Assembly: GCF_038502225.1 (NCBI RefSeq)
Contig: NC_091303.1
Coordinates: forward strand, 27,442,830 to 27,506,829
DNA from: Cherax quadricarinatus
Taxonomy: Eukaryota; Arthropoda; Malacostraca; Decapoda; Parastacidae
Length of the DNA stretch: 64,000 nucleotides
Direction: 5' to 3'
A program made the position numbers and the translations under genes. Within the stretch, counting starts at the first letter, position 1, and each line of letters begins with the position of its first letter. Positions 1 through 64,000 of the stretch are shown piece after piece. Below the pieces are notes generated by a model. The model did no database searches and was not told where the DNA came from. It saw only the letters and a program-made list of their open reading frames with translations.

Positions 1-3000
1 ACCTTTGGAGGAGCCGTGTAGAAACTACCTATGGAGGAGCCGTGTAGAAACTACCTCTGGAGGAGCCGTGTGGACACTACCTCTGGAGGAGCCGTGTGAA
101 AACTACCTCTGGAGGAGCCGTGTGGAAACTACCTCTGGAGAAGCCGTGTGGAAACTACCTCTGGAGGAGCCGTGTGAAAACTACCTCTGGAGGAGCCGTG
201 TGGAAACTACCTCTGGAGAAGCCGTGTGAAAACTACCTCTGGAGGAGCCGTGTGGAAACTACCTCTGGAGGAGCCGTGTGGAAACTACCTCTGGAGGAGC
301 CGTGTGAAAAGTACCTCTGGAGGAGCCGTGTGGAAACTACCTCTGGAGGAGCCGTGTGAAAACTACCTCTGGAGGAGCCGTATGGAAACTACCTCTGGAG
401 AAGCCGTGTGAAAACTACCTCTGGAGGAGCCGTGTGGAGACTACCTCTGGAGGAGCTATGTGAAAACTACCTCTGGAGGAGGCGTGTGGACACTACATCT
501 GGAGCAGCCGTGTGGACACTACCTCTGGAGGAGCCGTTTGAAAACTACTGGGAAAGCCGTGTGAAAACTACCTCTGTAGGAGCCGTGTGGACACTACATC
601 TGGAGGAGCCGTGTTGACACTACCTCTGGAGGAGCCATGTAGACACTACCTCTGGAGGAGCCGTGTGGACACTACCTCTGGAGCAGCCGTGTGGACCCTA
701 CTTCTGGAGGAGCCATGTGGACACTACCTCTGGAAGTGCCATTTGAACACTACCTCAGGAGGAGCCATGTAGACACTACCTCTGGAGGAGCCGTGTGGAC
801 ACTACCTCTGGAGGAGCCATGTAGACACTACCTCTGGAGGAGCCGTGTGGACACTACCTCTGGAGGAGCCGTGTGGACACTACCTCTGGTGCAGCCGTGT
901 GGATACTTACTCTGGAGAAGCCATGTGGACACTACCTCTGGAGCACCCGAGTTGACACTACCTCTGGAGGAACCACATGGACACTACCTCTGGAGCAGCC
1001 GTGTGGACGCTATCTCTGGAGGAGCCATGTGGACACTACCTCTGGAGCAGCCGTGTGGACGCTACCTCTGAAGGAGCCATGTGGACACTTCCTCTGGAAC
1101 TGCCGTGTGGACACTACCTCTGGAGCAGCCGTGTGGACACTACCTCTGGAGCAGCCGTGTGGACCCTACCTCTAGAGGAGCCATGTAGACACTACCTCTA
1201 GAGCTGCCGTGTGGACACTACCTCTGGAGCAGCCATGTGGACACTACCTCTGAAGGAACCATGTGGACACTACCTCTTGAGGAGCCATGTGGACACTACC
1301 TCTGAAGCAGCCGTGTGGACACTACCCCTGGAGGAGCAATGTGGACACTACCTCTGGAGCACCCGAGCAGACACTAACCCTCCGGGGTTAAAAATCCGAA
1401 CGAAATCTTATCTTAATCTCTTATCTTATCTTACCTCTGGAGGAACCATGTGGACAGTACCTCTGGAGCAGCCGTGTGGACGCTATATCTGGAGGAGCCA
1501 TGTGGACACTACCTCTGGAGCAGCCGTGTGGACACTACCTCTGGAGGAGCCATGTAGACACTACCTCTGGAGGAGCCGTGTGGACACTACCTCTGGAGCA
1601 GCCGTGTGGATACTACCGCTGGTGGAGCCATGTGGACACTACATTTGGAGCACCCGAGTGGACACTACCTCTGGAGCAGCCGTGTGGAAACTACCGCTGG
1701 AGGAGCCATGTGGACACTATCTCTGGAGCAGCCGTGTGGACACTGCCTCTGGAGGAGCCGTGTGGACACTACCTCTGGAGCAGCCGTGTGGACACTACTT
1801 CTGGAGGAGCCATGTGGACACTACCTCTGGAAGTGCCATGTGAACACTACCTCTGGAGGAGCCATGTAGACACTACCTCTGGAGGAGCCGTGTGGACACT
1901 ACCTCTGGAGGAGCCATGTAGACACTACCTCTGGAGGAGCCGTGTGGACACTACCTGTGGAGGAGCCGTGTGGACACTACCTCTGGAGGAGCCATGAGAA
2001 CACTACCTGTAGAGCAGCCGTGTGGACACTACCTCTGGAGGAGCCAAGTCGACACTACCTCTGGAGGAGCAGTGTGGACACTACCTCTGATGCAGCCGTG
2101 TGGATACTACCTCTGGAGAAGCCATGTGGACACTACCTCTGGAGCACCCGAGTGGACACTGTCTCTGGAGGAACCACATGGACACTACCTCTGGAGCAGC
2201 CGTGTGGACGCTATATCTGGAGGAGCCATGTGGACACTACCTCTGGAGCAGCCGTGTGGACGCTACCTCTGAAGGAGCCATGTGGACACTACCTCTGTAG
2301 CAGCCGTGTGGACACTACCTCTGGAGCAGCCGTCTGGACACTACCTCTGGAGCAGCCGTGTGGACACTACCTCTGGAGCAGCTGTGTACTACTTCTGGAG
2401 GAGCCATGTGGACACTACCTCTGGAAGTGCCATGTGAACACTACCTCTGGAGGAGCCATGTAGACACTACCTCTGGAGGAGCCGTGTGGACACTACCTCT
2501 GGAGGAGCCATGTAGACACTACCTCTGGAGACACTACCTCTGGAGCAGCCGTGTGGACACTACCTCTGGATGAGCCATGAGAACACTACCTGTGGAGCAG
2601 CCGTGTGGACACTACCTCTGGAGGAGCCAAGTCGACACTACCTCTGGAGGAGCAGTGTGGACACTACCTCTGATGCAGCCGTGTGAATACTACCTCTGGA
2701 GAAGCCATGTGGACACTACCTCTGGAGCACCCGAGTGGACACTGTCTCTGGAGGAACCACATGGACACTACCTCTGGAGCAGCCGTGTGGACGCTATATC
2801 TGTAGGAGCCATGTGGACACTACCTCTGGAGCAGCCGTGTGGACGCCACCTCTGAAGGAGCCATGTGGACACTACCTCTGGAGCAGCCGTGTGGACACTA
2901 CCTCTGGAGCAGCCGTGTGGACACTACCTCTGGAGCAGCCGTGTGGAGACTACCTCTGGAGGAGCCATGTAGACACTACCTCTGGAGCACCCGAGTGGAC

Positions 3001-3366
3001 ACTACCTCTGGAGGAGCCATGTGGACACTACCTCTGGAGGAGCCGTGTGGACACAACCTCTGGAGGAGCCATGAGGACACTACCTGTGGAGCAGCCGTGT
3101 GGACACTGTGTTTGGAGGAGCCATATGGACACTACCTCTGGAGGAGCCGTGTGGACACTACGTCTGGAGCAGCCACGTGGATACTACCGCTGGTGGAGCC
3201 ATGTGGGCACTACCTTTGGAGCACCCGAGTGGACACTACCTCTGGAGCAGCCGTGTGGACACTACCTCTGGAGGAGCCATGTGGACACTATCTCTGGAGC
3301 AGCCATGTGGACACTACCTCTGAAGCAGCCGTGTGGACTCTACCTCTGGAGGAGCCATGTGGACAT
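1..3366. repeat. 26-bp minisatellite array I (continues beyond left edge)
   Basis: Tandem 26-bp units of the form GTGGACACTACCTCTGG followed by AGGAGCC(A/G)T fill this stretch, about 127 units in the window. The first 500 bases carry a GGAAACTACC variant, later ones GGACACTACC, with AGCAGCC, AGCACCC and GTAGACAC variants mixed in. Units differ by many point changes, so this array is older or less homogenised than the one at 44878-60862. Open frames on the plus strand come only from lack of stops in the unit. A 64-bp SINE tail interrupts it at 1373-1436. The right edge abuts a LINE-A fragment at 3370. Confidence 0.95.
1373..1436 (+). mobile_element. SINE 3' tail fragment inside array I
   Basis: The block ACCCTCCGGGGTTAAAAATC followed by CGAACGAAATC and (TTATC)n repeats matches the 3' end of the tRNA-derived SINE at 32033-32333 (there on the minus strand). 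Only the tail is present, so it is a strongly 5'-truncated insertion into the minisatellite. The array resumes directly at 1437. Confidence 0.75.
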
Positions 3367-3369
3367 ATG

Positions 3370-3524
3370 GTCACTTGTTTGCACAGAACTGCTTAATGCC
3401 TCAAATGATGTAGTGGAAGTTTTAGCAGTAAAGATCGAGAACCAAAGCCTAGTCATTGTGGTAGTCTACAAGCCTCCGGATGCAATATCCCAGCAATTCC
3501 AGGAACAGCTGTTAAAAATTGACC
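3370..3524 (+). pseudogene. LINE-A endonuclease fragment
   Basis: This stretch is nearly identical to 41403-41557 in the longest LINE-A copy and encodes the middle of the APE-type endonuclease (readable peptide AVKIENQSLVIVVVYKPPDA). Both flanks are broken: the left runs into minisatellite array I and the right into a short GGATCGAG repeat. It is a dead internal fragment. Confidence 0.85.
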
Positions 3525-3802
3525 GGATCGGATCGAGATCGGATCGAGGACGACGAGAGCTGTCGTAAGATGGGAAGGAAGAAGGATAAGGAAGGATGGA
3601 AATAACTGGAAAAGGATGGGGAGGAGGGGAAGAGGAGGAATCAAGGCAAGTGGCCCAACCACTTTGGGACATGTGGTACAAAAGTACTGGAGACGTAGAT
3701 AGAGAGGCTTGACTGATGTCATTGCTTGGCTCACTAGGAGAGGATGGCGTAGGCAGCGGCAGGAGCTGGGAGTGTCAGAAGGCAGCAAGCAGGATGAGTT
3801 GG
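3525..3802. other. Unassigned intergenic stretch
   Basis: It opens with short GGATCGAG-type repeats (3524-3550) and then a purine-rich segment (3560-3650, AAGGA/GGAGG-like). I recognise no coding domain or known element here. Confidence 0.5.
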
Positions 3803-4070
3803 TTATGGTCTTAAACCGTTTATCAATGCGGTATATTGTTTTCGAGAGAGTTGTATCACACTTATGGAAGAGCTGTAGTAGTCTTCGCTGGTTTGGAGGT
3901 GGTGGAGTATCTGGTTGTAGGTAGGGAGTGGTCTTTCTTCGCTTTGGTACGATACAGTGTTGTCTTGGAGATGTTGGATGAGTTCTAGGCGAGTCATGCT
4001 TGCAGGGTATAGCCTCGTGGTGTAGAATTCGAGTCCTTTGTGTTTAAAGCATGGTGTTCCAGGTAATCGT
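3803..4070 (-). other. Unidentified open-frame fragment
   Basis: The minus strand is open from 4070 down to a TAA at 3803-3805, about 88 codons, with an internal Met at 3997 (MTRLELIQHLQDNTVS). The peptide is hydrophilic and rich in Gln, Tyr and Ser, and looks more protein-like than the shadow frames around it. It stops abruptly where the gag-only element's 3' tail begins (4071), so it is probably the C-terminal end of an ORF interrupted by that insertion. I do not recognise the family; a retroelement gag or LINE ORF piece is most likely. Confidence 0.3.
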
Positions 4071-4089
4071 TTAGTTTTAGTTTAATATG

Positions 4090-4129
4090 TTTATTATGCA
4101 CCCCATACCCATCCTGTGGGCGGTAGTCA
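4090..4129 (-). promoter_or_regulatory. 3'-terminal hairpin plus AATAAA motif of the gag-only family
   Basis: Read on the minus strand this is ACTACCGCCCACAGGATGGG followed by TATGGGGTGCATAATAAA. CCC and GGG can pair around ACAGGAT, with an outer ACC/GGT pairing. The same block ends the related copies at 24215-24245, 27778-27812 and 44657-44722, and in diverged form the RNase H LINE at 30890-30930. It is a candidate signal for reverse transcriptase recognition and polyadenylation. Confidence 0.6.
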
Positions 4130-4134
4130 AAAGA

Positions 4135-5484
4135 TTACAGAGGTACATAATTGGTCCAGGGACTGGACTCCAAAGTTTTGATAGCTGAGCAAGTTACAGA
4201 GATAATGAACTCACAATTTACAAAGGTAATGAACTCACAATGACGTGAGCTAAGTAGAGAAGGCGGTGGTGTAGAGGAAGGTAGTGTTGCTTCGTTTTCA
4301 ACTTCAGTAGACGAATTAGAAGATGTTTCTGGTGGTAAGGCTTCTGATTGGTTGGATTCAGTGAGAGGTGGTGGCGGTGGAGGCTTCTCATTGGTCGTTG
4401 TTGGATTGACGCCACTAGTTGGTGGTGTTGATGGGACTTCTGCAGAAGAGTTGGCGATTAAGTTTTTGGTGAATTTGAGAATTTCTTCAGAAGGTGGAGA
4501 TGCTGGAAATGTAAATGAAGGCATATTATTTAATGCAAATAACTCGTTGATGGTAGAGTTAAAGGATCCAGGTACAGCCATGTTCTGCATGTGAGCGTAT
4601 AGTAAGCAGTAGTGGATCTTGGTTACGTCACATGTTGGAGGAGTGATGATGGTGGAGGCGGGCTGAGTAGATGCTTGAAGTAATTTTGTAGTGTTTGCTT
4701 GTATCTTTGCAATTGCTGCATACGTTGGAGTGTTGCTTGTAGGGTTTTTCTTTGCTGCATCTTGTGTTTTTTTCATAATATCCTTTCTTGTAGGACATTT
4801 TGCTGCCAGTGTATGGTGGTCATTACTCTTGCAGTTTAAGCACGCTGGTTGTGTTGGAGCAGCAGCGGTGCAGGAACTAAAGGTGTGTCCCTCACTACCA
4901 CATGTAGTGCAGAACTTCTTGTCTTTTACTGGACATGCTTTGGTGGTGTGATGGTATGAATAACAGTTCCAGCAATGTTGAATGTAGTGGTATCTCTCTG
5001 CTTCAATGTAGGTGGGACTGATATAGTAGTAGTAGACAGCAAGACCTTCGTTCAGAGCAGTGGCAGCTATGTTCACGTCGGTGAAGGTGACTTTGAGCAT
5101 GGACGTTGCATTTGGGATTTTTGTAATGCTGTCAACAGTAGCCCAAGTATTTTGCGTCTCGATGGATGACTTGAGTTCAGCAGTTGATTGAGAAGTCAGA
5201 ATCTTGTCAAGTTTTTTAAGGAATACTGATTTCCTTGCCCTGAGGGCAGGAGATGATGTAACAGTAAACCCTTGAGCAGTAAGAGTAGTGGTGGCTTCTG
5301 TAGTAAGTAACTTCTCTGCTTCAGCATCATCGTGACACACAACAGTGAATGCTTCTTTCAGTGACAATATGGTGTTGAATTTTACTTGCAGTGCTCCTTG
5401 AACAATAGTTGCAAGAGCAATCTTCGTTGAATCATCAACGGTACCGTTTGTTGGTTTGATCTTTACACGATCTGCGTAGCTCAT
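4135..5484 (-). CDS. LINE ORF1/gag-like protein with three CCHC zinc knuckles
   Basis: 449 codons from the ATG at 5484 (MSYADRVKIKPTNG) to the stop at 4135. Around residues 170-235 lie three knuckles: CWNCYSYHHTTKAC, CTTCGSEGHTFSSC and CLNCKSNDHHTLAAKC. This triple-CCHC layout is that of I-clade LINE ORF1 proteins, which bind element RNA in the ribonucleoprotein. A Pro/Ser/Thr-rich C-terminal part follows (a run of six or more Pro near residue 390). The last residues (SSPWTNYVPL) are read from what is 3' UTR in other copies, which suggests the frame ran into the UTR after deletion of the original end and ORF2. No frameshift or stop is visible. Confidence 0.75.
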   Translation of the reverse strand: MSYADRVKIKPTNGTVDDSTKIALATIVQGALQVKFNTILSLKEAFTVVCHDDAEAEKLLTTEATTTLTAQGFTVTSSPALRARKSVFLKKLDKILTSQSTAELKSSIETQNTWATVDSITKIPNATSMLKVTFTDVNIAATALNEGLAVYYYYISPTYIEAERYHYIQHCWNCYSYHHTTKACPVKDKKFCTTCGSEGHTFSSCTAAAPTQPACLNCKSNDHHTLAAKCPTRKDIMKKTQDAAKKNPTSNTPTYAAIAKIQANTTKLLQASTQPASTIITPPTCDVTKIHYCLLYAHMQNMAVPGSFNSTINELFALNNMPSFTFPASPPSEEILKFTKNLIANSSAEVPSTPPTSGVNPTTTNEKPPPPPPLTESNQSEALPPETSSNSSTEVENEATLPSSTPPPSLLSSRHCEFITFVNCEFIISVTCSAIKTLESSPWTNYVPL

Positions 5485-5560
5485 CGTGTAAGTCAAGGCG
5501 AAGACAACGCTGGTAAAGGTTCCGCTCCCCAACGGGGATCGTAGGGAGACAGTAAGGAGA

Positions 5561-8166
5561 GCTGTCTGGAAAATCTTCCAGCTCCTGCACCCAACATCTT
5601 ACTCCTGGGGGATTTCAACTTAAGGCACCTAAAATGGAGGAATATAGCAAATAATATTGTTGCAGTAATAACACCAGGAGGCCGCTCTGATGAAAACTCA
5701 CACTCACACGAGCTTTTAATCTCTGCACAAAATTCAATTTAAACCAGCAAATAATAGAGCCTACTAGACTGGAGAATACACTAGACCTCATCTTCACTAA
5801 CAATCATGATCTGATAAGAAATGTCACCATATCAAAAACAATATACTCAGATCACAACATAATTGAGGTTCAGACATGCATGCGCGGAGCCCCAGACCGA
5901 CATAATGAGATTAGTCACGAGGGAGCATTCTCGAAATTCAACTTCAATAACAAAAACAAAGTGGGACCAAGTAAACCAAGTCCTAACCGATATAAGCTGG
6001 GAAGATATACTAAGCAACACAGACCCCAACTTATGCCTAGAACAGATTAACTTGGTGGCACTCGATGTATGGACAAGGCTTATTCCTCTAAAAAAAAAGG
6101 AGGAGTAGATGTAAAATAGAAAGAGACAGGCGCTCCCTTTACAGGCGACGGAAAAGAATAACAAAGCGGCTAAAAGAGGTCAATATATCTCAAATGCGTA
6201 GGGAGACACTGGTCAGAGAAATAGCAAACTTCGAATTTAAGCTAAAGGAATCTTATAGGAGTCAGGAATCGCGGGAAGAACTAAAAGCCATAAATGAAAT
6301 CGAAAGAAACCCTAAGTATTTCTTCTCCTATGCCAAATCAAAGTCGAGAACAACGTCCAGTATTGAGCCCCTACTTAAACAAGATGGGTCCTACACAGAT
6401 GACAGCAAGGAAATGAGTGAGCTACTCAAGTCCCAATATGACTCACTTTTTAGCAAGCCGCTAACCAGACTGAGAGTCGAAGATCAAAATGAATTTTTTA
6501 TGAGAGAGCCACAGAATTTGGTTAACACAAGCCTATCTGATGTTATCCTGACGCCAAATGACTTCAAACAGGCGATAAATGACATGCCCATGCACTCTGC
6601 CCCAGGGCCAGACTCATGGAACTCCGTGTTCATAAAGAACTGCAAGAAGCCCCTATCACGAGCCTTTACCATCCTATGGAGAGGGAGCATGGACACGGGG
6701 GTCGTCCCACATTTACTAAAAACAACAGACATAGCCCCACTCCACAAAGGGGGCAGTAAAGCAACAGCAAAGAACTACAGACCGATAGCACTAACATCCC
6801 ATATCATAAAAATCTTTGAAAGGGTCCTAAGAAGCAAGATCACCACCCATCTAGAAATCCATCAGTTACACAACCCAGGGCAACATGGGTTTAGAACAGG
6901 TCGCTCCTGTCTGTCTCAACTATTGGATCACTACGACAAGGTCCTAGATGCACTAGAAGACAAAAAGAATGCAGATGTAATATATACAGACTTTGCAAAA
7001 GCCTTTGACAAGTGTGACCATGGCGTAATAGCGCACAAAATGCGTGTTAAAGGAATAACAGGAAAAGTCGGTCGATGGATCTATAATTTCCTCACTAACA
7101 GAACACAGAGAGTAGTAGTCAACAGAGTAAAGTCCGAGGCAGCTACGGTGAAAAGCTCTGTTACTCGCTCCCATCTTGTTCCTCATCCTCATATCCGACA
7201 TAGACAAGGATGTCAGCCACAGCACCGAGTCTTCCTTTGCAGATGACACCCGAATCAACATGACAGTGTCTTCCATTGCAGACACTGCAGAAAACAATAT
7301 GAAGTTCAACGATGAGAAATTTCAATTACTAAGATATGGTAAACACGAGGAAATTAAATCTTCATCAGAGTACAAAACAAATTCTGGCCACAAAATAGAG
7401 CGAAACACCAACGTCAAAGACCTGGGAGTGATCATGTCGGAGGATCTCGCCTTCAAGGACCATAACATTGTATCAATCGCATCTGCTAGAAAAATGACAG
7501 GATGGATAATGAGAACCTTCAAAACTAGGGATGCCAAGCCCATGATGACACTCTTCAGGTCTCTTGTTTTATCTAGACTGGAATATTGCTGCACACTAAC
7601 AGCACCTTTCAAGGCAGGTGAAATTGCTGACCTAGAAAATGTACAGAGAACCTTCACGGCACGCATAACGGTGATAAAACACCTAAATTACTGGGAGCGC
7701 TTGAGGTTCCTAAACCTGTATTCCCTGGAATGCAGGCGGGAGAGATACATGATTATATACACCTGGAAAATCCTAGAGGGACTAGTACCGAACTTGCACA
7801 CGAAAATCACTCACTACGAAAGCAAAAGACTTGGCAGACGATGCAACATTCCCCCAATGAAAAGCAGGGGTGTCACTAGCACGTTAAGAGACCATACAAT
7901 AAGTGTCAGGGGCCCTAGACCGTTCAACTGCCTCCCAGCATACATAAGGGGGATTACCAACAGACCCCTGGCAGTCTTCAAGCTGGCACTGGACAAGCAC
8001 CTAAAGTCGGTTCTTGACCAGCCGGGCTGTGGCTCGTACGTTGGTTTGCTTGCAGCCAGCAGTAACAGCCTGGTTGATCAGGCTCTGATCCACCATGAGG
8101 CCTGGTCACAGACCGGGCCGCGGGGGCGTTGACCCCCGGAACTCTCTCCAGCTAAACTCCAGACAG
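5561..8166 (+). pseudogene. LINE-A copy A (EN/RT retroelement, broken)
   Basis: A 5'-truncated copy of LINE-A, a Jockey/CR1-type LINE. The endonuclease is partial and frameshifted (5561-6110), with an extra A in a run near 6091. The RT frame is open 6194-7246 and 7176-8132 and contains APGPDSWNSVFIKNC, YTDFAKAFDKCDHG and an FADD box (near 7235). A 14-bp deletion near 7160 removes the PQGTV box that other copies keep. A second deletion near 7287 lies between two CTGCA repeats. The 3' end carries the GGGGGCGTTGACCCCC stem-loop (8122-8137). Not functional. Confidence 0.9.
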
Positions 8167-8291
8167 GGCTTAATAAACAAAGTTATTGTTATATACAATA
8201 TGGATCAGTTCTCACCAACCTAATAAGAAAGGCTAAGGAATTGTACTACTCCAGTAGATTCACCGAAACAAGAGGAGATATAAAAAACACC
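8167..8291 (+). pseudogene. LINE-D left remnant
   Basis: The plus strand can be read as LIRKAKELYYSSRFTETRGD then IKNTW, the region between endonuclease and RT in many Jockey/CR1 LINEs. It is cut off by LINE-A copy B at 8292 and resumes beyond it at 9819, where RT motifs follow in the same orientation. It is therefore the left part of one LINE-D copy split by an insertion. Confidence 0.6.
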
Positions 8292-9818
8292 TGGAGTTTA
8301 CTGGAGTTTACCTGGAGAGAGTTCCCGGGGTCAGTGCCCCCGTGGCCCGGTCTGTGACCAGGCCTCCTGGTGGATCAGAGCCTGATCAACCAGGCTGTTG
8401 CTGCTGGCTGCACGCAAACCAACGTACGAGCCACAGCCCGGCTGGTCAGGAACCGACTTTAGGTTTTTTGTCCAGTGCCAGCTTGAAGACTGCCAGGGGT
8501 CTGTTGGTAATCTCCCTTATGTATGCTGGGAGGCAGTTGAACAGTCTCGGGCCCCTGACACTTATTGTATGGCCTCTTAACGTGCTAGTGACACCCCTGC
8601 TTTTCATTGGGGGGATGTTGCATCGTCTGCCAAGTCTTTTGCTTTCGTAGTGAGTGATTTTCGTGTGCAAGTTCGGTACTAGTCCCTCTAGGATTTTCCA
8701 GGTGTATATAATCATGTATCTCTCCCGCCTGCATTCCAGGGAATACAGGTTTAGGAACCTCAAGCGCTCCCAGTAATTGAGGTGTTTTATCTCCGTTATG
8801 CGCGCCGTGAAGGTTATCTGTACATTTTCTAGGTCAGCAATTTCACCTGCCTTAAAAGGTGCTGTTAGTGTGCAGCAATATTCCAGCCTAGATAGAACAA
8901 GTGACCTCAAGAGTGTCATCATGGGCTTGACCTCCCTAGTTTTGAAGGTTCTCATTATCCATCCTGTCATTTTTCTAGCAGATGCGATTGATACAATGTT
9001 ATGGTCCTTGAAGGTGAGATCCTCCGACATGATCACTCCCAGGTCTTTGACGTTGGTGTTTCGCTCTATTTTGTGGCCAGAATTTGTTTTGTACTCTGAT
9101 GAAGATTTAATTTCCTCGTGTTTACCATATCTGAGTAATTGAAATTTCTCATCGTTGAACTTCATATTGTTTTCTGCAGCCCACTGAATGATTTGGTTGA
9201 TGTCCGCCTGGAGCCTTGCAATGTCTGCAATGGAAGACACTGTCATGCAGATTCGGGTGTCATCTGCAAAGGAAGACACGGTGCTGTGGCTGACATCCTT
9301 GTCTATGTCGGATATGAGGATGAGGAACAAGATGGGAGCGAGTACTGTGCCTTGTGGAACAGAGCTTTTCACCGTAGCTGCCTCGGACTTTACTCTGTTG
9401 ACGACTACTCTCTGTGTTCTGTTAGTGAGGAAATTATAGATCCATCGACCGACTTTTCCTGTTATTCCTTTAGCACGCATTTTGTGCGCTATTACGCCAT
9501 GGTCACACTTGTCGAAGGCTTTTGCAAAGTCTGTATATATTACATCTGCATTCTTTTTGTCTTCTAGTGCATTTAGGACCTTGTCGTAGTGATCCAATAG
9601 TTGAGGCAGATAGGAGCGACCTGTTCTAAACCCATGTTGCCCTGGGTTGTGTAACTGATGGGTTTCTAGATGGGTGGTGATCTTGCTTCTTAGGACCCTT
9701 TCAAAGATTTTTATGATATGGGATGTTAGTGCTATCGGTCTGTAGTTCTTTGCTGTTGCTTTACTGCCCCCTTTGTGGAGTGGGCTATGTCTGTTGTTTT
9801 TAGTAACTGTGGGACGAC
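8292..9818 (-). mobile_element. LINE-A copy B, RT half (5'-truncated)
   Basis: A minus-strand LINE-A 3' half that begins inside the RT domain (PLHKGGSKATAKNYRPIAL) and is open for about 450 codons (9818 to a stop at 8446). It keeps TDFAKAFDKCDHG, PQGTVLAPILF and SFADDTRICMT, all RT boxes from the palm onward. Near 8465 a T-run change (GGTTTTTTG where other copies have GGTGCTTG) shifts the frame before the usual end. The 3' end has the GGGG/CCCC stem-loop and a (CTCCAGGTAAA)n tail at 8292-8325. It lies opposite copy A, forming a long inverted repeat. No endonuclease, so not autonomous. Confidence 0.9.
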
Positions 9819-10908
9819 ATTCTCTCATATTCTAAGCACCCACAAACTAAAATAAAAAAACTAAGGATATTGTCCTAACTAAACCGAATGAAGCCCAACA
9901 ACATCCTATTGATACAGTTAACATGATAAATGACTTTTTTTTTCAACCATAGGATCAAATCTCGCCAGTAAAATCCCAGGTACCAACGCCCGAGGAAGCG
10001 ATTTCTTAGACTGGAATTTCCCAACCTCCTTCTATCTTGCACCAACCGAGTCCACAGAAATCACTACGATTATTGTCACTTAAAAATAAATCAGGAGATC
10101 TGGCTCAAGTTCCTCCATTATTATTATTATTATTATTATTGTACAAACGAGCGGCTCATGTTCTCTCACCTGCTGTTTCATTACTCTTTAACAAATCACT
10201 AGAAACCAGCACTTCCCCAGCACTACTCATGATAGCCAGGGTAACATCAATACACAAAGGTGGTGATCCCACAGATGTAAACAACTACAGGCCAGTTTCA
10301 AACTTACCATTGCTATCCGAAATCTTCGAGAAACTTATGCACAAGAGATTATATTTCTTTATGACAGCGTAAAGCATCCTCAACCCCTGCCAATTTGGCT
10401 TCAGAAAAAGCAAAAGCACAAGCAACGTAATTAATTGTAAAAATGCTAGACCTACTTTACAGTGCACTTGAAATAATGAATTTCCATTAGGTCTCTTTAT
10501 CGACCTAAGGAAAGCATTTGATACAATAGACCACAGCATCCTACTCCACAAACTTGAGCATTATGGCATAAGAGGCCACGCACACTTACATATTTCAAAT
10601 TCTACCTAATTAACAGACAGGAATACGTCTCTATTAAGGACACAACCTCATCAATAAGACCATGGATACTGGAGTACCACAGAGAAGTATCCTTGGTCCC
10701 CTGCTCTTCCTCTTATACATCAGTGATCTACCTAATGCTTCACAAAACCTTAAGCCTTAAGCTGACGATACGATATATGTTATCTCCCACTCAAATCTTG
10801 CCTCACTTAACACTATTGTTAACTATGAACTAGTAAAAATATCGACCTGGATGACTGCTAATAAACTTAATGCTTAATACTGACAAAGCCCTCTACATTC
10901 TGTTTACC
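9819..10908 (+). pseudogene. LINE-D RT fragment, decayed
   Basis: Continuation of the 8167-8291 remnant. Recognisable boxes are MIARVTSIHKGGD then NNYRPVSNLPLLSEIFEKL (10220-10345), CQFGFRKSKSTSNVI (near 10390), [20 protein letters not shown] (10490-10550) and remains of the PQ box and FADD region (10670-10770). Several frameshifts and stops separate them. An (ATT)8-type microsatellite sits at 10119-10142. The copy is cut at 10909 by LINE-A copy C. Confidence 0.75.
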
Positions 10909-11302
10909 AGGAGTTTATCTGGAGAGAGTTCCTGGGGTCAACGCCCCCGCGGCCCGGTCTGTGACCAGGCCTCATGGTGGATCAGGGCCTGATCAACCAG
11001 GCTGTTACTGCTGGCTGCATGCAATCCAACGTACGAACCACAGCCCAGCTGATCAGGTACCGACTTTAGGTGCTTGTCCAGTGCCTGCATGAAGACAGCC
11101 AAGGGTCTATTGGTAATTCCCCTTATGTATACTAGGAGGCAGTTGAACAGTCTTGGGCCCCTGACATTTATTGTGTTGTCTCTTAACGTGCTAGTGACAC
11201 CCCTACTTTGCATCGTCTGCCGAGTCTTTTGCTTTCGTTGTGAGTGATTTTCGTGTGCAAGTTTGGTACTAGTCCCTCTAGGATTTTCCAGGTGTATATA
11301 AT
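10909..11302 (-). pseudogene. LINE-A copy C, 3' part
   Basis: The minus strand matches the last about 390 bases of LINE-A (VTSTLRDNTINVRGPRLFNC, GITNRPLAVF, SNSLVDQALIHHEAWSQTGP) including the 3' stem-loop near 10930-10950. It is interrupted at about 11302 by the (TA)n-containing insertion and continues at 11581. Confidence 0.85.
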
Positions 11303-11580
<278 letters not shown>

Positions 11581-11646
11581 ATGTAATCATGTATCTCTCC
11601 CGCCTGCGTTCCAGGGAGTACAGGTTTAGGAACCTCAAGCGCTCCA
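11581..11646 (-). pseudogene. LINE-A copy C, continuation
   Basis: The minus strand reads [17 protein letters not shown], the LINE-A segment just upstream of the part at 10909-11302. It ends at GCGCTCC, where LINE-I begins. Confidence 0.8.
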
Positions 11647-13167
11647 GTCTCGGCTGAGTGGTTGAGGGGAGTAGACGTGTGCTGGGGATCTGGACCTACT
11701 AATTCACAGGCCTACCCATTTCTCCCGACTGATAAGTCATCATTAAAACTCCTACTGTTGGAAGACAGCTTCAGTGTTGTGAGAACTCTTATGTGCGAGC
11801 TGTGACTAAGGATATACCTAGTGAAACACTGGAAATAGTTTTCCTTTTTGCAAAGGCCCTCACAGGCCTCTGCTTCCCCTCTGCCTTTCATTTGACCTCA
11901 GCCTTTCGCCTCTATCAACATACAGTGTAGAGGCGAATTTTGCTAGTCCACTGCTACTCGTGCCTCTCAAAATGCTCACAACTCATCGCTTTACCAACCT
12001 GAGGAATAACGACGAGTGTGCAGTCCTACCTGAGTTGGTAACCCAGGTGTCCACACACTGAAAATTCGTCTTTCACTCCAAGACAGGTGTGCTAGAAGTT
12101 CTGCAAGTTGGAGTGAGTAACAATCTGTACGAATATTGCAGTGTTTGGTAACTCTTGAGAAGTCTGCCTCAGCCTGTGACCTTGAGCGAGGCACTGCATC
12201 ACCTGCCCATATTGACTATGTGAATAAAGGCGAATGTGCGTGCTCAGTTACCCCTGCTGTTCTCCTGTATCCCCAACTCTCCTCCTTTAAACTCAGCCGT
12301 TCGCCTCTATCAACGACGTGCAGTGTAGAGGTGTATTTTGCTGCCCCGCTGGTACTCGAATATGTGAGTTCCGCAAGTGCTGCAGATTTGTTGTAACTAT
12401 TTGCATGAGTGGATTACGCTGACTTAGGACATTGTGCTACCATCAGTACCTACGTAAGCTTAAAATGAGTGAGGAATGTCTGGCCTGCTGGGTGACCTTG
12501 AAAATGGCACTCTAAGACCCGCATGCCACTTACACCCATACTGCGTGTGTCTAGTGAGGTGAATGTCCCTTCCTCGACTTTCCTATTCACCGGTATCCCT
12601 TAACTTGTCGCCATTATCTACATATGGGATAAGGGCGAGTTTAGCTGATCCAGGCCAAACAGCACTCCAAGCCAGCCAGTGAAGGCCAAGGCTGCCACTT
12701 ACACCCATACTGCGTGTGTCTAGTGAGGTGAATGTCCCTTCCTCGACTTTCCTATTCACCAGTATCCCTTAACTCGTCGCCATTATCTACATATGGGATA
12801 AGGGCGAGTTTAGCTGATCCAAGCTAAACAGCGCTCCATGCCAGCCTTTGTGAACGTTCTACAGTGTTCCGGCCGTACCTTTGGTGTTGTGAGAACTAGT
12901 TCTTATGTAGTGAAAATTTGTCTGTCATTCCAAGACACGTGTGCTAGATGTGTTAAGGGCTGCGGGTTTGGAGTAATTAACAAGTAGTACAGTGTTGGTA
13001 ACTCTCGAGACGACTGTGGGCCCACTGAATGACCTTGAAAATCGCACTGCGACCCGCAGGCCACTACAGCCATATTGCCTGTGTCTAGCGAAGTGAATAT
13101 CCCTTCCTTGTCCCTTCTATTCACCGTTATCCTTTAGCCCATCGCCAGTGTGAAACTCCTGTCAGCT
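11647..13167 (+). promoter_or_regulatory. LINE-I 5' region with degenerate tandem monomers
   Basis: Non-coding. A 169-bp unit is repeated in direct order at 12524-12692 and 12693-12850 with few differences (anchor TGCCACTTACACCCATACTG). A more diverged third version lies at about 13060-13149. Earlier, TTCGCCTCTATCAAC with a following CAGTGTAGAGG occurs at 11908 and 12300. Repeated 5' monomers with promoter activity are known from several LINE families, so this may be the element's promoter region; that role is inferred. Confidence 0.6.
12524..12850 (+). repeat. Two 169-bp direct repeats
   Basis: Units start at 12524 and 12693. Each contains CTAGTGAGGTGAATGTCCCT and ATATGGGATAAGGGCGAGTT. Differences are isolated substitutions (for example CGGTATCC versus CAGTATCC). 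Confidence 0.85.
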
Positions 13168-14082
13168 ATGAGTATAGCTGATGGTGTTGACGTAGATGAT
13201 GGTGAAGGCAGATTTGAAACATATTTTAGTAAACAGGCTCGGAAAAAAGAACGAGGCTTCCAGAGAAAGCTTGCTGAAAGCAATACAGTGGGCGCACACC
13301 CTCCCAAAGCTGTCAGGTTAGATTTCCCTAACAACACTGATCAAGAGACCAAGTTTAACTGGTTTTTCGAAGCTAGTGTAAACAGTCATGAGAAAACGAT
13401 CAAGTTTGTCCGCGATGAGGATAACTACGTCTTTGTGCCTAATGATTCAGCATTTATAGACAAACTTCTCACTTGCGAATATGCCAACATCAAACTCCGA
13501 GCTGCCCCACCAAGGGCACCTAAAGTGCTTATTGTCATCTACAACGTTAACAAGCACTTGAATCCTCAATATCTGGCATCAGAGCAAGTTGCAAGCCCTC
13601 GTCGACTTTCCAACGGTCTGATATTAGCTGAGTGGACTGGCCAGGGGACTCTGCCACGCTATATTCACTCCCGCGCAGCCCTCAACAGACGCTATTACAT
13701 TGCATTGTACAGACCTCCTCAACGTCGATGTTATAAGTGTCAACGCTGGGGCCACATTGCCAGGAAATGCCCATCTAAGTCACACTGGTGTGCAGTGTGT
13801 GCCAATGTTCATCCTTCTGAACGGTGTTATGATATGATCAAACAGCAACAGACCGTTGCTAAACAATGTATCAATTGTAAGACCTCAGGAGTCACAGCAG
13901 CTCATGCTGACTGCAGTGTGAGGGCTGATCGCATCACAGCCAACCGCACTTCACCCTGTCCCCCTCATTATGACCCCCAAGGACTACCAGGTACCTCGGG
14001 TATGAATACTGGCTCATGCCTGCCCTCAGACAATGGGGTTGAGCACCTCACCTGGGGAGCACGTCAACAGACCTCCATCACG

Positions 14083-14104
14083 TCAGCTGACAGTCAGCTG
14101 ACAG
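14083..14104 (+). repeat. 11-bp tandem duplication that shifts LINE-I ORF1
   Basis: TCAGCTGACAG occurs at 14083-14093 and 14094-14104, followed by a partial third TCAGC. Eleven is not a multiple of three, so the extra unit explains the frame change seen here. Confidence 0.85.
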
Positions 14105-14393
14105 TCAGCCAACGAGCTCAGCTGACCGGGACTTCACGTCCCCAGATGTTCCAAGTCTTGCTCCTGTGGTATACAATCTGATGTCGCGCATAAAAGTACT
14201 GGAAACACAACAATTTCTCCTGAAACAACAACTTGAACAACACAAGGAAAGATGTGTAGAGTGTACCAATAACAAGATTGTCACAATTTGTGAAAGCAAG
14301 TGTAAGGCTGCTGAACAAGGTGGTGGTGGTGTTCTTAATTACAGTAATGACGAATATAATACTTGTGTTGATAACTATAGTGAGCATCACAAT

Positions 14394-14669
14394 AAAGGCA
14401 ATGGTGTCTATGATGTTAGTAATAGTGATGAGCATAATATAAGTGGTAGTGAAGAGTGTGATGAGAGCGGTGGTGTCTATAATGTTAGTAATAGTGATGA
14501 GCGTGATATAAGTGGTGGTGAAGAGTGTGATGAGAGCGGTGGTGTCTATAATGTTAGTAATAGTGATGAGCGTAATATAAGTGGTGGTGAAGAGTGTGAT
14601 GAGAGCGGTGGTGTCTATAATGTTAGTAATAGTGATGAGCGTAATATAAGTGGTGGTGCAGAGTGTGAT
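14394..14669 (+). repeat. 69-bp coding minisatellite in LINE-I ORF1
   Basis: Four 69-bp units (14394, 14463, 14532, 14601), the first most diverged. Each encodes 23 residues containing GVYNVSNSDERNISGGEECD. The units are acidic and keep frame because 69 is divisible by three. Confidence 0.9.
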
Positions 14670-15003
14670 GAGGTTAACCACATAGACATTAATGTTGAAT
14701 ACAATACTGTTGATAAATGTAATGAACACAATGTTGGTAGTGGCGTTGGTGATGACAGCTGTAGTGTTGCGTGTAATGTTAGTGGAGGAGGGAATGCGAG
14801 TGGTGGTGTCACCTATCATACATTCACACATAAACAGCGTCATGCTCTGAGTTTACGAAGACTCCCACGAGGCCTTACAACTGGAGGTGCACTTACAAAA
14901 CTCATGGACAAGGATAGCACTGTTGACATTGATAAGGTCTGCTATTTATATGAAAAGTTTTTCATTATGCTGAGAAACTCAAGATGATCCCAGGACTACT
15001 ATA

Positions 15004-18000
15004 ATGGATCAAAACTCGCATAAACTTTCTATATTAAGCTGGAATATTGCATCACTTAGAAAAAGACTTCCTGACCTTCATCATAAAGTAACCACTGAAC
15101 GCATTGATGTTGTGTGTCTACAAGAGTGCAGAGTCCCTGAAAAATCCCAACCCCCTAAATTACCATCATTTGTTGCATATAACCTCAAATCTACTAATTC
15201 TTGTGTTCTATATATTAAAAAATCACTTCCCCATCAACTTCTTGCACACAAGAAAACAGAGGGGCTACAGTATCACGGTGTTAGGATTTATATAGGGAAC
15301 TCTGCTCTCAACATATTTAACTTGTATGCTCCTGCTGATAAATTCAATTACTTGGAGCTCCCAACTTGTGCTTATTCTGAGCCTACTCTTATTATTGGCG
15401 ATTACAATGCGAGACACAAAAGCATTGGAAACTCACAGTTTGGTAATCGTAATGGTAATCAACTGTTGTCACTCTTAAACAGTCATGATAATGTCCAAAT
15501 TGTAGGTGATCTTGAACCCACACATATCTATGGAGGCGTCCTTGATCTGTGCCTGGGCTTCAACATTACTTCTGCCAGCTGTGAGTCTTCCATTGTAACA
15601 GATATAGCGTCTGATCATTTCCCTAGGCTAACCTCACTAGATATTTGTAATACTATCCTTCCTGGTGGGATATTCAAACGGAAACGTTTTAATGTTCCCA
15701 CAGATCAGCATGATGACTTTGTTGCACATGTGACTGACTGGTATAATTCCTATGAGTGTTCCTCTGTAGAGACCTTTAACAATGACCTTGTGAGCAGTAT
15801 TCAGAACTACTTAGAGCCGCCACTGCAACCTCTTGGTACTCTAAACCCAACAAACTTCCATAATAATCATACCTCCTTCAAGAACCATACTTATTACAAT
15901 GATTCTAAACTTCGTACACTGAAATGTACTGCTCGCAGACTAGGCCTAGCCTATAGAAAACATCGTACCCCTGGAATGCTGAGGCTCTTTCAAACCGCCC
16001 TTGCTGCTGCCAGAGAGCGTATGACAGAGCTGCGGCAAACAGACTGGGAAAAATTTGTCAACGGTCTTAATGCTCACACCCCACTTAGCCGGGCTTGGAG
16101 GGACATAAATAGAATTAAGGGTAACAGAACTGGGCAGATCGCGCACTCTCATCCCTTACATAGGGCGAATGAGTTAGTCATTGCTTGGGCTGCTACATCT
16201 AGCTATGACAATCTTCCCAGTACCACACAGGCAAAATTAAATGACAAATATGATGCAAGGGAGAGACTTGTTTGCTTTATGCTCAGCAAGGCAGATGATT
16301 GCAACATTCCTTTCACTAATTATGAACTTGATGCAGCACTAACTAAGGGCAACTCCACGTCGCCTGGTGAGGATGGTATTACTTACAACATACTCAGATT
16401 GCTGTGTCGAGTACCAGGTAATCCATTACTTGAATTATATAACATGAGCTATGTAACTGGGGAGCTCCCTCAATCTTGGACCAACAGCCTCATCATTCCA
16501 ATTCCTAAGCCCAATCAACAAAATGCATTTCGTCCAATATCTCTTACTAGCTGCTTGTGTAAAACATTTGAGAGAATGATTCTTAATCGTCTCATGTACA
16601 GAATCAAACAATTTTTGTCTCCCCGGTTACATGGTTTCATGCATGGAAGGAGCGTGCATCATTGCATAGCCACCTTTCTCACCCTGCACACTGACAGCTC
16701 ATACACTACCTTCCTTGACCTTAAATCCGCTTTCGATGTAGCCAACCGACATGTAATCATTAGTGAACTTGCCAGAATGGATGTTGGAGGATGGCTTCTC
16801 CGCTGGATTAAAGGCTACCTGTCCAACAGAAAATCGTCTGTGTTGTTCCAGGGACATAGAAGTGTAACTAAAGACTTTGAATTAGGAACCCCACAGGGAG
16901 GTGTGCTCAGTCCCACACTGTTCAATATTCTAATTAATGCATTACTTAATGCTATGCCTAGTCAGCCCCATCATTATGTGATTAGTTTTGCTGATGATAT
17001 AATGATTCACACCACCGGATTCTCCAACACCCAAAACATTCTTAATCATGTACTAGCCTCGTGTCAGGACCTGGGGTTGATAATCTCTACTGATAAAACA
17101 AAGATACTCAACAGGCGTCCTCCTCGACAGAGAGGCACAGTTCGTCAGATCCAATTGCATGATGGGTCTCTTCTAGAATATGTAAGCAGATACAGGTATC
17201 TAGGTTTTGAGGTTCCACTACTTGGACCTGTTGTAACAAGACTTTGTCGCCAATACAAAGAACGACTAAGAGCACTTAGAGTTGTAGCAGGGCTTCACCC
17301 CAGGTATGGTGCTAATGTTAAAATTGTGAAAATGATGTATCTTGCTTATATTAGATCATTGGTTGATTATGCTGCGCCACTACTTGCTCTTGTGTCTGAC
17401 TGGAAGCTTGGAGGGCTGGAAAAACTGCAGAACGAAGCAATGAGGATCATTTTAGGATGCCCTCGTACTGCCAAAATTTTAAATATGCAAAAAGAACTTG
17501 ATATTCCAAGCATCAGAGATCGTGTTACTGAAAGAAATATCCTAATTGGGGTTAATATGCTCAGGCAAGCTCATTCAAACCCCTGCACAGAAGCCCTCCA
17601 AACTTTCCTCAGCACTGGTGAACACTCCTCTAGGTGGATCGAAAAAACTGGAACCGACCTCCGCATGAATCAGATACATGATCTATGTCAAGTAAGGCAA
17701 CAGCGGCACTTCTCTGCTCCATGGAATATTACCCCATTCCAAACTACCATTCCTCCATTTCCCCCCAAACTACTTCTTAAACCACAACCAAAACCTCGCC
17801 TTGAAGCCAAACATGAGGCCTTAAGCTGTATTGATAACTTAGTCACACAGCACACACTCTCGCAAATTATTTACGCTGATGGTTCTGTTCACCAATCCAC
17901 TGGTGCAGCTGGTAGTGCTGCTGTTGTCGTACAGAGTGATGGCTCTCTTAAAGAAATTGGAGCACGCATCAATAATTGGGCCTCTACCCTTCAGACAGAA

Positions 18001-18424
18001 CTGTTTGCCATACTCCTTGCACTGAAATGCATCTATGTATCAAAGATTGACAGTTTAATTGTAACTGATTCTCTGTCATCCATAAATGCTCTCAACTCAT
18101 TAAGCATAAATTGTTGCATGCTTGTGTCAGAAGCCAGACACAGGTATGGTAGGATTGTGGACAGTGGAGTCAGAGTGCACATGCTGTGGATTCCATCTCA
18201 CATTGGTCTCCAGATGCATGATAGAACTGATAAATTGGCTAAGCTGTATGCTTTCAAAGAGAGAGTAGATTACAATCTTGGCTTGTCAGGTAGTAGTTTG
18301 AGAACAATAATACGAAAAGAACTTCAACTGAATTTTATGGACTTAAGGCTCAGGGAGATTGACACCAGTGAGTCCATCTATCATCATTCTATCATGCAGG
18401 AGGAGCCACATGTCTATAGTGCAT
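15004..18424 (+). pseudogene. LINE-I ORF2: APE endonuclease, RT and RNase H (interrupted)
   Basis: Starts at ATG 15004 and is open for 1140 codons until the LTR insertion. The APE endonuclease (residues about 8-210) shows LSWNIAS, QECR (E41), IIGDYNARH (D133, N135) and SDHF (D204, H205). RT (about 430-720) has SPGEDGITYN, FLDLKSAFDVAN, GTPQGGVLSPTLFN and FADD (662-665). RNase H (about 955-1085) has YADGS (D959), TELFAIL, VTDSLSS and WIPSHIGLQMHDRTD. Such proteins nick genomic DNA and copy LINE RNA at the nick. The EN-RT-RNase H order and a CCHC ORF1 place it in the I superfamily. The last residues before the break (EEPHVYSA) continue at 22777. The catalytic boxes look intact; the LTR element and a later deletion disable it. 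Confidence 0.9.
18420..18424. other. Target-site duplication, left (TGCAT)
   Basis: TGCAT at 18420-18424 recurs at 22772-22776 just after the 3' LTR. The uninterrupted LINE-I copy has a single TGCATCC at the same point (near 34049), which confirms the insertion site. Confidence 0.9.
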
Positions 18425-18763
18425 TGTAGTGATACTGGTCCTGTGGGGAGCAGCAGCAGGATAATACTGCACCACCTCTAGGGGCCCTTAACAACAACAA
18501 CAGTTTGGTGTGTGTCATGGGCACCAACACATGGTGTGTGATTCTCTCCTACTTGATCCATTTATCAGCGATGCAGATTACATGGTGAGTTTAAATATGT
18601 GGCCTGTAGTTATAACTTTTCTCTTGACATATGCAAGACATCACCATCCCTGTAGAAGCTATTATTAGATGTACTAGTCATTATATTTTGTTGTTGCAGA
18701 AGTACTATGAAGATTCTATGTTCAATAAAGCCTAGAGATAAGGCCTGTGTTTCTATCACAACA
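18425..18763 (+). repeat. 5' LTR (339 bp)
   Basis: Begins TGTAGTGATACTGG and ends TCTATCACAACA. It carries a TATA-like TATATTT at 18682-18688 and AATAAA at 18724-18729. With transcription starting about 30 bp after the TATA (near 18712), U3 would be about 287 bp and R plus U5 only about 52 bp, a very short R-U5. Confidence 0.93.
18682..18688 (+). promoter_or_regulatory. Candidate TATA box of the LTR promoter
   Basis: TATATTT, 30 bp upstream of 18712, the first base of the 18-nt segment complementary to the site just after the LTR. The spacing is that of a TATA-driven start. Confidence 0.55.
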
Positions 18764-18782
18764 ATTTATTGAACATAGAATC
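18764..18782 (+). promoter_or_regulatory. Probable primer-binding site, self-complementary
   Basis: TTTATTGAACATAGAATC (18765-18782) starts one base after the LTR and is the exact reverse complement of GATTCTATGTTCAATAAA at 18712-18729 in the LTR. There is no TGG at the LTR edge, so a tRNA 3' CCA end cannot pair in the usual place. Self-priming by the folded 5' end of the element's own RNA is known for Tf1/sushi-type elements; this layout fits that mode. Confidence 0.65.
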
Positions 18783-18825
18783 CTGGGCTACCTGGTGGTG
18801 ATCCTGCGCTAGACTACATCACAAC

Positions 18826-21800
18826 ATGGAGCGTTTACTGAAACCTGAGAGGCTAGACTGTGACCCCAGCTTATCAACGGCTGCTCAGGAATGGAAGCAC
18901 TGGTTTAAGACTTTCGAAAACTTCTTGGGAGCCCTTCCTAAAGAAGATCTAGATAAACTAAGTCTGCTCATCAATTTTGTGTCACCTAAGATATATGAGG
19001 CTATTTCTGAGTGTAATACCTACGAAGATGCTATCAAAACCCTCAAGTCTCAGTATATTAAACCTACAAATGAAATCTTTGCACGCTATCGCCTTGCAAC
19101 TCGCCGCCAGCAGATTGATGAGTCCTTAGAGGAATACTTTCAAGCACTGAAAATTTTAGGTAAGGACTGTCACTTCCAAGCAGTGACAGCTGCTCAGTAT
19201 TGTGAAGAGTCCATCAGGGATGCTTTTATCAGTGGCCTGCAATCACCAATAATAAGGCAGCGTTTATTGGAGAATAAAACTCTCGACTTAGCCGCTGCCT
19301 TTGACCAGGCAAGAGCTCTAGATTCAGCCCAGAAGAATTCTGAAGTATACAGTACCACTCAGCCTTCTCGAGTGGTAAGTGCTGCAATTCCTGACCAAGA
19401 CTCTTGCAATGAAGTTACTATGGAACCTGCCTCAGTGACAGCAGCAGCAGGTACGGTGTGTTTCTTTTGTGGTTTTTCAAGACATCCACGTCCAAAGTGT
19501 CCTGCTCGGGAAGCAATGTGCCATAAATGCCACAAGAAAGGTCACTTTGCTAAAGTATGTCGTGCTAATGCATCAACAAGAGCTAGTGCCTCCACACATT
19601 CCAGTGATCATGCGACTCTAGCAACAGTGACTTCTGCGGCTACTCCAAATTCACTGTCAAAGGCAGTTGTGAAAGTATTCATCAAAGGAACAGAAGTAGA
19701 TGGTCTTATTGATAGTGGCAGCTCAGAGAGTTTCATCAACCTTGACTTAGTTAAACGGCTCTCCTTGACTCTACATCACTCATCAGGTACCGTTTCCATG
19801 GCATCAACATCTCTCTCTATTCAGACCTTAGGGTTTTGTAAGGTAAATCTCAGAGTTAATGGAAAGGATTATCAAGATGTACATTTAGCTATTCTGCCAC
19901 AACTGTGCTCTGATGTTATCCTTGGTCAGGACTTTCAGAAGCTGCATGGTAGTGTCACCTTAACATATGGAGGTGAACTGCCTCCTCTTGTTGTCTGTGG
20001 ACTTAGCACTTTAAGGGTAGACCCACCAAAGCTGTTTGCAAATCTTACCGCGGATTGCCATCCTATATCAGCTAAGTCACGCCGCTATTCTTATGAGGAT
20101 CGGATGTTCATTGAGAAAGAAACTCAGAGGCTGCTGAAGGAGGGTATTATAGAACCGAGTGATTCCCCTTGGCGTGCACAGGTTGTTGTTGTTAAAGATG
20201 GTTATAGGAAACGGAGACTGGCTATCGATTACTCTGAGACAATCAACAAATTTACACTTCTTGATGGGTACCCTCTACCTCGAATTGACGATACAGTGAA
20301 CAAAATTGCTCAGTACTACGTGTTTAGCACAATTGATCTGCAGAGTGCCTATCATCAAGTCCCTATAAGGAATGAAGATAAACCATACACAGCGTTTCAG
20401 GCTAGTGATGGCCTGTATCAGTTTACCAGAGTCCCTTTTGGAGTCACCAATGGGGTAGCCTGCTTCCAACGAATTATGGATTCACTCATTCAGGAAGAGC
20501 AACTCATGGGAACCTACGCGTATTTAGATAATGTTACCATTTGTGGCAAGACCCAGGAGGAACATGATGCAAACCTTGATAAGTTTTTGGAAGCCGCCAA
20601 GAAGAAAAATATCAGTTACAATGAGGAAAAGTGCACTTTTTCAACTAAAAGGCTTAGCATCCTTGGTTATGTAGTGGAAGGAGGTTCAATATTCCCAGAC
20701 CCTGAACGACTACGACCTCTACGGGAACTTCCAATGCCTCAAGACAAAAAGTCACTCCGAAGAACTCTTGGTCTCTTTGCTTATTACTCACAATGGATCT
20801 ACAACTATTCAAGTAAAGTCCGCCCATTGAGTGCTACCACATTTCCTGTGACAAAGGAAGCAGAAGCCGCTTTCCATACTCTCAAACAGGACATTGAAAA
20901 CTCAGTAGTTCAAGCCATTGATGAGTCCCTACCATTCGAAGTGGAAACGGATGCATCTGACATTGCCATTGCTGCAGTCTTATCTCAGGCAGGACGACCA
21001 GTAGCCTTCTTTTCGAGAACTTTTCAAGGATCAGAGAAATGTTATGCTGCTGTAGAAAAGGAAGCCCAGGCCATCATAGAAGCAGTTCGCCACTGGAGGC
21101 ATTATTTAACTGGTAGACATTTCACCATAAGGACTGACCAACGGTCCGTGATGTATATGTTCGACAAGAGGCACAAAAGTAAGATAAAGAATGACAAGAT
21201 ATTACGCTGGAGGATGGAACTATCGTGTTATGACTTTGATATTCTGTACCGACCGGGTCAAGAGAACATCTCACCTGATGCATTCTCTAGGTCCCACTGT
21301 GGAGCAGCATGTCATGATTTGCAATCACTCTCAGCTCTCCACAAGGCTTTGTGTCACCCAGGAGTTACACGCCTGTACCATTTTGTCAAATCAAAGAACA
21401 TGCCCTACTCAGTGGAAGATGTGCGACAAGTGATCAGAGCATGCAGAGTATGTGCAGAGTGCAAGCCAAACTTTCATCAGCCAGAGAAGACTCATCTCAT
21501 AAAATCCACCCAGCCTTTCGAAAGATTGAATATAGATTTCAAAGGACCTCTACCAAGCACAAATCAGAATAGGTATTTCCTTAACATAGTAGATGAATAT
21601 TCAAGGTTTCCCTTTGTATTCCCCTGTGCAAATATGGCTGCTTCAACTGTTATTAGTTGTCTTTCACAGTTGTTCTCTATTTTTGGTATGCCAGCTTATA
21701 TCCATTCAGACAGGGGATCCTCGTTCATGAGTAACGAACTTCAGGAGTTTTTGGCTAGCAAAGGTATTGCCTGCAGCAGAACAACAAGCTACAACCCTCA

Positions 21801-22413
21801 AGGCAATGGTCAAGTGGAGCGGTTCAATGGTACTATATGGAAGGCAGTTACAATGACATTAAAGTCGCGCAATCTACCTGTTCAACACTGGCAAACTGTC
21901 CTACCTGATGCTCTTCACTCTATTAGATCACTGCTGTGCACAGCTACTAATGCAACCCCTCATGAAAGACTCCTCAACTATTCACGTCGTTCCTCTACGG
22001 GAGCCTCCGTGCCCACTTGGTTATGTCATCCTGGACCCGTTCTCCTGAAGAGTCACCGTAGGATGAACAAGACGGATCCTTTAGTGGAAGAGGTAGAGCT
22101 CCTGCAAGCTAATCCACATTACGCCCACATTCGCTACCAAAATGGTGAAGAGACTACAGTATCTACAAGACATTTAGCCCCAGTTGAAATCCCTATTAGT
22201 GTGGAATCTCAAGATACACCAATAGATGTGAAAGATGCTTCGTTTTCTCCTGGAAAGCCCATTGAGACTACCCCTATGGAAATAGAGGATTCTGCTCCAG
22301 CAGTTAATCAAACCCCGCTGGAAAATATCGAACCTGGTGAAGAGGCTCAAGGGCTACGAAGGTCGGGACGTGTACGTCGCCCACCTAACAGTTTGGGAGA
22401 TTACTGTCTCTGA
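18826..22413 (+). CDS. Gag-Pol polyprotein of the LTR retrotransposon
   Basis: One uninterrupted 1195-codon frame from ATG 18826 to TGA 22411. Gag: N-terminal helical part (about 1-200) and two CCHC knuckles, [14 protein letters not shown] (212-225) and [14 protein letters not shown] (about 233-246). Protease: LIDSGSS with D296. [12 protein letters not shown] (D504), [11 protein letters not shown] and YLDN (566-569), where most RTs have YxDD. RNase H: ETDASD (D709). Integrase: HHCC-like region ending CRVCAEC, then D904, D962 and E998 with exactly 35 residues between the last two. No chromodomain is evident at the C-terminus. Gag and Pol share one frame with no shift, so relative dosage must be set in another way. 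The protein would assemble particles, reverse-transcribe and integrate the element. It appears intact apart from the unusual YLDN. Confidence 0.93.
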
Positions 22414-22418
22414 TATTT

Positions 22419-22432
22419 TAGAAGGGGGAGAT
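22419..22432 (+). promoter_or_regulatory. Polypurine tract
   Basis: AGAAGGGGGAGAT lies directly before the 3' LTR (22433). It is the expected plus-strand primer made by RNase H. Confidence 0.85.
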
Positions 22433-22771
22433 TGTAGTGATACTGGTCCTGTGGGGAGCAGCAGCAGGATAATACTGCACCACCTCTAGGGGCCCTTAAC
22501 AACAACAACAGTTTGGTGTGTGTCATGGGCACCAACACATGGTGTGTGATTCTCTCCTACTTGATCCATTTATCAGCGATGCAGATTACATGGTGAGTTT
22601 AAATATGTGGCCTGTAGTTATAACTTTTCTCTTGACATATGCAAGACATCACCATCCCTGTAGAAGCTATTATTAGATGTACTAGTCATTATATTTTGTT
22701 GTTGCAGAAGTACTATGAAGATTCTATGTTCAATAAAGCCTAGAGATAAGGCCTGTGTTTCTATCACAACA
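22433..22771 (+). repeat. 3' LTR (339 bp)
   Basis: Same length and, by eye, the same sequence as the 5' LTR. AATAAA lies at 22732-22737. It is followed by the right TGCAT duplication (22772-22776). Confidence 0.93.
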
Positions 22772-22776
22772 TGCAT

Positions 22777-23050
22777 CCAACAAAATAAGCAGACTCTTGG
22801 ATGTCACTACTGCCCAGCTCCGGCTGGGTTACAAGTATCTTTGGCAGGTTAAATCACCACCACCAGATGTAGACCAAACGAAATGTAAACTTTGCCAGAT
22901 GGACTATTGTCACACCCTGCGTCATTATGTACTGGAGTGTGATAAAATTAATGAATTTAGAAATGGCAAAGTACTTTATCCACAGTGGTATATTGCAGAC
23001 CATTCTGGAGAAATACCCTGACTTTGCTAGCTGTAAATAAAGCATTACCA
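22777..23050 (+). pseudogene. LINE-I ORF2 C-terminal end and 3' UTR after the LTR element
   Basis: Continues ORF2: NKISRLLDVTTAQLRLGYKY then a zinc-like motif CKLCQMDYCHTLRHYVLEC. Compared with the copy at 34030-34345, 26 bases are missing after GAATTTAG (near 22965) between two AGAAA repeats, which shifts the final frame. The element ends with CTGTAAATAAAGCATTACCA and then (TG)n, not a poly(A). Confidence 0.85.
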
Positions 23051-23058
23051 CATGTGTG

Positions 23059-23097
<39 letters not shown>
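23051..23097. repeat. (TG)n microsatellite at LINE-I 3' end
   Basis: About 22 TG units with a few interruptions between the LINE-I 3' end and a LINE-B 3' end in opposite orientation. Confidence 0.9.
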
Positions 23098-23444
23098 ACT
23101 CACCTAGTTGAGATTGCAGGGGTCGAGTCCAAGCTCCTGTGTACTCACCTATTTGTACTCACCTATTTGTGGTTGCAGGGGTCGAGTCACAGCTCCTGGC
23201 CCCGCCTCTTCGCTGATTGCTACTAGGTCCTCTCTCTCCCTGCTCCATGAGCTCTATCATACCTCGCCTTAAACTATAGACTGTTCCCGTGTGTGTGTGT
23301 GTGTGTGTGTGTGTACTCACCTATTTGTGGTTGCAGGGGTCGAGTCACAGCTCCTGGCCCCGCCTCTTCGCTGATTGCTACTAGGTCCTCTCTCTCCCTG
23401 CTCCATGAGCTCTATCATACCTCGCCTTAAACTATAGACTGTTC

Positions 23445-23447
<3 letters not shown>
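23098..23447 (-). mobile_element. Three short LINE-B 3' ends separated by (GT)n
   Basis: Minus-strand pieces at 23098-23139, 23143-23289 and 23315-23447 match the last bases of LINE-B (34401-34460): GGGGTCGAG, CCACAAATAGGTGAGTAC on the minus strand. The last two pieces are near-identical for about 130 bp and both start, on the minus side, right after (AC)n with ACGGGAACAGTC. Each lies between GT tracts (23290-23314 in between). They look like extreme 5' truncations placed in a microsatellite, or copies spread by unequal exchange. Confidence 0.75.
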
Positions 23448-23797
<350 letters not shown>

Positions 23798-24262
23798 TCA
23801 ACAATCAATATTTGCACCAATAACTCACTCCAGTTGTGACCGGGTGTGGAAGTGTGAATTGCTCATTACACTATAATTTGTTCATGATTGTAGCCATGTA
23901 TAAACGTAAGTAACCATTCTTACAGTATTCATTACCTTTGTAACTTGTGAGTTCATTACCTTGTACCTAGTTCAGCCATCACAACTTTGGGAGCCCAGTC
24001 CCTGGACCCATTACGTACCTCTGTAATCTGTAAATACCTTTGTAACTTGTCATGATTGTGACTAGACCTACCTGGAGTTCATTACCTTTGTAAATTGTGA
24101 GTTCATTACATTTGTAAATTGTGAATTCATTACCTCTGTAACTTGCTCAGCTATCAAAACTTTGGAGTCCAGTCCCTGGACCAATTATGTACCTCTGTAA
24201 CCTTTTGACTACCGCCCACAGGATGGGTATGGGGTGCATAATAAACATATTAAACTAACTAA
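23798..24262 (+). mobile_element. 3' end of the gag-only/I-group family
   Basis: Plus-strand equivalent of the 3' UTR at 4071-4260: repeated TTCATTACCTTTGTAA segments, a GGAGTCCAGTCCCTGGACC inverted repeat, then GACTACCGCCCACAGGATGG and GCATAATAAACATATTAAACTAACT. It also contains an internal partial duplication of the TCCAGTCCCTGGACC part (near 23988 and 24168). No coding region. A related copy lies at 44430-44745. Confidence 0.75.
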
Positions 24263-24263
24263 C

Positions 24264-24509
24264 CAGTAATTGAGGTGTTTTATCTCCGTTATGCGCGCCA
24301 TGAAGGTTATCTGTACATTTTCTAGGTCAGCAATTTCACCTGCCTTGAAAGGTGCTGTTAGTGTGCAGCAATATTCCAGCCTAGATAGAACAAGCGACCT
24401 GAAGAGTGTCATCATGGGCTTGGCATCCCTAGTTTTGAAGGTTCTCCTTATCCATCCTGTCATTTTTCCAGCAGATGCGATTGATACAATGTTATGGTCC
24501 TTGAAGGTG
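24264..24509 (-). pseudogene. LINE-A fragment D
   Basis: The minus strand reads STFKDHNIVSIASAGKMTGW and LVLSRLEYCCTLTAPFKAGE, a segment of the LINE-A region after RT. Both ends are cut: the left by the gag-family tail, the right by LINE-D sequence. Confidence 0.85.
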
Positions 24510-24948
24510 CTGCCCAGTTGAACATAACAATTGACAATACTCCTATTGCTAGACATAATGAGGGCAAATTCCTGGGCCTGCACCTTGACAGCAACCTGAA
24601 ATTCAACACCCTTATCCAACAATAACAAGAAAAAGAAGTATCCAAAACAGTTGGGATCCTCTCTATGACATTCCCCGTGTCCGGCTAAACCTATACAAAA
24701 ATTCGATGTACTAAAAGAGCCTAAAATCTGGAACTCCCGCCTGAAAACTCTAGAACCTCTAGATCCTTGGGTCAGCAGCTGCAGCTGCAGCCGCAGCAAG
24801 CAGCAACAAGGCTGCTCCTATATCTTGCCGTCCCCTGGGCCTATCCGAACTCCAGTGATGGCCAAATTTGCAAGTACTGCTGCAACAACATGCAAGTTAA
24901 CTATAGTTACATAAAAACTGACGGTGACGACAACGAAATGGACTAAAT
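24510..24948 (+). pseudogene. LINE-D fragment, region after RT
   Basis: The plus strand can be read as LNITIDNTPIARHNEGKFLG then LHLDSNLKFNTLI, the segment after RT in Jockey/CR1-type LINEs, followed by a frameshifted C-terminal part ending near 24945. Stops interrupt it. Confidence 0.55.
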
Positions 24949-25684
24949 ACCTGGAGTTTACCTGGAGAGAGTTTCGGGGGTCAACGCCCCCGCGGCCCGG
25001 TCTGTGACCAGGCCTCCTGGTGGATCAGCCCCTGATCAACCAGGCTGTTGCTGCTGGCTGCACGCAAACCAACGTACGAGCCACAGCCCGGCTGATCAGG
25101 AACTGACTTTAGGTGATTGTCCAGTGCCAGCTTGAAGACTGCCAGGGGTCTGTTGGTAATCCCCCTTATGTATGCTGGGAGGCAGTTGAACAGTCTCGGG
25201 CCCCTGATACTTATTGTATGGTCTCTTAACGTGCTAGTGACACCCCTGCTTTTCATTGGGGGGATGGTGCATCGTCTGCCAAGTCTTTTGCTTTCGTAGT
25301 GAGTGATTTTCGTGTGCAAGTTCGGTACTAGTCCCTCTAGGATTTTCCAGGTGTATATAATCATGTATCTCTCCCTCCTGCGTTCCAGGGAATACAGGTT
25401 TAGAAACCTCAAGCGCTCCCAGTAATTGAGGTGTTTTATCTCCGTTATGCGGGCCGTGAAAGTTCTCTGTACATTTTCTAGGTCGGCAATTTCACCTGCC
25501 TTGAAAGGTGCTGTTAGAGTGCAGCAATATTCCAGCCTAGATAGAACAAGTGACCTGAAGAGTGTCATCATGGACTTGGCCTCCCTAGTTTTGAAGGTTC
25601 TCATTAACCATCCTGTCATTTTTCTAGCAGATGCGATTGATACAATGTTATGGTCCTTGAAGGTGAGATCCTCCGACATAATCA
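24949..25684 (-). pseudogene. LINE-A copy E, 3' part
   Basis: Open on the minus strand for about 235 codons (MSEDLTFKDHNIVSIASARK to EAWSQTGPRGR) with the stem-loop and (CTCCAGGTAAA)n tail at 24949-24985. It is truncated at 25684, before the RT boxes, where the LINE-2A 5' region begins. Confidence 0.88.
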
Positions 25685-26710
25685 GAAGAGGGACCGGCAT
25701 TCAAGTACCAGACCTGCTGCCAGACGTGAACCAGACACGAGACGTTTTCCACTAAATGAAATAACTGACCTCCATATCAACTGCACCAGTGTTTAACGGG
25801 AAGACAACATGGCAGAAATCCTGATCAACTAAATCTCCAAGGAAATGCCAGGTCTGTAGGACTTTTTTCTTCAGTGCCATACGAGGGAAAGATTTGAGCC
25901 TTTAAACATGGCTGACCGGCATTCAAACAGCAGCTACTGCCAGACGTACAACTAGCGAAGTGAAATTCTCATCTTTACTGACGTTCATCTGTTGACAGTA
26001 GCATCATATCTGTACCACCATCATATCACCTGTACCAGTGCTAACGAGAGGGAAACACAGGAGACATCGTCAAATCAACAGTACAAAACTCCAAGGTATA
26101 GGACGGTTATCCCTCAGTGCCAGTCGTGGGAAAGAAGTGAATAATTAAATAGTCAAGGTTAATGTTTTAGTAGCTGACCTATATTCAGCTGACCAGTGTA
26201 CAGTGAGAGAATCATAGCAGAAAAAGCCAAATATATCTATAAACTCAAGGAAAGTCAGGTGGTGTTACTCCCCTCAGTGTTTTAAAAATGGCCGAGTCAG
26301 CAAAACAGGTCAGGAGACAACAACACGACACAACCCCCGATAAATGGAATTGAGGGGGATTTGGAAGGATAAAACCATTGATTAAACCTTTCTGGTCTAC
26401 CAGAATGGAAATGAGTTAGAAGTTAATTGGTGAAGCCAGACTGTGAAGTGAGGTGGGTAGGGGAGGGTGTAATAAGGGGTTAAATGTAAGGGTGGTGTGA
26501 AGTTAAGGGAAAAGTGAGCAGTGAAGAGGGTTTTGAAGAGGTTAACTGTAAGGGTTTTGTGAAGTTAAGGGAAAAGTGAGCAGTGAAGAGGGTTTTGAAG
26601 AGGAAATTTTACTAGTAATTCAGTGTAATTAAAGCAGATACTAAGTGTACTAGGGACTGGAAAAGAGAAATAAATATTATTGTATATGAGTAAAAGAGCA
26701 AAGAGTGAAA
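25685..26710 (+). promoter_or_regulatory. LINE-2A 5' region with degenerate monomers
   Basis: Non-coding. GACCGGCATTCAA occurs at about 25691 and 25914, each followed by CTGCCAGACGT. ACCAGTG plus a downstream CTCCAAGG or CTCAAGG recurs at about 25785, 26034 and 26200, suggesting about three diverged monomers of roughly 200 bp. A separate 62-bp direct repeat (GTGAAGTTAAGGGAAAAGTG) starts at 26497 and 26559. Probably the promoter region; inferred. Confidence 0.5.
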
Positions 26711-27757
26711 ATGGCAGGCATTAGAGGGGTACAGGCTGCCATAATTATATTTATATTTCTTCTTCAATTCCATGAAGAAAGAAATCAGTCATGGGGGCTG
26801 GAAAAGGTGAATGGAGTAACAGCGCCCTGGACAGTAAAAGCCCAACAGTTGCCATCCTACCAGAAAAGTAAATATCACTATCGCCGCAAGGTATGGCAAC
26901 ACCGCATACCCAAACAAAAACAGTGGCACACAGCTCTTATTGTAGCGCTCTTAAGTGGTGATATCCAAATTAATCCAGGACCTCAAACTATTGTGCAGAG
27001 GCAAAACAGACAGATAAATGATGGCAATAATGACGGTCTAGTAGCTAGGGATGATAACCTTAACTCCATATGTAATGCATACATAGGTCAATGTGAGACA
27101 ATACAGCCATTATTATCTCAAACACTACCAAACAGGTGCATACACTGTACTAAAGTACGCATGAAAAACAGAAAAGGCACCTTATGTAAAATGTGTAAGG
27201 GGTGGGTGCATGATGGATGTATGTACAATTATAACAACGGTGCCAGAATTCATTTTGTGTGTAACAAATGCACTTTGGCACAGTTACCCTTTAGCAGTGA
27301 TGACATTGATTTACCTAATTTTAATACAAATGACCCATTGCCATATATTGATGATTATGATTGTTTTATGAAAACAGGCCTTCACTTTATTCATGTCAAT
27401 GCAAGATCACTTCTTCCTAAATTGGCAGAGATTATGATTCTAGCTAACAAAATTAGGGCGGCAGTTATAACCATCTCTGAATCTTGGTTGGATGATACGG
27501 TGACTGACGACGAGGTCAAAATAGATGGTTACAATATAAAACGCTTAGATAGGAACAGAAAGGGTGGTGGAGTATGTGCCTACATTAGAAATGACTTAGC
27601 TTACAACCCAAGACCTGATTTAAATAACAATAAACTGGAGATTCTATGGTTTGAAGTGCTGCTTCCCAAGACCAAACCCATCTTAGTAGGAACTAGTTAC
27701 CGCCCTCCTACCCAGGACCAGTTCTTAGAAGACTTTTCCAGAGTCTTGTCCGGAGTT
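26711..27757 (+). pseudogene. LINE-2A ORF, N-terminal part: 2A-like motif, PHD-like finger, endonuclease start
   Basis: Start ATG 26711. Residues 8-20 (QAAIIIFIFLLQF) are hydrophobic and signal-like. Residues 84-91 read DIQINPGP, a 2A-like ribosome-skipping motif (26960-26983). A Cys/His finger follows at about 140-185 (CIHC...CKMC...H...C...CNKC). The APE endonuclease begins at about 223 (FIHVNARSLLPKL, ESWLDD, GGGVCAYIRND). The frame is open up to the inserted 111-bp stub at 27758 and resumes at 27877 with GDFN. If the 2A works, the first 90 residues would be released separately from the enzyme. Confidence 0.85.
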
Positions 27758-27868
27758 AGTTAGTTTAATATGTTTATTATGCACCCCATACCCATCCTGT
27801 GGGCGGTAGTCAAAAGATTACAGAGGTACATAATTGGTCCAGGGACTGGACTCCAAAGTTTTGATTGC
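27758..27868 (-). mobile_element. 111-bp 3' stub of the gag-only family inside LINE-2A
   Basis: The last about 110 bases of the gag-only family in minus orientation, ending with the hairpin and AATAAA. It is flanked by CCGGAGTT at 27750-27757 and 27869-27876, an 8-bp target duplication. This is an extreme 5' truncation, the usual outcome of incomplete LINE-type reverse transcription. Confidence 0.88.
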
Positions 27869-27876
27869 CCGGAGTT

Positions 27877-30378
27877 GAAAGCAATTGCGAAACAATAATA
27901 CTGGGCGACTTCAATATCTGTTTTCAGCAACAAAATAACGGGCTATGCAAAAGGTATAAGCAAATTCTAGGATTAAATAGCTACACCCAACTAATTAATA
28001 AACCAACCCGGATCACACAGTTCTCAGCCACCCTAATTGACCACATACTTTGCAACCACGCTGAGAACATTAGTCAGTCAGGCGTCATTACCACAGGTCT
28101 TAGTGATCATTTCATCATTTACTGCACCAGGAAAATCACTAGGGATAGGATAGGCCTACACAGGACAATAAAAATGAGGTCAACTAGAAACTACAGTAAA
28201 GAAACACTGGTAAATAGGCTACACAATTGTGACTGGACAGAGATAACAAGTTGCACGGACGTAAACGATGCCTGGGAAAAATTCAAAACAATGTTCACTA
28301 CCATTCTTAATAATATTGCACCAGTTAAAGAGGTTAGGATTAAACGAAGAACTGAACCCTGGATGACTACTGAGATATTAGATAATATGAAATTCAGAGA
28401 CCAGCTGCTAAAAAGATTTAAAGCAAACAGACAGGATATTGCAGCACTAAATGAATTCCAAAGGGTGAGGAACAGAGTACAGAGGCTTATAAAAGGAGCA
28501 AAGGCAAAGCACTATTGCTCAAAAATTGAAGAATATAAGCATAACCCCAGAAAGCTCTGGCAACAACTAAAACAGTTGGGGTATAGCCATAAGCCAGTAG
28601 ATAGGTCTAACATAGTACTCACTATCGATAATGAGGTATGCCACGAAACATCTAAGGTGGCAAATTGCTTTAATTCCTACTACACATCTGTTGCATCAAC
28701 ACTAGTAAGTAAACTACCAGCTGCATCAAATACCTTTAACACAGACTCTGATAAGTTTCAAACATACTATACCAATAAAGGGGTAACCCCAAACAGTTGT
28801 CAACTAGTAAGTGTATCTCATGACTTTATTCTAAAAGAACTAAGCAGGTTAAACCCAACTAAGAGCACAGGCCCTGATAACATCCCGTCTAAGTTCCTAA
28901 AAGATGGTGCTTCTGAACTGTCAATCCCTATTGCTCACATAATAAATCTATCAATCACCACTAATACCGTACCGGAGGGGTTCAAGGAGGCCAGAGTTAC
29001 TCCTATCTTCAAGAAAAATAATAGGTCTGATGTAAGCAACTATAGACCTGTTAGTATACTCAGTATAATATCTAAAATTCTGGAGAGGGCGGTGTATTCT
29101 CAAGTAGTTAAGTACCTTAATGACAACAGCATTCTCCATAGCTATCAATCGGGCTTTAGAAGATCCTACTCAACCGATACCTCCCTTATTAATCTGATGG
29201 ATTACCTGAGAACTGAAATGTCAAAAGGGAACCTCATAGGTATGGTAACCTTAGACCTGCAAAAGGCCTTCGATACTGTCAACCACAATATATTATGTAA
29301 GAAACTTCAAGCTATCGGTATAGGTTCTGTAGACTGGTTTAAGTCCTACCTTAGCAACAGGAGACAAATAGTCAAAATCAACAAAACGGAATCAGAACCC
29401 CTGCCGATAACATGTGGAGTTCCCCAAGGTAGTATTCTGGGTCCCTTACTATTCTTATGTTATGTCAATGATATGCCTATCAGTGTCAAGTGCAAACTCC
29501 TACTGTATGCAGATGACAGTGCTCTGTTAGTGACAGGTAAAGACCCACAAGATATTGCTAATGTTTTAACACTGGAACTGGAGTCCTGCAGCAAATGGTT
29601 AGTAGACAACAAACTATCATTACACCTAGGGAAAACTGAAGCCATTCTCTTTGGAACGAAACATAAACTGAGAAGGGTAAATAATTTTAATGTTCAGTGT
29701 AATGGGGAGTCCATCACTTTGGTTTCATCAGTTAAATATCTGGGAATCCCCTTTGACCCATGCATGTCAGGAGAATTGATAGGGAACAGTGTAGTAAAGA
29801 AAGCGAATGCCAGGCTGAAGTTCCTGTATAGACAAGCACAGTGTCTACCTACTGAGGCTCGCAGGACCCTATGTCTAGCCCTTATACAATGCCATATGGA
29901 TTACGCTTGCTCTTCTTGGTACTCTGCCTTGACAAAAAAACTGAAAGATAGACTGCAAATCACCCAGAACAAAATCGTAAGATTCATCCTGGGGCTGGGA
30001 CCAAGAGAACATGTAGGCCAGGAGGAATTACAGCAGTTGGATATGCTGAATGTTGAAGACAGAGTAAAACAACTGAAGCTAAATCATGTTTATAAAATTG
30101 CTCACGAACAGTGTCCAGAATATCTTGCTGTCAATTTTGTCAAGGTTGGGAACCAAAGCAATCATAGTACTAGGGGGAGAGAGCACAACTTTGTAGTACC
30201 CACAGTCAGTGGCCAGGCTTCAAACACCTTTTATTGTACAGCAATAAAGGAATGGAACAGACTACCCACAAATGTCAAGGCCAGTCATAGCTTGAACCAG
30301 TTCAAGAAGACTGCCAAAAAGTGTCTGATGAATGAAGCAACAGAAAGGGAGGGGAATGATTTTCTATTTTTTAGCTAA
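27877..30378 (+). pseudogene. LINE-2A ORF, C-terminal part: endonuclease end and RT
   Basis: Continuous frame to the TAA at 30376. It opens with IILGDFNICFQQ and SDHFIIYC, the end of the APE endonuclease. RT boxes: KSTGPDNIPSKFL, NYRPVSILSIISKILE, TLDLQKAFDTVNHN, GVPQGSILGPLLF and LLYADDSALL (near 29505). A C-terminal region typical of CR1/L2-like elements follows (SSVKYLGIPFD, MDYACSSWYS, REHNFVVPTVSGQ, FYCTAIKEWNRLP). I see no stop or frameshift and all RT boxes are canonical. Confidence 0.88.
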
Positions 30379-30406
30379 AATACGTGTAAATTTTACCTTA
30401 TCCCTA

Positions 30407-30514
30407 GTAATGACCCTCGTATTGTAGATAGTCGTAATGACCCTCGGGTAGTAGATAGTCTTAATGACCCTCGTATTGTAGATAGTCTTAATGACCCTCG
30501 TGTAGTAGATAGTC
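30407..30514 (+). repeat. 27-bp tandem repeat, four units, in LINE-2A 3' UTR
   Basis: Units TAATGACCCTCG(T/G)(A/G)T... of 27 bp alternate between two variants (TATTGTAG and GTAGTAG). Confidence 0.85.
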
Positions 30515-30600
30515 TTTTTAGTATGATAATAAGATGTTATCTTCATTATAGAATAATAAGAAAATATTATAATCTTTATATTATAATAATAAGGTAAAAG

Positions 30601-30716
30601 GACCCCAATGGAAATAAGTCACTCTGTCTGACTTTTTTGGGTTATCCCAGGTTCTCTACACATATGCTGCTATGTATGATAATTCTATGTAACTGTATTG
30701 TGTATACCTGAATAAA

Positions 30717-30750
<34 letters not shown>
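30601..30750 (+). promoter_or_regulatory. LINE-2A 3' end with SINE-shared block and (TTAC)n tail
   Basis: GGACCCCAATGGAAATAAGT (30600-30619) and CTGACTTTTTTGGGTTATCC (about 30629-30648) closely match two blocks in the SINE at 32033-32333. The element ends with AATAAA and seven or eight TTAC units. Confidence 0.7.
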
Positions 30751-30859
30751 AACCTCATACTCAACCACCATTTTCAAAACTACCGTTAAAAAAACATCTC
30801 GTCTACCTAACACACCCCATCATCAGCTAACCAAATGAAAACCACTCAATTCTCTTTTT

Positions 30860-31974
30860 TAGATTAGATTTTGCCACCGAAGTGGCTAGTTTATTGTGCA
30901 CCCCATATCCATCGTGTGGATGGTAGCGCAAGAGCATATGGATACACAAAAGGCCTAGGAACTAGGCCCCAAAAGGGTTAACAGGTGCGCATAATGGATT
31001 TATATCTACTTATCTATCGTTCACTTATCTGTTACAAGCAAATTTAGGAAATTTGCTTAGTATATCTGGTATCTTATTTTCATTAATAAGATATCATGAC
31101 ATGTCACATAGGTTATTATACTGTCTGTCTCTGTATTCCTCAATAAGTGGACAATTAAGCACATAGTGTTCAAGAGAGTGACCATATGCCTGATCACATA
31201 ATTTACATTTAGTTTGATCATCATCTGTGTGTCTCCCAAACTGCCAGAAGTACTTGTAACCATGCCTAAGCCTGGCCACTACAACATCAGTCAGTCTGTT
31301 CACATTGCAAGTTGCTTCATAAACATACTTATCTACGTTCATGTTATCATAGTGGGTTATAGATCTACTCAGGCTTCTAACTGCATTCCTATAACAATCA
31401 TTTTCATTATTTACTTCTCTCCTAATATTATTCCTAATGCTAGACACAGATATACCAAAGTTATATTCTACATTCTCCTTCTGGGTACTCTTCTTGGCTA
31501 ACATATAAATTTTATCATGAAGGAGTAATCCAATGTGTGATAGGATCCATAGCAATTGTACATTATTTCCTTTGTCTCTGATTTTTGAGTATCTATACCT
31601 GGCTTCTCCAATGAGCATGTTGTTGGAGTCATTATATGAGTCAAGAGCCTTCAATGATGACATAGAATCAGTAATGATGATAGAGTCAAACTCGGTGTCA
31701 TAGGTTAGCTTTAGTGCCATTAGGATTTCAAACAATTCAGTTTGCAGTGTAGACGCCCAGTTGTTAATTCTTATGCCTAACTAAACAAATTTATTATCGT
31801 TCTTAACTCGGGAGGTGGCAACAAGAGCAGATGCAGCCCTGCCAGAAGACTCCAGTTTAGATCCATCAGTGTATATAACTTGTGATAACTTATTACTACC
31901 AGCTAGGCGAGAAATTTCTTCTTGAGCAGTTGCTTTAACAAGTGATTTAAGGAAGGGATTACTAGCAATGAGCT
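30860..31974 (-). pseudogene. LINE-I' fragment: RNase H and C-terminal end of an I-group LINE
   Basis: The minus strand encodes an RNase H (VIYTDGSKLESS, NNWASTLQTELFEILMALKL, ITDSMSSLKAL, WILSHIGLLLHDKIYMLAKK) and a C-terminal zinc-like motif CKLCDQAYGHSLEHYVLNC, homologous to but clearly diverged from LINE-I. An in-frame TAG lies between two parts of the RNase H near 31781. The 3' UTR (30860-31010) ends with a hairpin CCATCCACACGATGG then ATATGGGGTGCACAATAAA. 5'-truncated and inactive. Confidence 0.82.
30890..30930 (-). promoter_or_regulatory. 3' hairpin plus AATAAA of LINE-I'
   Basis: On the minus strand, CCATC/GATGG pair perfectly around CACAC; then TATGGGGTGCACAATAAA. About 24 of 29 positions match the gag-only family's terminal motif (4090-4129). 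Confidence 0.6.
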
Positions 31975-32031
31975 TCTGGCTTCTGACACAAGCATGCCAC
32001 AATTTATACTTAATGAGTTGAGAGCATTTAT
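31975..32031 (-). pseudogene. LINE-I copy 2, inverted segment (part 1)
   Basis: The minus strand matches LINE-I RNase H DNA at about 18079-18135 (CATAAATGCTCTCAACTCAT). It joins LINE-I' at 31974 and the SINE at 32032. Confidence 0.75.
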
Positions 32032-32333
32032 GGATAAGATAAGATAAGATAAGATTTTGTTCGGATTTTTAACCCCGGAGGGTTAGCCACCCAGGATAAC
32101 CCAAGAAAGTCAGTGCGTCATCGAGGACTGTCTAACTTATTTCTATTGGGGTCCTTAATCTTGTCCCCCAGGATGCGACCCACACCAGTCGACTAACACC
32201 CAGGTACCTATTTGCTGCTAGGTGAACAGGACAATAGGTGTAAGGAAACGTGTCGGAATTTCCACCCGCCGGGAATCGAACCCGGGCCCTCCGTGTGTGA
32301 AGTGGGAGCTTTAGCCACCAGACCACCGGGCCA
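32032..32333 (-). mobile_element. tRNA-Val-derived SINE, full length
   Basis: On the minus strand it opens GGCCCGGTGGTCTGGTGGCT and has a B box GGGTTCGATTCCC, spaced as in a tRNA promoter. The anticodon-arm equivalent reads CTTCACACACGGAG, with CAC as in tRNA-Val. The body holds GGACCCCAATAGAAATAAGT and CTGACTTTCTTGGGTTATCC, then ACCCTCCGGGGTTAAAAATC and a (TTATC)n tail. The head would be transcribed by Pol III and the tail copied by a LINE. It sits inside LINE-I copy 2, where about 20 bases of target are missing instead of being duplicated. Confidence 0.88.
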
Positions 32334-32336
32334 ATT

Positions 32337-32426
32337 ACAATGTCAACCTTAGATACATGGACGCATTTGAATGCAAGGAGTATGGCAAACGGTTCTGTTT
32401 GAAGGGTAGAGGCCCAGTTATTGATG
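32337..32426 (-). pseudogene. LINE-I copy 2, inverted segment (part 2)
   Basis: The minus strand reads INNWASTLQTEPFAILLAFK then CVHVSKVDIV, equal to LINE-I at about 17969-18055. With part 1 it forms one inverted LINE-I segment split by the SINE. Confidence 0.8.
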
Positions 32427-32435
32427 CAAGCCAGA

Positions 32436-33768
32436 CAGGGCAACATGGGTTTAGAACAGGTCGCTCCTGTCTGTTTCAACTATTGGATCACTACGACAAG
32501 GTCCAAGATGCACTAGAAGACAAAAAGAATGCAGATGTAATATATACAGACTTTGCAAAAGCCTTCGACAAGTGTGACCATGGCGTAATAGCGCACAAAA
32601 TGCGTGCTAAAGGAATAACGGGAAAAGTCGGTCGATGGATCTATAATTTCCTCACTAACAGAACACAGAGAGTAGTAGTCAACAGAGTAAAGTCCGAGGC
32701 AGCTACGGTGAAAAGCTCTGTTCCACAAGGCACAGTACTTGCTCCCATCTTGTTCCTCATCCTCATATCTGACATAGACAAGGATGTCAGCCACAGCACC
32801 GTGTCTTCCTTTGCAGATGACACCCGAATCTCCATGACAGTGTCTTCCATTGCAGAGACACTGCAAGGCTCCAGGCGGACATCAACCAAATCTTTCAGTG
32901 GGCTGCAGAAAACAATATGATGTTTAACGATGAGAAATTTAAATTACTCAGATATGGTAAACACGAGGAAATTAAATCGTCATCAGAGTACAAAACAAAT
33001 TCTGGCCACAAAATAGAACGAAACACCAACGTCAAAGACCTGGGAGCGATCATGTCGGAGGATCTCACCTTCGAGGACCATAACATTGTATCAATCGCAT
33101 CTGCTAGAAAAATGACAGGATGGATAATGAGAACCTTCAAAACTAGGGATGCCAAGCCCATGATGACACTCTTCAGGTCACTTGTTCTATCTAGGCTGGA
33201 ATATTGCTGCACACTAACAGCACCTTTCAAGGCAGGTAAAATTGCCGACCTAGAAAATGTACAGAGAACTTTCACGGCGCGCATAACGGAGATAAAACAC
33301 CTCAATTACTGGGAGCGCTTGAGGTTCCTAAACCTGTATTCCCTGGAATGCAGGCGAGAGAGATACATGATTATATACACCTGGAAAATCCTAGAGGGAC
33401 TAGTACCGAACTTGCACATGAAAATCACTCACTACGAAAGCAAAAGACTTGGCAGACGATGCAACATCCCCCCAATGAAAAGCAGGGGTGTCACTAGCAC
33501 GTTAAGAGACCGCACAATAAGTGTCAGGGGCCCGAGACTGTTCAACTGCCTTCCAGCATACATAAGGGGGATTACCAACAGACCCCTGGCAGTCTTCAAG
33601 CACCTAAAGTCGGTTCCTGACCAGCCGAGCTGTGGCTCGTACGTTGGTTTGTGTGCAGCCAACAGTAACAGTCTGGTTGATCAGGCTCTGATCCACCAGG
33701 AGGCCTGGTCACGGACCGGGCCGCGGGGGCGTTGACCCCCGGAATTCTCTCCAGGTAAACTCCAGGTA
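32436..33768 (+). pseudogene. LINE-A copy F, RT half
   Basis: Starts in RT at QGQHGFRTGRSCLFQLLDHY and keeps YTDFAKAFDKCDHG, PQGTVLAPILF and SFADDTRISMT. Two extra bases near 32855 (GCAGAGACACTGC where other copies have GCAGACACTGC) break the frame; the second frame (32917-33735) carries the rest to TGPRGR. Fifteen bases are missing at 33600 between two CAAG repeats. Ends with the stem-loop and (CTCCAGGTAA)n tail. It sits exactly where the inverted and direct halves of LINE-I copy 2 meet. Confidence 0.9.
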
Positions 33769-33776
33769 ATAGGTAT

Positions 33777-34351
33777 GGTAAGATTGTGGACAGTGGAGTC
33801 AGAGTGCACATGCTGTGGATTCCATCTCACATTGGTCTTCAGATGCATGATAGAACTGATAAATTGGCTAAGCTGTATGCTTTCAAAGAGGGGGTAGATT
33901 ACAATCTTGGGTTGTCAGTTAGCAGTTTGAGAACAATAATACGAAAAGAACTTCAAATGAACTTTATTGACTTAAGACTTAGGGAGATTGACACAAGTCA
34001 GCCCATCTATCATCATTCCATCATGCAGGAGGAGCCACATGTCTATGGTGCATCCAACAAAATAAGCAGACTCTTGGATGTCACTACTGCCCCGCTCCGG
34101 CTGGGTTACAAGTATCTTCGGCAGGTTAAATCACCACCACCAGATGTAGACCAAACGAAATGTAAACTTTGCCAGATGGACTATTGTCACACCTTGCGTC
34201 ATTATGTCCTGGAGTGTGATCAGATTAATGAATTTAGAAACAACTCACTCAGAAATGTTCAAGAAATGGCAAAGTATTTTATCCACAGTGGTATATTACA
34301 GACCATTCTGGAGAAATACCCTGACTTTGCTAGCTGTAAATAATGCATTAC

Positions 34352-34352
<1 letters not shown>
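33777..34352 (+). pseudogene. LINE-I copy 2, direct 3' segment
   Basis: The plus strand continues LINE-I from about 18146: RIVDSGVRVHMLWIPSHIGL through the RNase H end, CKLCQMDYCHTLRHYVLEC, and a full C-terminus to the stop near 34343 (YPDFASCK). It gives the undamaged version of the site where the LTR element landed in copy 1 and of the 26 bases lost there. It ends in CATTACCA and (TG)n. Confidence 0.88.

Positions 34353-34401
<49 letters not shown>
34353..34401. repeat. (TG)n microsatellite between converging LINE 3' ends
   Basis: About 24 TG units join the LINE-I 3' end (plus strand, left) to the LINE-B 3' end (minus strand, right), as at 23051-23097. Confidence 0.95.
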
Positions 34402-34403
<2 letters not shown>

Positions 34404-34446
34404 CACCTATTTGTACTCACCTATTTGTGGTTGCAGGGGTCGAGTC

Positions 34447-37287
34447 TTAGCTCCTGGCCCCTGCCTCCACTACGTCATTTTCTAGGCTATTCCACTGCCT
34501 GACAACTCTATGACTGAAGAAATACTTCTTAATATCTCTCTGACTCATTTGTGTCTTCAGCTTCCAATTGTGGCCTCTTGTTTCTGTGTCCCCTCCCTGG
34601 AACATCCTGTCTTTGTCCACCTTGTCTATTCCACGCAGTATTTCATATGTCGTTATCATGTCTCCCCTGACCCTCCTGTCCTCCAGTGTCGTCAGGCCGA
34701 TTTCCCTTAATCTTTCTTCATAGGACATTCCCCTTAGCTCTGGAACTAACCTTGTTGCAAACCTTTGTACTTTCTCTAGTTTCTTGACGTGCTTTATCAA
34801 GTGCGGGTTCCAAACAGGTGCTGCATACTCCAGTATGGGCCTGACATACACGGTGTACAGTGTCTTGAACGATTCCTTACTAAGGTATCGGAATGCTGTT
34901 CTCAGGTTTGCCAGGCGCCCATATGCTGCAGCAGTTATCTGGTTGATGTGTGCTTCCGGAGACATGCTCGGTGTTATACTCACCCCAAGATCTTTCTCCT
35001 TGAGTGCGGTTTGCAGTCTTTGGCCACCTAGCCTATACTCTGCCTGTGTTCTTCTGTGCACTTCCCCTATCTTCATGACTTTGCATTTGGCAGGATTAAA
35101 TTCGAGAAGCCATTTGCTGGATCAGGTGTCCAGTCTGTCCAAGTCTCTTTGAAGTCCTGCCTGGTCCTCATCTGATTTAATTCTCCTCATTAACTTCACA
35201 TCATCTGCAAACAGGGACACTTCTGAGTCTAACCCTTCCATCATGTCGTTCACATATACCAAAAATAGCACTGGTCCTAGGACTGACCCCTGTGGGACCC
35301 CGCTCGTCACAGGTGCCCACTGTGATACATCATTACGTACCATGACTCGTTGTTGCCTCCCTGTCAGGTATTCTCTGATCCATTGCAGTGCCCTTCCTGT
35401 TATATGTGCCTGATGCTCTAGCTTCTGCACTAATCTCTTGTGAGGAACTGTGTCAAAGGCCTTCTTGCAGTCCAAGAAGATGCAATCAACCCACCCCTCT
35501 CTCTCGTGTCTTACTTCTGTTATTTTATCATAAAACTCCAGAAGGTTTGTGACACAGGATTTGCCTTCCATGAATCTGTGCTGGTTGGCATTTATACTCT
35601 TGTTCCGTTCCAGGTGCTCCACTACTCTCCTCCTGATAATCTTCTCCATAACTTTGCATTCTATACACATCAATGACACAGGTCTATAGTTTAGTGCCTC
35701 TTTTCTGTCTCCTTTTTTAAAAATGAGAACTACATTTGCCGTCTTCCATACCTCAGGTAGTTGCCCAGTTTCCAGGGACGTGTTGAAGATTGTGGTAAGT
35801 GGCACACACAACATATCTGCTCCCTCTCTAAGGACCCAAGGGGAGATGTTGTCCGGTCCCATTGCCTTAGAGGTGTCGATGTCCCTTAGCAGTTTCTTTA
35901 CCTCCTCCTCATCTGTATGTATGTCGTCCAACACTTGTTGGTGTATTCCTTGCTGGTGTCCCCATCTGGTCTGTCCCCCCAGAGGCCTTCCTGTCTCTAC
36001 CGTAAATACTTCCTTAAATCTCGTGTTGAGCTCCTCACATACCTCTTGATCGTTTCTTGTGAGTTCTCCGCCTTCTTTCCTCAGCCTTATCACCTGGTCC
36101 TTGACTGTTGTCTTCCTCCTAATGTTGCTATACAGCAGTTTCGGGTCAGATTTGACTTTCGATGCTATGTCGTTTTCATACTGTCGCTGGGCCTCCCTCC
36201 TTATCTGTGCATACTCGTTTCTGGCTCTTCTACTAATCTCCTTGTTTTCCTGGGTCCTATGCCTCCTGTACCTTTTCCATTCTCTGTTGCACTTAGTTTT
36301 TGCCTCCCTACACTTTCGGGTAAACCAAGGACTCGTTTTGGTCTTCCTATTATTTCTGTTTCCCTTGGGAACAAACCTTTCCTCTGCCTCCTTGCACTTT
36401 GTTGCCACATATTCCATCATCTCATTTACTGATTTTCCTACCATTTCTCTGTCCCACTGAACCTCCTGCAGGAAGTTTCTCATACCTGTGTAGTCCCCCC
36501 TTTTATAGTTTGGCCTGTCCCCTTCAGTTCCTGTTACCTTCTCCACTTGTAACTCTACTTTATAATCAAAACTCAGAACCACGTGATCGCTAGCTCCAAG
36601 GGGCCTCTCGTAAGTGATGTCCTCAATGTCTGAACTGCTCAGGGTGAACACAAGATCCAGTCTTGCTGGCTCATCCTCCCCTCTCTCTCTGGTAGTGTCC
36701 CTGACATGTTGATGCATGAGGTTTTCAAGTACCACATCCATCATCTTGGCTCTCCATGTTTCGGGACCCCCATGTGGCTCCAGGTTTTCCCAGTCAATCT
36801 CCCTGTGGTTGAAATTGCCGATTACCAGTAACTTTGCTCTGCTTGAGTGAGCTCTTCTTGCCACCTCAGCCAGTGTGTCCACCATCACCCTGTTGTTTTC
36901 TTCATACTCCTCTCTTGGCCTCCTGCAGTTCTGTGGTGGGTTATACATCACTCCAATGACTACTTTATGTTCTCCGGACTGAATTGTACCTACAGTGCAG
37001 TCTCTTTCTCCAATCATGTCCATGCGTTCCATTTCCTCAAATCCCCATCGGTGTTTTATGAGCAGTGCAACCCCTCCTCCCCCTCTACTCCTTTTATCTT
37101 TCCTCAGGATCTGATATCCCATTGGGAAGATTGTGTCTGTTATTGTCTCAGCGAGTTTTGTTTCTGTGACTGCTATGATGTCTGGGGATTTCTCACTGAT
37201 TCTTTCGTTCCACTCCTCATGTTTATTCGTTATTCCATCTGCGTTTGTGTACCAAACCTTCAGTTTCTTTTCTATCATTGTGGTCAT
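34447..37287 (-). pseudogene. LINE-B ORF2: endonuclease and RT with one in-frame stop
   Basis: 946 codons from ATG 37287 (MTTMIEKKLKVWYTNADG). Endonuclease: TNADGITNKHEEW, VTETKLAE, LLVIGNFNHREIDW and GASDHVVLS; the usual GDFN is GNFN here. RT: KAMGPDNISPWVL, NYRPVSLMCIECKVMEKI, FLDCKKAFDTVPHK, GVPQGSVLGPVLF and SLFADDVKLM. The frame is unbroken except for a TGA at 35122-35124 between LDRLDT and SSKWLLEFNP, in the otherwise conserved stretch after FADD. The downstream part (EYAAPVWNPHLIKHVKKLEK, REIGLTTLEDRRVRGDMI, RVVRQWNSLENDVV) is intact to the stop at 34447. A recently silenced copy. Confidence 0.9.
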
Positions 37288-37439
37288 GCAAGAATATTGG
37301 GGTTGGGAAAGTGAAAGCCTTGGTGGGGGCCTATATGGGGCTGTGGTGTAGGTGGGGTGGGGTCAGAATGCCCATAAGGGACAGCTGTTGGGGGTGAGGT
37401 TTGTGATATGGGGGTTGGTGGCAGAGGGAACAGTGAGTG

Positions 37440-38492
37440 GGTTGTAGTATAGGTTGCTCAGTTGCGTTGGGAATGTCGCGGTTGGAGTCTTTTGGTGGGG
37501 GATTCTGTGGGGTTTGTTTGCCCTTCCTCCTGTGTCTGGGTCCTGCTCATCTTTGTCATTGCCTCTCGTTCCTCCTTGCATCTCTGTACCCTCTCTTTCA
37601 GTGTAGTCCTTTCTTCTTGTGTTCTGTCGCGGTCGAGGTATACTCTCTGATACCCCTGTTTGTCCCTCAGTCTCTTACAGAATCCTGATTCGAACTGATT
37701 CTTCCTTGAAAATTACTTTGACAGGCCGTATCCTTCCACTCGCAAACCACCCAATTCTCTGAAAATTTGTCACCTGGGTCATATCGCCCTCACCTATTGT
37801 TTTCATGATACCTTCAATCATTTTTTTCTCCTCCTGTTTTATTTCTTCAAAGTTGTCCCCCTTGGCTTCTTGGAGCCCGTACACAAAAACTGACCTCGCC
37901 CTTTCCTCCTCCCACTGAGTCTCCATCTGCTTCCTCTGAGGCATTTTATTTCCTTCCATTGACATGTTCTTGCCTTCAGTCCCTGTTATATCTGAAACTT
38001 CTATTCTCAGTGAACTGTCTTTCATGACCAGATGTCCCTTGCTACTGCAGTTGGCTGTTAGAGTCTCTGCATATAGCATACCTTCATTGTCTTCGGACCT
38101 GTCATTTGATCTTAGTGTGCTCCTCGTCTTTTCCCTGGCTCCAGGTGGGTCTGATAGGGCCTTCACGTATGGCATGTCTCCTTTGTTGCTTACCGTCCCC
38201 TTGTCTGCGCCTGACATTGAATTTCCTGATGTCACATCTGAATTGTCATTTGTCTCTCTAATCTGTTTCAGGCTTTGCAGTTTCTCTTCTAAGCACTGTA
38301 TCCTAGCTTCTGCTGCTAAGACCTGTACTTCCAACTTCCTGCACTCTTCAGCTATCTGCTCCTCCATTTTCTTACCAAGCTCTACTATCTTCCTTCCCCA
38401 CTCTTCCTCCCTTTTTTGGAGCTCTAACTCCCAGTCTTTCCTCCTGGTTCGTCCACCAGATCTCTGGTTTTCCGTCCTCTAGGGCCACCCAT
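37440..38492 (-). pseudogene. LINE-B ORF1, coiled-coil RNA-binding-type protein, frameshifted
   Basis: Candidate start ATG 38492 (MGGPRGRKTRDLVDEPG). About one base of shift near 38447 moves the reading into the frame KDWELELQKREEEWGRKIVE, which leads directly into MEEQIAEECRKLEVQVLAAE (38367). The N-terminal third is a strong coiled coil. A compact region SVFVYGLQEAKGDNFEEIKQ to VKVIFKEESVRIRI (37900-37680) resembles the RNA-binding core of LINE ORF1 proteins. A further shift near 37678 is needed to reach KQGYQRVYLDRDRTQEERTT, after which a basic and Pro/Gln-rich tail ends near 37440. Expected role: trimeric RNA chaperone for the LINE RNA; inferred from layout. Confidence 0.7.
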
Positions 38493-38499
38493 TTTTTTT

Positions 38500-38661
38500 T
38501 TCTTACCACAGACAGAAGGCTAGAGGAGGGAGAGGGTGAGAGGGGGAGAGAGAAAGGGTAGAAAGAGGGAGAGAGAGGAGAGAGTATGGGGGTGAGGGAT
38601 AAGACCAAGGGGGAGAGAGAAACGTGAGGGGGGAGAGAAAGGGTAGAGAGAGGGAGAAAGA

Positions 38662-38699
<38 letters not shown>

Positions 38700-38816
38700 A
38701 AGGAGGGTGAGGGAGAAGGCTGTGAGAGGGAGAAATGCGAGGGAGGGGTAGAAATATAGAAAAAGGGAGATGGAGAGAGAAGCCTATAGAGAGAGAGGAG
38801 GGTGAGGGATAGGGTT

Positions 38817-38864
<48 letters not shown>

Positions 38865-39025
38865 GGGGAAGGGGAGGGAAAAAGGCTATGAGAGAGATAA
38901 ACGCGAGGGAGGGGGAGAGAGAAAGATAGGAGGGAGGAGGGAGTGAAGGCAAGAGCGGGGGAGGGGAACGGTCTGTGGGGGAGGGAAAGGTCTGTGGGGG
39001 GGTGGGGGGACGCGGTCAAATTCCA
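38500..39025. repeat. (GA)n-rich low-complexity tract
   Basis: About 500 bp of almost pure purine on the plus strand: GAGAGGGAGA-type repeats with (GA)n runs at 38655-38690 and 38828-38862. The minus-strand Ser/Leu/Pro frame is only its translation. Confidence 0.92.
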
Positions 39026-39057
39026 AGGATCAGCTGAGTGAATGAGTGGGTGTGTGT

Positions 39058-39106
39058 ACTCACCTAGTTGTGGTTTCAGGGGTCGAGACTCAGCTCCTGG
39101 CCCCGA
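39058..39106 (-). mobile_element. LINE-B 3' end, about 49 bp, within (GT)n
   Basis: ACTCACCTAGTTGTGG, GGGGTCGAGACTCAG and CTCCTGGCCCC match the LINE-B terminus (34401-34460, inverse complement). GT-rich DNA lies on both sides. Confidence 0.7.
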
Positions 39107-39145
39107 GTGTGTATGTGTGTGCGTGCGTGTGTGTGAGCACGTCAG

Positions 39146-39232
<87 letters not shown>

Positions 39233-39400
39233 TGTGTGTGTTTGTGTGTGTATGTGTGGGTGTGTGTATGTGTGGGAGTGTGTGTGTGTGGGTGTGTGTG
39301 TGTGGGTGTGTGGGCGTGCATGTGTGTGTGTGTGTGTGCATGTATGGGTGTGCGTGCTTGTGTGTATGCATATATTTGTACTCTTGTGTGTCCTCCAAAA
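39107..39400. repeat. (GT)n microsatellite
   Basis: Pure GT from about 39147 to 39228, then GT with TTTG, GGTG and GCATG interruptions. Confidence 0.95.
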
Positions 39401-39871
39401 TTTGCACCAGTCAACTATAGTGATAATATAGCATTTATTGTGGTGGAGACGGGAAAAAAAATAGAAAAGCTAGATACAGCGATTGATAAACAAGGGTTGA
39501 GGTCGACCGTTCGTCATTGTAGGAGTGCCAGCAGTCACCGGCTCTTCAACACGCAAGTTATACTTTTGTATCAATCAAATCACATATTACTCGGGAAGAT
39601 AATTTCCAGTAGATCCTTCATGTGTTAGCTCAAATCACCGACCAGTATGGTTTAAATAAGTGACCCACTGATCAGATCAGATAGACTGGTCCGAACCCTT
39701 GACTGGTCCGAACCCTTGACTGGTCCGAACCCTTGACTGGTCCGAACCCTTGACTGGTCCGAACCCTGGACTGGTTTCAAACGGTTTCGTTGTGCACTAC
39801 CTAGCAGGTTATTAATAGAATATTCAAGAGGTTGCTAGTAGAATTGCAGTAAATCAACCATTCAAATCATT
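39401..39871 (+). other. LINE-A copy G 5' flank, with 17-bp tandem repeat
   Basis: Non-coding sequence upstream of ORF1. ACTGGTCCGAACCCTTG (17 bp) is repeated five times at about 39688-39772, the last unit imperfect. It may be the 5' UTR of LINE-A, since ORF1 follows at once; no other copy here reaches this far, so this cannot be checked within the window. Confidence 0.5.
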
Positions 39872-41130
39872 ATGAAGCTGTGTGTAGTCTGTGGTCAGTC
39901 AAACAAACGGGCTTCCACATGCATAAATTGTCATTTTTGTGGAAATTGGTGTCACGCCCCTTGTGCAAATATCCAAGAACTAGCTACAAGTAGTATTAAA
40001 ACAGGGAAGTGTTTTTGGGTATGCCCAAATGAGATAAATTTGTGGACTAAAATCACAAGGGTATTAAAAGAGGTCAACATCAAAGCTGCTTTCATAGAAA
40101 ACCTGGAAGCTTTCTACAACAGATGGGAACATAAAAAGTCTGGGCTGAATGGTACTGCCCTTGATACTGGCCATGTAGTCAGAAACTGTAAGGCTGGAGA
40201 TGATGTCCTGGTAGTCAGTAAATGGGGGGCTGATAGTGCTGTCCTGGGAGACAGTAATGGTGAAGCTGGAGGTGCTGTCCTGGGAGACAGTAATGGTGAA
40301 GCTGGAGGTGCTGTCCTGGGAGACAGTAATGGTGAAGCTGGAGATGCTGTCCTGGGAGACAGTAATGGTGAAGCTGGAGATGCTGTCCTGGGAGACAGTA
40401 ATGGTGAAGCTGGAGATTTTGTCCAGGTAGTCGGGAATTATACGCAGGAAGGAATACATATAAATGACCTCATAGGGGACAGGAGCCATAGTAGGGAAAC
40501 AAGTGTAGTCAAAGATAAGATAAAACCAATATTGCAAACTAGAAATACAGCAGGAAATAGCAAACAAGAGGACTCCACTAGCAATAGTGAGGATATATTA
40601 CCAAAAACAACTGGTGGGAGCTCCATTGTTGGTGCTAGGGAGGATAGAAGTAAGACAGGGAAACATGCACCAACAGGGAATACAGTCACAGAAACCCAAG
40701 GCAAACGGAAACCAAGCCTGTGCACATACTATGCACTCGGTATCTGCTGGCATTGGAAATCTGGAAAAACAGATGGGACGTGCAACTATGACCACCCTAG
40801 AAAATGCCATGCCCATATGACAACAGGAAAATGCAAACTCCCTTCCTTTAAGCTTTTTCACCCTGAACTGTGTACCTCTTCAGTACAGGAAAGACTGTGC
40901 TATAACTTAAATTGCCAGGCATACCATCTAAAGGGGACAAAAAGATACGAAACATCCAGGCCATGGGAAAACCTGGGTAGCCACAGCCACTCAAGAGGGA
41001 GAGGTTTTTTAGTGCCAGGAAGGAAAAAAACTGGCAGGAAATGGCAGAAATCGTACACCAAATCCAGTCATTCCTGGAGTGGAACCACAGTCGATGGCCT
41101 CCACTCCAAACCAACAGATACAGATACTAA
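39872..41130 (+). pseudogene. LINE-A ORF1: PHD-like finger, 12-residue repeats and CCCH fingers
   Basis: ATG 39872 (MKLCVVCGQSNKRASTC). Residues 4-52 form a PHD-like finger (CVVC...CINCHFC...WCHAPC...CFWVC). Five 12-residue repeats (AVLGDSNGEAGG) follow at about 122-182. Three Cys/His clusters of CCCH type come next (CTYYALGIC with CNYDH; CHAHMTTGKC; CYNLNCQAYH). At a six-T run (41005-41010) the frame probably shifted: the alternative frame then gives RKEKNWQEMAEIVHQIQSFL, more protein-like than the annotated one, and ends with TAA at 41128. This TAA overlaps the ORF2 ATG as TAATG. RNA binding is the likely role; PHD-like fingers are known from CR1-type ORF1 proteins. Confidence 0.75.
40236..40415 (+). 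repeat. 36-bp coding minisatellite in LINE-A ORF1
   Basis: Five 36-bp units, (G/A)TGCTGTCCTGGGAGACAGT and so on, in frame. The units are nearly identical, so the expansion is recent. Confidence 0.92.
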
Positions 41131-42047
41131 TGCCGGAAAAAAAAATCCCCCCCAGTACCAACAATACCACCAGTCCGATAACATTCTTCTTTGCAAATAT
41201 ACAGGGTCTAAAGCCAGCAACAAACAACAAAATACCTTTCATCCGTGGACTGCTTGCAGAGGCAAAGGCAATGTTCGCGGCTTTCACTGAGACCCACATA
41301 AAGGATCACTTGGACAACGAAATATGGATCCCAGGTTACAACCTATACAGATGTGACAGAGTGAACAGGCAAAAGGGAGAGGTTGGCCTGTACATTGCAG
41401 AGTCACTTGTTTGCACAGAACTGCTAAATGCCTCAAATGATGTAGTGGAAGTTTTAGCAGTAAAGGTCGAGAACCAAAACCTAGTCATTGTGGTAATCTA
41501 CAAGCCTCCGGATGCAACATCCCAGCAATTCCAGGAACAGCTGTTAAAAATTGACCACTGTCTGGAAAACCTTCCAGCTCCTACACCCAACATCTTGCTC
41601 CTGGGAGATTTCAACTTAAGGCACCTAAAATGGAGGAATATAGCAAATAATATTGCTGCAATAATAACACCAGGAGGCAGCTCTGATGAAAACTCACACT
41701 CACGCGAGCTTTTAAATCTCTGCACAAAATTCAATTTAAACCAGCAAATAATAGAGCCTACTATACTGGAGAATACACTAGACCTCATCTTCACTAACAA
41801 TGATGATCTGATAAGAAATGTCACCATATCAAAAACAATATACTCAGATCACAACATAATTGAGGTTCAGTCATGTATGCGCGGAGCCCCAGACCGACAT
41901 AATGAGATTAGTCACGAGGGAGCATTCACCAAATTCAACTTCAATAACAAAAACATAAAGTGGGACCAAGTAAACCAAGTCCTAACCGATATAAGCTGGG
42001 AAGATATACTAAGCAACAGACCCCAACTTATGCCTAGAACAGATTAA
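41130..42047 (+). pseudogene. LINE-A ORF2, APE endonuclease part
   Basis: Start ATG 41130, sharing bases with the ORF1 stop (TAATG). Endonuclease boxes: FFFANIQGLKP, FTETHIKDH, EVGLYIAES, VIYKPPDA, LLLGDFNLRHLKW, LDLIFTNNDD and YSDHNIIEV. Two bases are lost at AGCAACAGACC (near 42016; copy A has AGCAACACAGACC), which ends the frame at 42047. The next frame (from 42052) carries on the same protein. Confidence 0.82.
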
Positions 42048-42670
42048 CTCGGTGGCACTCGATGTATGCACAAGGCTTATTCCTCTAAGAAAAAGGAGGA
42101 GTAGATGTAAAACAGAAAGAGACAGGCGCTCCAGTATTGGGCCCCTACTTAAACAAGATGGGTCCTACACAGATGACAGCAAGGAAATGAGTGAGCTACT
42201 CAAGTCCCAATATGACTTAGTTTTTAGCAAGCCGCTAACCAGACTGAGAGTCGAAGATCAAAATGATTTTTTTATGAGAGAGCCACAAAATTTGATTAAC
42301 ACAAGCCTATCCGATGTTATCCTGACGCCAAATGACTTCGAACAGGCGATAAATGACATGCCCATGCACTCTGCCCCAGGGCCAGACTCATGGAACTCTG
42401 TGTTCATCAAGAACTGCAAGAAGCCCCTATCACGAGCCTTTTCCATCCTATGGAGAGGGAGCATGGACACGGGGGTCGTCCCACAGTTACTAAAAACAAC
42501 AGACATAGCCCCACTCCACAAAGGGGGCAGTAAAGCAACAGCAAAGAACTACAGACCAATAGCACTAACATCCCATATCATAAAAATCTTTGAAAGGGTC
42601 CTAAGAAGCAAGATCACCACCCATCTAGAAACCCATCAGTTACACAACCCAGGGCAACATGGGTTTAGAA
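42048..42670 (+). pseudogene. LINE-A ORF2, RT first half
   Basis: Frame: LDVCTRLIPLRKRRSRCKTE, then after an internal deletion SIGPLLKQDGSYTDDSKEMS. Compared with copy A (6142-6359), about 218 bases are missing at CGCTCC/AGTATTG, with TCC as microhomology. RT boxes APGPDSWNSVFIKNC, PLHKGGSKATAKNYRPIALT and HNPGQHGFRT are present. The reading is cut at 42670 by the inserted fragment. Confidence 0.85.
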
Positions 42671-43050
42671 CTTCACGAATACCACCTGGTGGTTCACACT
42701 TACACTCGCTCACTCATTTGACCATAAACAGAAATATTAATCTCAGTCTTAATATAATGAATCCTGTGATACTCCAATACTGAAACTATATACTGTGCCA
42801 AAACAAAAGCATTCACATTGCTAAACTCACAAAATAGTATTTAGTCACTTAGCCATAATACCAACTTACCTCATAATTTGTAATATTTTACATTTAAGAA
42901 TAAAACTAAGTATGCCCGAAATGCCTAGCCATGCTAAGCGTTCTAGTGGTACACTCTGTAATCTCAATTTTACTACATGTTAAACCAAACAATAACCAAA
43001 TTTCTGTAAACTCAGCATTGTAATCCTTATGGAGAATAAACTTTGAATTT
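42671..43050 (+). mobile_element. LINE 3' UTR-like insertion in LINE-A copy G
   Basis: About 380 AT-rich bases with no frame, ending GAGAATAAACTTTGAATTTGAA. The same kind of tail (AATAAACATTTGAATTTG) precedes array II at 44860-44877. It splits GGGTTTAGAAC/AGGTCGCTCC, which is continuous in copies A and F. Likely the 3' end of another CR1/Jockey-type LINE; the parent element is not in the window. Confidence 0.6.
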
Positions 43051-44385
43051 GAAGGTCGCTCCTGTCTGTCTCAACTATTGGATCACTACGACAAGGTCCT
43101 AAATGCACTAGAAGACAAAAAGAATGCAGATGTAATAGATACAGACTTTGCAAAAGCCTTCGACAAGTGTGACCATGGCATAATAGCGCACAAAATGCGT
43201 GCTAAAGGAATAACAGGAAAAGTCGGTCGATGGATCTATAATTTCCTCACTAACAGAACACAGAGAGTAGTCGTCAACAGAGTAAAGTCCGAGGCAGCTA
43301 CGGTGAAAAGCTCTGTTCCACAAGGCACAGTACTCGCTCCCATCTTGTTCCTCATCCTCATATCCAACATACACAAGGATGTCAGCCACAGCACCGTGTC
43401 TTCCTTTGCAGATGACACCCGAATCTGCATGACAGTGTCTTCCATTGCAGACACTGCAAAGCTCCAGGCGGACATCAACCAAATCTTTCAGTGGGCTGCA
43501 GAAAACAATATGAAGTTCAACGATGAGAAATTTAAATTACTCAGATATGGTAAACATGAGGAAAATAAATCTTCATAAGAGTACAAAACAAATTCTGGCC
43601 ACAAAATAGAGCGAAACACCAACGTCAAAGACCTGGGAGTGATCATGTCGGAGGATCTCACCTTCAAGGACCATAACATTGTATCAATCGCATCTGCTAG
43701 AAAAATGACAGGATGGATAATGAGAACCTTCAAAACTAGGGAGGCCAAGCCCATGATGACACTCTTCAGGTCACTTGTTCTATCTAGGCTGGAATATTGC
43801 TGCACACTAACAGCACCTTTCAAGGCAGGTAAAATTGCCGACCTAGAAAATGTACAGAGAACTTTCACGGCGCGCATAACGGAGATAAAACACCTCAATT
43901 ACTGGGAGCGCTTGAGGTTCCTAAACCTGTATTCCCTGGAACTCAGGAGGGAGAGATACATGATTATATACACCTGGAAAATCCTAGAGGGACTAGTACC
44001 GAACTTGCACACGAAAATCACTCACTACGAAAGCAAAAGACTTGGCAGACGATGCACCATCCCCCCAATGAAAAGCAGGGGTGTCACTAGCACGTTAAGA
44101 GACCATACAATAAGTGTCAGGGGCCCGAGACTGTTCAACTGCCTCCCAGCACACATAAGGGGGAATTACCAACAGACCCCTGGCAGTCTTCAAGCTGGCA
44201 CTGGACAAGCACCTAAAGTCAGTTCCGGATCAGCCGGGCTGTGGCTCGTACGTTGGTTTGCGTGCAGCCAGCAGCAACAGCCTGGTTGATCAGGCTCTGA
44301 TCCACCAGGAGGCCTGGTCACGGACCGGGCCGCGGGGGCGTTGACCCCCGGAGCTCTCTCCAGGTAAACTCTCCAGGTATGTATG
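43051..44385 (+). pseudogene. LINE-A copy G, RT second half to 3' end
   Basis: FAKAFDKCDHGIIAHKMRAK, PQGTVLAPILF and SFADDTRICMT are intact. A C-to-A change creates TAA at 43576 (TCATAAGAG for TCATCAGAG). A further one-base insertion near 44163 (GGGGGAATTACC) shifts the C-terminus. The 3' stem-loop lies at about 44333-44349. Confidence 0.88.
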
Positions 44386-44429
44386 TGCGCGCGCGCTCGT
44401 GTGGGTGTATGACCCACTTAATATTTGTA

Positions 44430-44745
44430 TTTATAACTCATTACAATTATGACCAGTTGTGGACGTATCAGTGGCTCATTACTTTGTAATTTGTTCATGA
44501 CAGTAACCATGTATAGGAATGAGGCTGATTCATTACCTTTGTAACTTGCCATGATTGTGACCAGATCTACCTGGAGTTCATTACCTTTGTAACTAGTTGA
44601 GCTATCATAACTTTGGGGTCCAGTCACTGGACCCATTATGTACCTTTGTAATCTTTTGACTACCGCCCACAGGATGGGTATGGGGTGACTACCGCCCACA
44701 GGATGGGTATGGGGTGCATAATAAAGATATTAAAGTAACTAGCAA
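44430..44745 (+). mobile_element. 3' end of the gag-only/I-group family, with duplicated hairpin
   Basis: Plus-strand homologue of 23798-24262. The terminal motif TGACTACCGCCCACAGGATG is duplicated head-to-tail (29 bp at 44657-44685 and 44686-44714) before GCATAATAAAG and the (AACT)-like tail. Confidence 0.75.
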
Positions 44746-44877
44746 TGAGCTTCCTGGGAGGGACTTGCAGGTATGTGATATTAAATGAGAGGCGCGATAG
44801 TGATCATTTTTGTAATTAAAACCTTATAACATGTAAACCACATATTGTAAATTTTACAAGGAAATAAACATTTGAAT
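44746..44877 (+). other. LINE-like 3' tail at the array II edge
   Basis: Non-coding; ends AAGGAAATAAACATTTGAATTTG and passes directly into the first minisatellite unit (GAGGAGTCGTG). The tail resembles the end of the insertion at 42671-43050. Confidence 0.5.
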
Positions 44878-47800
44878 TTGGAGGAGTCGTGTGGAAACTA
44901 CCACTGGAGGAGTCGTGTGGACACTACCACTGGAGGAGTCGTGTGGACACTACCACTGGATGAGTCGTGTGGACACTACCACTGGAGGAGTCGTGTGGAC
45001 ACTACCACTGGAGGAGTCGTGTGGACACTACCACTGGAGGAGTCGTGTGGACACTACCACTGGAGGAGTCGTGTGGACACTACCACTGGAGGAGTCGTGT
45101 GGACACTACCACTGGAGGAGTCGTGTGGACACTACCACTGGAGGAGCCGTGTGGACACTACCACTGGAGGAGTCGTGTGGACACTACCACTGGAGGAGTC
45201 GTGTGGGCACTACCACTGGAGGAGTCGTGTGGACACTACCACTGGAGGAGTCGTGTGGACACTACCACTGGAGGAGTCGTGTGGACACTACCACTGGAGG
45301 AGTCGTGTGGACACTACCACTGGAGGAGTCGTGTGGACACTACCACTGGAGGAGTCGTGTGGACACTACCACTGGAGGAGCCGTGTGGACACTACCACTG
45401 GAGGAGTCGTGGACACGACCACTGGAGGAGTCGTGTGGACACTACCACTGGAGGAGTCGTGTGGACACTACCACTGGAGGAGTCGTGTGGACACTACCAC
45501 TGGAGGAGTCGTGTGGACACTACCACTGGAGGAGTCGTGTGGACACTACCACTGGAGGAGTCGTGTGGACACTACCACTGGAGGAGTCGTGTGGACACTA
45601 CCACTGGAGGAGTCGTGTGGACACTACCACTGGAGGAGCCGTGTGGACACTACCACTGGAGGAGTCGTGTGGACACTACCACTGGAGGAGTCGTGTGGAC
45701 ACTACCACTTGAGGAGTCGTGTGGACACTACCACTGGAGGAGTCGTGTGGACACTACCACTGGAGGAGTCGTGTGGACACTACCACTGGAGGAGTCGTGT
45801 GGACACTACCACTGGAGGAGTCGTGTGGACACTACCACTGGAGGAGTCGTGTGGACACTACCACTGGAGGAGTCGTGTGGACACTACCACTGGAGGAGTC
45901 GTGTGGACACTACCACTGGAGGAGTCGTGTGGACACTACCACTGGAGGAGTCGTGTGGACACTACCACTGGAGGAGTCGTGTGGACACTACCACTGGAGG
46001 AGTCGTGTGGACACTACCACTGGAGGAGTCGTGTGGACACTACCACTGGAGGAGTCGTGTGGACACTACCACTGGAGGAGTCGTGTGGACACTACCACTG
46101 GAGGAGTCGTGTGGACACTACCACTACCACTGGAGGAGTCGTGTGGACACTACCACTGGAGGAGTCGTGTGGTTACTACCACTGGAGGAGTCGTGTGGAC
46201 ACTACCACTGGAGGAGTCGTGTGGTTACTACCACTGGAGGAGTCGTGTGGACACTACCACTGGAGGAGTCGTGTGGACACTACCACTGGAGGAGTCGTGT
46301 GGACACTACCACTGGAGGAGTCGTGTGGTTACTACCACTGGAGGAGTCGTGTGGACACTACCACTGGAGGAGTCGTGTGGACACTACCACTGGAGGAGTC
46401 GTGTGGACACTACCACTGGAGGAGTCGTGTGGACACTACCACTGGAGGAGTCGTGTGGACACTACCACTGGAGGAGTCGTGTGGACACTACCACTGGAGG
46501 AGTCGTGTGGACACTACCACTGGAGGAGTCGTGTGGTTACTACCACTGGAGGAGTCGTGTGGACACTACCACTGGAGGAGTCGTGTGGTTACTACCACTG
46601 GAGGAGTCGTGTGGACACTACCACTGGAGGAGTCGTGTGGACACTACCACTGGAGGAGTCGTGTGGACACTACCACTGGAGGAGTCGTGTGGACACTACC
46701 ACTGGAGGAGTCGTGTGGACACTACCACTGGAGGAGTCGTGTGGACACTACCACTGGAGGAGTCGTGTGGACACTACCACTGGAGGAGTCGTGTGGACAC
46801 TACCACTGGAGGAGTCGTGTGGACACTACCACTGGAGGAGTCGTGTGGACACTACCACTGGAGGAGTCGTGTGGACACTACCACTGGAGGAGTCGTGTGG
46901 ACACTACCACTGGAGGAGTCGTGTGGACACTACCACTGGAGGAGTCGTGTGGACACTACCACTGGAGGAGTCGTGTGGACACTACCACTGGAGGAGTCGT
47001 GTGGACACTACCACTGGAGGAGTCGTGTGGACACTACCACTGGAGGAGTCGTGTGGACACTACCACTGGAGGAGTCGTGTGGACACTACCACTGGAGGAG
47101 TCGTGTGGACACTACCACTGGAGGAGTCGTGTGGACACTACCACTGGAGGAGTCGTGTGGACACTACCACTGGAGGAGTCGTGTGGACACTACCACTGGA
47201 GGAGTCGTGTGGACACTACCACTGGAGGAGTCGTGTGGACACTACCACTGGAGGAGTCGTGTGGACACTACCACTGGAGGAGTCGTGTGGACACTACCAC
47301 TGGAGGAGTCGTGTGGACACTACCACTGGAGGAGTCGTGTGGACACTACCACTGGAGGAGTCGTGTGGACACTACCACTGGAGGAGTCGTGTGGAGGAGT
47401 CGTGTGGACTACCACTGGAGGAGTCGTGTGGACACTACCACTGGAGGAGTCGTGTGGACACTACCACTGGAGGAGTCGTGTGGACACTACCACTGGAGGA
47501 GTCGTGTGGACACTACCACTGGAGGAGTCGTGTGTGGAGGAGTCGTGTGGACACTACTACTGGAGGACTACCACTGGAGGAGTCGTGTGGACACTACCAC
47601 TGGAGGAGTCGTGTGGACACTACCACTGGAGGAGTCGTGTAGACACTACCACTGGAGGAGTCGTGTGGACACTACCACTGGAGGAGTCGTGTGGACACAA
47701 CCACAGGAGGAGTCGTGTGGACACAACCAATGGAGGAGTCGTGTGGACACAACCACTGGAGGAGTCGTGTGGACACTACCACTGGAGGAGTCGTGTGGAC

Positions 47801-50800
47801 ACTACCACTGGAGGAGTCGTGTGGACACTACCACTGGAGGAGTCGTGTGGACACTACCACTGGAGGAGTCGTGTTGACACTACCCTGGAGGACGTGTGGA
47901 GGAGTCGTGTGGACACTACCACTGGAGGAGTCGTGTGGACACTACCACTGGAGGAGTCGTGTGGACACTACCACTGGAGGAGTCGTGTGGACACTACCAC
48001 TGGAGGAGTCGTGTGGACACTACCACTGGAGGAGTCGTGTGGACACTACCACTGGAGGAGTCGTGTGGACACTACCACTGGAGGAGTCGTGTGGACACTA
48101 CCACTGGAGGAGTCGTGTGGACACTACCACTGGAGGAGTCGTGTGGACACTACCACTGGAGGAGTCGTGTGGACACTACCACTGGAGGAGTCGTGTGGAC
48201 ACTACCACTGGAGGAGTCGTGTGGACACTACCACTGGAGGAGTCGTGTGGTTACTACCACTGGAGGAGTCGTGTGGACACTACCACTGGAGGAGTCGTGT
48301 GGACACTACCACTGGAGGAGTCGTGTGGACACTACCACGGGAGGAGTCGTGTGGACACTACCACTGGAGGAGTCGTGTGGACACTACCACTGGAGGAGTC
48401 GTGTGGAGTCACTACCACTGGAGGAGTCGTGTGGACACTACCACTGGAGGAGTCGTGTGGACACTACCACTGGAGGAGTCGTGTGGACACTACCACTGGA
48501 GGAGTCACTACCACTGGAGGAGTCGTGTGGACACTACCACTGGAGGAGTCGTGTGGACACGACCACTGGACGAGTCGTGTGGACACTACCACTGGAGGAG
48601 TCGTGTGGACACTACCACTGGAGGAGTCGTGTGGACACTACCACTGGAGGAGTCGTGTGGACACTACCACTGGAGGAGTCGTGTGGACACTACCACTGGA
48701 GGAGTCGTGTGGACACTACCACTGGAGGAGTCGGGTGGACACTACCACAGTCGTGTGGACACTACCACTGGAGTCGTGTGGACACTACCACTGGAGGAGT
48801 CGTGTGGACACTACCACTGGAGGAGTCGTGTGGACACTACCACTGGAGGAGTCGTGTGGACACTACCACTGGAGGAGTCGTGGGGACCCTACCACTGGAG
48901 GACTGGACACTAGGAGTCGTGTGGACACTACCACTGGAGGAGTCGTGTGGACACTACCACTGGAGGAGTCGTGTGGACACTACCACTGGAGGAGTCGTGT
49001 GGACACTACCACTGGAGGAGTCGTGTGGACACTACCACTGGAGGAGTCGTGTGGACAGTACCACTGGAGGAGTCGTGTGGACACTACCACTGGAGGAGTC
49101 GTGTGGACACTACCACTGTCGTGTGGACACTACCACTGGAGGAGTCGTGTGGACACTACCACTGGAGGAGTCACTACCACTGGAGGAGTCGTGTGGACAC
49201 TAACACTGGAGGAGTCGTGTGGACACTACCACTGGAGGAGTCGTGTGGACACTACCACTGGAGGAGTCGTGTGGACACTACCACTGGAGGAGTCGTGTGG
49301 ACACTAGCACTGGAGGAGTCGTGTGGACACTACCACTGGAGGAGTCGTGTGGACACTACCACTGGAGGAGTCGTGTGGACACTACCACTGGAGGAGTCGT
49401 GTGGACACTACCACTGGGGGAGTCGTGTGGACAGTCGTGTGGACACTACCACTGGAGGAGTCGTGTGGACACTACCACTGGAGGAGTCGTGTGGACACTA
49501 CCACTGGAGGAGTCGTGTGGACACTACCACTGGAGGAGTCGTGTGGACACTACCACTGGAGGAGTCGTGTGGACACTACCACTGGAGGAGTCGTGTGGAG
49601 TCGTGTGGACACTACCACTGGAGGAGTCGTGTGGACACTACCACTGGAGGAGTCGTGTGGACACTACCACTGGAGGAGTCGTGTGGACACTACCACTGGA
49701 GGAGTCGTGTGGACACTACCACTGGAGGAGTCGTGTGGACACTACCACTGGAGGAGTCGTGTGGACACTACCACTGGAGGAGTCGTGTGGACACTACCAC
49801 TGGAGGAGTCGTGTGGACACTACCACTGGAGGAGTCGTGTGGACACTACCACTGGAGGAGTCGTGTGGACACTACCACTGGAGGAGTCGTGTGGACACTA
49901 CCACTGGAGGAGTCGTGTGGACACTACCACTGGAGGAGTCGTGTGGACACTACCACTGGAGGAGTCGTGTGGACACTACCACTGGAGGAGTCGTGTGGAC
50001 ACTACCACTGGAGGAGTCGTGTGGACACTACCACTGGAGGAGTCGTGTGGACACTACCACTGGAGGAGTCGTGTGGACACTACCACTGGAGGAGTCGTGT
50101 GGACACTACCACTGGAGGAGTCGTGTGGACACTACCACTGGAGGAGTCGTGTGGACACTACCACTGGAGGAGTCGTGTGGACACTACCACTGGAGGAGTC
50201 GTGTGGACACTACCACTGGAGGAGTCGTGTGGACACTACCACTGGAGGAGTCGTGTGGACACTACCACTGGAGGAGTCGTGTGGACACTACCACTGGAGG
50301 AGTCGTGTGGACACTACCACTGGAGGAGTCGTGTGGACACTACCACTGGAGGAGTCGTGTGGGCACTACCACTGGAGGAGTCGTGTGGACTGGGAGTCGG
50401 GTGGACACTACCACTGGAGGAGTCGTGTGGACACTACCACTGGAGGAGTCGTGTGGACACTACCACTGGAGGAGTCGTGTGGACACTACCACTGGAGGAG
50501 TCGTGTGGACACTACCACTGGAGGAGTCGTGTGGACACTACCACTGGAGGAGTCGTGTGGACACTACCACTGGAGGAGTCGTGTGGACACTACCACTGGA
50601 GGAGTCGTGTGGACACTACCACTGGAGGAGTCGTGTGGACACTACCACTGGAGGAGTCGTGTGGACACTACCACTGGAGGAGTCGTGTGGACACTACCAC
50701 TGGAGGAGTCGTGTGGACACTACCACTGGAGGAGTCGTGTGGACACTACCACTGGAGGAGTCGTGTGGACACTACCACTGGAGGAGTCGTGTGGACACTA

Positions 50801-53800
50801 CCACTGGAGGAGTCGTGTGGACACTACCACTGGAGGAGTCGTGTGGACACTACCACTGGAGGAGTCGTGTGGACACTACCACTGGAGGAGTCGTGTGGAC
50901 AGTCGTGTGGACACTACCACTGGAGGAGTCGTGTTACCACTGGAGGAGTCGTGTGGACACTACCACTGGAGGAGTCGTGTGGACACTACCACTGGAGGAG
51001 TCGTGTGGACACTACCACTGGAGGAGTCGTGTGGACACTACCACTGGAGGAGTCGTGTGGACACTACCACTGGAGGAGTCGTGTGGACACTACCACTGGA
51101 GGAGTCGTGTGGACACTACCACTGGAGGAGTCGTGTGGACACTACCACTGGAGGAGTCGTGTGGACACTACCACTGGAGGAGTCGTGTGGACACTACCAC
51201 TGGAGGAGTCGTGTGGACACTACCACTGGAGGATTCGTGTGGACACTACCACTGGAGGAGTCGTGTGGACACTACCACTGGAGGAGTCGTGGAGGAGTCG
51301 TGTGGACACTACCACTGGAGGACACTACCACTGGAGGAGTCGTGTGGACACTACCACAGTCGTGTACCACTGGAGGAGTCGTGTGGACACTACACTGGAG
51401 GACTGGAGGAGTCGTGTGGACACTACCACTGGAGGAGTCGTGTGGACACTACCACTGGAGGAGTCGTGTGGACACTACCACTACGTGTGGTTACACTGGA
51501 GGAGTCGTGTGGAGTCACTACCACTGGAGGAGTCGTGTGGACACTACCACTGGAGGAGTCGTGTGGACACTACCACTGGAGGAGTCGTGTGGACACTACC
51601 ACTGGAGGAGTCGTGTGGACACTACCACTGGAGGAGTCGTGTGGACACTACCACTGGAGGAGTCGTGTGGTTACTACCACTGGAGGAGTCGTGTGGACAC
51701 TACCACTGGAGGAGTCGTGTGGTTACTACCACTGGAGGAGTCGTGTGGACACTACCACTGGAGGAGTCGTGTGGACACTACCACTGGAGGAGTCGTGTGG
51801 ACACTACCACTGGAGGAGTCGTGTGGTTACTACCACTGGAGGAGTCGTGTGGACACTACCACTGGAGGAGTCGTGTGGTTACTACCATTGGAGGAGTCGT
51901 GTGGACACTACCACTGGAGGAGTCGTGTGGTTACTACCACTGGAGGAGTCGTGTGGACACTACCACTGGAGGAGTCGTGTGGACACTACCACTGGAGGAG
52001 TCGTGTGGACACTACCACTGGAGGAGTCGTGTTCACACTACCACTGGAGGAGTCGTGTGGACACTACCACTGGAGGAGTCGTGTGGACACTACCACTGGA
52101 GGAGTCGTGTGGACACTACCACTGGAGGAGTCGTGTGGACACTACCACTGGAGGAGTCGTGTGGACACTACCACTGGAGGAGTCGTGTGGACACTACCAC
52201 TGGAGGAGTCGTGTGGACACTACCACTGGAGGAGTCGTGTGGACACTACCACTGGAGGAGCCGTGTGGACACTACCACTGGGGGAGTCGTGTGGACACTA
52301 CCACTGGAGGAGCCGTGTGGACACTACCCCTGGGGGAGTCGTGTGGACACTACCACTGGAGGAGTCGTGTGGACACTACCACTGGAGGAGTCGTGTGGAC
52401 ACTACAACTGGAGGAGTTGTGTGGACACTACCACTGGAGGAGTCGTGTGGACACTACCACTGGAGGAGTCGTGTGGGCACTACCACTGGAGGAGTCGTGT
52501 GGACATTACCACTGGAGGAGTCGTGTGGACACTACCACTGTAAGAGCCTTGTGGACACTACCACTGGAGGAGTCGTGTGGACATTACCACTGGAGGAGTC
52601 GTGTGGACATTACCACTGGAGGAGTCGTGTGGACACTTCCACTGTAAGAGCCGTGTGGACACTACCACTGGAGGAGTCGTGTGGACATTACCACTGGAGG
52701 AGTCGTGTGGACATTACCACTGGAGGAGTCGTGTGGACATTACCACTGCAGAAGTCGTGTGGACATTACCACTGGAGGAGTCGTGTGGACACTACCACTG
52801 GAGGAGTCGTGTGGACATTACCACTGGAGGAGTCGTGTGGCCATTACCACTGGAGGAGTCGTGTGGACATTACCACTGGAGGAGTCGTGTGGACACTACC
52901 ACTGGAGGAGTCGTGTGGACATTACCACTGGAGGAGTCGTGTGGACATTACCACTGGAGGAGTCGTGTGGACACTACCACTGGAGGAGTCGTGTGGACAT
53001 TACCACTCGTGGAGTCGTGTGGACATTGCCACTGGAGGAGTCGTGTGGACATTACCACTGGAGGAGTCGTGTGGACATTACCACTGGAGGAGTCGTGTGG
53101 ACATTACCACTGGAGGAGTCGTGTGGACATTACCACTGGAGGAGTCGTGTGGACATTACCACTGGAGGAGTCGTGTGGACATTACCACTGGAGAAGTCGT
53201 GTGGACACTACCACTGGAGGAGTCGTGTGGACACTACCACTGGAGGAGTCGTGTGGACACTACCACTGGAGGAGTCGTGTGGACATTACCACTGGAGGAG
53301 TCGTGTGGACACTACCACTGGAGGAGTCGTGTGGACATTACCACTGGAGAAGTCGTGTGGACACTACCACTGGAGGAGTCGTGTGGACACTACCACTGGA
53401 GGAGACGTGTGGACATTACCACTGGAGGAGTCGTGTGGACATTACCACTGGAGGAGTCGTGTGGACATTACCACTGGAGGAGTCGTGTGGACACTACCAC
53501 TGGAGGAGTCGTGTGGACACTACCACTGGAGGAGTCGTGTGGACACTACCACTGGAGGAGTCGTGTGGACACTACCTCTGGAGGAGTCGTGTGGACATTA
53601 CCACTGGAGGAGTCGTGTGGACATTACCACTGGAGGAGTCGTGAGGACATTAACACTGGAGGAGTCGTGTGGACATTACCACTGGAGGAGTCGTGTGGAC
53701 ATTACCACTGGAGGAGTCGTGTGGACATTACCACTGGAGGAGTCGTGTGGACATTACCACTGGAGGAGTCGTGTGGACACTACCACTGGAGGAGTCGTGT

Positions 53801-56800
53801 GGACACTACCACTGGAGGAGTCGTGTGGACACTACCACTGGAGGAGTCGTGTGGACACTACCACTGGAGGAGTCGTGTGGACACTACCACTGGAGGAGTC
53901 GTGTGAACACTACCACTGGAGGAGTCGTGTGGACACTACCACTGGAGGAGTCGTGTGGACACTACCACTGGAGGAGTCGTGTGGACACTACCACTGGAGG
54001 AGAACACTACCACTGGAGGAGTCGTGTGGACACTACCACTGGAGGAGTCGTGTGGACACTACCACTGGAGGAGACGTGTGGGCACTACCACTGGAAGAGC
54101 CGTTTGGACACTACCACTGGAAGAGTCGTGTGGACACTACCACTGGAGGAGCCGTGTGGACTCTAACACTGGAGGAGTCGTGTGGACACTACCACTGGAG
54201 GAGCCGTGTGGGCACTACCACTGGAGGAGTCGTGTGGACACTACCTCTGGAGGAGTCGTGTGGACACTACCACTGGAGGAGTCGTGTGGACACTACCACT
54301 GGAGGAGCCGTGTGGACACTACCACTGGAGGAGTCGTGTGGACACTACCACTGGAGGAGTCGTGTGGACACTACCACTGGAGGAGTCGTGTGGACACTAC
54401 CACTGGAGGAGTCGTGTGGACACTACCACTGGAGGAGTCGTGTGGACACTACCACTGGAGGAGTCGTGTGGACATTACCACTGGAGGAGTCGTGTGGACA
54501 TTACCACTGGAGGAGTCGTGTGGACACTACCACTGGAGGAGTCGTGTGGACACTACCACCGGAGGAGTCGTGTGAACTACCACTGGAGGAGTCGTGTGGA
54601 CATTACCACTGGAGGAGTCGTGTGGACACTACCACTGGAGGAGTCGTGTGGACACTACCACTGGAGGAGTCGTGTGGACATTACCACTGGAGGAGTCGTG
54701 TGGACATTACCACTGGAGGAGTCGTGTGGACATTACCACTGGAGGAGTCGTGTGGACATTACCACTGGAGGAGTCGTGTGGACATTACCACTGGAGGAGT
54801 CGTGTGGACATTACCACTGGAGGATTCGTGTGGACATTACCACTGGAGGATTCGTGTGGACATTACCACTGGAGGAGTCGTGTGGACACTACCACTGGAG
54901 GAGTCGTGTGGACATTACCACTGGAGGAGTCGTGTGGACATTACCACTGGAGGAGTCGTGTGGACATTACCACTGGAGGAGTCGTGTGGACACTACCACT
55001 GGAGGAGTCGTGTGGACACTACCACTGGAGGAGCCGTGTGGACATTACCACTGGAGGAGTCGTGTGGACATTACAACTGGAGGAGTCGTGTGGACATTAC
55101 CACTGGAGGAGTCGTGTGGACACTACCACTGGAGGAGTCGTGTGGTCACTACCACTGGAGGAGCCGTGTGGACATTACCACTGGAGGAGTCGTGTGGACA
55201 TTACCACTGGAGGAGTCGTGTGGACATTACCACTGGAGGAGTCGTGTGGACATTACCACTGGAGGATTCGTGTGGACATTACCACTGGAGGAGTCGTGTG
55301 GACACTACCACTGGAGGAGTCGTGTGGACACTACCACTGGAGGAGTCGTGTGGTTACTACCACTGGAGGAGTCGTGTGGACACTACCACTGGAGGAGTCG
55401 TGTGGACACTACCACTGGAGGAGTCGTGTGGACACTACCACTGGAGGAGTCGTGTGGACACTACCACTGGAGGAGTCGTGTGGACACTACCACTGGAGGA
55501 GTCGTGTGGTTACTACCACTGGAGGAGTCGTGTGGACACTACCACTGGAGGAGTCGTGTGGTTACTACCATTGGAGGAGTCGTGTGGACACTACCACTGG
55601 AGGAGTCGTGTGGTTACTACCACTGGAGGAGTCGTGTGGACACTACCACTGGAGGAGTCGTGTGGACACTACCACTGGAGGAGTCGTGTGGACACTACCA
55701 CTGGAGGAGTCGTGTGGACACTACCACTGGAGGAGTCGTGTGGACACTACCACTGGAGGAGTCGTGTGGACACTACCACTGGAGGAGTCGTGTGGACACT
55801 ACCACTGGAGGAGTCGTGTGGACACTACCACTGGAGGAGTCGTGTGGACACTACCACTGGAGGAGTCGTGTGGACACTACCACTGGAGGAGTCGTGTGGA
55901 CACTACCACTGGAGGAGTCGTGTGGACACTACCACTGGAGGAGTCGTGTGGACACTACCACTGGAGGAGTCGTGTGGACACTACCACTGGAGGAGTCGTG
56001 TGGACACTACCACTGGAGGAGTCGTGTGCACACTACCACTGGAGGAGTCGTGTGGACACTACCACTGGAGGAGTCGTGTGGACACTACAACTGGAGGAGT
56101 TGTGTGGACACTACCACTGGAGGAGTCGTGTGGACACTACCACTGGAGGAGTCGTGTGGGCACTACCACTGGAGGAGTCGTGTGGACATTACCACTGGAG
56201 GAGTCGTGTGGACACTACCACTGTAAGAGCCTTGTGGACACTACCACTGGAGGAGTCGTGTGGACATTACCACTGGAGGAGTCGTGTGGACATTACCACT
56301 GGAGGAGTCGTGTGGACACTTCCACTGTAAGAGCCGTGTGGACACTACCACTGGAGGAGTCGTGTGGACATTACCACTGGAGGAGTCGTGTGGACATTAC
56401 CACTGGAGGAGTCGTGTGGACATTACCACTGGAGAAGTCGTGTGGACATTACCACTGGAGGAGTCGTGTGGACACTACCACTGGAGGAGTCGTGTGGACA
56501 TTACCACTGGAGGAGTCGTGTGGACATTACCACTGGAGGAGTCGTGTGGACATTACCACTGGAGGAGTCGTGTGGACATTACCACTGGAGGAGTCGTGTG
56601 GACATTACCACTGGAGGAGTCGTGTGGACATTACCACTGGAGGAGTCGTGTGGACACTACCACTGGAGGAGTCGTGTGGACACTACCACTGGAGGAGTCG
56701 TGTGGACATTACCAATGGAGGAGTCGTGTGGACACTACCACTGGAGGAGTCGTGTGGACATTACCACTGGAGGAGTCGTGTGGACATTACCACTGGAGGA

Positions 56801-59800
56801 GTCGTGTGGACATTACCACTGGAGGAGTCGTGTGGACATTACCACTGGAGAAGTCGTGTGGACACTACCACTGGAGGAGTCGTGTGGACACTACCACTGG
56901 AGGAGTCGTGTGGACACTACCACTGGAGGAGTCGTGTGGACATTACCACTGGAGGAGTCGTGTGGACACTACCACTGGAGGAGTCGTGTGGACATTACCA
57001 CTGGAGAAGTCGTGTGGACACTACCACTGGAGGAGTCGTGTGGACACTACCACTGGAGGAGACGTGTGGACATTACCACTGGAGGAGTCGTGTGGACATT
57101 ACCACTAGAGGAGTCGTGTGGACATTACCACTGGAGGAGTCGTGTGGACACTACCACTGGAGGAGTCGTGTGGACACTACCACTGGAGGAGTCGTGTGGA
57201 CACTACCACTGGAGGAGTCGTGTGGACACTACCTCTGGAGGAGTCGTGTGGACATTACCACTGGAGGAGTCGTGTGGACATTACCACTGGAGGAGTCGTG
57301 TGGACATTAACACTGGAGGAGTCGTGTGGACATTACCACTGGAGGAGTCGTGTGGACATTACCACTGGAGGAGTCGTGTGGACATTACCACTGGAGGAGT
57401 CGTGTGGACATTACCACTGGAGGAGTCGTGTGGACACTACCACTGGAGGAGTCGTGTGAACACTACCACTGGAGGAGTCGTGTGGACACTACCACTGGAG
57501 GAGTCGTGTGGACACTACCACTGGAGGAGTCGTGTGGGCACTACCACTGGAAGAGCCGTTTGGACACTGCCACTGGAAGAGTCGTGTGGACACTACCACT
57601 GGAGGAGCCGTGTGGACTCTACCACTGGAGGAGTCGTGTGGACACTACCACTGGAGGAGCCGTGTGGGCACTACCACTGGAGGAGTCGTGTGGACACTAC
57701 CTCTGGAGGAGTCGTGTGGACACTACCACTGGAGGAGTCGTGTGGACACTACCACTGGAGGAGCCGTGTGGACACTACCACTGGAGGAGTCGTGTGGACA
57801 CTACCACTGGAGGTGTCGTGTGGACACTACCACTGGAGGAGTCGCGTGGACACTACCACTGAAGGAGTCGTGTGGACATTACCACTGGAGGAGTCGTGTG
57901 GACACTACCACTGGAGGAGTCGTGTGGACACTACCACTGGAGGAGTCGTGTGGACATTACCACTGGAGGAGTCGTGTGGACATTACCACTGGAGGAGTCG
58001 TGTGGACACTACCACTGGAGGAGTCGTGTGGACACTACCACTGGAGGAGTCGTGTGAACATTACCACTGGAGGAGTCGTGTGGACATTACCACTGGAGGA
58101 GTCGTGTGGACACTACCACTGGAGGAGTCGTGTGGACACTACCACTGGAGGAGTCGTGTGGACATTACCACTGGAGGAGTCGTGTGGACATTACCACTGG
58201 AGGAGTCGTGTGGACATTACCACTGGAGGAGTCGTGTGGACATTACCACTGGAGGAGTCGTGTGGACATTACCACTGGAATAGTCGTGTGGACATTACCA
58301 CTGGAGGATTCGTGTGGACATTACCACTGGAGGATTCGTGTGGACATTACCACTGGAGGAGTCGTGTGGACACTACCACTGGAGGAGTCGTGTGGACATT
58401 ACCACTGGAGGAGTCGTGTGGACATTACCACTGGAGGAGTCGTGTGGACATTACCACTGGAGGAGTCGTGTGGACACTAACACTGGAGGAGTCGTGTGGA
58501 CACTACCACTGGAGGAGCCGTGTGGACATTACCACTGGAGGAGTCGTGTGGACATTGCAACTGGAGGAGTCGTGTGGACATTACCACTGGAGGAGTCGTG
58601 TGGACACTACCACTGGAGGAGTCGTGTGGTCACTACCACTGGAGGAGCCGTGTGGACATTACCACTGGAGGAGTCGTGTGGACATTACCACTGGAGGAAT
58701 CGTGTGGACATTACCACTGGAGGAGTCGTGTGGACATTACCACTGGAGGATTCGTGTGGACATTACCACTGGAGGAGTCGTGTGGACACTACCACTGGAG
58801 GAGTCGTGTGGACACTACCACTGGAGGAGTCGTGTGGACATTTCCACTGAAGGAGTCGTGTGGATATTACCACTGGAGGAGTCGTGTGGACACTACCACT
58901 GGAGGAGCCGTGTGGACATTACCACTGGAGGAGTCGCGTGGACATTACCACTGGAGGAGTCGTGTGGACATTACCACTGGAGGAGTCGTGTGGACATTAC
59001 CACTGGAGGAGTCGTGTGGACACTATCACTGGAGGAGTCGTGTGGACACTACCACTGGAGGAGTCGTGTGGACATTACCACTGGAGGAGTCGTGTGGACA
59101 TTACCACTGGAGGAGTCGTGTGGACATTACCACTGGAGGAGTCGTGTGGACATTACCACTGTAGGAGTCGTGTGGACATTACCACTGGAGGAGTCGTGTG
59201 GACATTACCACTGGAGGAGTCGTGTGGACATTACCACTGGAGGAGTCGTGTGGACATTACCACTGGAGGAGTCGTGTGGACATTACCACTGGAGGAGTCA
59301 TGTGGATACTACCACTGGAGGAGTCGTGTGGACACTACCACTGGAGGAGTCGTGTGGACATTACCACTGGAGGAGTCGTGTGGACACTACCACTGGAGGA
59401 GTCGTGTGGACATTACCACTGGAGGAGTCGTGTGGACATTACCAGTGAAGGAGTCGTGTGGACATTACCACTGGATGGGTCGTGTGGACATTACCACTGG
59501 AGAAGTCGTGTGGACATAACCACTGGAGGAGTCGTGTGGACATTACCACCAGAGGAGTCGTGTGGACACTACCACTGGAGGAGTCGTGTGGACATTACCA
59601 CTGGATGAGTCGTGTGGACATTACCACTGGAGGAGTCGTGTGGATACTACCACTGGAGGAGTCGAGTGGACACTACCACTGGAGGAGTCGTGTGGACACT
59701 ACCACTGGAGGAGTCGTGTGGACATTACCACTGGAGGAGTCGTGTGGACACTACCACTGGAGGAGTCGTGTGGACACTACCACTGGAGGAGTCGTGTGGA

Positions 59801-60862
59801 CACTACCACTGGAGGAGTCGTGTGGACACCACCACTGGAGGAGTCGTGTGGACATTACCACTGGAGGAGTCGTGTGGACACTGCCACTGGAGGAGTCTTG
59901 TGGACACTACCACTGGAAGAGTCGTGTGGACACTACCACTTGAGGAGTCGTGTGGACACTACCACTGGAGGAGTCGTGTGGACACTACCACTGGAGGAGT
60001 CGTGTGGACACTACCACTGGAGGAGTCGTGTGGACACTACCACTGGAGGAGCCATGTGGTTGCTACCACTGGATTAGCCGTATGGATATTACTACTGGAG
60101 GAGTCGTGTGGACACTACCACTGGAGGAGTCGTGTGGACACTACCACTGGAGTAGTCGTGTGGACACTACCACTGGAGGAGTCGTGTGGACACTACCACT
60201 GGAGGAGTCGTGTGGACACTACCACTGGAGGAGTCGTGTGGACACTACCACTGGAGGAGCCATGTGGTTACTACCACTGGATTAGCCGTATGGATGTTAC
60301 TACTGGAGGAGTCGTGTGGACACTACCACTGAAGGAGTCGTGTGGACACTACCACTGGAGTAGTCGTGTGGACACTACCACTGGAGGAGTCGTGTGGACA
60401 CTACCATTGGAGGAGCCATGTGGTTACTACCACTGGATTAGCCGTATGGATATTACTACTGGAGGAGTCGTGTGGACACTACCACTGGAGAAGTCGTGTG
60501 GACACTACCACTGGAGGAGTCGTGTGGACACTACCACTGGAGGAGTCGTGTGGACACTACCACTGGAGGAGCCATGTAGTTACTACCACTGGATTAGCCG
60601 TATGGATATTACTCCTGGAGGAGTCGTGTAGACACTACCACTGGAGGAGCCATGTGGTTACTACCACTGGATTAGCCGTATGGATATTACTACTGGAGGA
60701 GTCGTGTGGACACTACCACTGGAGAAACCGTGTGGACACCACCACTAGAGGAGCGGTGTGGACACTATCATTGGAAGAGCCGTGTAGACACTACCACTGT
60801 AAGAGCCTTGTGGACACTACCACTGGAAGGGCCGTGTGGACTCAATAACTGGAAGAATCATG
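44878..60862. repeat. 26-bp minisatellite array II, about 16 kb
   Basis: About 615 tandem copies of a 26-bp unit (GTGGACACTACCACTGG then AGGAGTCGT). Much of 44900-51300 is nearly identical unit after unit; ACATT variants dominate from about 52500, and a seven-base GGTTAC variant marks 46170-46590, 51660-51930 and 55350-55610. Occasional short units (for example near 47390, 48400-48520, 51280-51500, 54000, 54570) break the phase. The unit lacks stop codons on the plus strand in all frames and has TAG on the minus strand, which explains the very long plus-strand frames. It is the same family as array I (ACCTCTGGAGGAGCC there). Confidence 0.97.
51650..58850. repeat. Higher-order duplication within array II
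   Basis: Rare unit variants recur in the same order 3683 bp apart: ACCATTGG at 51884 and 55567, TAAGAGCCTT at 52541 and 56224, TAAGAGCCG at 52645 and 56328. Farther right the offset shrinks (AAGAGCCGTTT at 54095 and 57551, 3456 bp), so units were lost after the duplication. A block of roughly 3.5-3.7 kb was thus duplicated in tandem. Confidence 0.75.
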
Positions 60863-60867
60863 TGTAG

Positions 60868-60990
60868 TCTACCTGGAAAGGGTTTCTGGGGTCAACTCCC
60901 CTGCAGCCCGGTCTTTGGCCAGGCCTGACGGTGGATCAGGGTCTGATCAACCTAGCTGTCACTACTGGCCGCACATAAACCAACGTACGT
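60868..60990 (-). pseudogene. LINE-A 3' end fragment K
   Basis: The last about 120 bases of LINE-A in minus orientation (ACCTGGAAAGGGTTTCTGGG, GGATCAGGGTCTGATCAACC), more diverged than other copies. It directly abuts array II. Confidence 0.75.
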
Positions 60991-61126
60991 ATAAAAGGAT
61001 TATTTGGTGTTCTGGTAGCGGGGAGTAAATGATACGTCTTCGGAGGCTTCTTACTTTATTGTTAAGTCGTGGTGGGTACACAGGCTTGTGTGTTGTGCCC
61101 ATGGCCCGGGAGGGCCATCCCACGAG
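60991..61126. other. Unassigned short stretch
   Basis: 136 bases between a LINE-A fragment and a SINE tail. It contains GCCCATGGCCCGGGAGGGCC, a partial palindrome. No element recognised. Confidence 0.4.
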
Positions 61127-61183
61127 AGAGAGATAAGATAAGATAAGATAAGATTTCGTTCGGATTTTTAACCCCGGAGGGCT
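61127..61183 (-). mobile_element. SINE 3' tail fragment
   Basis: On the minus strand CCCTCCGGGGTTAAAAATCC, GAACGAAATC and (TTATC)n, the SINE tail again. It directly precedes LINE-A copy H. Confidence 0.75.
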
Positions 61184-62266
61184 GCCATAGTGAAAAGCTC
61201 TGTTCCACAAGGCACAGTACTAGCTCCCATCTTGTTCCTCATCCTCATATCCGACATAGACAAGGATGTCAGCCACAGCACCGTGTCTTCCTTTGCAGAT
61301 GACACCCGAATCTGCATGACAGTGTCTTCCATTGCAGACACTGCAAGGCTCCAGGCGGACATCAACCAAATCTTTCAGTGGGCTGCAGAAAACAATATGA
61401 AGTTCAACGATGAGAAATTTCAATTACTCAGATATGGTAAACATGAGGAAATTAAATCTTCATCAGAGTACAAAACAAATTCTGGCCACAAAATAGAGCG
61501 AAACACTAACGTCAAAGACCTGGGAGTGATTATGTCGGAGGATCTCACCTTCAAGGACCATAACATTGTATCAATCGCAACTGCTAGAAAAATGACAGGA
61601 TGGATAATGAGAACCTTCAAAACTAGGGAGGCCAAGCCCATGATGACACTCTTCAGGTCACTTGTTCTATCTAGGCTGGAATATTGCTGCACTCTAACAG
61701 CACCTTTCAAGGCAGGTGAAATTGCCGACCTAGAAAATGTACAGAGAACTTTCACGGCGCGCATAACGGAGATAAAACACCTCAATTACTGGGAGCGCTT
61801 GAGGTTTCTAAACCTGTATTCCCTGGAACGCAGGAGGGAGAGATACATGATTATATACACCTGGAAAATCCTAGAGGGACTAGTACCGAACTTGCACACG
61901 AAAATCACTCACTACGAAAGCAGAAGACTTGGCAGACGATGCACCATCCCCCCAATGAAAAGCAGGGGTGTCACTAGCACGTTAAGAGACCATACAATAA
62001 GTGTCAGGGGCCCGAGACTGTTCAACTGCCTCCCAGCACACATAAGGGGGATTACCAACAGACCCCTGGCAGTCTTCAAGCTGGCACTGGACAAGCACCT
62101 AAAGTCAGTTCCTGATCAGCCGGGCTGCGGCTCGTACGTTGGTTTGCGTGCAGCCAGCAGCAACAGCCTGGTTGATCAGGCGCTGATCCACCAGGAGGCC
62201 TGGTCACAGACCGGGCCGCGGGGGCGTTGACCCCCGAAACTCTCTCCAGGTAAACTCCAGGTAAAC
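61184..62266 (+). pseudogene. LINE-A copy H, RT end to 3' end
   Basis: Open for about 346 codons from the PQGTVLAPILF box through SFADDTRICMT to TGPRGR (62230). No internal stop, but the copy lacks all upstream RT boxes and the endonuclease. The 3' stem-loop and tail lie at 62215-62266. It is joined directly to the diverged copy I. Confidence 0.9.
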
Positions 62267-63252
62267 AGCACCGTATCATCCTTTGCGGATGATACTAGGA
62301 TCTGCATGAGGCTGTCATCTGCTGAGGACGCGGTTAACCTCCAAGAAGATATAAACAAAGTTTTCCAGTGGGCAACGGTAAACAATATGATGTTCAATGA
62401 GGACAAATTCCAACTACTCCGTTATGGAAAACTGGAGGAGATAATAACTAGAACAGAGTATACTACTGACTCCGGCCATACAATAGAGCGGAAAAATAAT
62501 GTAAGGGACCTGGGAGTAGTAATGTCTGAGGATCTCACTTTCAAGGATCACAACAGTGCCACGATCGCACGTGCAAAGAAAATGATAGGATGGATAATGA
62601 GAACTTTCAAAACGAGAGATGCCAAGCCCATGATGATCCTTTTCAAATCACTTGTTCTCTCTAGGCTGGAATACTGCTGTACATTAACATCTCCATACAA
62701 AGCAGGTGAAATCGCAGATCTAGAGAGTGTACAGAGATCCTTTACTGCACATATAAGTTCTGTCAAGCACCTTAACTACTGGAAACGCTTGGAAGCACTT
62801 GACTTGTACTCGTTGGAACGCAGGAGGGAGAGATATATCATAATCTACACTTGGAAAATCTTGGAAGGAATGGTCCCAAATCTGCACACAGAAATCACTC
62901 CCTACGAAAGTAAAAGACTGGGCAGGCGATGCAAAATGCCGCCAATAAAAAGTAGGGGCGCCATTGGTACACTAAGAGAAAACACCATAAGTGTCCGGGG
63001 CCCAAAACTGTCCAACAGCCTCCCATCAAGCATTAGGGGAATTGCCAATAAACCCCTGGTTGCCTTCAAGAGAGAGCTGGACAGATACCTAAAGTCAGTG
63101 CCGGATCAGCCGGGCTGTGGCTCGTACGTCGGACTGCGTGCGGCCAGCAGTAACAGCCTAGTTGATCAGGCCCTGATCCATCGGGAGGCCTGGTCATGGA
63201 CCGGGCCGCGGGGGCGTTGATCCCCGGAATAACCTCCAGGTAACCTCCAGGT
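62267..63252 (+). pseudogene. LINE-A-related copy I (diverged subfamily)
   Basis: Starts just before FADD (STVSSFADDTRICMRLSSAE) and is open to the stop near 63220 (REAWSWTGPRGR). It aligns with copy H throughout but differs at many positions (for example KSRGAIGTLRENTISVRGPK), so it is a separate subfamily. The tail reads CTCCAGGTAACCTCCAGGTA. Confidence 0.88.
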
Positions 63253-63500
63253 AACCCAGGATAACCCAAGAAAGTCAGTGCGTCATCGAGGACTGTCTAA
63301 CTTATTTCCATTGGGGTCCTTAATCTTGTCCCCCAGGATGCGACCCACACAAGTCGACTAACATCCAGGTACCTATTTGCTGCTAGGTGAACAGGACAAC
63401 ATGTGTAAGGAAACGTGTCCAAATGTTTCCACCCGCCAGGAATCGAACCCGGGCCCACTGTGTGTGAAGCGGGAGCTTTAGCCACCAGGCCACCGGGCTA
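63253..63500 (-). mobile_element. tRNA-Val-derived SINE, second copy (tail-truncated)
   Basis: Same head as the copy at 32032-32333: GCCCGGTGGCCTGGTGGCTA, CTTCACACACAGTG and GGGTTCGATTCC on the minus strand. It holds the GGACCCCAATGGAAATAAGT and CTGACTTTCTTGGGTTATCC blocks but lacks the CTCCGGGG and (TTATC)n end. It joins the tail of copy I at TAACCC. Confidence 0.85.
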
Positions 63501-63675
63501 GTAGGCCTTGTGTCTTGCTGCCAGGCCGCTGTGAGAGTGAGGCGGAGGCAAGGGCATGCAGGCTGGCGTGCCCACCGAGAGGCCTGGCTACAGAGGGCAG
63601 CACCTTAGTGGCGCGAAATATGAACTAAGGTGGCAGACAGCATGGGCTGTCTGTGCAGACAGTACAGGCTGTCTA
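63501..63675. other. Unassigned GC-richer stretch
   Basis: Contains short repeats of GGGCTGTCTGTGCAGACAGT type, near-palindromic. No element recognised. Confidence 0.4.
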
Positions 63676-64000
63676 CATACGAACCAAAGCCCAGCTGGTT
63701 AGGTACTGACTTTAGGTGCCTGTCCAGTGCCTTATTGAAGACAGCCAGGGGTCTATTTGTAATCCCCCTTATGTATGCTGGGAAGCAGTTGAACAGTCTT
63801 GTGCCCCTGACATTTATTGTGTTGTCTCCTAGCATACTCATGATGCTCTTACTTTTCATTGGTGGGATGTTGCATCTGCCGAGTCTTTTGTTTTCGTAGG
63901 AAGTAGTTTTTGTGCAAATGTGGTACTAATCCATCTAGAATTTTTCAATTGTATATTATCACATATTTTTCTTGCCTGCATTCCAGGGAATACAAGTCAA
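63676..64000 (-). pseudogene. LINE-A-related copy J (runs off right edge)
   Basis: The minus strand reads NTINVRGTRLFNCFPAYIRG, ITNRPLAVFNKALDRHLKSV and PNQLGFGSYV, a further diverged LINE-A C-terminal end with a stop-containing 3' part. Continues past the window. Confidence 0.82.

What the first reader, a model, noticed from the sequence alone, without database searches (positions are those of the whole stretch)
18682..18782. LTR element with an 18-nt self-complementary primer site: probable self-priming
Just after the 5' LTR, 18765-18782 is the exact reverse complement of 18712-18729 inside the LTR. A TATATTT lies 30 bp before 18712, so the predicted RNA would begin exactly with the complementary 18 nt, and no TGG for tRNA pairing sits at the LTR edge. 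Tf1 and sushi-type elements prime from their own RNA 5' end, with about 11 nt paired. Here the match is longer, R-U5 is only about 52 bp, and AATAAA lies within the priming segment itself. No chromodomain is seen, so this may be a separate lineage using the trick.
Basis: partly seen in the sequence, partly recalled or inferred. Interest (0 to 1): 0.8.

Follow-up and report, generated by a model that had tools for sequence, protein, structure and literature searches.

The report
Self-priming animal gypsy retrotransposon
A young gypsy-type mobile element carries, just after its first terminal repeat, an 18-letter site that pairs with a stretch of its own RNA, and two distant relatives keep that pairing with quite different letters, so it very probably starts copying itself from its own RNA instead of borrowing a cell tRNA.

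Summary
18765-18782 is the exact reverse complement of 18712-18729. It starts one base after the 5' LTR (18425-18763) of an intact, young Ty3/gypsy element (18425-22771, duplication TGCAT, identical LTRs). Shuffles never gave such a match (0 of 5000).

The decisive new evidence is covariation. Both relatives whose DNA could be found (63% and 59% identical protein) carry a different complementary pair at the corresponding place: 14 and 13 nt. In all three, the primer's 3' end is a poly(A) signal (AATAAA or ATTAAA). Two gypsy elements outside the clade showed no such pairing. No TGG (tRNA signature) lies in the first 20 nt after the LTR. Self-priming by LTR-derived RNA, as in Tf1, is the best explanation (0.85).

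The family has no chromodomain, so it is not filed as Tf1/sushi; it looks like a separate animal lineage using the trick. Its place in an RT tree was not tested.

The supposed TATA box lies inside a 115-bp GT-AG segment of U3 (18585-18699) that is precisely missing at 16 places in the genome, including both LTRs of three full-length insertions: apparently a spliced intron. A transcription start at 18712 is plausible but unproven.

The parts
18420..18424 (+). Target-site duplication TGCAT, 5' copy (3' copy 22772-22776)
18425..18763 (+). 5' LTR, 339 bp, TGTAGTGA...TCACAACA
   Evidence: identical to the 3' LTR
18585..18699 (+). 115-bp GT-AG intron-like segment in U3 (GTGAGT...TTGCAG); precisely absent from both LTRs of three other full-length insertions
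18682..18689 (+). TATATTTT, possible TATA box 30 bp before 18712; also lies just before the 3' end of the intron-like segment
18712..18729 (+). Self-primer segment GATTCTATGTTCAATAAA (second copy in the 3' LTR at 22720-22737)
18724..18729 (+). Poly(A) signal AATAAA forming the 3' end of the primer segment
   Evidence: AATAAA or ATTAAA at the same place in L022 and L021
18730..18763 (+). R/U5 stretch between primer and LTR end; predicted template of the minus-strand strong-stop DNA; GCCTAG (18730-18735) can pair with CTGGGC (18783-18788), its GCCT with AGGC in a local hairpin
18765..18782 (+). Primer-binding site TTTATTGAACATAGAATC, exact complement of 18712-18729, one base after the LTR
18826..22413 (+). 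Single gag-pol ORF, 1195 aa: gag, two CCHC-type zinc knuckles (seen in the sequence), protease, RT (YLDN), RNase H, integrase; no chromodomain matched
22420..22432 (+). Polypurine tract AGAAGGGGGAGAT directly before the 3' LTR
22433..22771 (+). 3' LTR

Best explanation
The element is a young Ty3/gypsy LTR retrotransposon that primes minus-strand DNA synthesis with its own RNA. The LTR-encoded 18 nt (18712-18729) fold back on the primer-binding site (18765-18782). RNase H of the element's own RT cuts the RNA between 18729 and 18730 to free a 3' end. RT extends it over U5 and the rest of R (18764 to 18730), and this strong-stop DNA is transferred to the same stretch at the 3' end of the RNA. Shown: the pairing, its exact place, different but complementary pairs in two relatives, its presence in all 26 young copies sampled, the absence of a tRNA signature at the edge, and recent insertion. 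Inferred from Tf1: the cut, the extension and the transfer. The primer segment ends in the poly(A) signal in all three families, so one short segment probably serves 3'-end formation in the 3' LTR and priming at the 5' end (inference).
For: Exact 18-nt complement one base after the LTR, 0 of 5000 shuffles. Relatives L021 (63% identity) and L022 (59%), the only 2 relatives among 40 matched stretches in genome contigs, have 14-nt and 13-nt complements of unrelated sequence next to an ...ACA LTR end, 0 of 5000 shuffles each. In all three the primer ends in AATAAA or ATTAAA. RNA folds have z = -4.07, -3.71 and -3.91, with the primer-PBS helix as the main stem and a small hairpin directly after the primer (the stretches were chosen to hold the helix, so z is not independent of it). 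The exact 71-nt primer-U5-PBS unit is in 39 of 39 loci examined, which are 26 distinct copies, and both arms are unchanged in 4 of 4 loci of a subfamily with altered U5. Of four older copies (about 2% diverged) one is truncated; the other three keep the primer, and two keep the whole PBS. Two gypsy elements outside the clade (L043, L049) show no edge complement; L049 has a TGG-type stretch instead. No TGG in the first 20 nt after the LTR in any of the three. Copies are young: of 20 fetched, LTR pairs are identical in 17 of the 18 that could be compared without gaps, and 15 of 20 show a direct duplication of 5-6 bp.
Against: No transcript end, primer-cDNA junction or RNase H cut was observed. 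The covariation rests on three families, because the protein search of the window's own genome did not complete and DNA searches there returned only the same family in the loci examined. L021 and L022 hold one LTR each, so their LTR ends were inferred (from ...ACA and position, knowing the complement) and not fixed by a second LTR; their offset of one base and their shuffle tests lean on that choice. The genome's tRNA set could not be scanned. A TATA box is not evident 30 bp upstream of the primer in L021 and L022. The second, Tf1-like duplex (GCCTAG with CTGGGC) is seen in the window but not at the same place in L021 or L022. One older copy has a PBS change (L075).
Confidence: 0.85

Rival explanations
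1. Self-priming, but from a transcript that starts upstream in U3 (before 18585) and is spliced across 18585-18699, so that the primer is an internal RNA segment and not the RNA's 5' end. Since nothing 5' of the cut at 18729/18730 would be copied into the LTR, a spliced leader would do no harm.
For: A 115-bp GTGAGT...TTGCAG segment is missing exactly at 16 places (reversed-pattern control 0). Three full-length insertions have both LTRs without it, with 5-bp duplications and intact primer and PBS. These LTRs and that of L083 lie on at least two different U3 backgrounds. The rearranged copy L083 carries exon 1-exon 2-primer. The TATA-like stretch lies inside this segment.
Against: Splicing of the 3' LTR copy of U3 in the genomic RNA would give the same intronless copies with the start at 18712. 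The complement ends exactly at 18712, as expected if the primer RNA starts there, and TATATTTT lies 30 bp upstream.
Confidence: 0.3
2. A host tRNA or tRNA fragment primes synthesis, and the inverted repeat is only an RNA hairpin used for packaging, dimerisation or control of translation.
For: TGG occurs at 18784-18786, 20 nt past the LTR. A cap-proximal 18-bp stem would be expected to affect translation (inference). The host's tRNAs were not scanned.
Against: No TGG in the first 20 nt after the LTR in any of three families; in L021 the first is at about 30 nt, in the start codon (ATGG), in L022 at about 52 nt. The complement sits next to the LTR end in all three.
Confidence: 0.08
3. The inverted repeat is a chance match or an assembly artefact.
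For: None found; complements of 10 nt or more at the edge occur in 9, 3 and 15 of 5000 shuffles for the three families.
Against: 0 of 5000 shuffles reach the real length in each of three families; 26 distinct copies carry the unit.
Confidence: 0.01

Closest known systems
Tf1/sushi group (chromoviruses: Tf1, Tf2, Tj1, sushi and others)
   Same: PBS complementary to a segment of the element's own 5' LTR instead of a tRNA (PMC4600332, PMC10085805, passages read); the primer-PBS duplex can have further duplexes beside it ('pretzel', PMC10085805); sushi LTRs also have AATAAA unusually close to the LTR's 3' end (PMC3601003, passage read).
   Different: No chromodomain matched here or in the relatives scanned; primer 18, 14 and 13 nt (11 nt in Tf1 is recalled); the poly(A) signal forms the primer's 3' end; an intron-like U3 segment; RT motif YLDN.
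TAR lineage of plant Ty1/copia (Houba, Osr-1) and Tcn1 clade
   Same: Self-priming predicted from a PBS complementary to the LTR (PMC6317226, passages read). [quoted passage not shown]
   Different: TAR is Ty1/copia; Tcn1 elements are chromoviruses. This element is Ty3/gypsy without a matched chromodomain, with relatives in animals.
Ty3 (yeast)
   Same: Best solved-structure match for RT-RNase H (7q5b, 4ol8); same PR-RT-RH-IN order.
   Different: Ty3 uses a tRNA primer (recalled).
Dictyostelid Skipper
   Same: Ty3/gypsy elements most of which lack TGG after the LTR.
   Different: Skipper has a polypyrimidine tract and no complement in its LTR, and is a chromovirus (PMC5006619, passages read).

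Membership tests
Ty3/gypsy LTR retrotransposon | Direct LTRs TG..CA, 4-6 bp target duplication, domain order PR-RT-RH-IN | tested here: met
Tf1/sushi group | Self-priming PBS: complement in own 5' LTR beginning 0-5 bp after the LTR | tested here: met
   criterion as in PMC6317226 (at least 10 bp, 0-5 bp after the LTR). Sequence criterion only, priming not observed
Tf1/sushi group | Integrase with C-terminal chromodomain | tested here: not met
   No chromodomain in the element (E up to 0.001, E up to 0.1) nor among the families listed for the 17 members scanned, none shown in the precomputed Pfam lists of the 120 listed relatives
Tf1/sushi group | Groups with Tf1/sushi in an RT/IN tree | not tested
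   No Tf1 or sushi reference sequences were obtained
Tf1/sushi group | Three-duplex 'pretzel' RNA around primer and PBS | tested here: inconclusive
   GCCTAG-CTGGGC in the window only; local hairpin beside the primer in all three
tRNA-primed gypsy element | TGG 0-5 nt after the LTR | tested here: not met
tRNA-primed gypsy element | Post-LTR bases match a tRNA 3' end of the species | not tested
   tRNA scan of the genome did not complete; the window itself has no tRNA gene

The most novel reading that the evidence does not exclude
A large, widespread clade of animal Ty3/gypsy elements without chromodomain evolved or kept self-priming outside Tf1/sushi. In it the primer and the poly(A) signal are one and the same segment, so PBS, primer and 3'-end signal must co-evolve. 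The window's family adds a U3 intron that can be spliced out and fixed in both new LTRs while primer and PBS stay intact, which fits a 5' leader that is never copied into the LTR.
Probability: 0.55. Interest if true: 0.72.

Novelty: new variant of a known kind. Interest (0 to 1): 0.62.

Why it matters
In what I could read, self-priming among Ty3/gypsy elements is tied to one chromodomain-bearing group. A second, chromodomain-free lineage with relatives in animals, and with a young high-copy member, would show that the mechanism is not a single clade's oddity and would give an animal system to test it. The overlap of primer and poly(A) signal would explain a very short R-U5 and makes a clear prediction: any change in the poly(A) signal must be matched in the PBS. 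It also matters for annotation, since pipelines that look only for a tRNA match after the LTR would call these elements 'no PBS'.

Tried and rejected
tRNA priming was rejected as the main reading: no TGG at the LTR edge in three families. A tRNA scan of the window found none, and one of the whole genome did not complete. Relatives were sought in viral contigs twice (5 and 6 stretches matched a pattern, none a relative), in plasmids (one distant gypsy circle, kept as a control) and in genome contigs (2 of 40 stretches). A third element outside the clade, L045 (24% identity), was looked at but its 5' end is not in the locus, so it was dropped as a control. Other families in the window's genome were sought by DNA with the RT regions of L021 and L022 (40 places scored of 701 and of 487 candidates). 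Of the loci cut out, 4 of 4 and 6 of 6 are older copies of the same family; the other places were not examined, so no further family was obtained. A pattern for a gag motif gave 0 matches, controls 0. A pattern for other self-primed families gave 25 places, with 13 in the controls: 7 of 25 belong to the window's family or its subfamily by their letters; the other 18 were not examined further. I first thought that the exact end of the complement fixes the transcription start at 18712; the U3 intron made me lower that. I first read the primer-U5 junction in rearranged copy L083 as a fossil of self-priming; the junction letters alone occur, antisense, in every normal copy, so only its U3 side and its end at LTR base 306 are informative, and one copy proves nothing. 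P0001's contig length (3892 nt) is close to one intronless LTR plus interior; this was not followed.

Full report
What is there. The finding lies in an intact LTR retrotransposon at 18425-22771 (4347 bp). The LTRs are 339 bp, identical, TG...CA, flanked by the 5-bp duplication TGCAT; a polypurine tract AGAAGGGGGAGAT stands directly before the 3' LTR. It has inserted at the end of a non-LTR retrotransposon ORF (15004-18429, endonuclease-RT-RNase H). One ORF of 1195 aa (18826-22413) holds gag, protease, RT, RNase H and integrase. The nearest solved structure is Ty3, so it is a Ty3/gypsy element. The host genome is held without a name (3.95 Gb).

18765-18782 is the exact complement of 18712-18729, starting one base after the LTR. 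Among 5000 dinucleotide shuffles of the LTR plus leader none gave a complement of 18 nt starting 0-5 nt after the LTR; the longest was 12.

It is kept within the family. The 416-bp query with LTR, PBS and gag start gave 1547 candidates; the 40 scored all matched over its full length at about 100%. I examined 39 loci, which are 26 distinct copies: the exact 71-nt primer-U5-PBS unit is in 39 of 39. Of 20 copies fetched, LTR pairs have no mismatch in 17 and one in 1 of the 18 that could be compared without gaps; 15 of 20 show a direct duplication of 5-6 bp (one of them in a run of G) and 5 do not, among them two rearranged copies. The family has moved recently. In a subfamily (L069, L070, L073, L074) U5 and the bases before the primer have changed, but both arms are unchanged (4 of 4). 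Of four older copies (about 2% diverged) one is truncated; the other three keep the primer, and two keep the PBS fully while one has a change at its last base.

It covaries between families. The protein family is large: 1472 database proteins at E up to 0.001 among 7988 candidates scored, the best 120 listed; names given include Actinostola, Trichuris, Trichinella, Scyliorhinus, Hypanus and Narcine, most have none. DNA was obtainable for two, both contaminant contigs of bacterial bins: L021 (63% identity) and L022 (59%), the only 2 relatives among 40 stretches matched. In L021, TATTGTTGATTAAA (372-385) is complementary to 437-450; in L022, TAATGTAATAAAA (3275-3287) to 3338-3350. Each site starts one base after an LTR end that I put at ...ACA; 0 of 5000 shuffles reach it. 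These contigs hold a single LTR, so the LTR end is inferred and was chosen knowing the complement; that weakens the exact offset and the shuffle figure, not the pairing. The letters differ completely between families, the pairing and its place do not. Two gypsy elements outside the clade served as controls. L043 (35% identity; recorded as a Wolbachia plasmid) has one 12-nt inverted repeat elsewhere but none at its LTR edge. L049 (25-28%) has no inverted repeat of 10 nt or more in the 560 bases examined, and a TGG-type stretch; its LTR edge was not fixed.

A shared detail. In all three families the last bases of the primer are a poly(A) signal: CAATAAA, GATTAAA, GTAATAAAA. The predicted RNA folds all have the primer-PBS helix as main stem with a small hairpin directly after the primer (z -4.07, -3.71, -3.91; a longer stretch of the window gives -3.02). 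A second duplex of the kind described for Tf1, GCCTAG (18730-18735) with CTGGGC (18783-18788), is possible in the window but not at the same place in the relatives.

How it most likely works. By analogy with Tf1 (PMC4600332 and PMC10085805, passages read), the LTR-derived RNA segment pairs with the PBS, RNase H cuts after ...CAATAAA, and RT extends into U5. Pairing and covariation are shown; cut, extension and transfer are inferred. If plus-strand synthesis copies the primer RNA, as tRNA primers are copied (recalled), the PBS is rebuilt from the LTR at each cycle, which would keep the match exact (inference).

Where the RNA starts. TATATTTT at 18682 lies 30 bp before 18712, which suits a start at 18712. 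But 18585-18699 is a 115-bp GTGAGT...TTGCAG segment. Its exact removal gives a junction found at 16 places in the genome, with none for the reversed control pattern. Of these I fetched three element pairs (C14, C65, C87): both LTRs lack the segment, the duplications are AACAG, ACTCT and AATAT, and primer and PBS are intact. The intronless LTRs, with that of L083, sit on at least two different U3 backgrounds. I read this as splicing of U3 in element RNA, fixed by reverse transcription. It can occur in the 3' LTR part of the RNA, so it does not by itself move the start. Whether intronless copies moved again is not shown; L085-L088 share private differences, which would fit that or an intron-bearing parent. 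In the subfamily the TATA-primer distance is 27 bp. The start at 18712 stays plausible, not shown.

One rearranged copy, L083, joins spliced U3 and primer (sense, ending at LTR base 305) to antisense U5 (340 to 306), then to antisense gag. This is the order expected for a strong-stop DNA extended from an LTR-derived primer and then wrongly transferred, but a template switch through the 18-nt repeat would also give it. It is one copy and I do not rest on it.

Comparison. Self-priming is reported for Tf1/sushi, for the Tcn1 clade and for the Ty1/copia TAR lineage (PMC6317226, passages; PMC4600332; PMC10085805), although one Tcn1-like element showed no evidence of it (PMC2864245, passage). Tf1/sushi elements carry a chromodomain; none was among the families listed for the 17 members scanned here. 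I therefore do not file it as Tf1/sushi, while holding that it works like Tf1. Skipper elements of dictyostelids mostly lack TGG but also lack a complement (PMC5006619, passages). Sushi LTRs have AATAAA unusually close to the LTR end (PMC3601003, passage), which fits the short R-U5 here. My searches for self-priming in chromodomain-free animal gypsy elements listed no paper that reports it in title, abstract start or the passages I opened (one search listed 20 of 3960). Surveys of crustacean, mollusc and annelid LTR elements were opened by term search only: the crustacean survey gives tRNA-type sites for some elements (PMC3587641, passages), the other two hold no mention of the PBS terms I sought (PMC6238403; PMC8556966), nor does the Troyka paper (PMC12440569). 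A phrase search for an intron in an LTR listed 4 papers, none opened. Most subscription papers are not held; Levin 1995 was not.

Limits. Three families carry the covariation; the protein search of the host genome did not complete; no RNA data were at hand; the clade was not placed in a tree.

Noticed in passing
18585-18699 and 22593-22707; G000 C14:48383840, C65:23463138, C87:13551013: 115-bp GT-AG intron-like segment in U3, precisely absent at 16 places genome-wide and from both LTRs of the three full-length insertions looked at: apparently an LTR intron lost by splicing.
   Followed up: partly
RT of the ORF 18826-22413 (YLDN, residues 566-569): The RT active-site motif is YxDN instead of YxDD in 79 of the 110 relatives where the script found the motif (31 YLDD; 10 of 120 not matched). 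A frequent change at a catalytic position would merit a look.
   Followed up: partly
L083:2515-2700: Rearranged copy with spliced U3 and primer joined to antisense U5 ending at LTR base 306, then antisense gag: resembles a self-primed strong-stop DNA with a wrong transfer.
   Followed up: partly
18718-18735: The primer segment contains an ATG opening a five-codon upstream ORF (MFNKA) that ends in U5; it would lie in the primer-PBS stem and the hairpin beside it.
   Followed up: no
L043 (NZ_CP087956.1): A 5.3-kb record filed as a Wolbachia plasmid looks like a gypsy retrotransposon circle with one LTR, probably from the moth host.
   Followed up: partly
L021 (JAAESD010000556.1), L022 (JABSRZ010000027.1): Contigs in bacterial bins are animal-type retrotransposons; the ends of both overlap as in a one-LTR circle.
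   Followed up: partly
L027: A copy with an internal deletion and a 123-bp inverted piece of its own pol, as from template switching.
   Followed up: no
44872-60631: About 16 kb of tandem repeat open in several frames, repeating a unit read as VDTTTGGVVWTLPLEESCGHYHWRSR.
   Followed up: no
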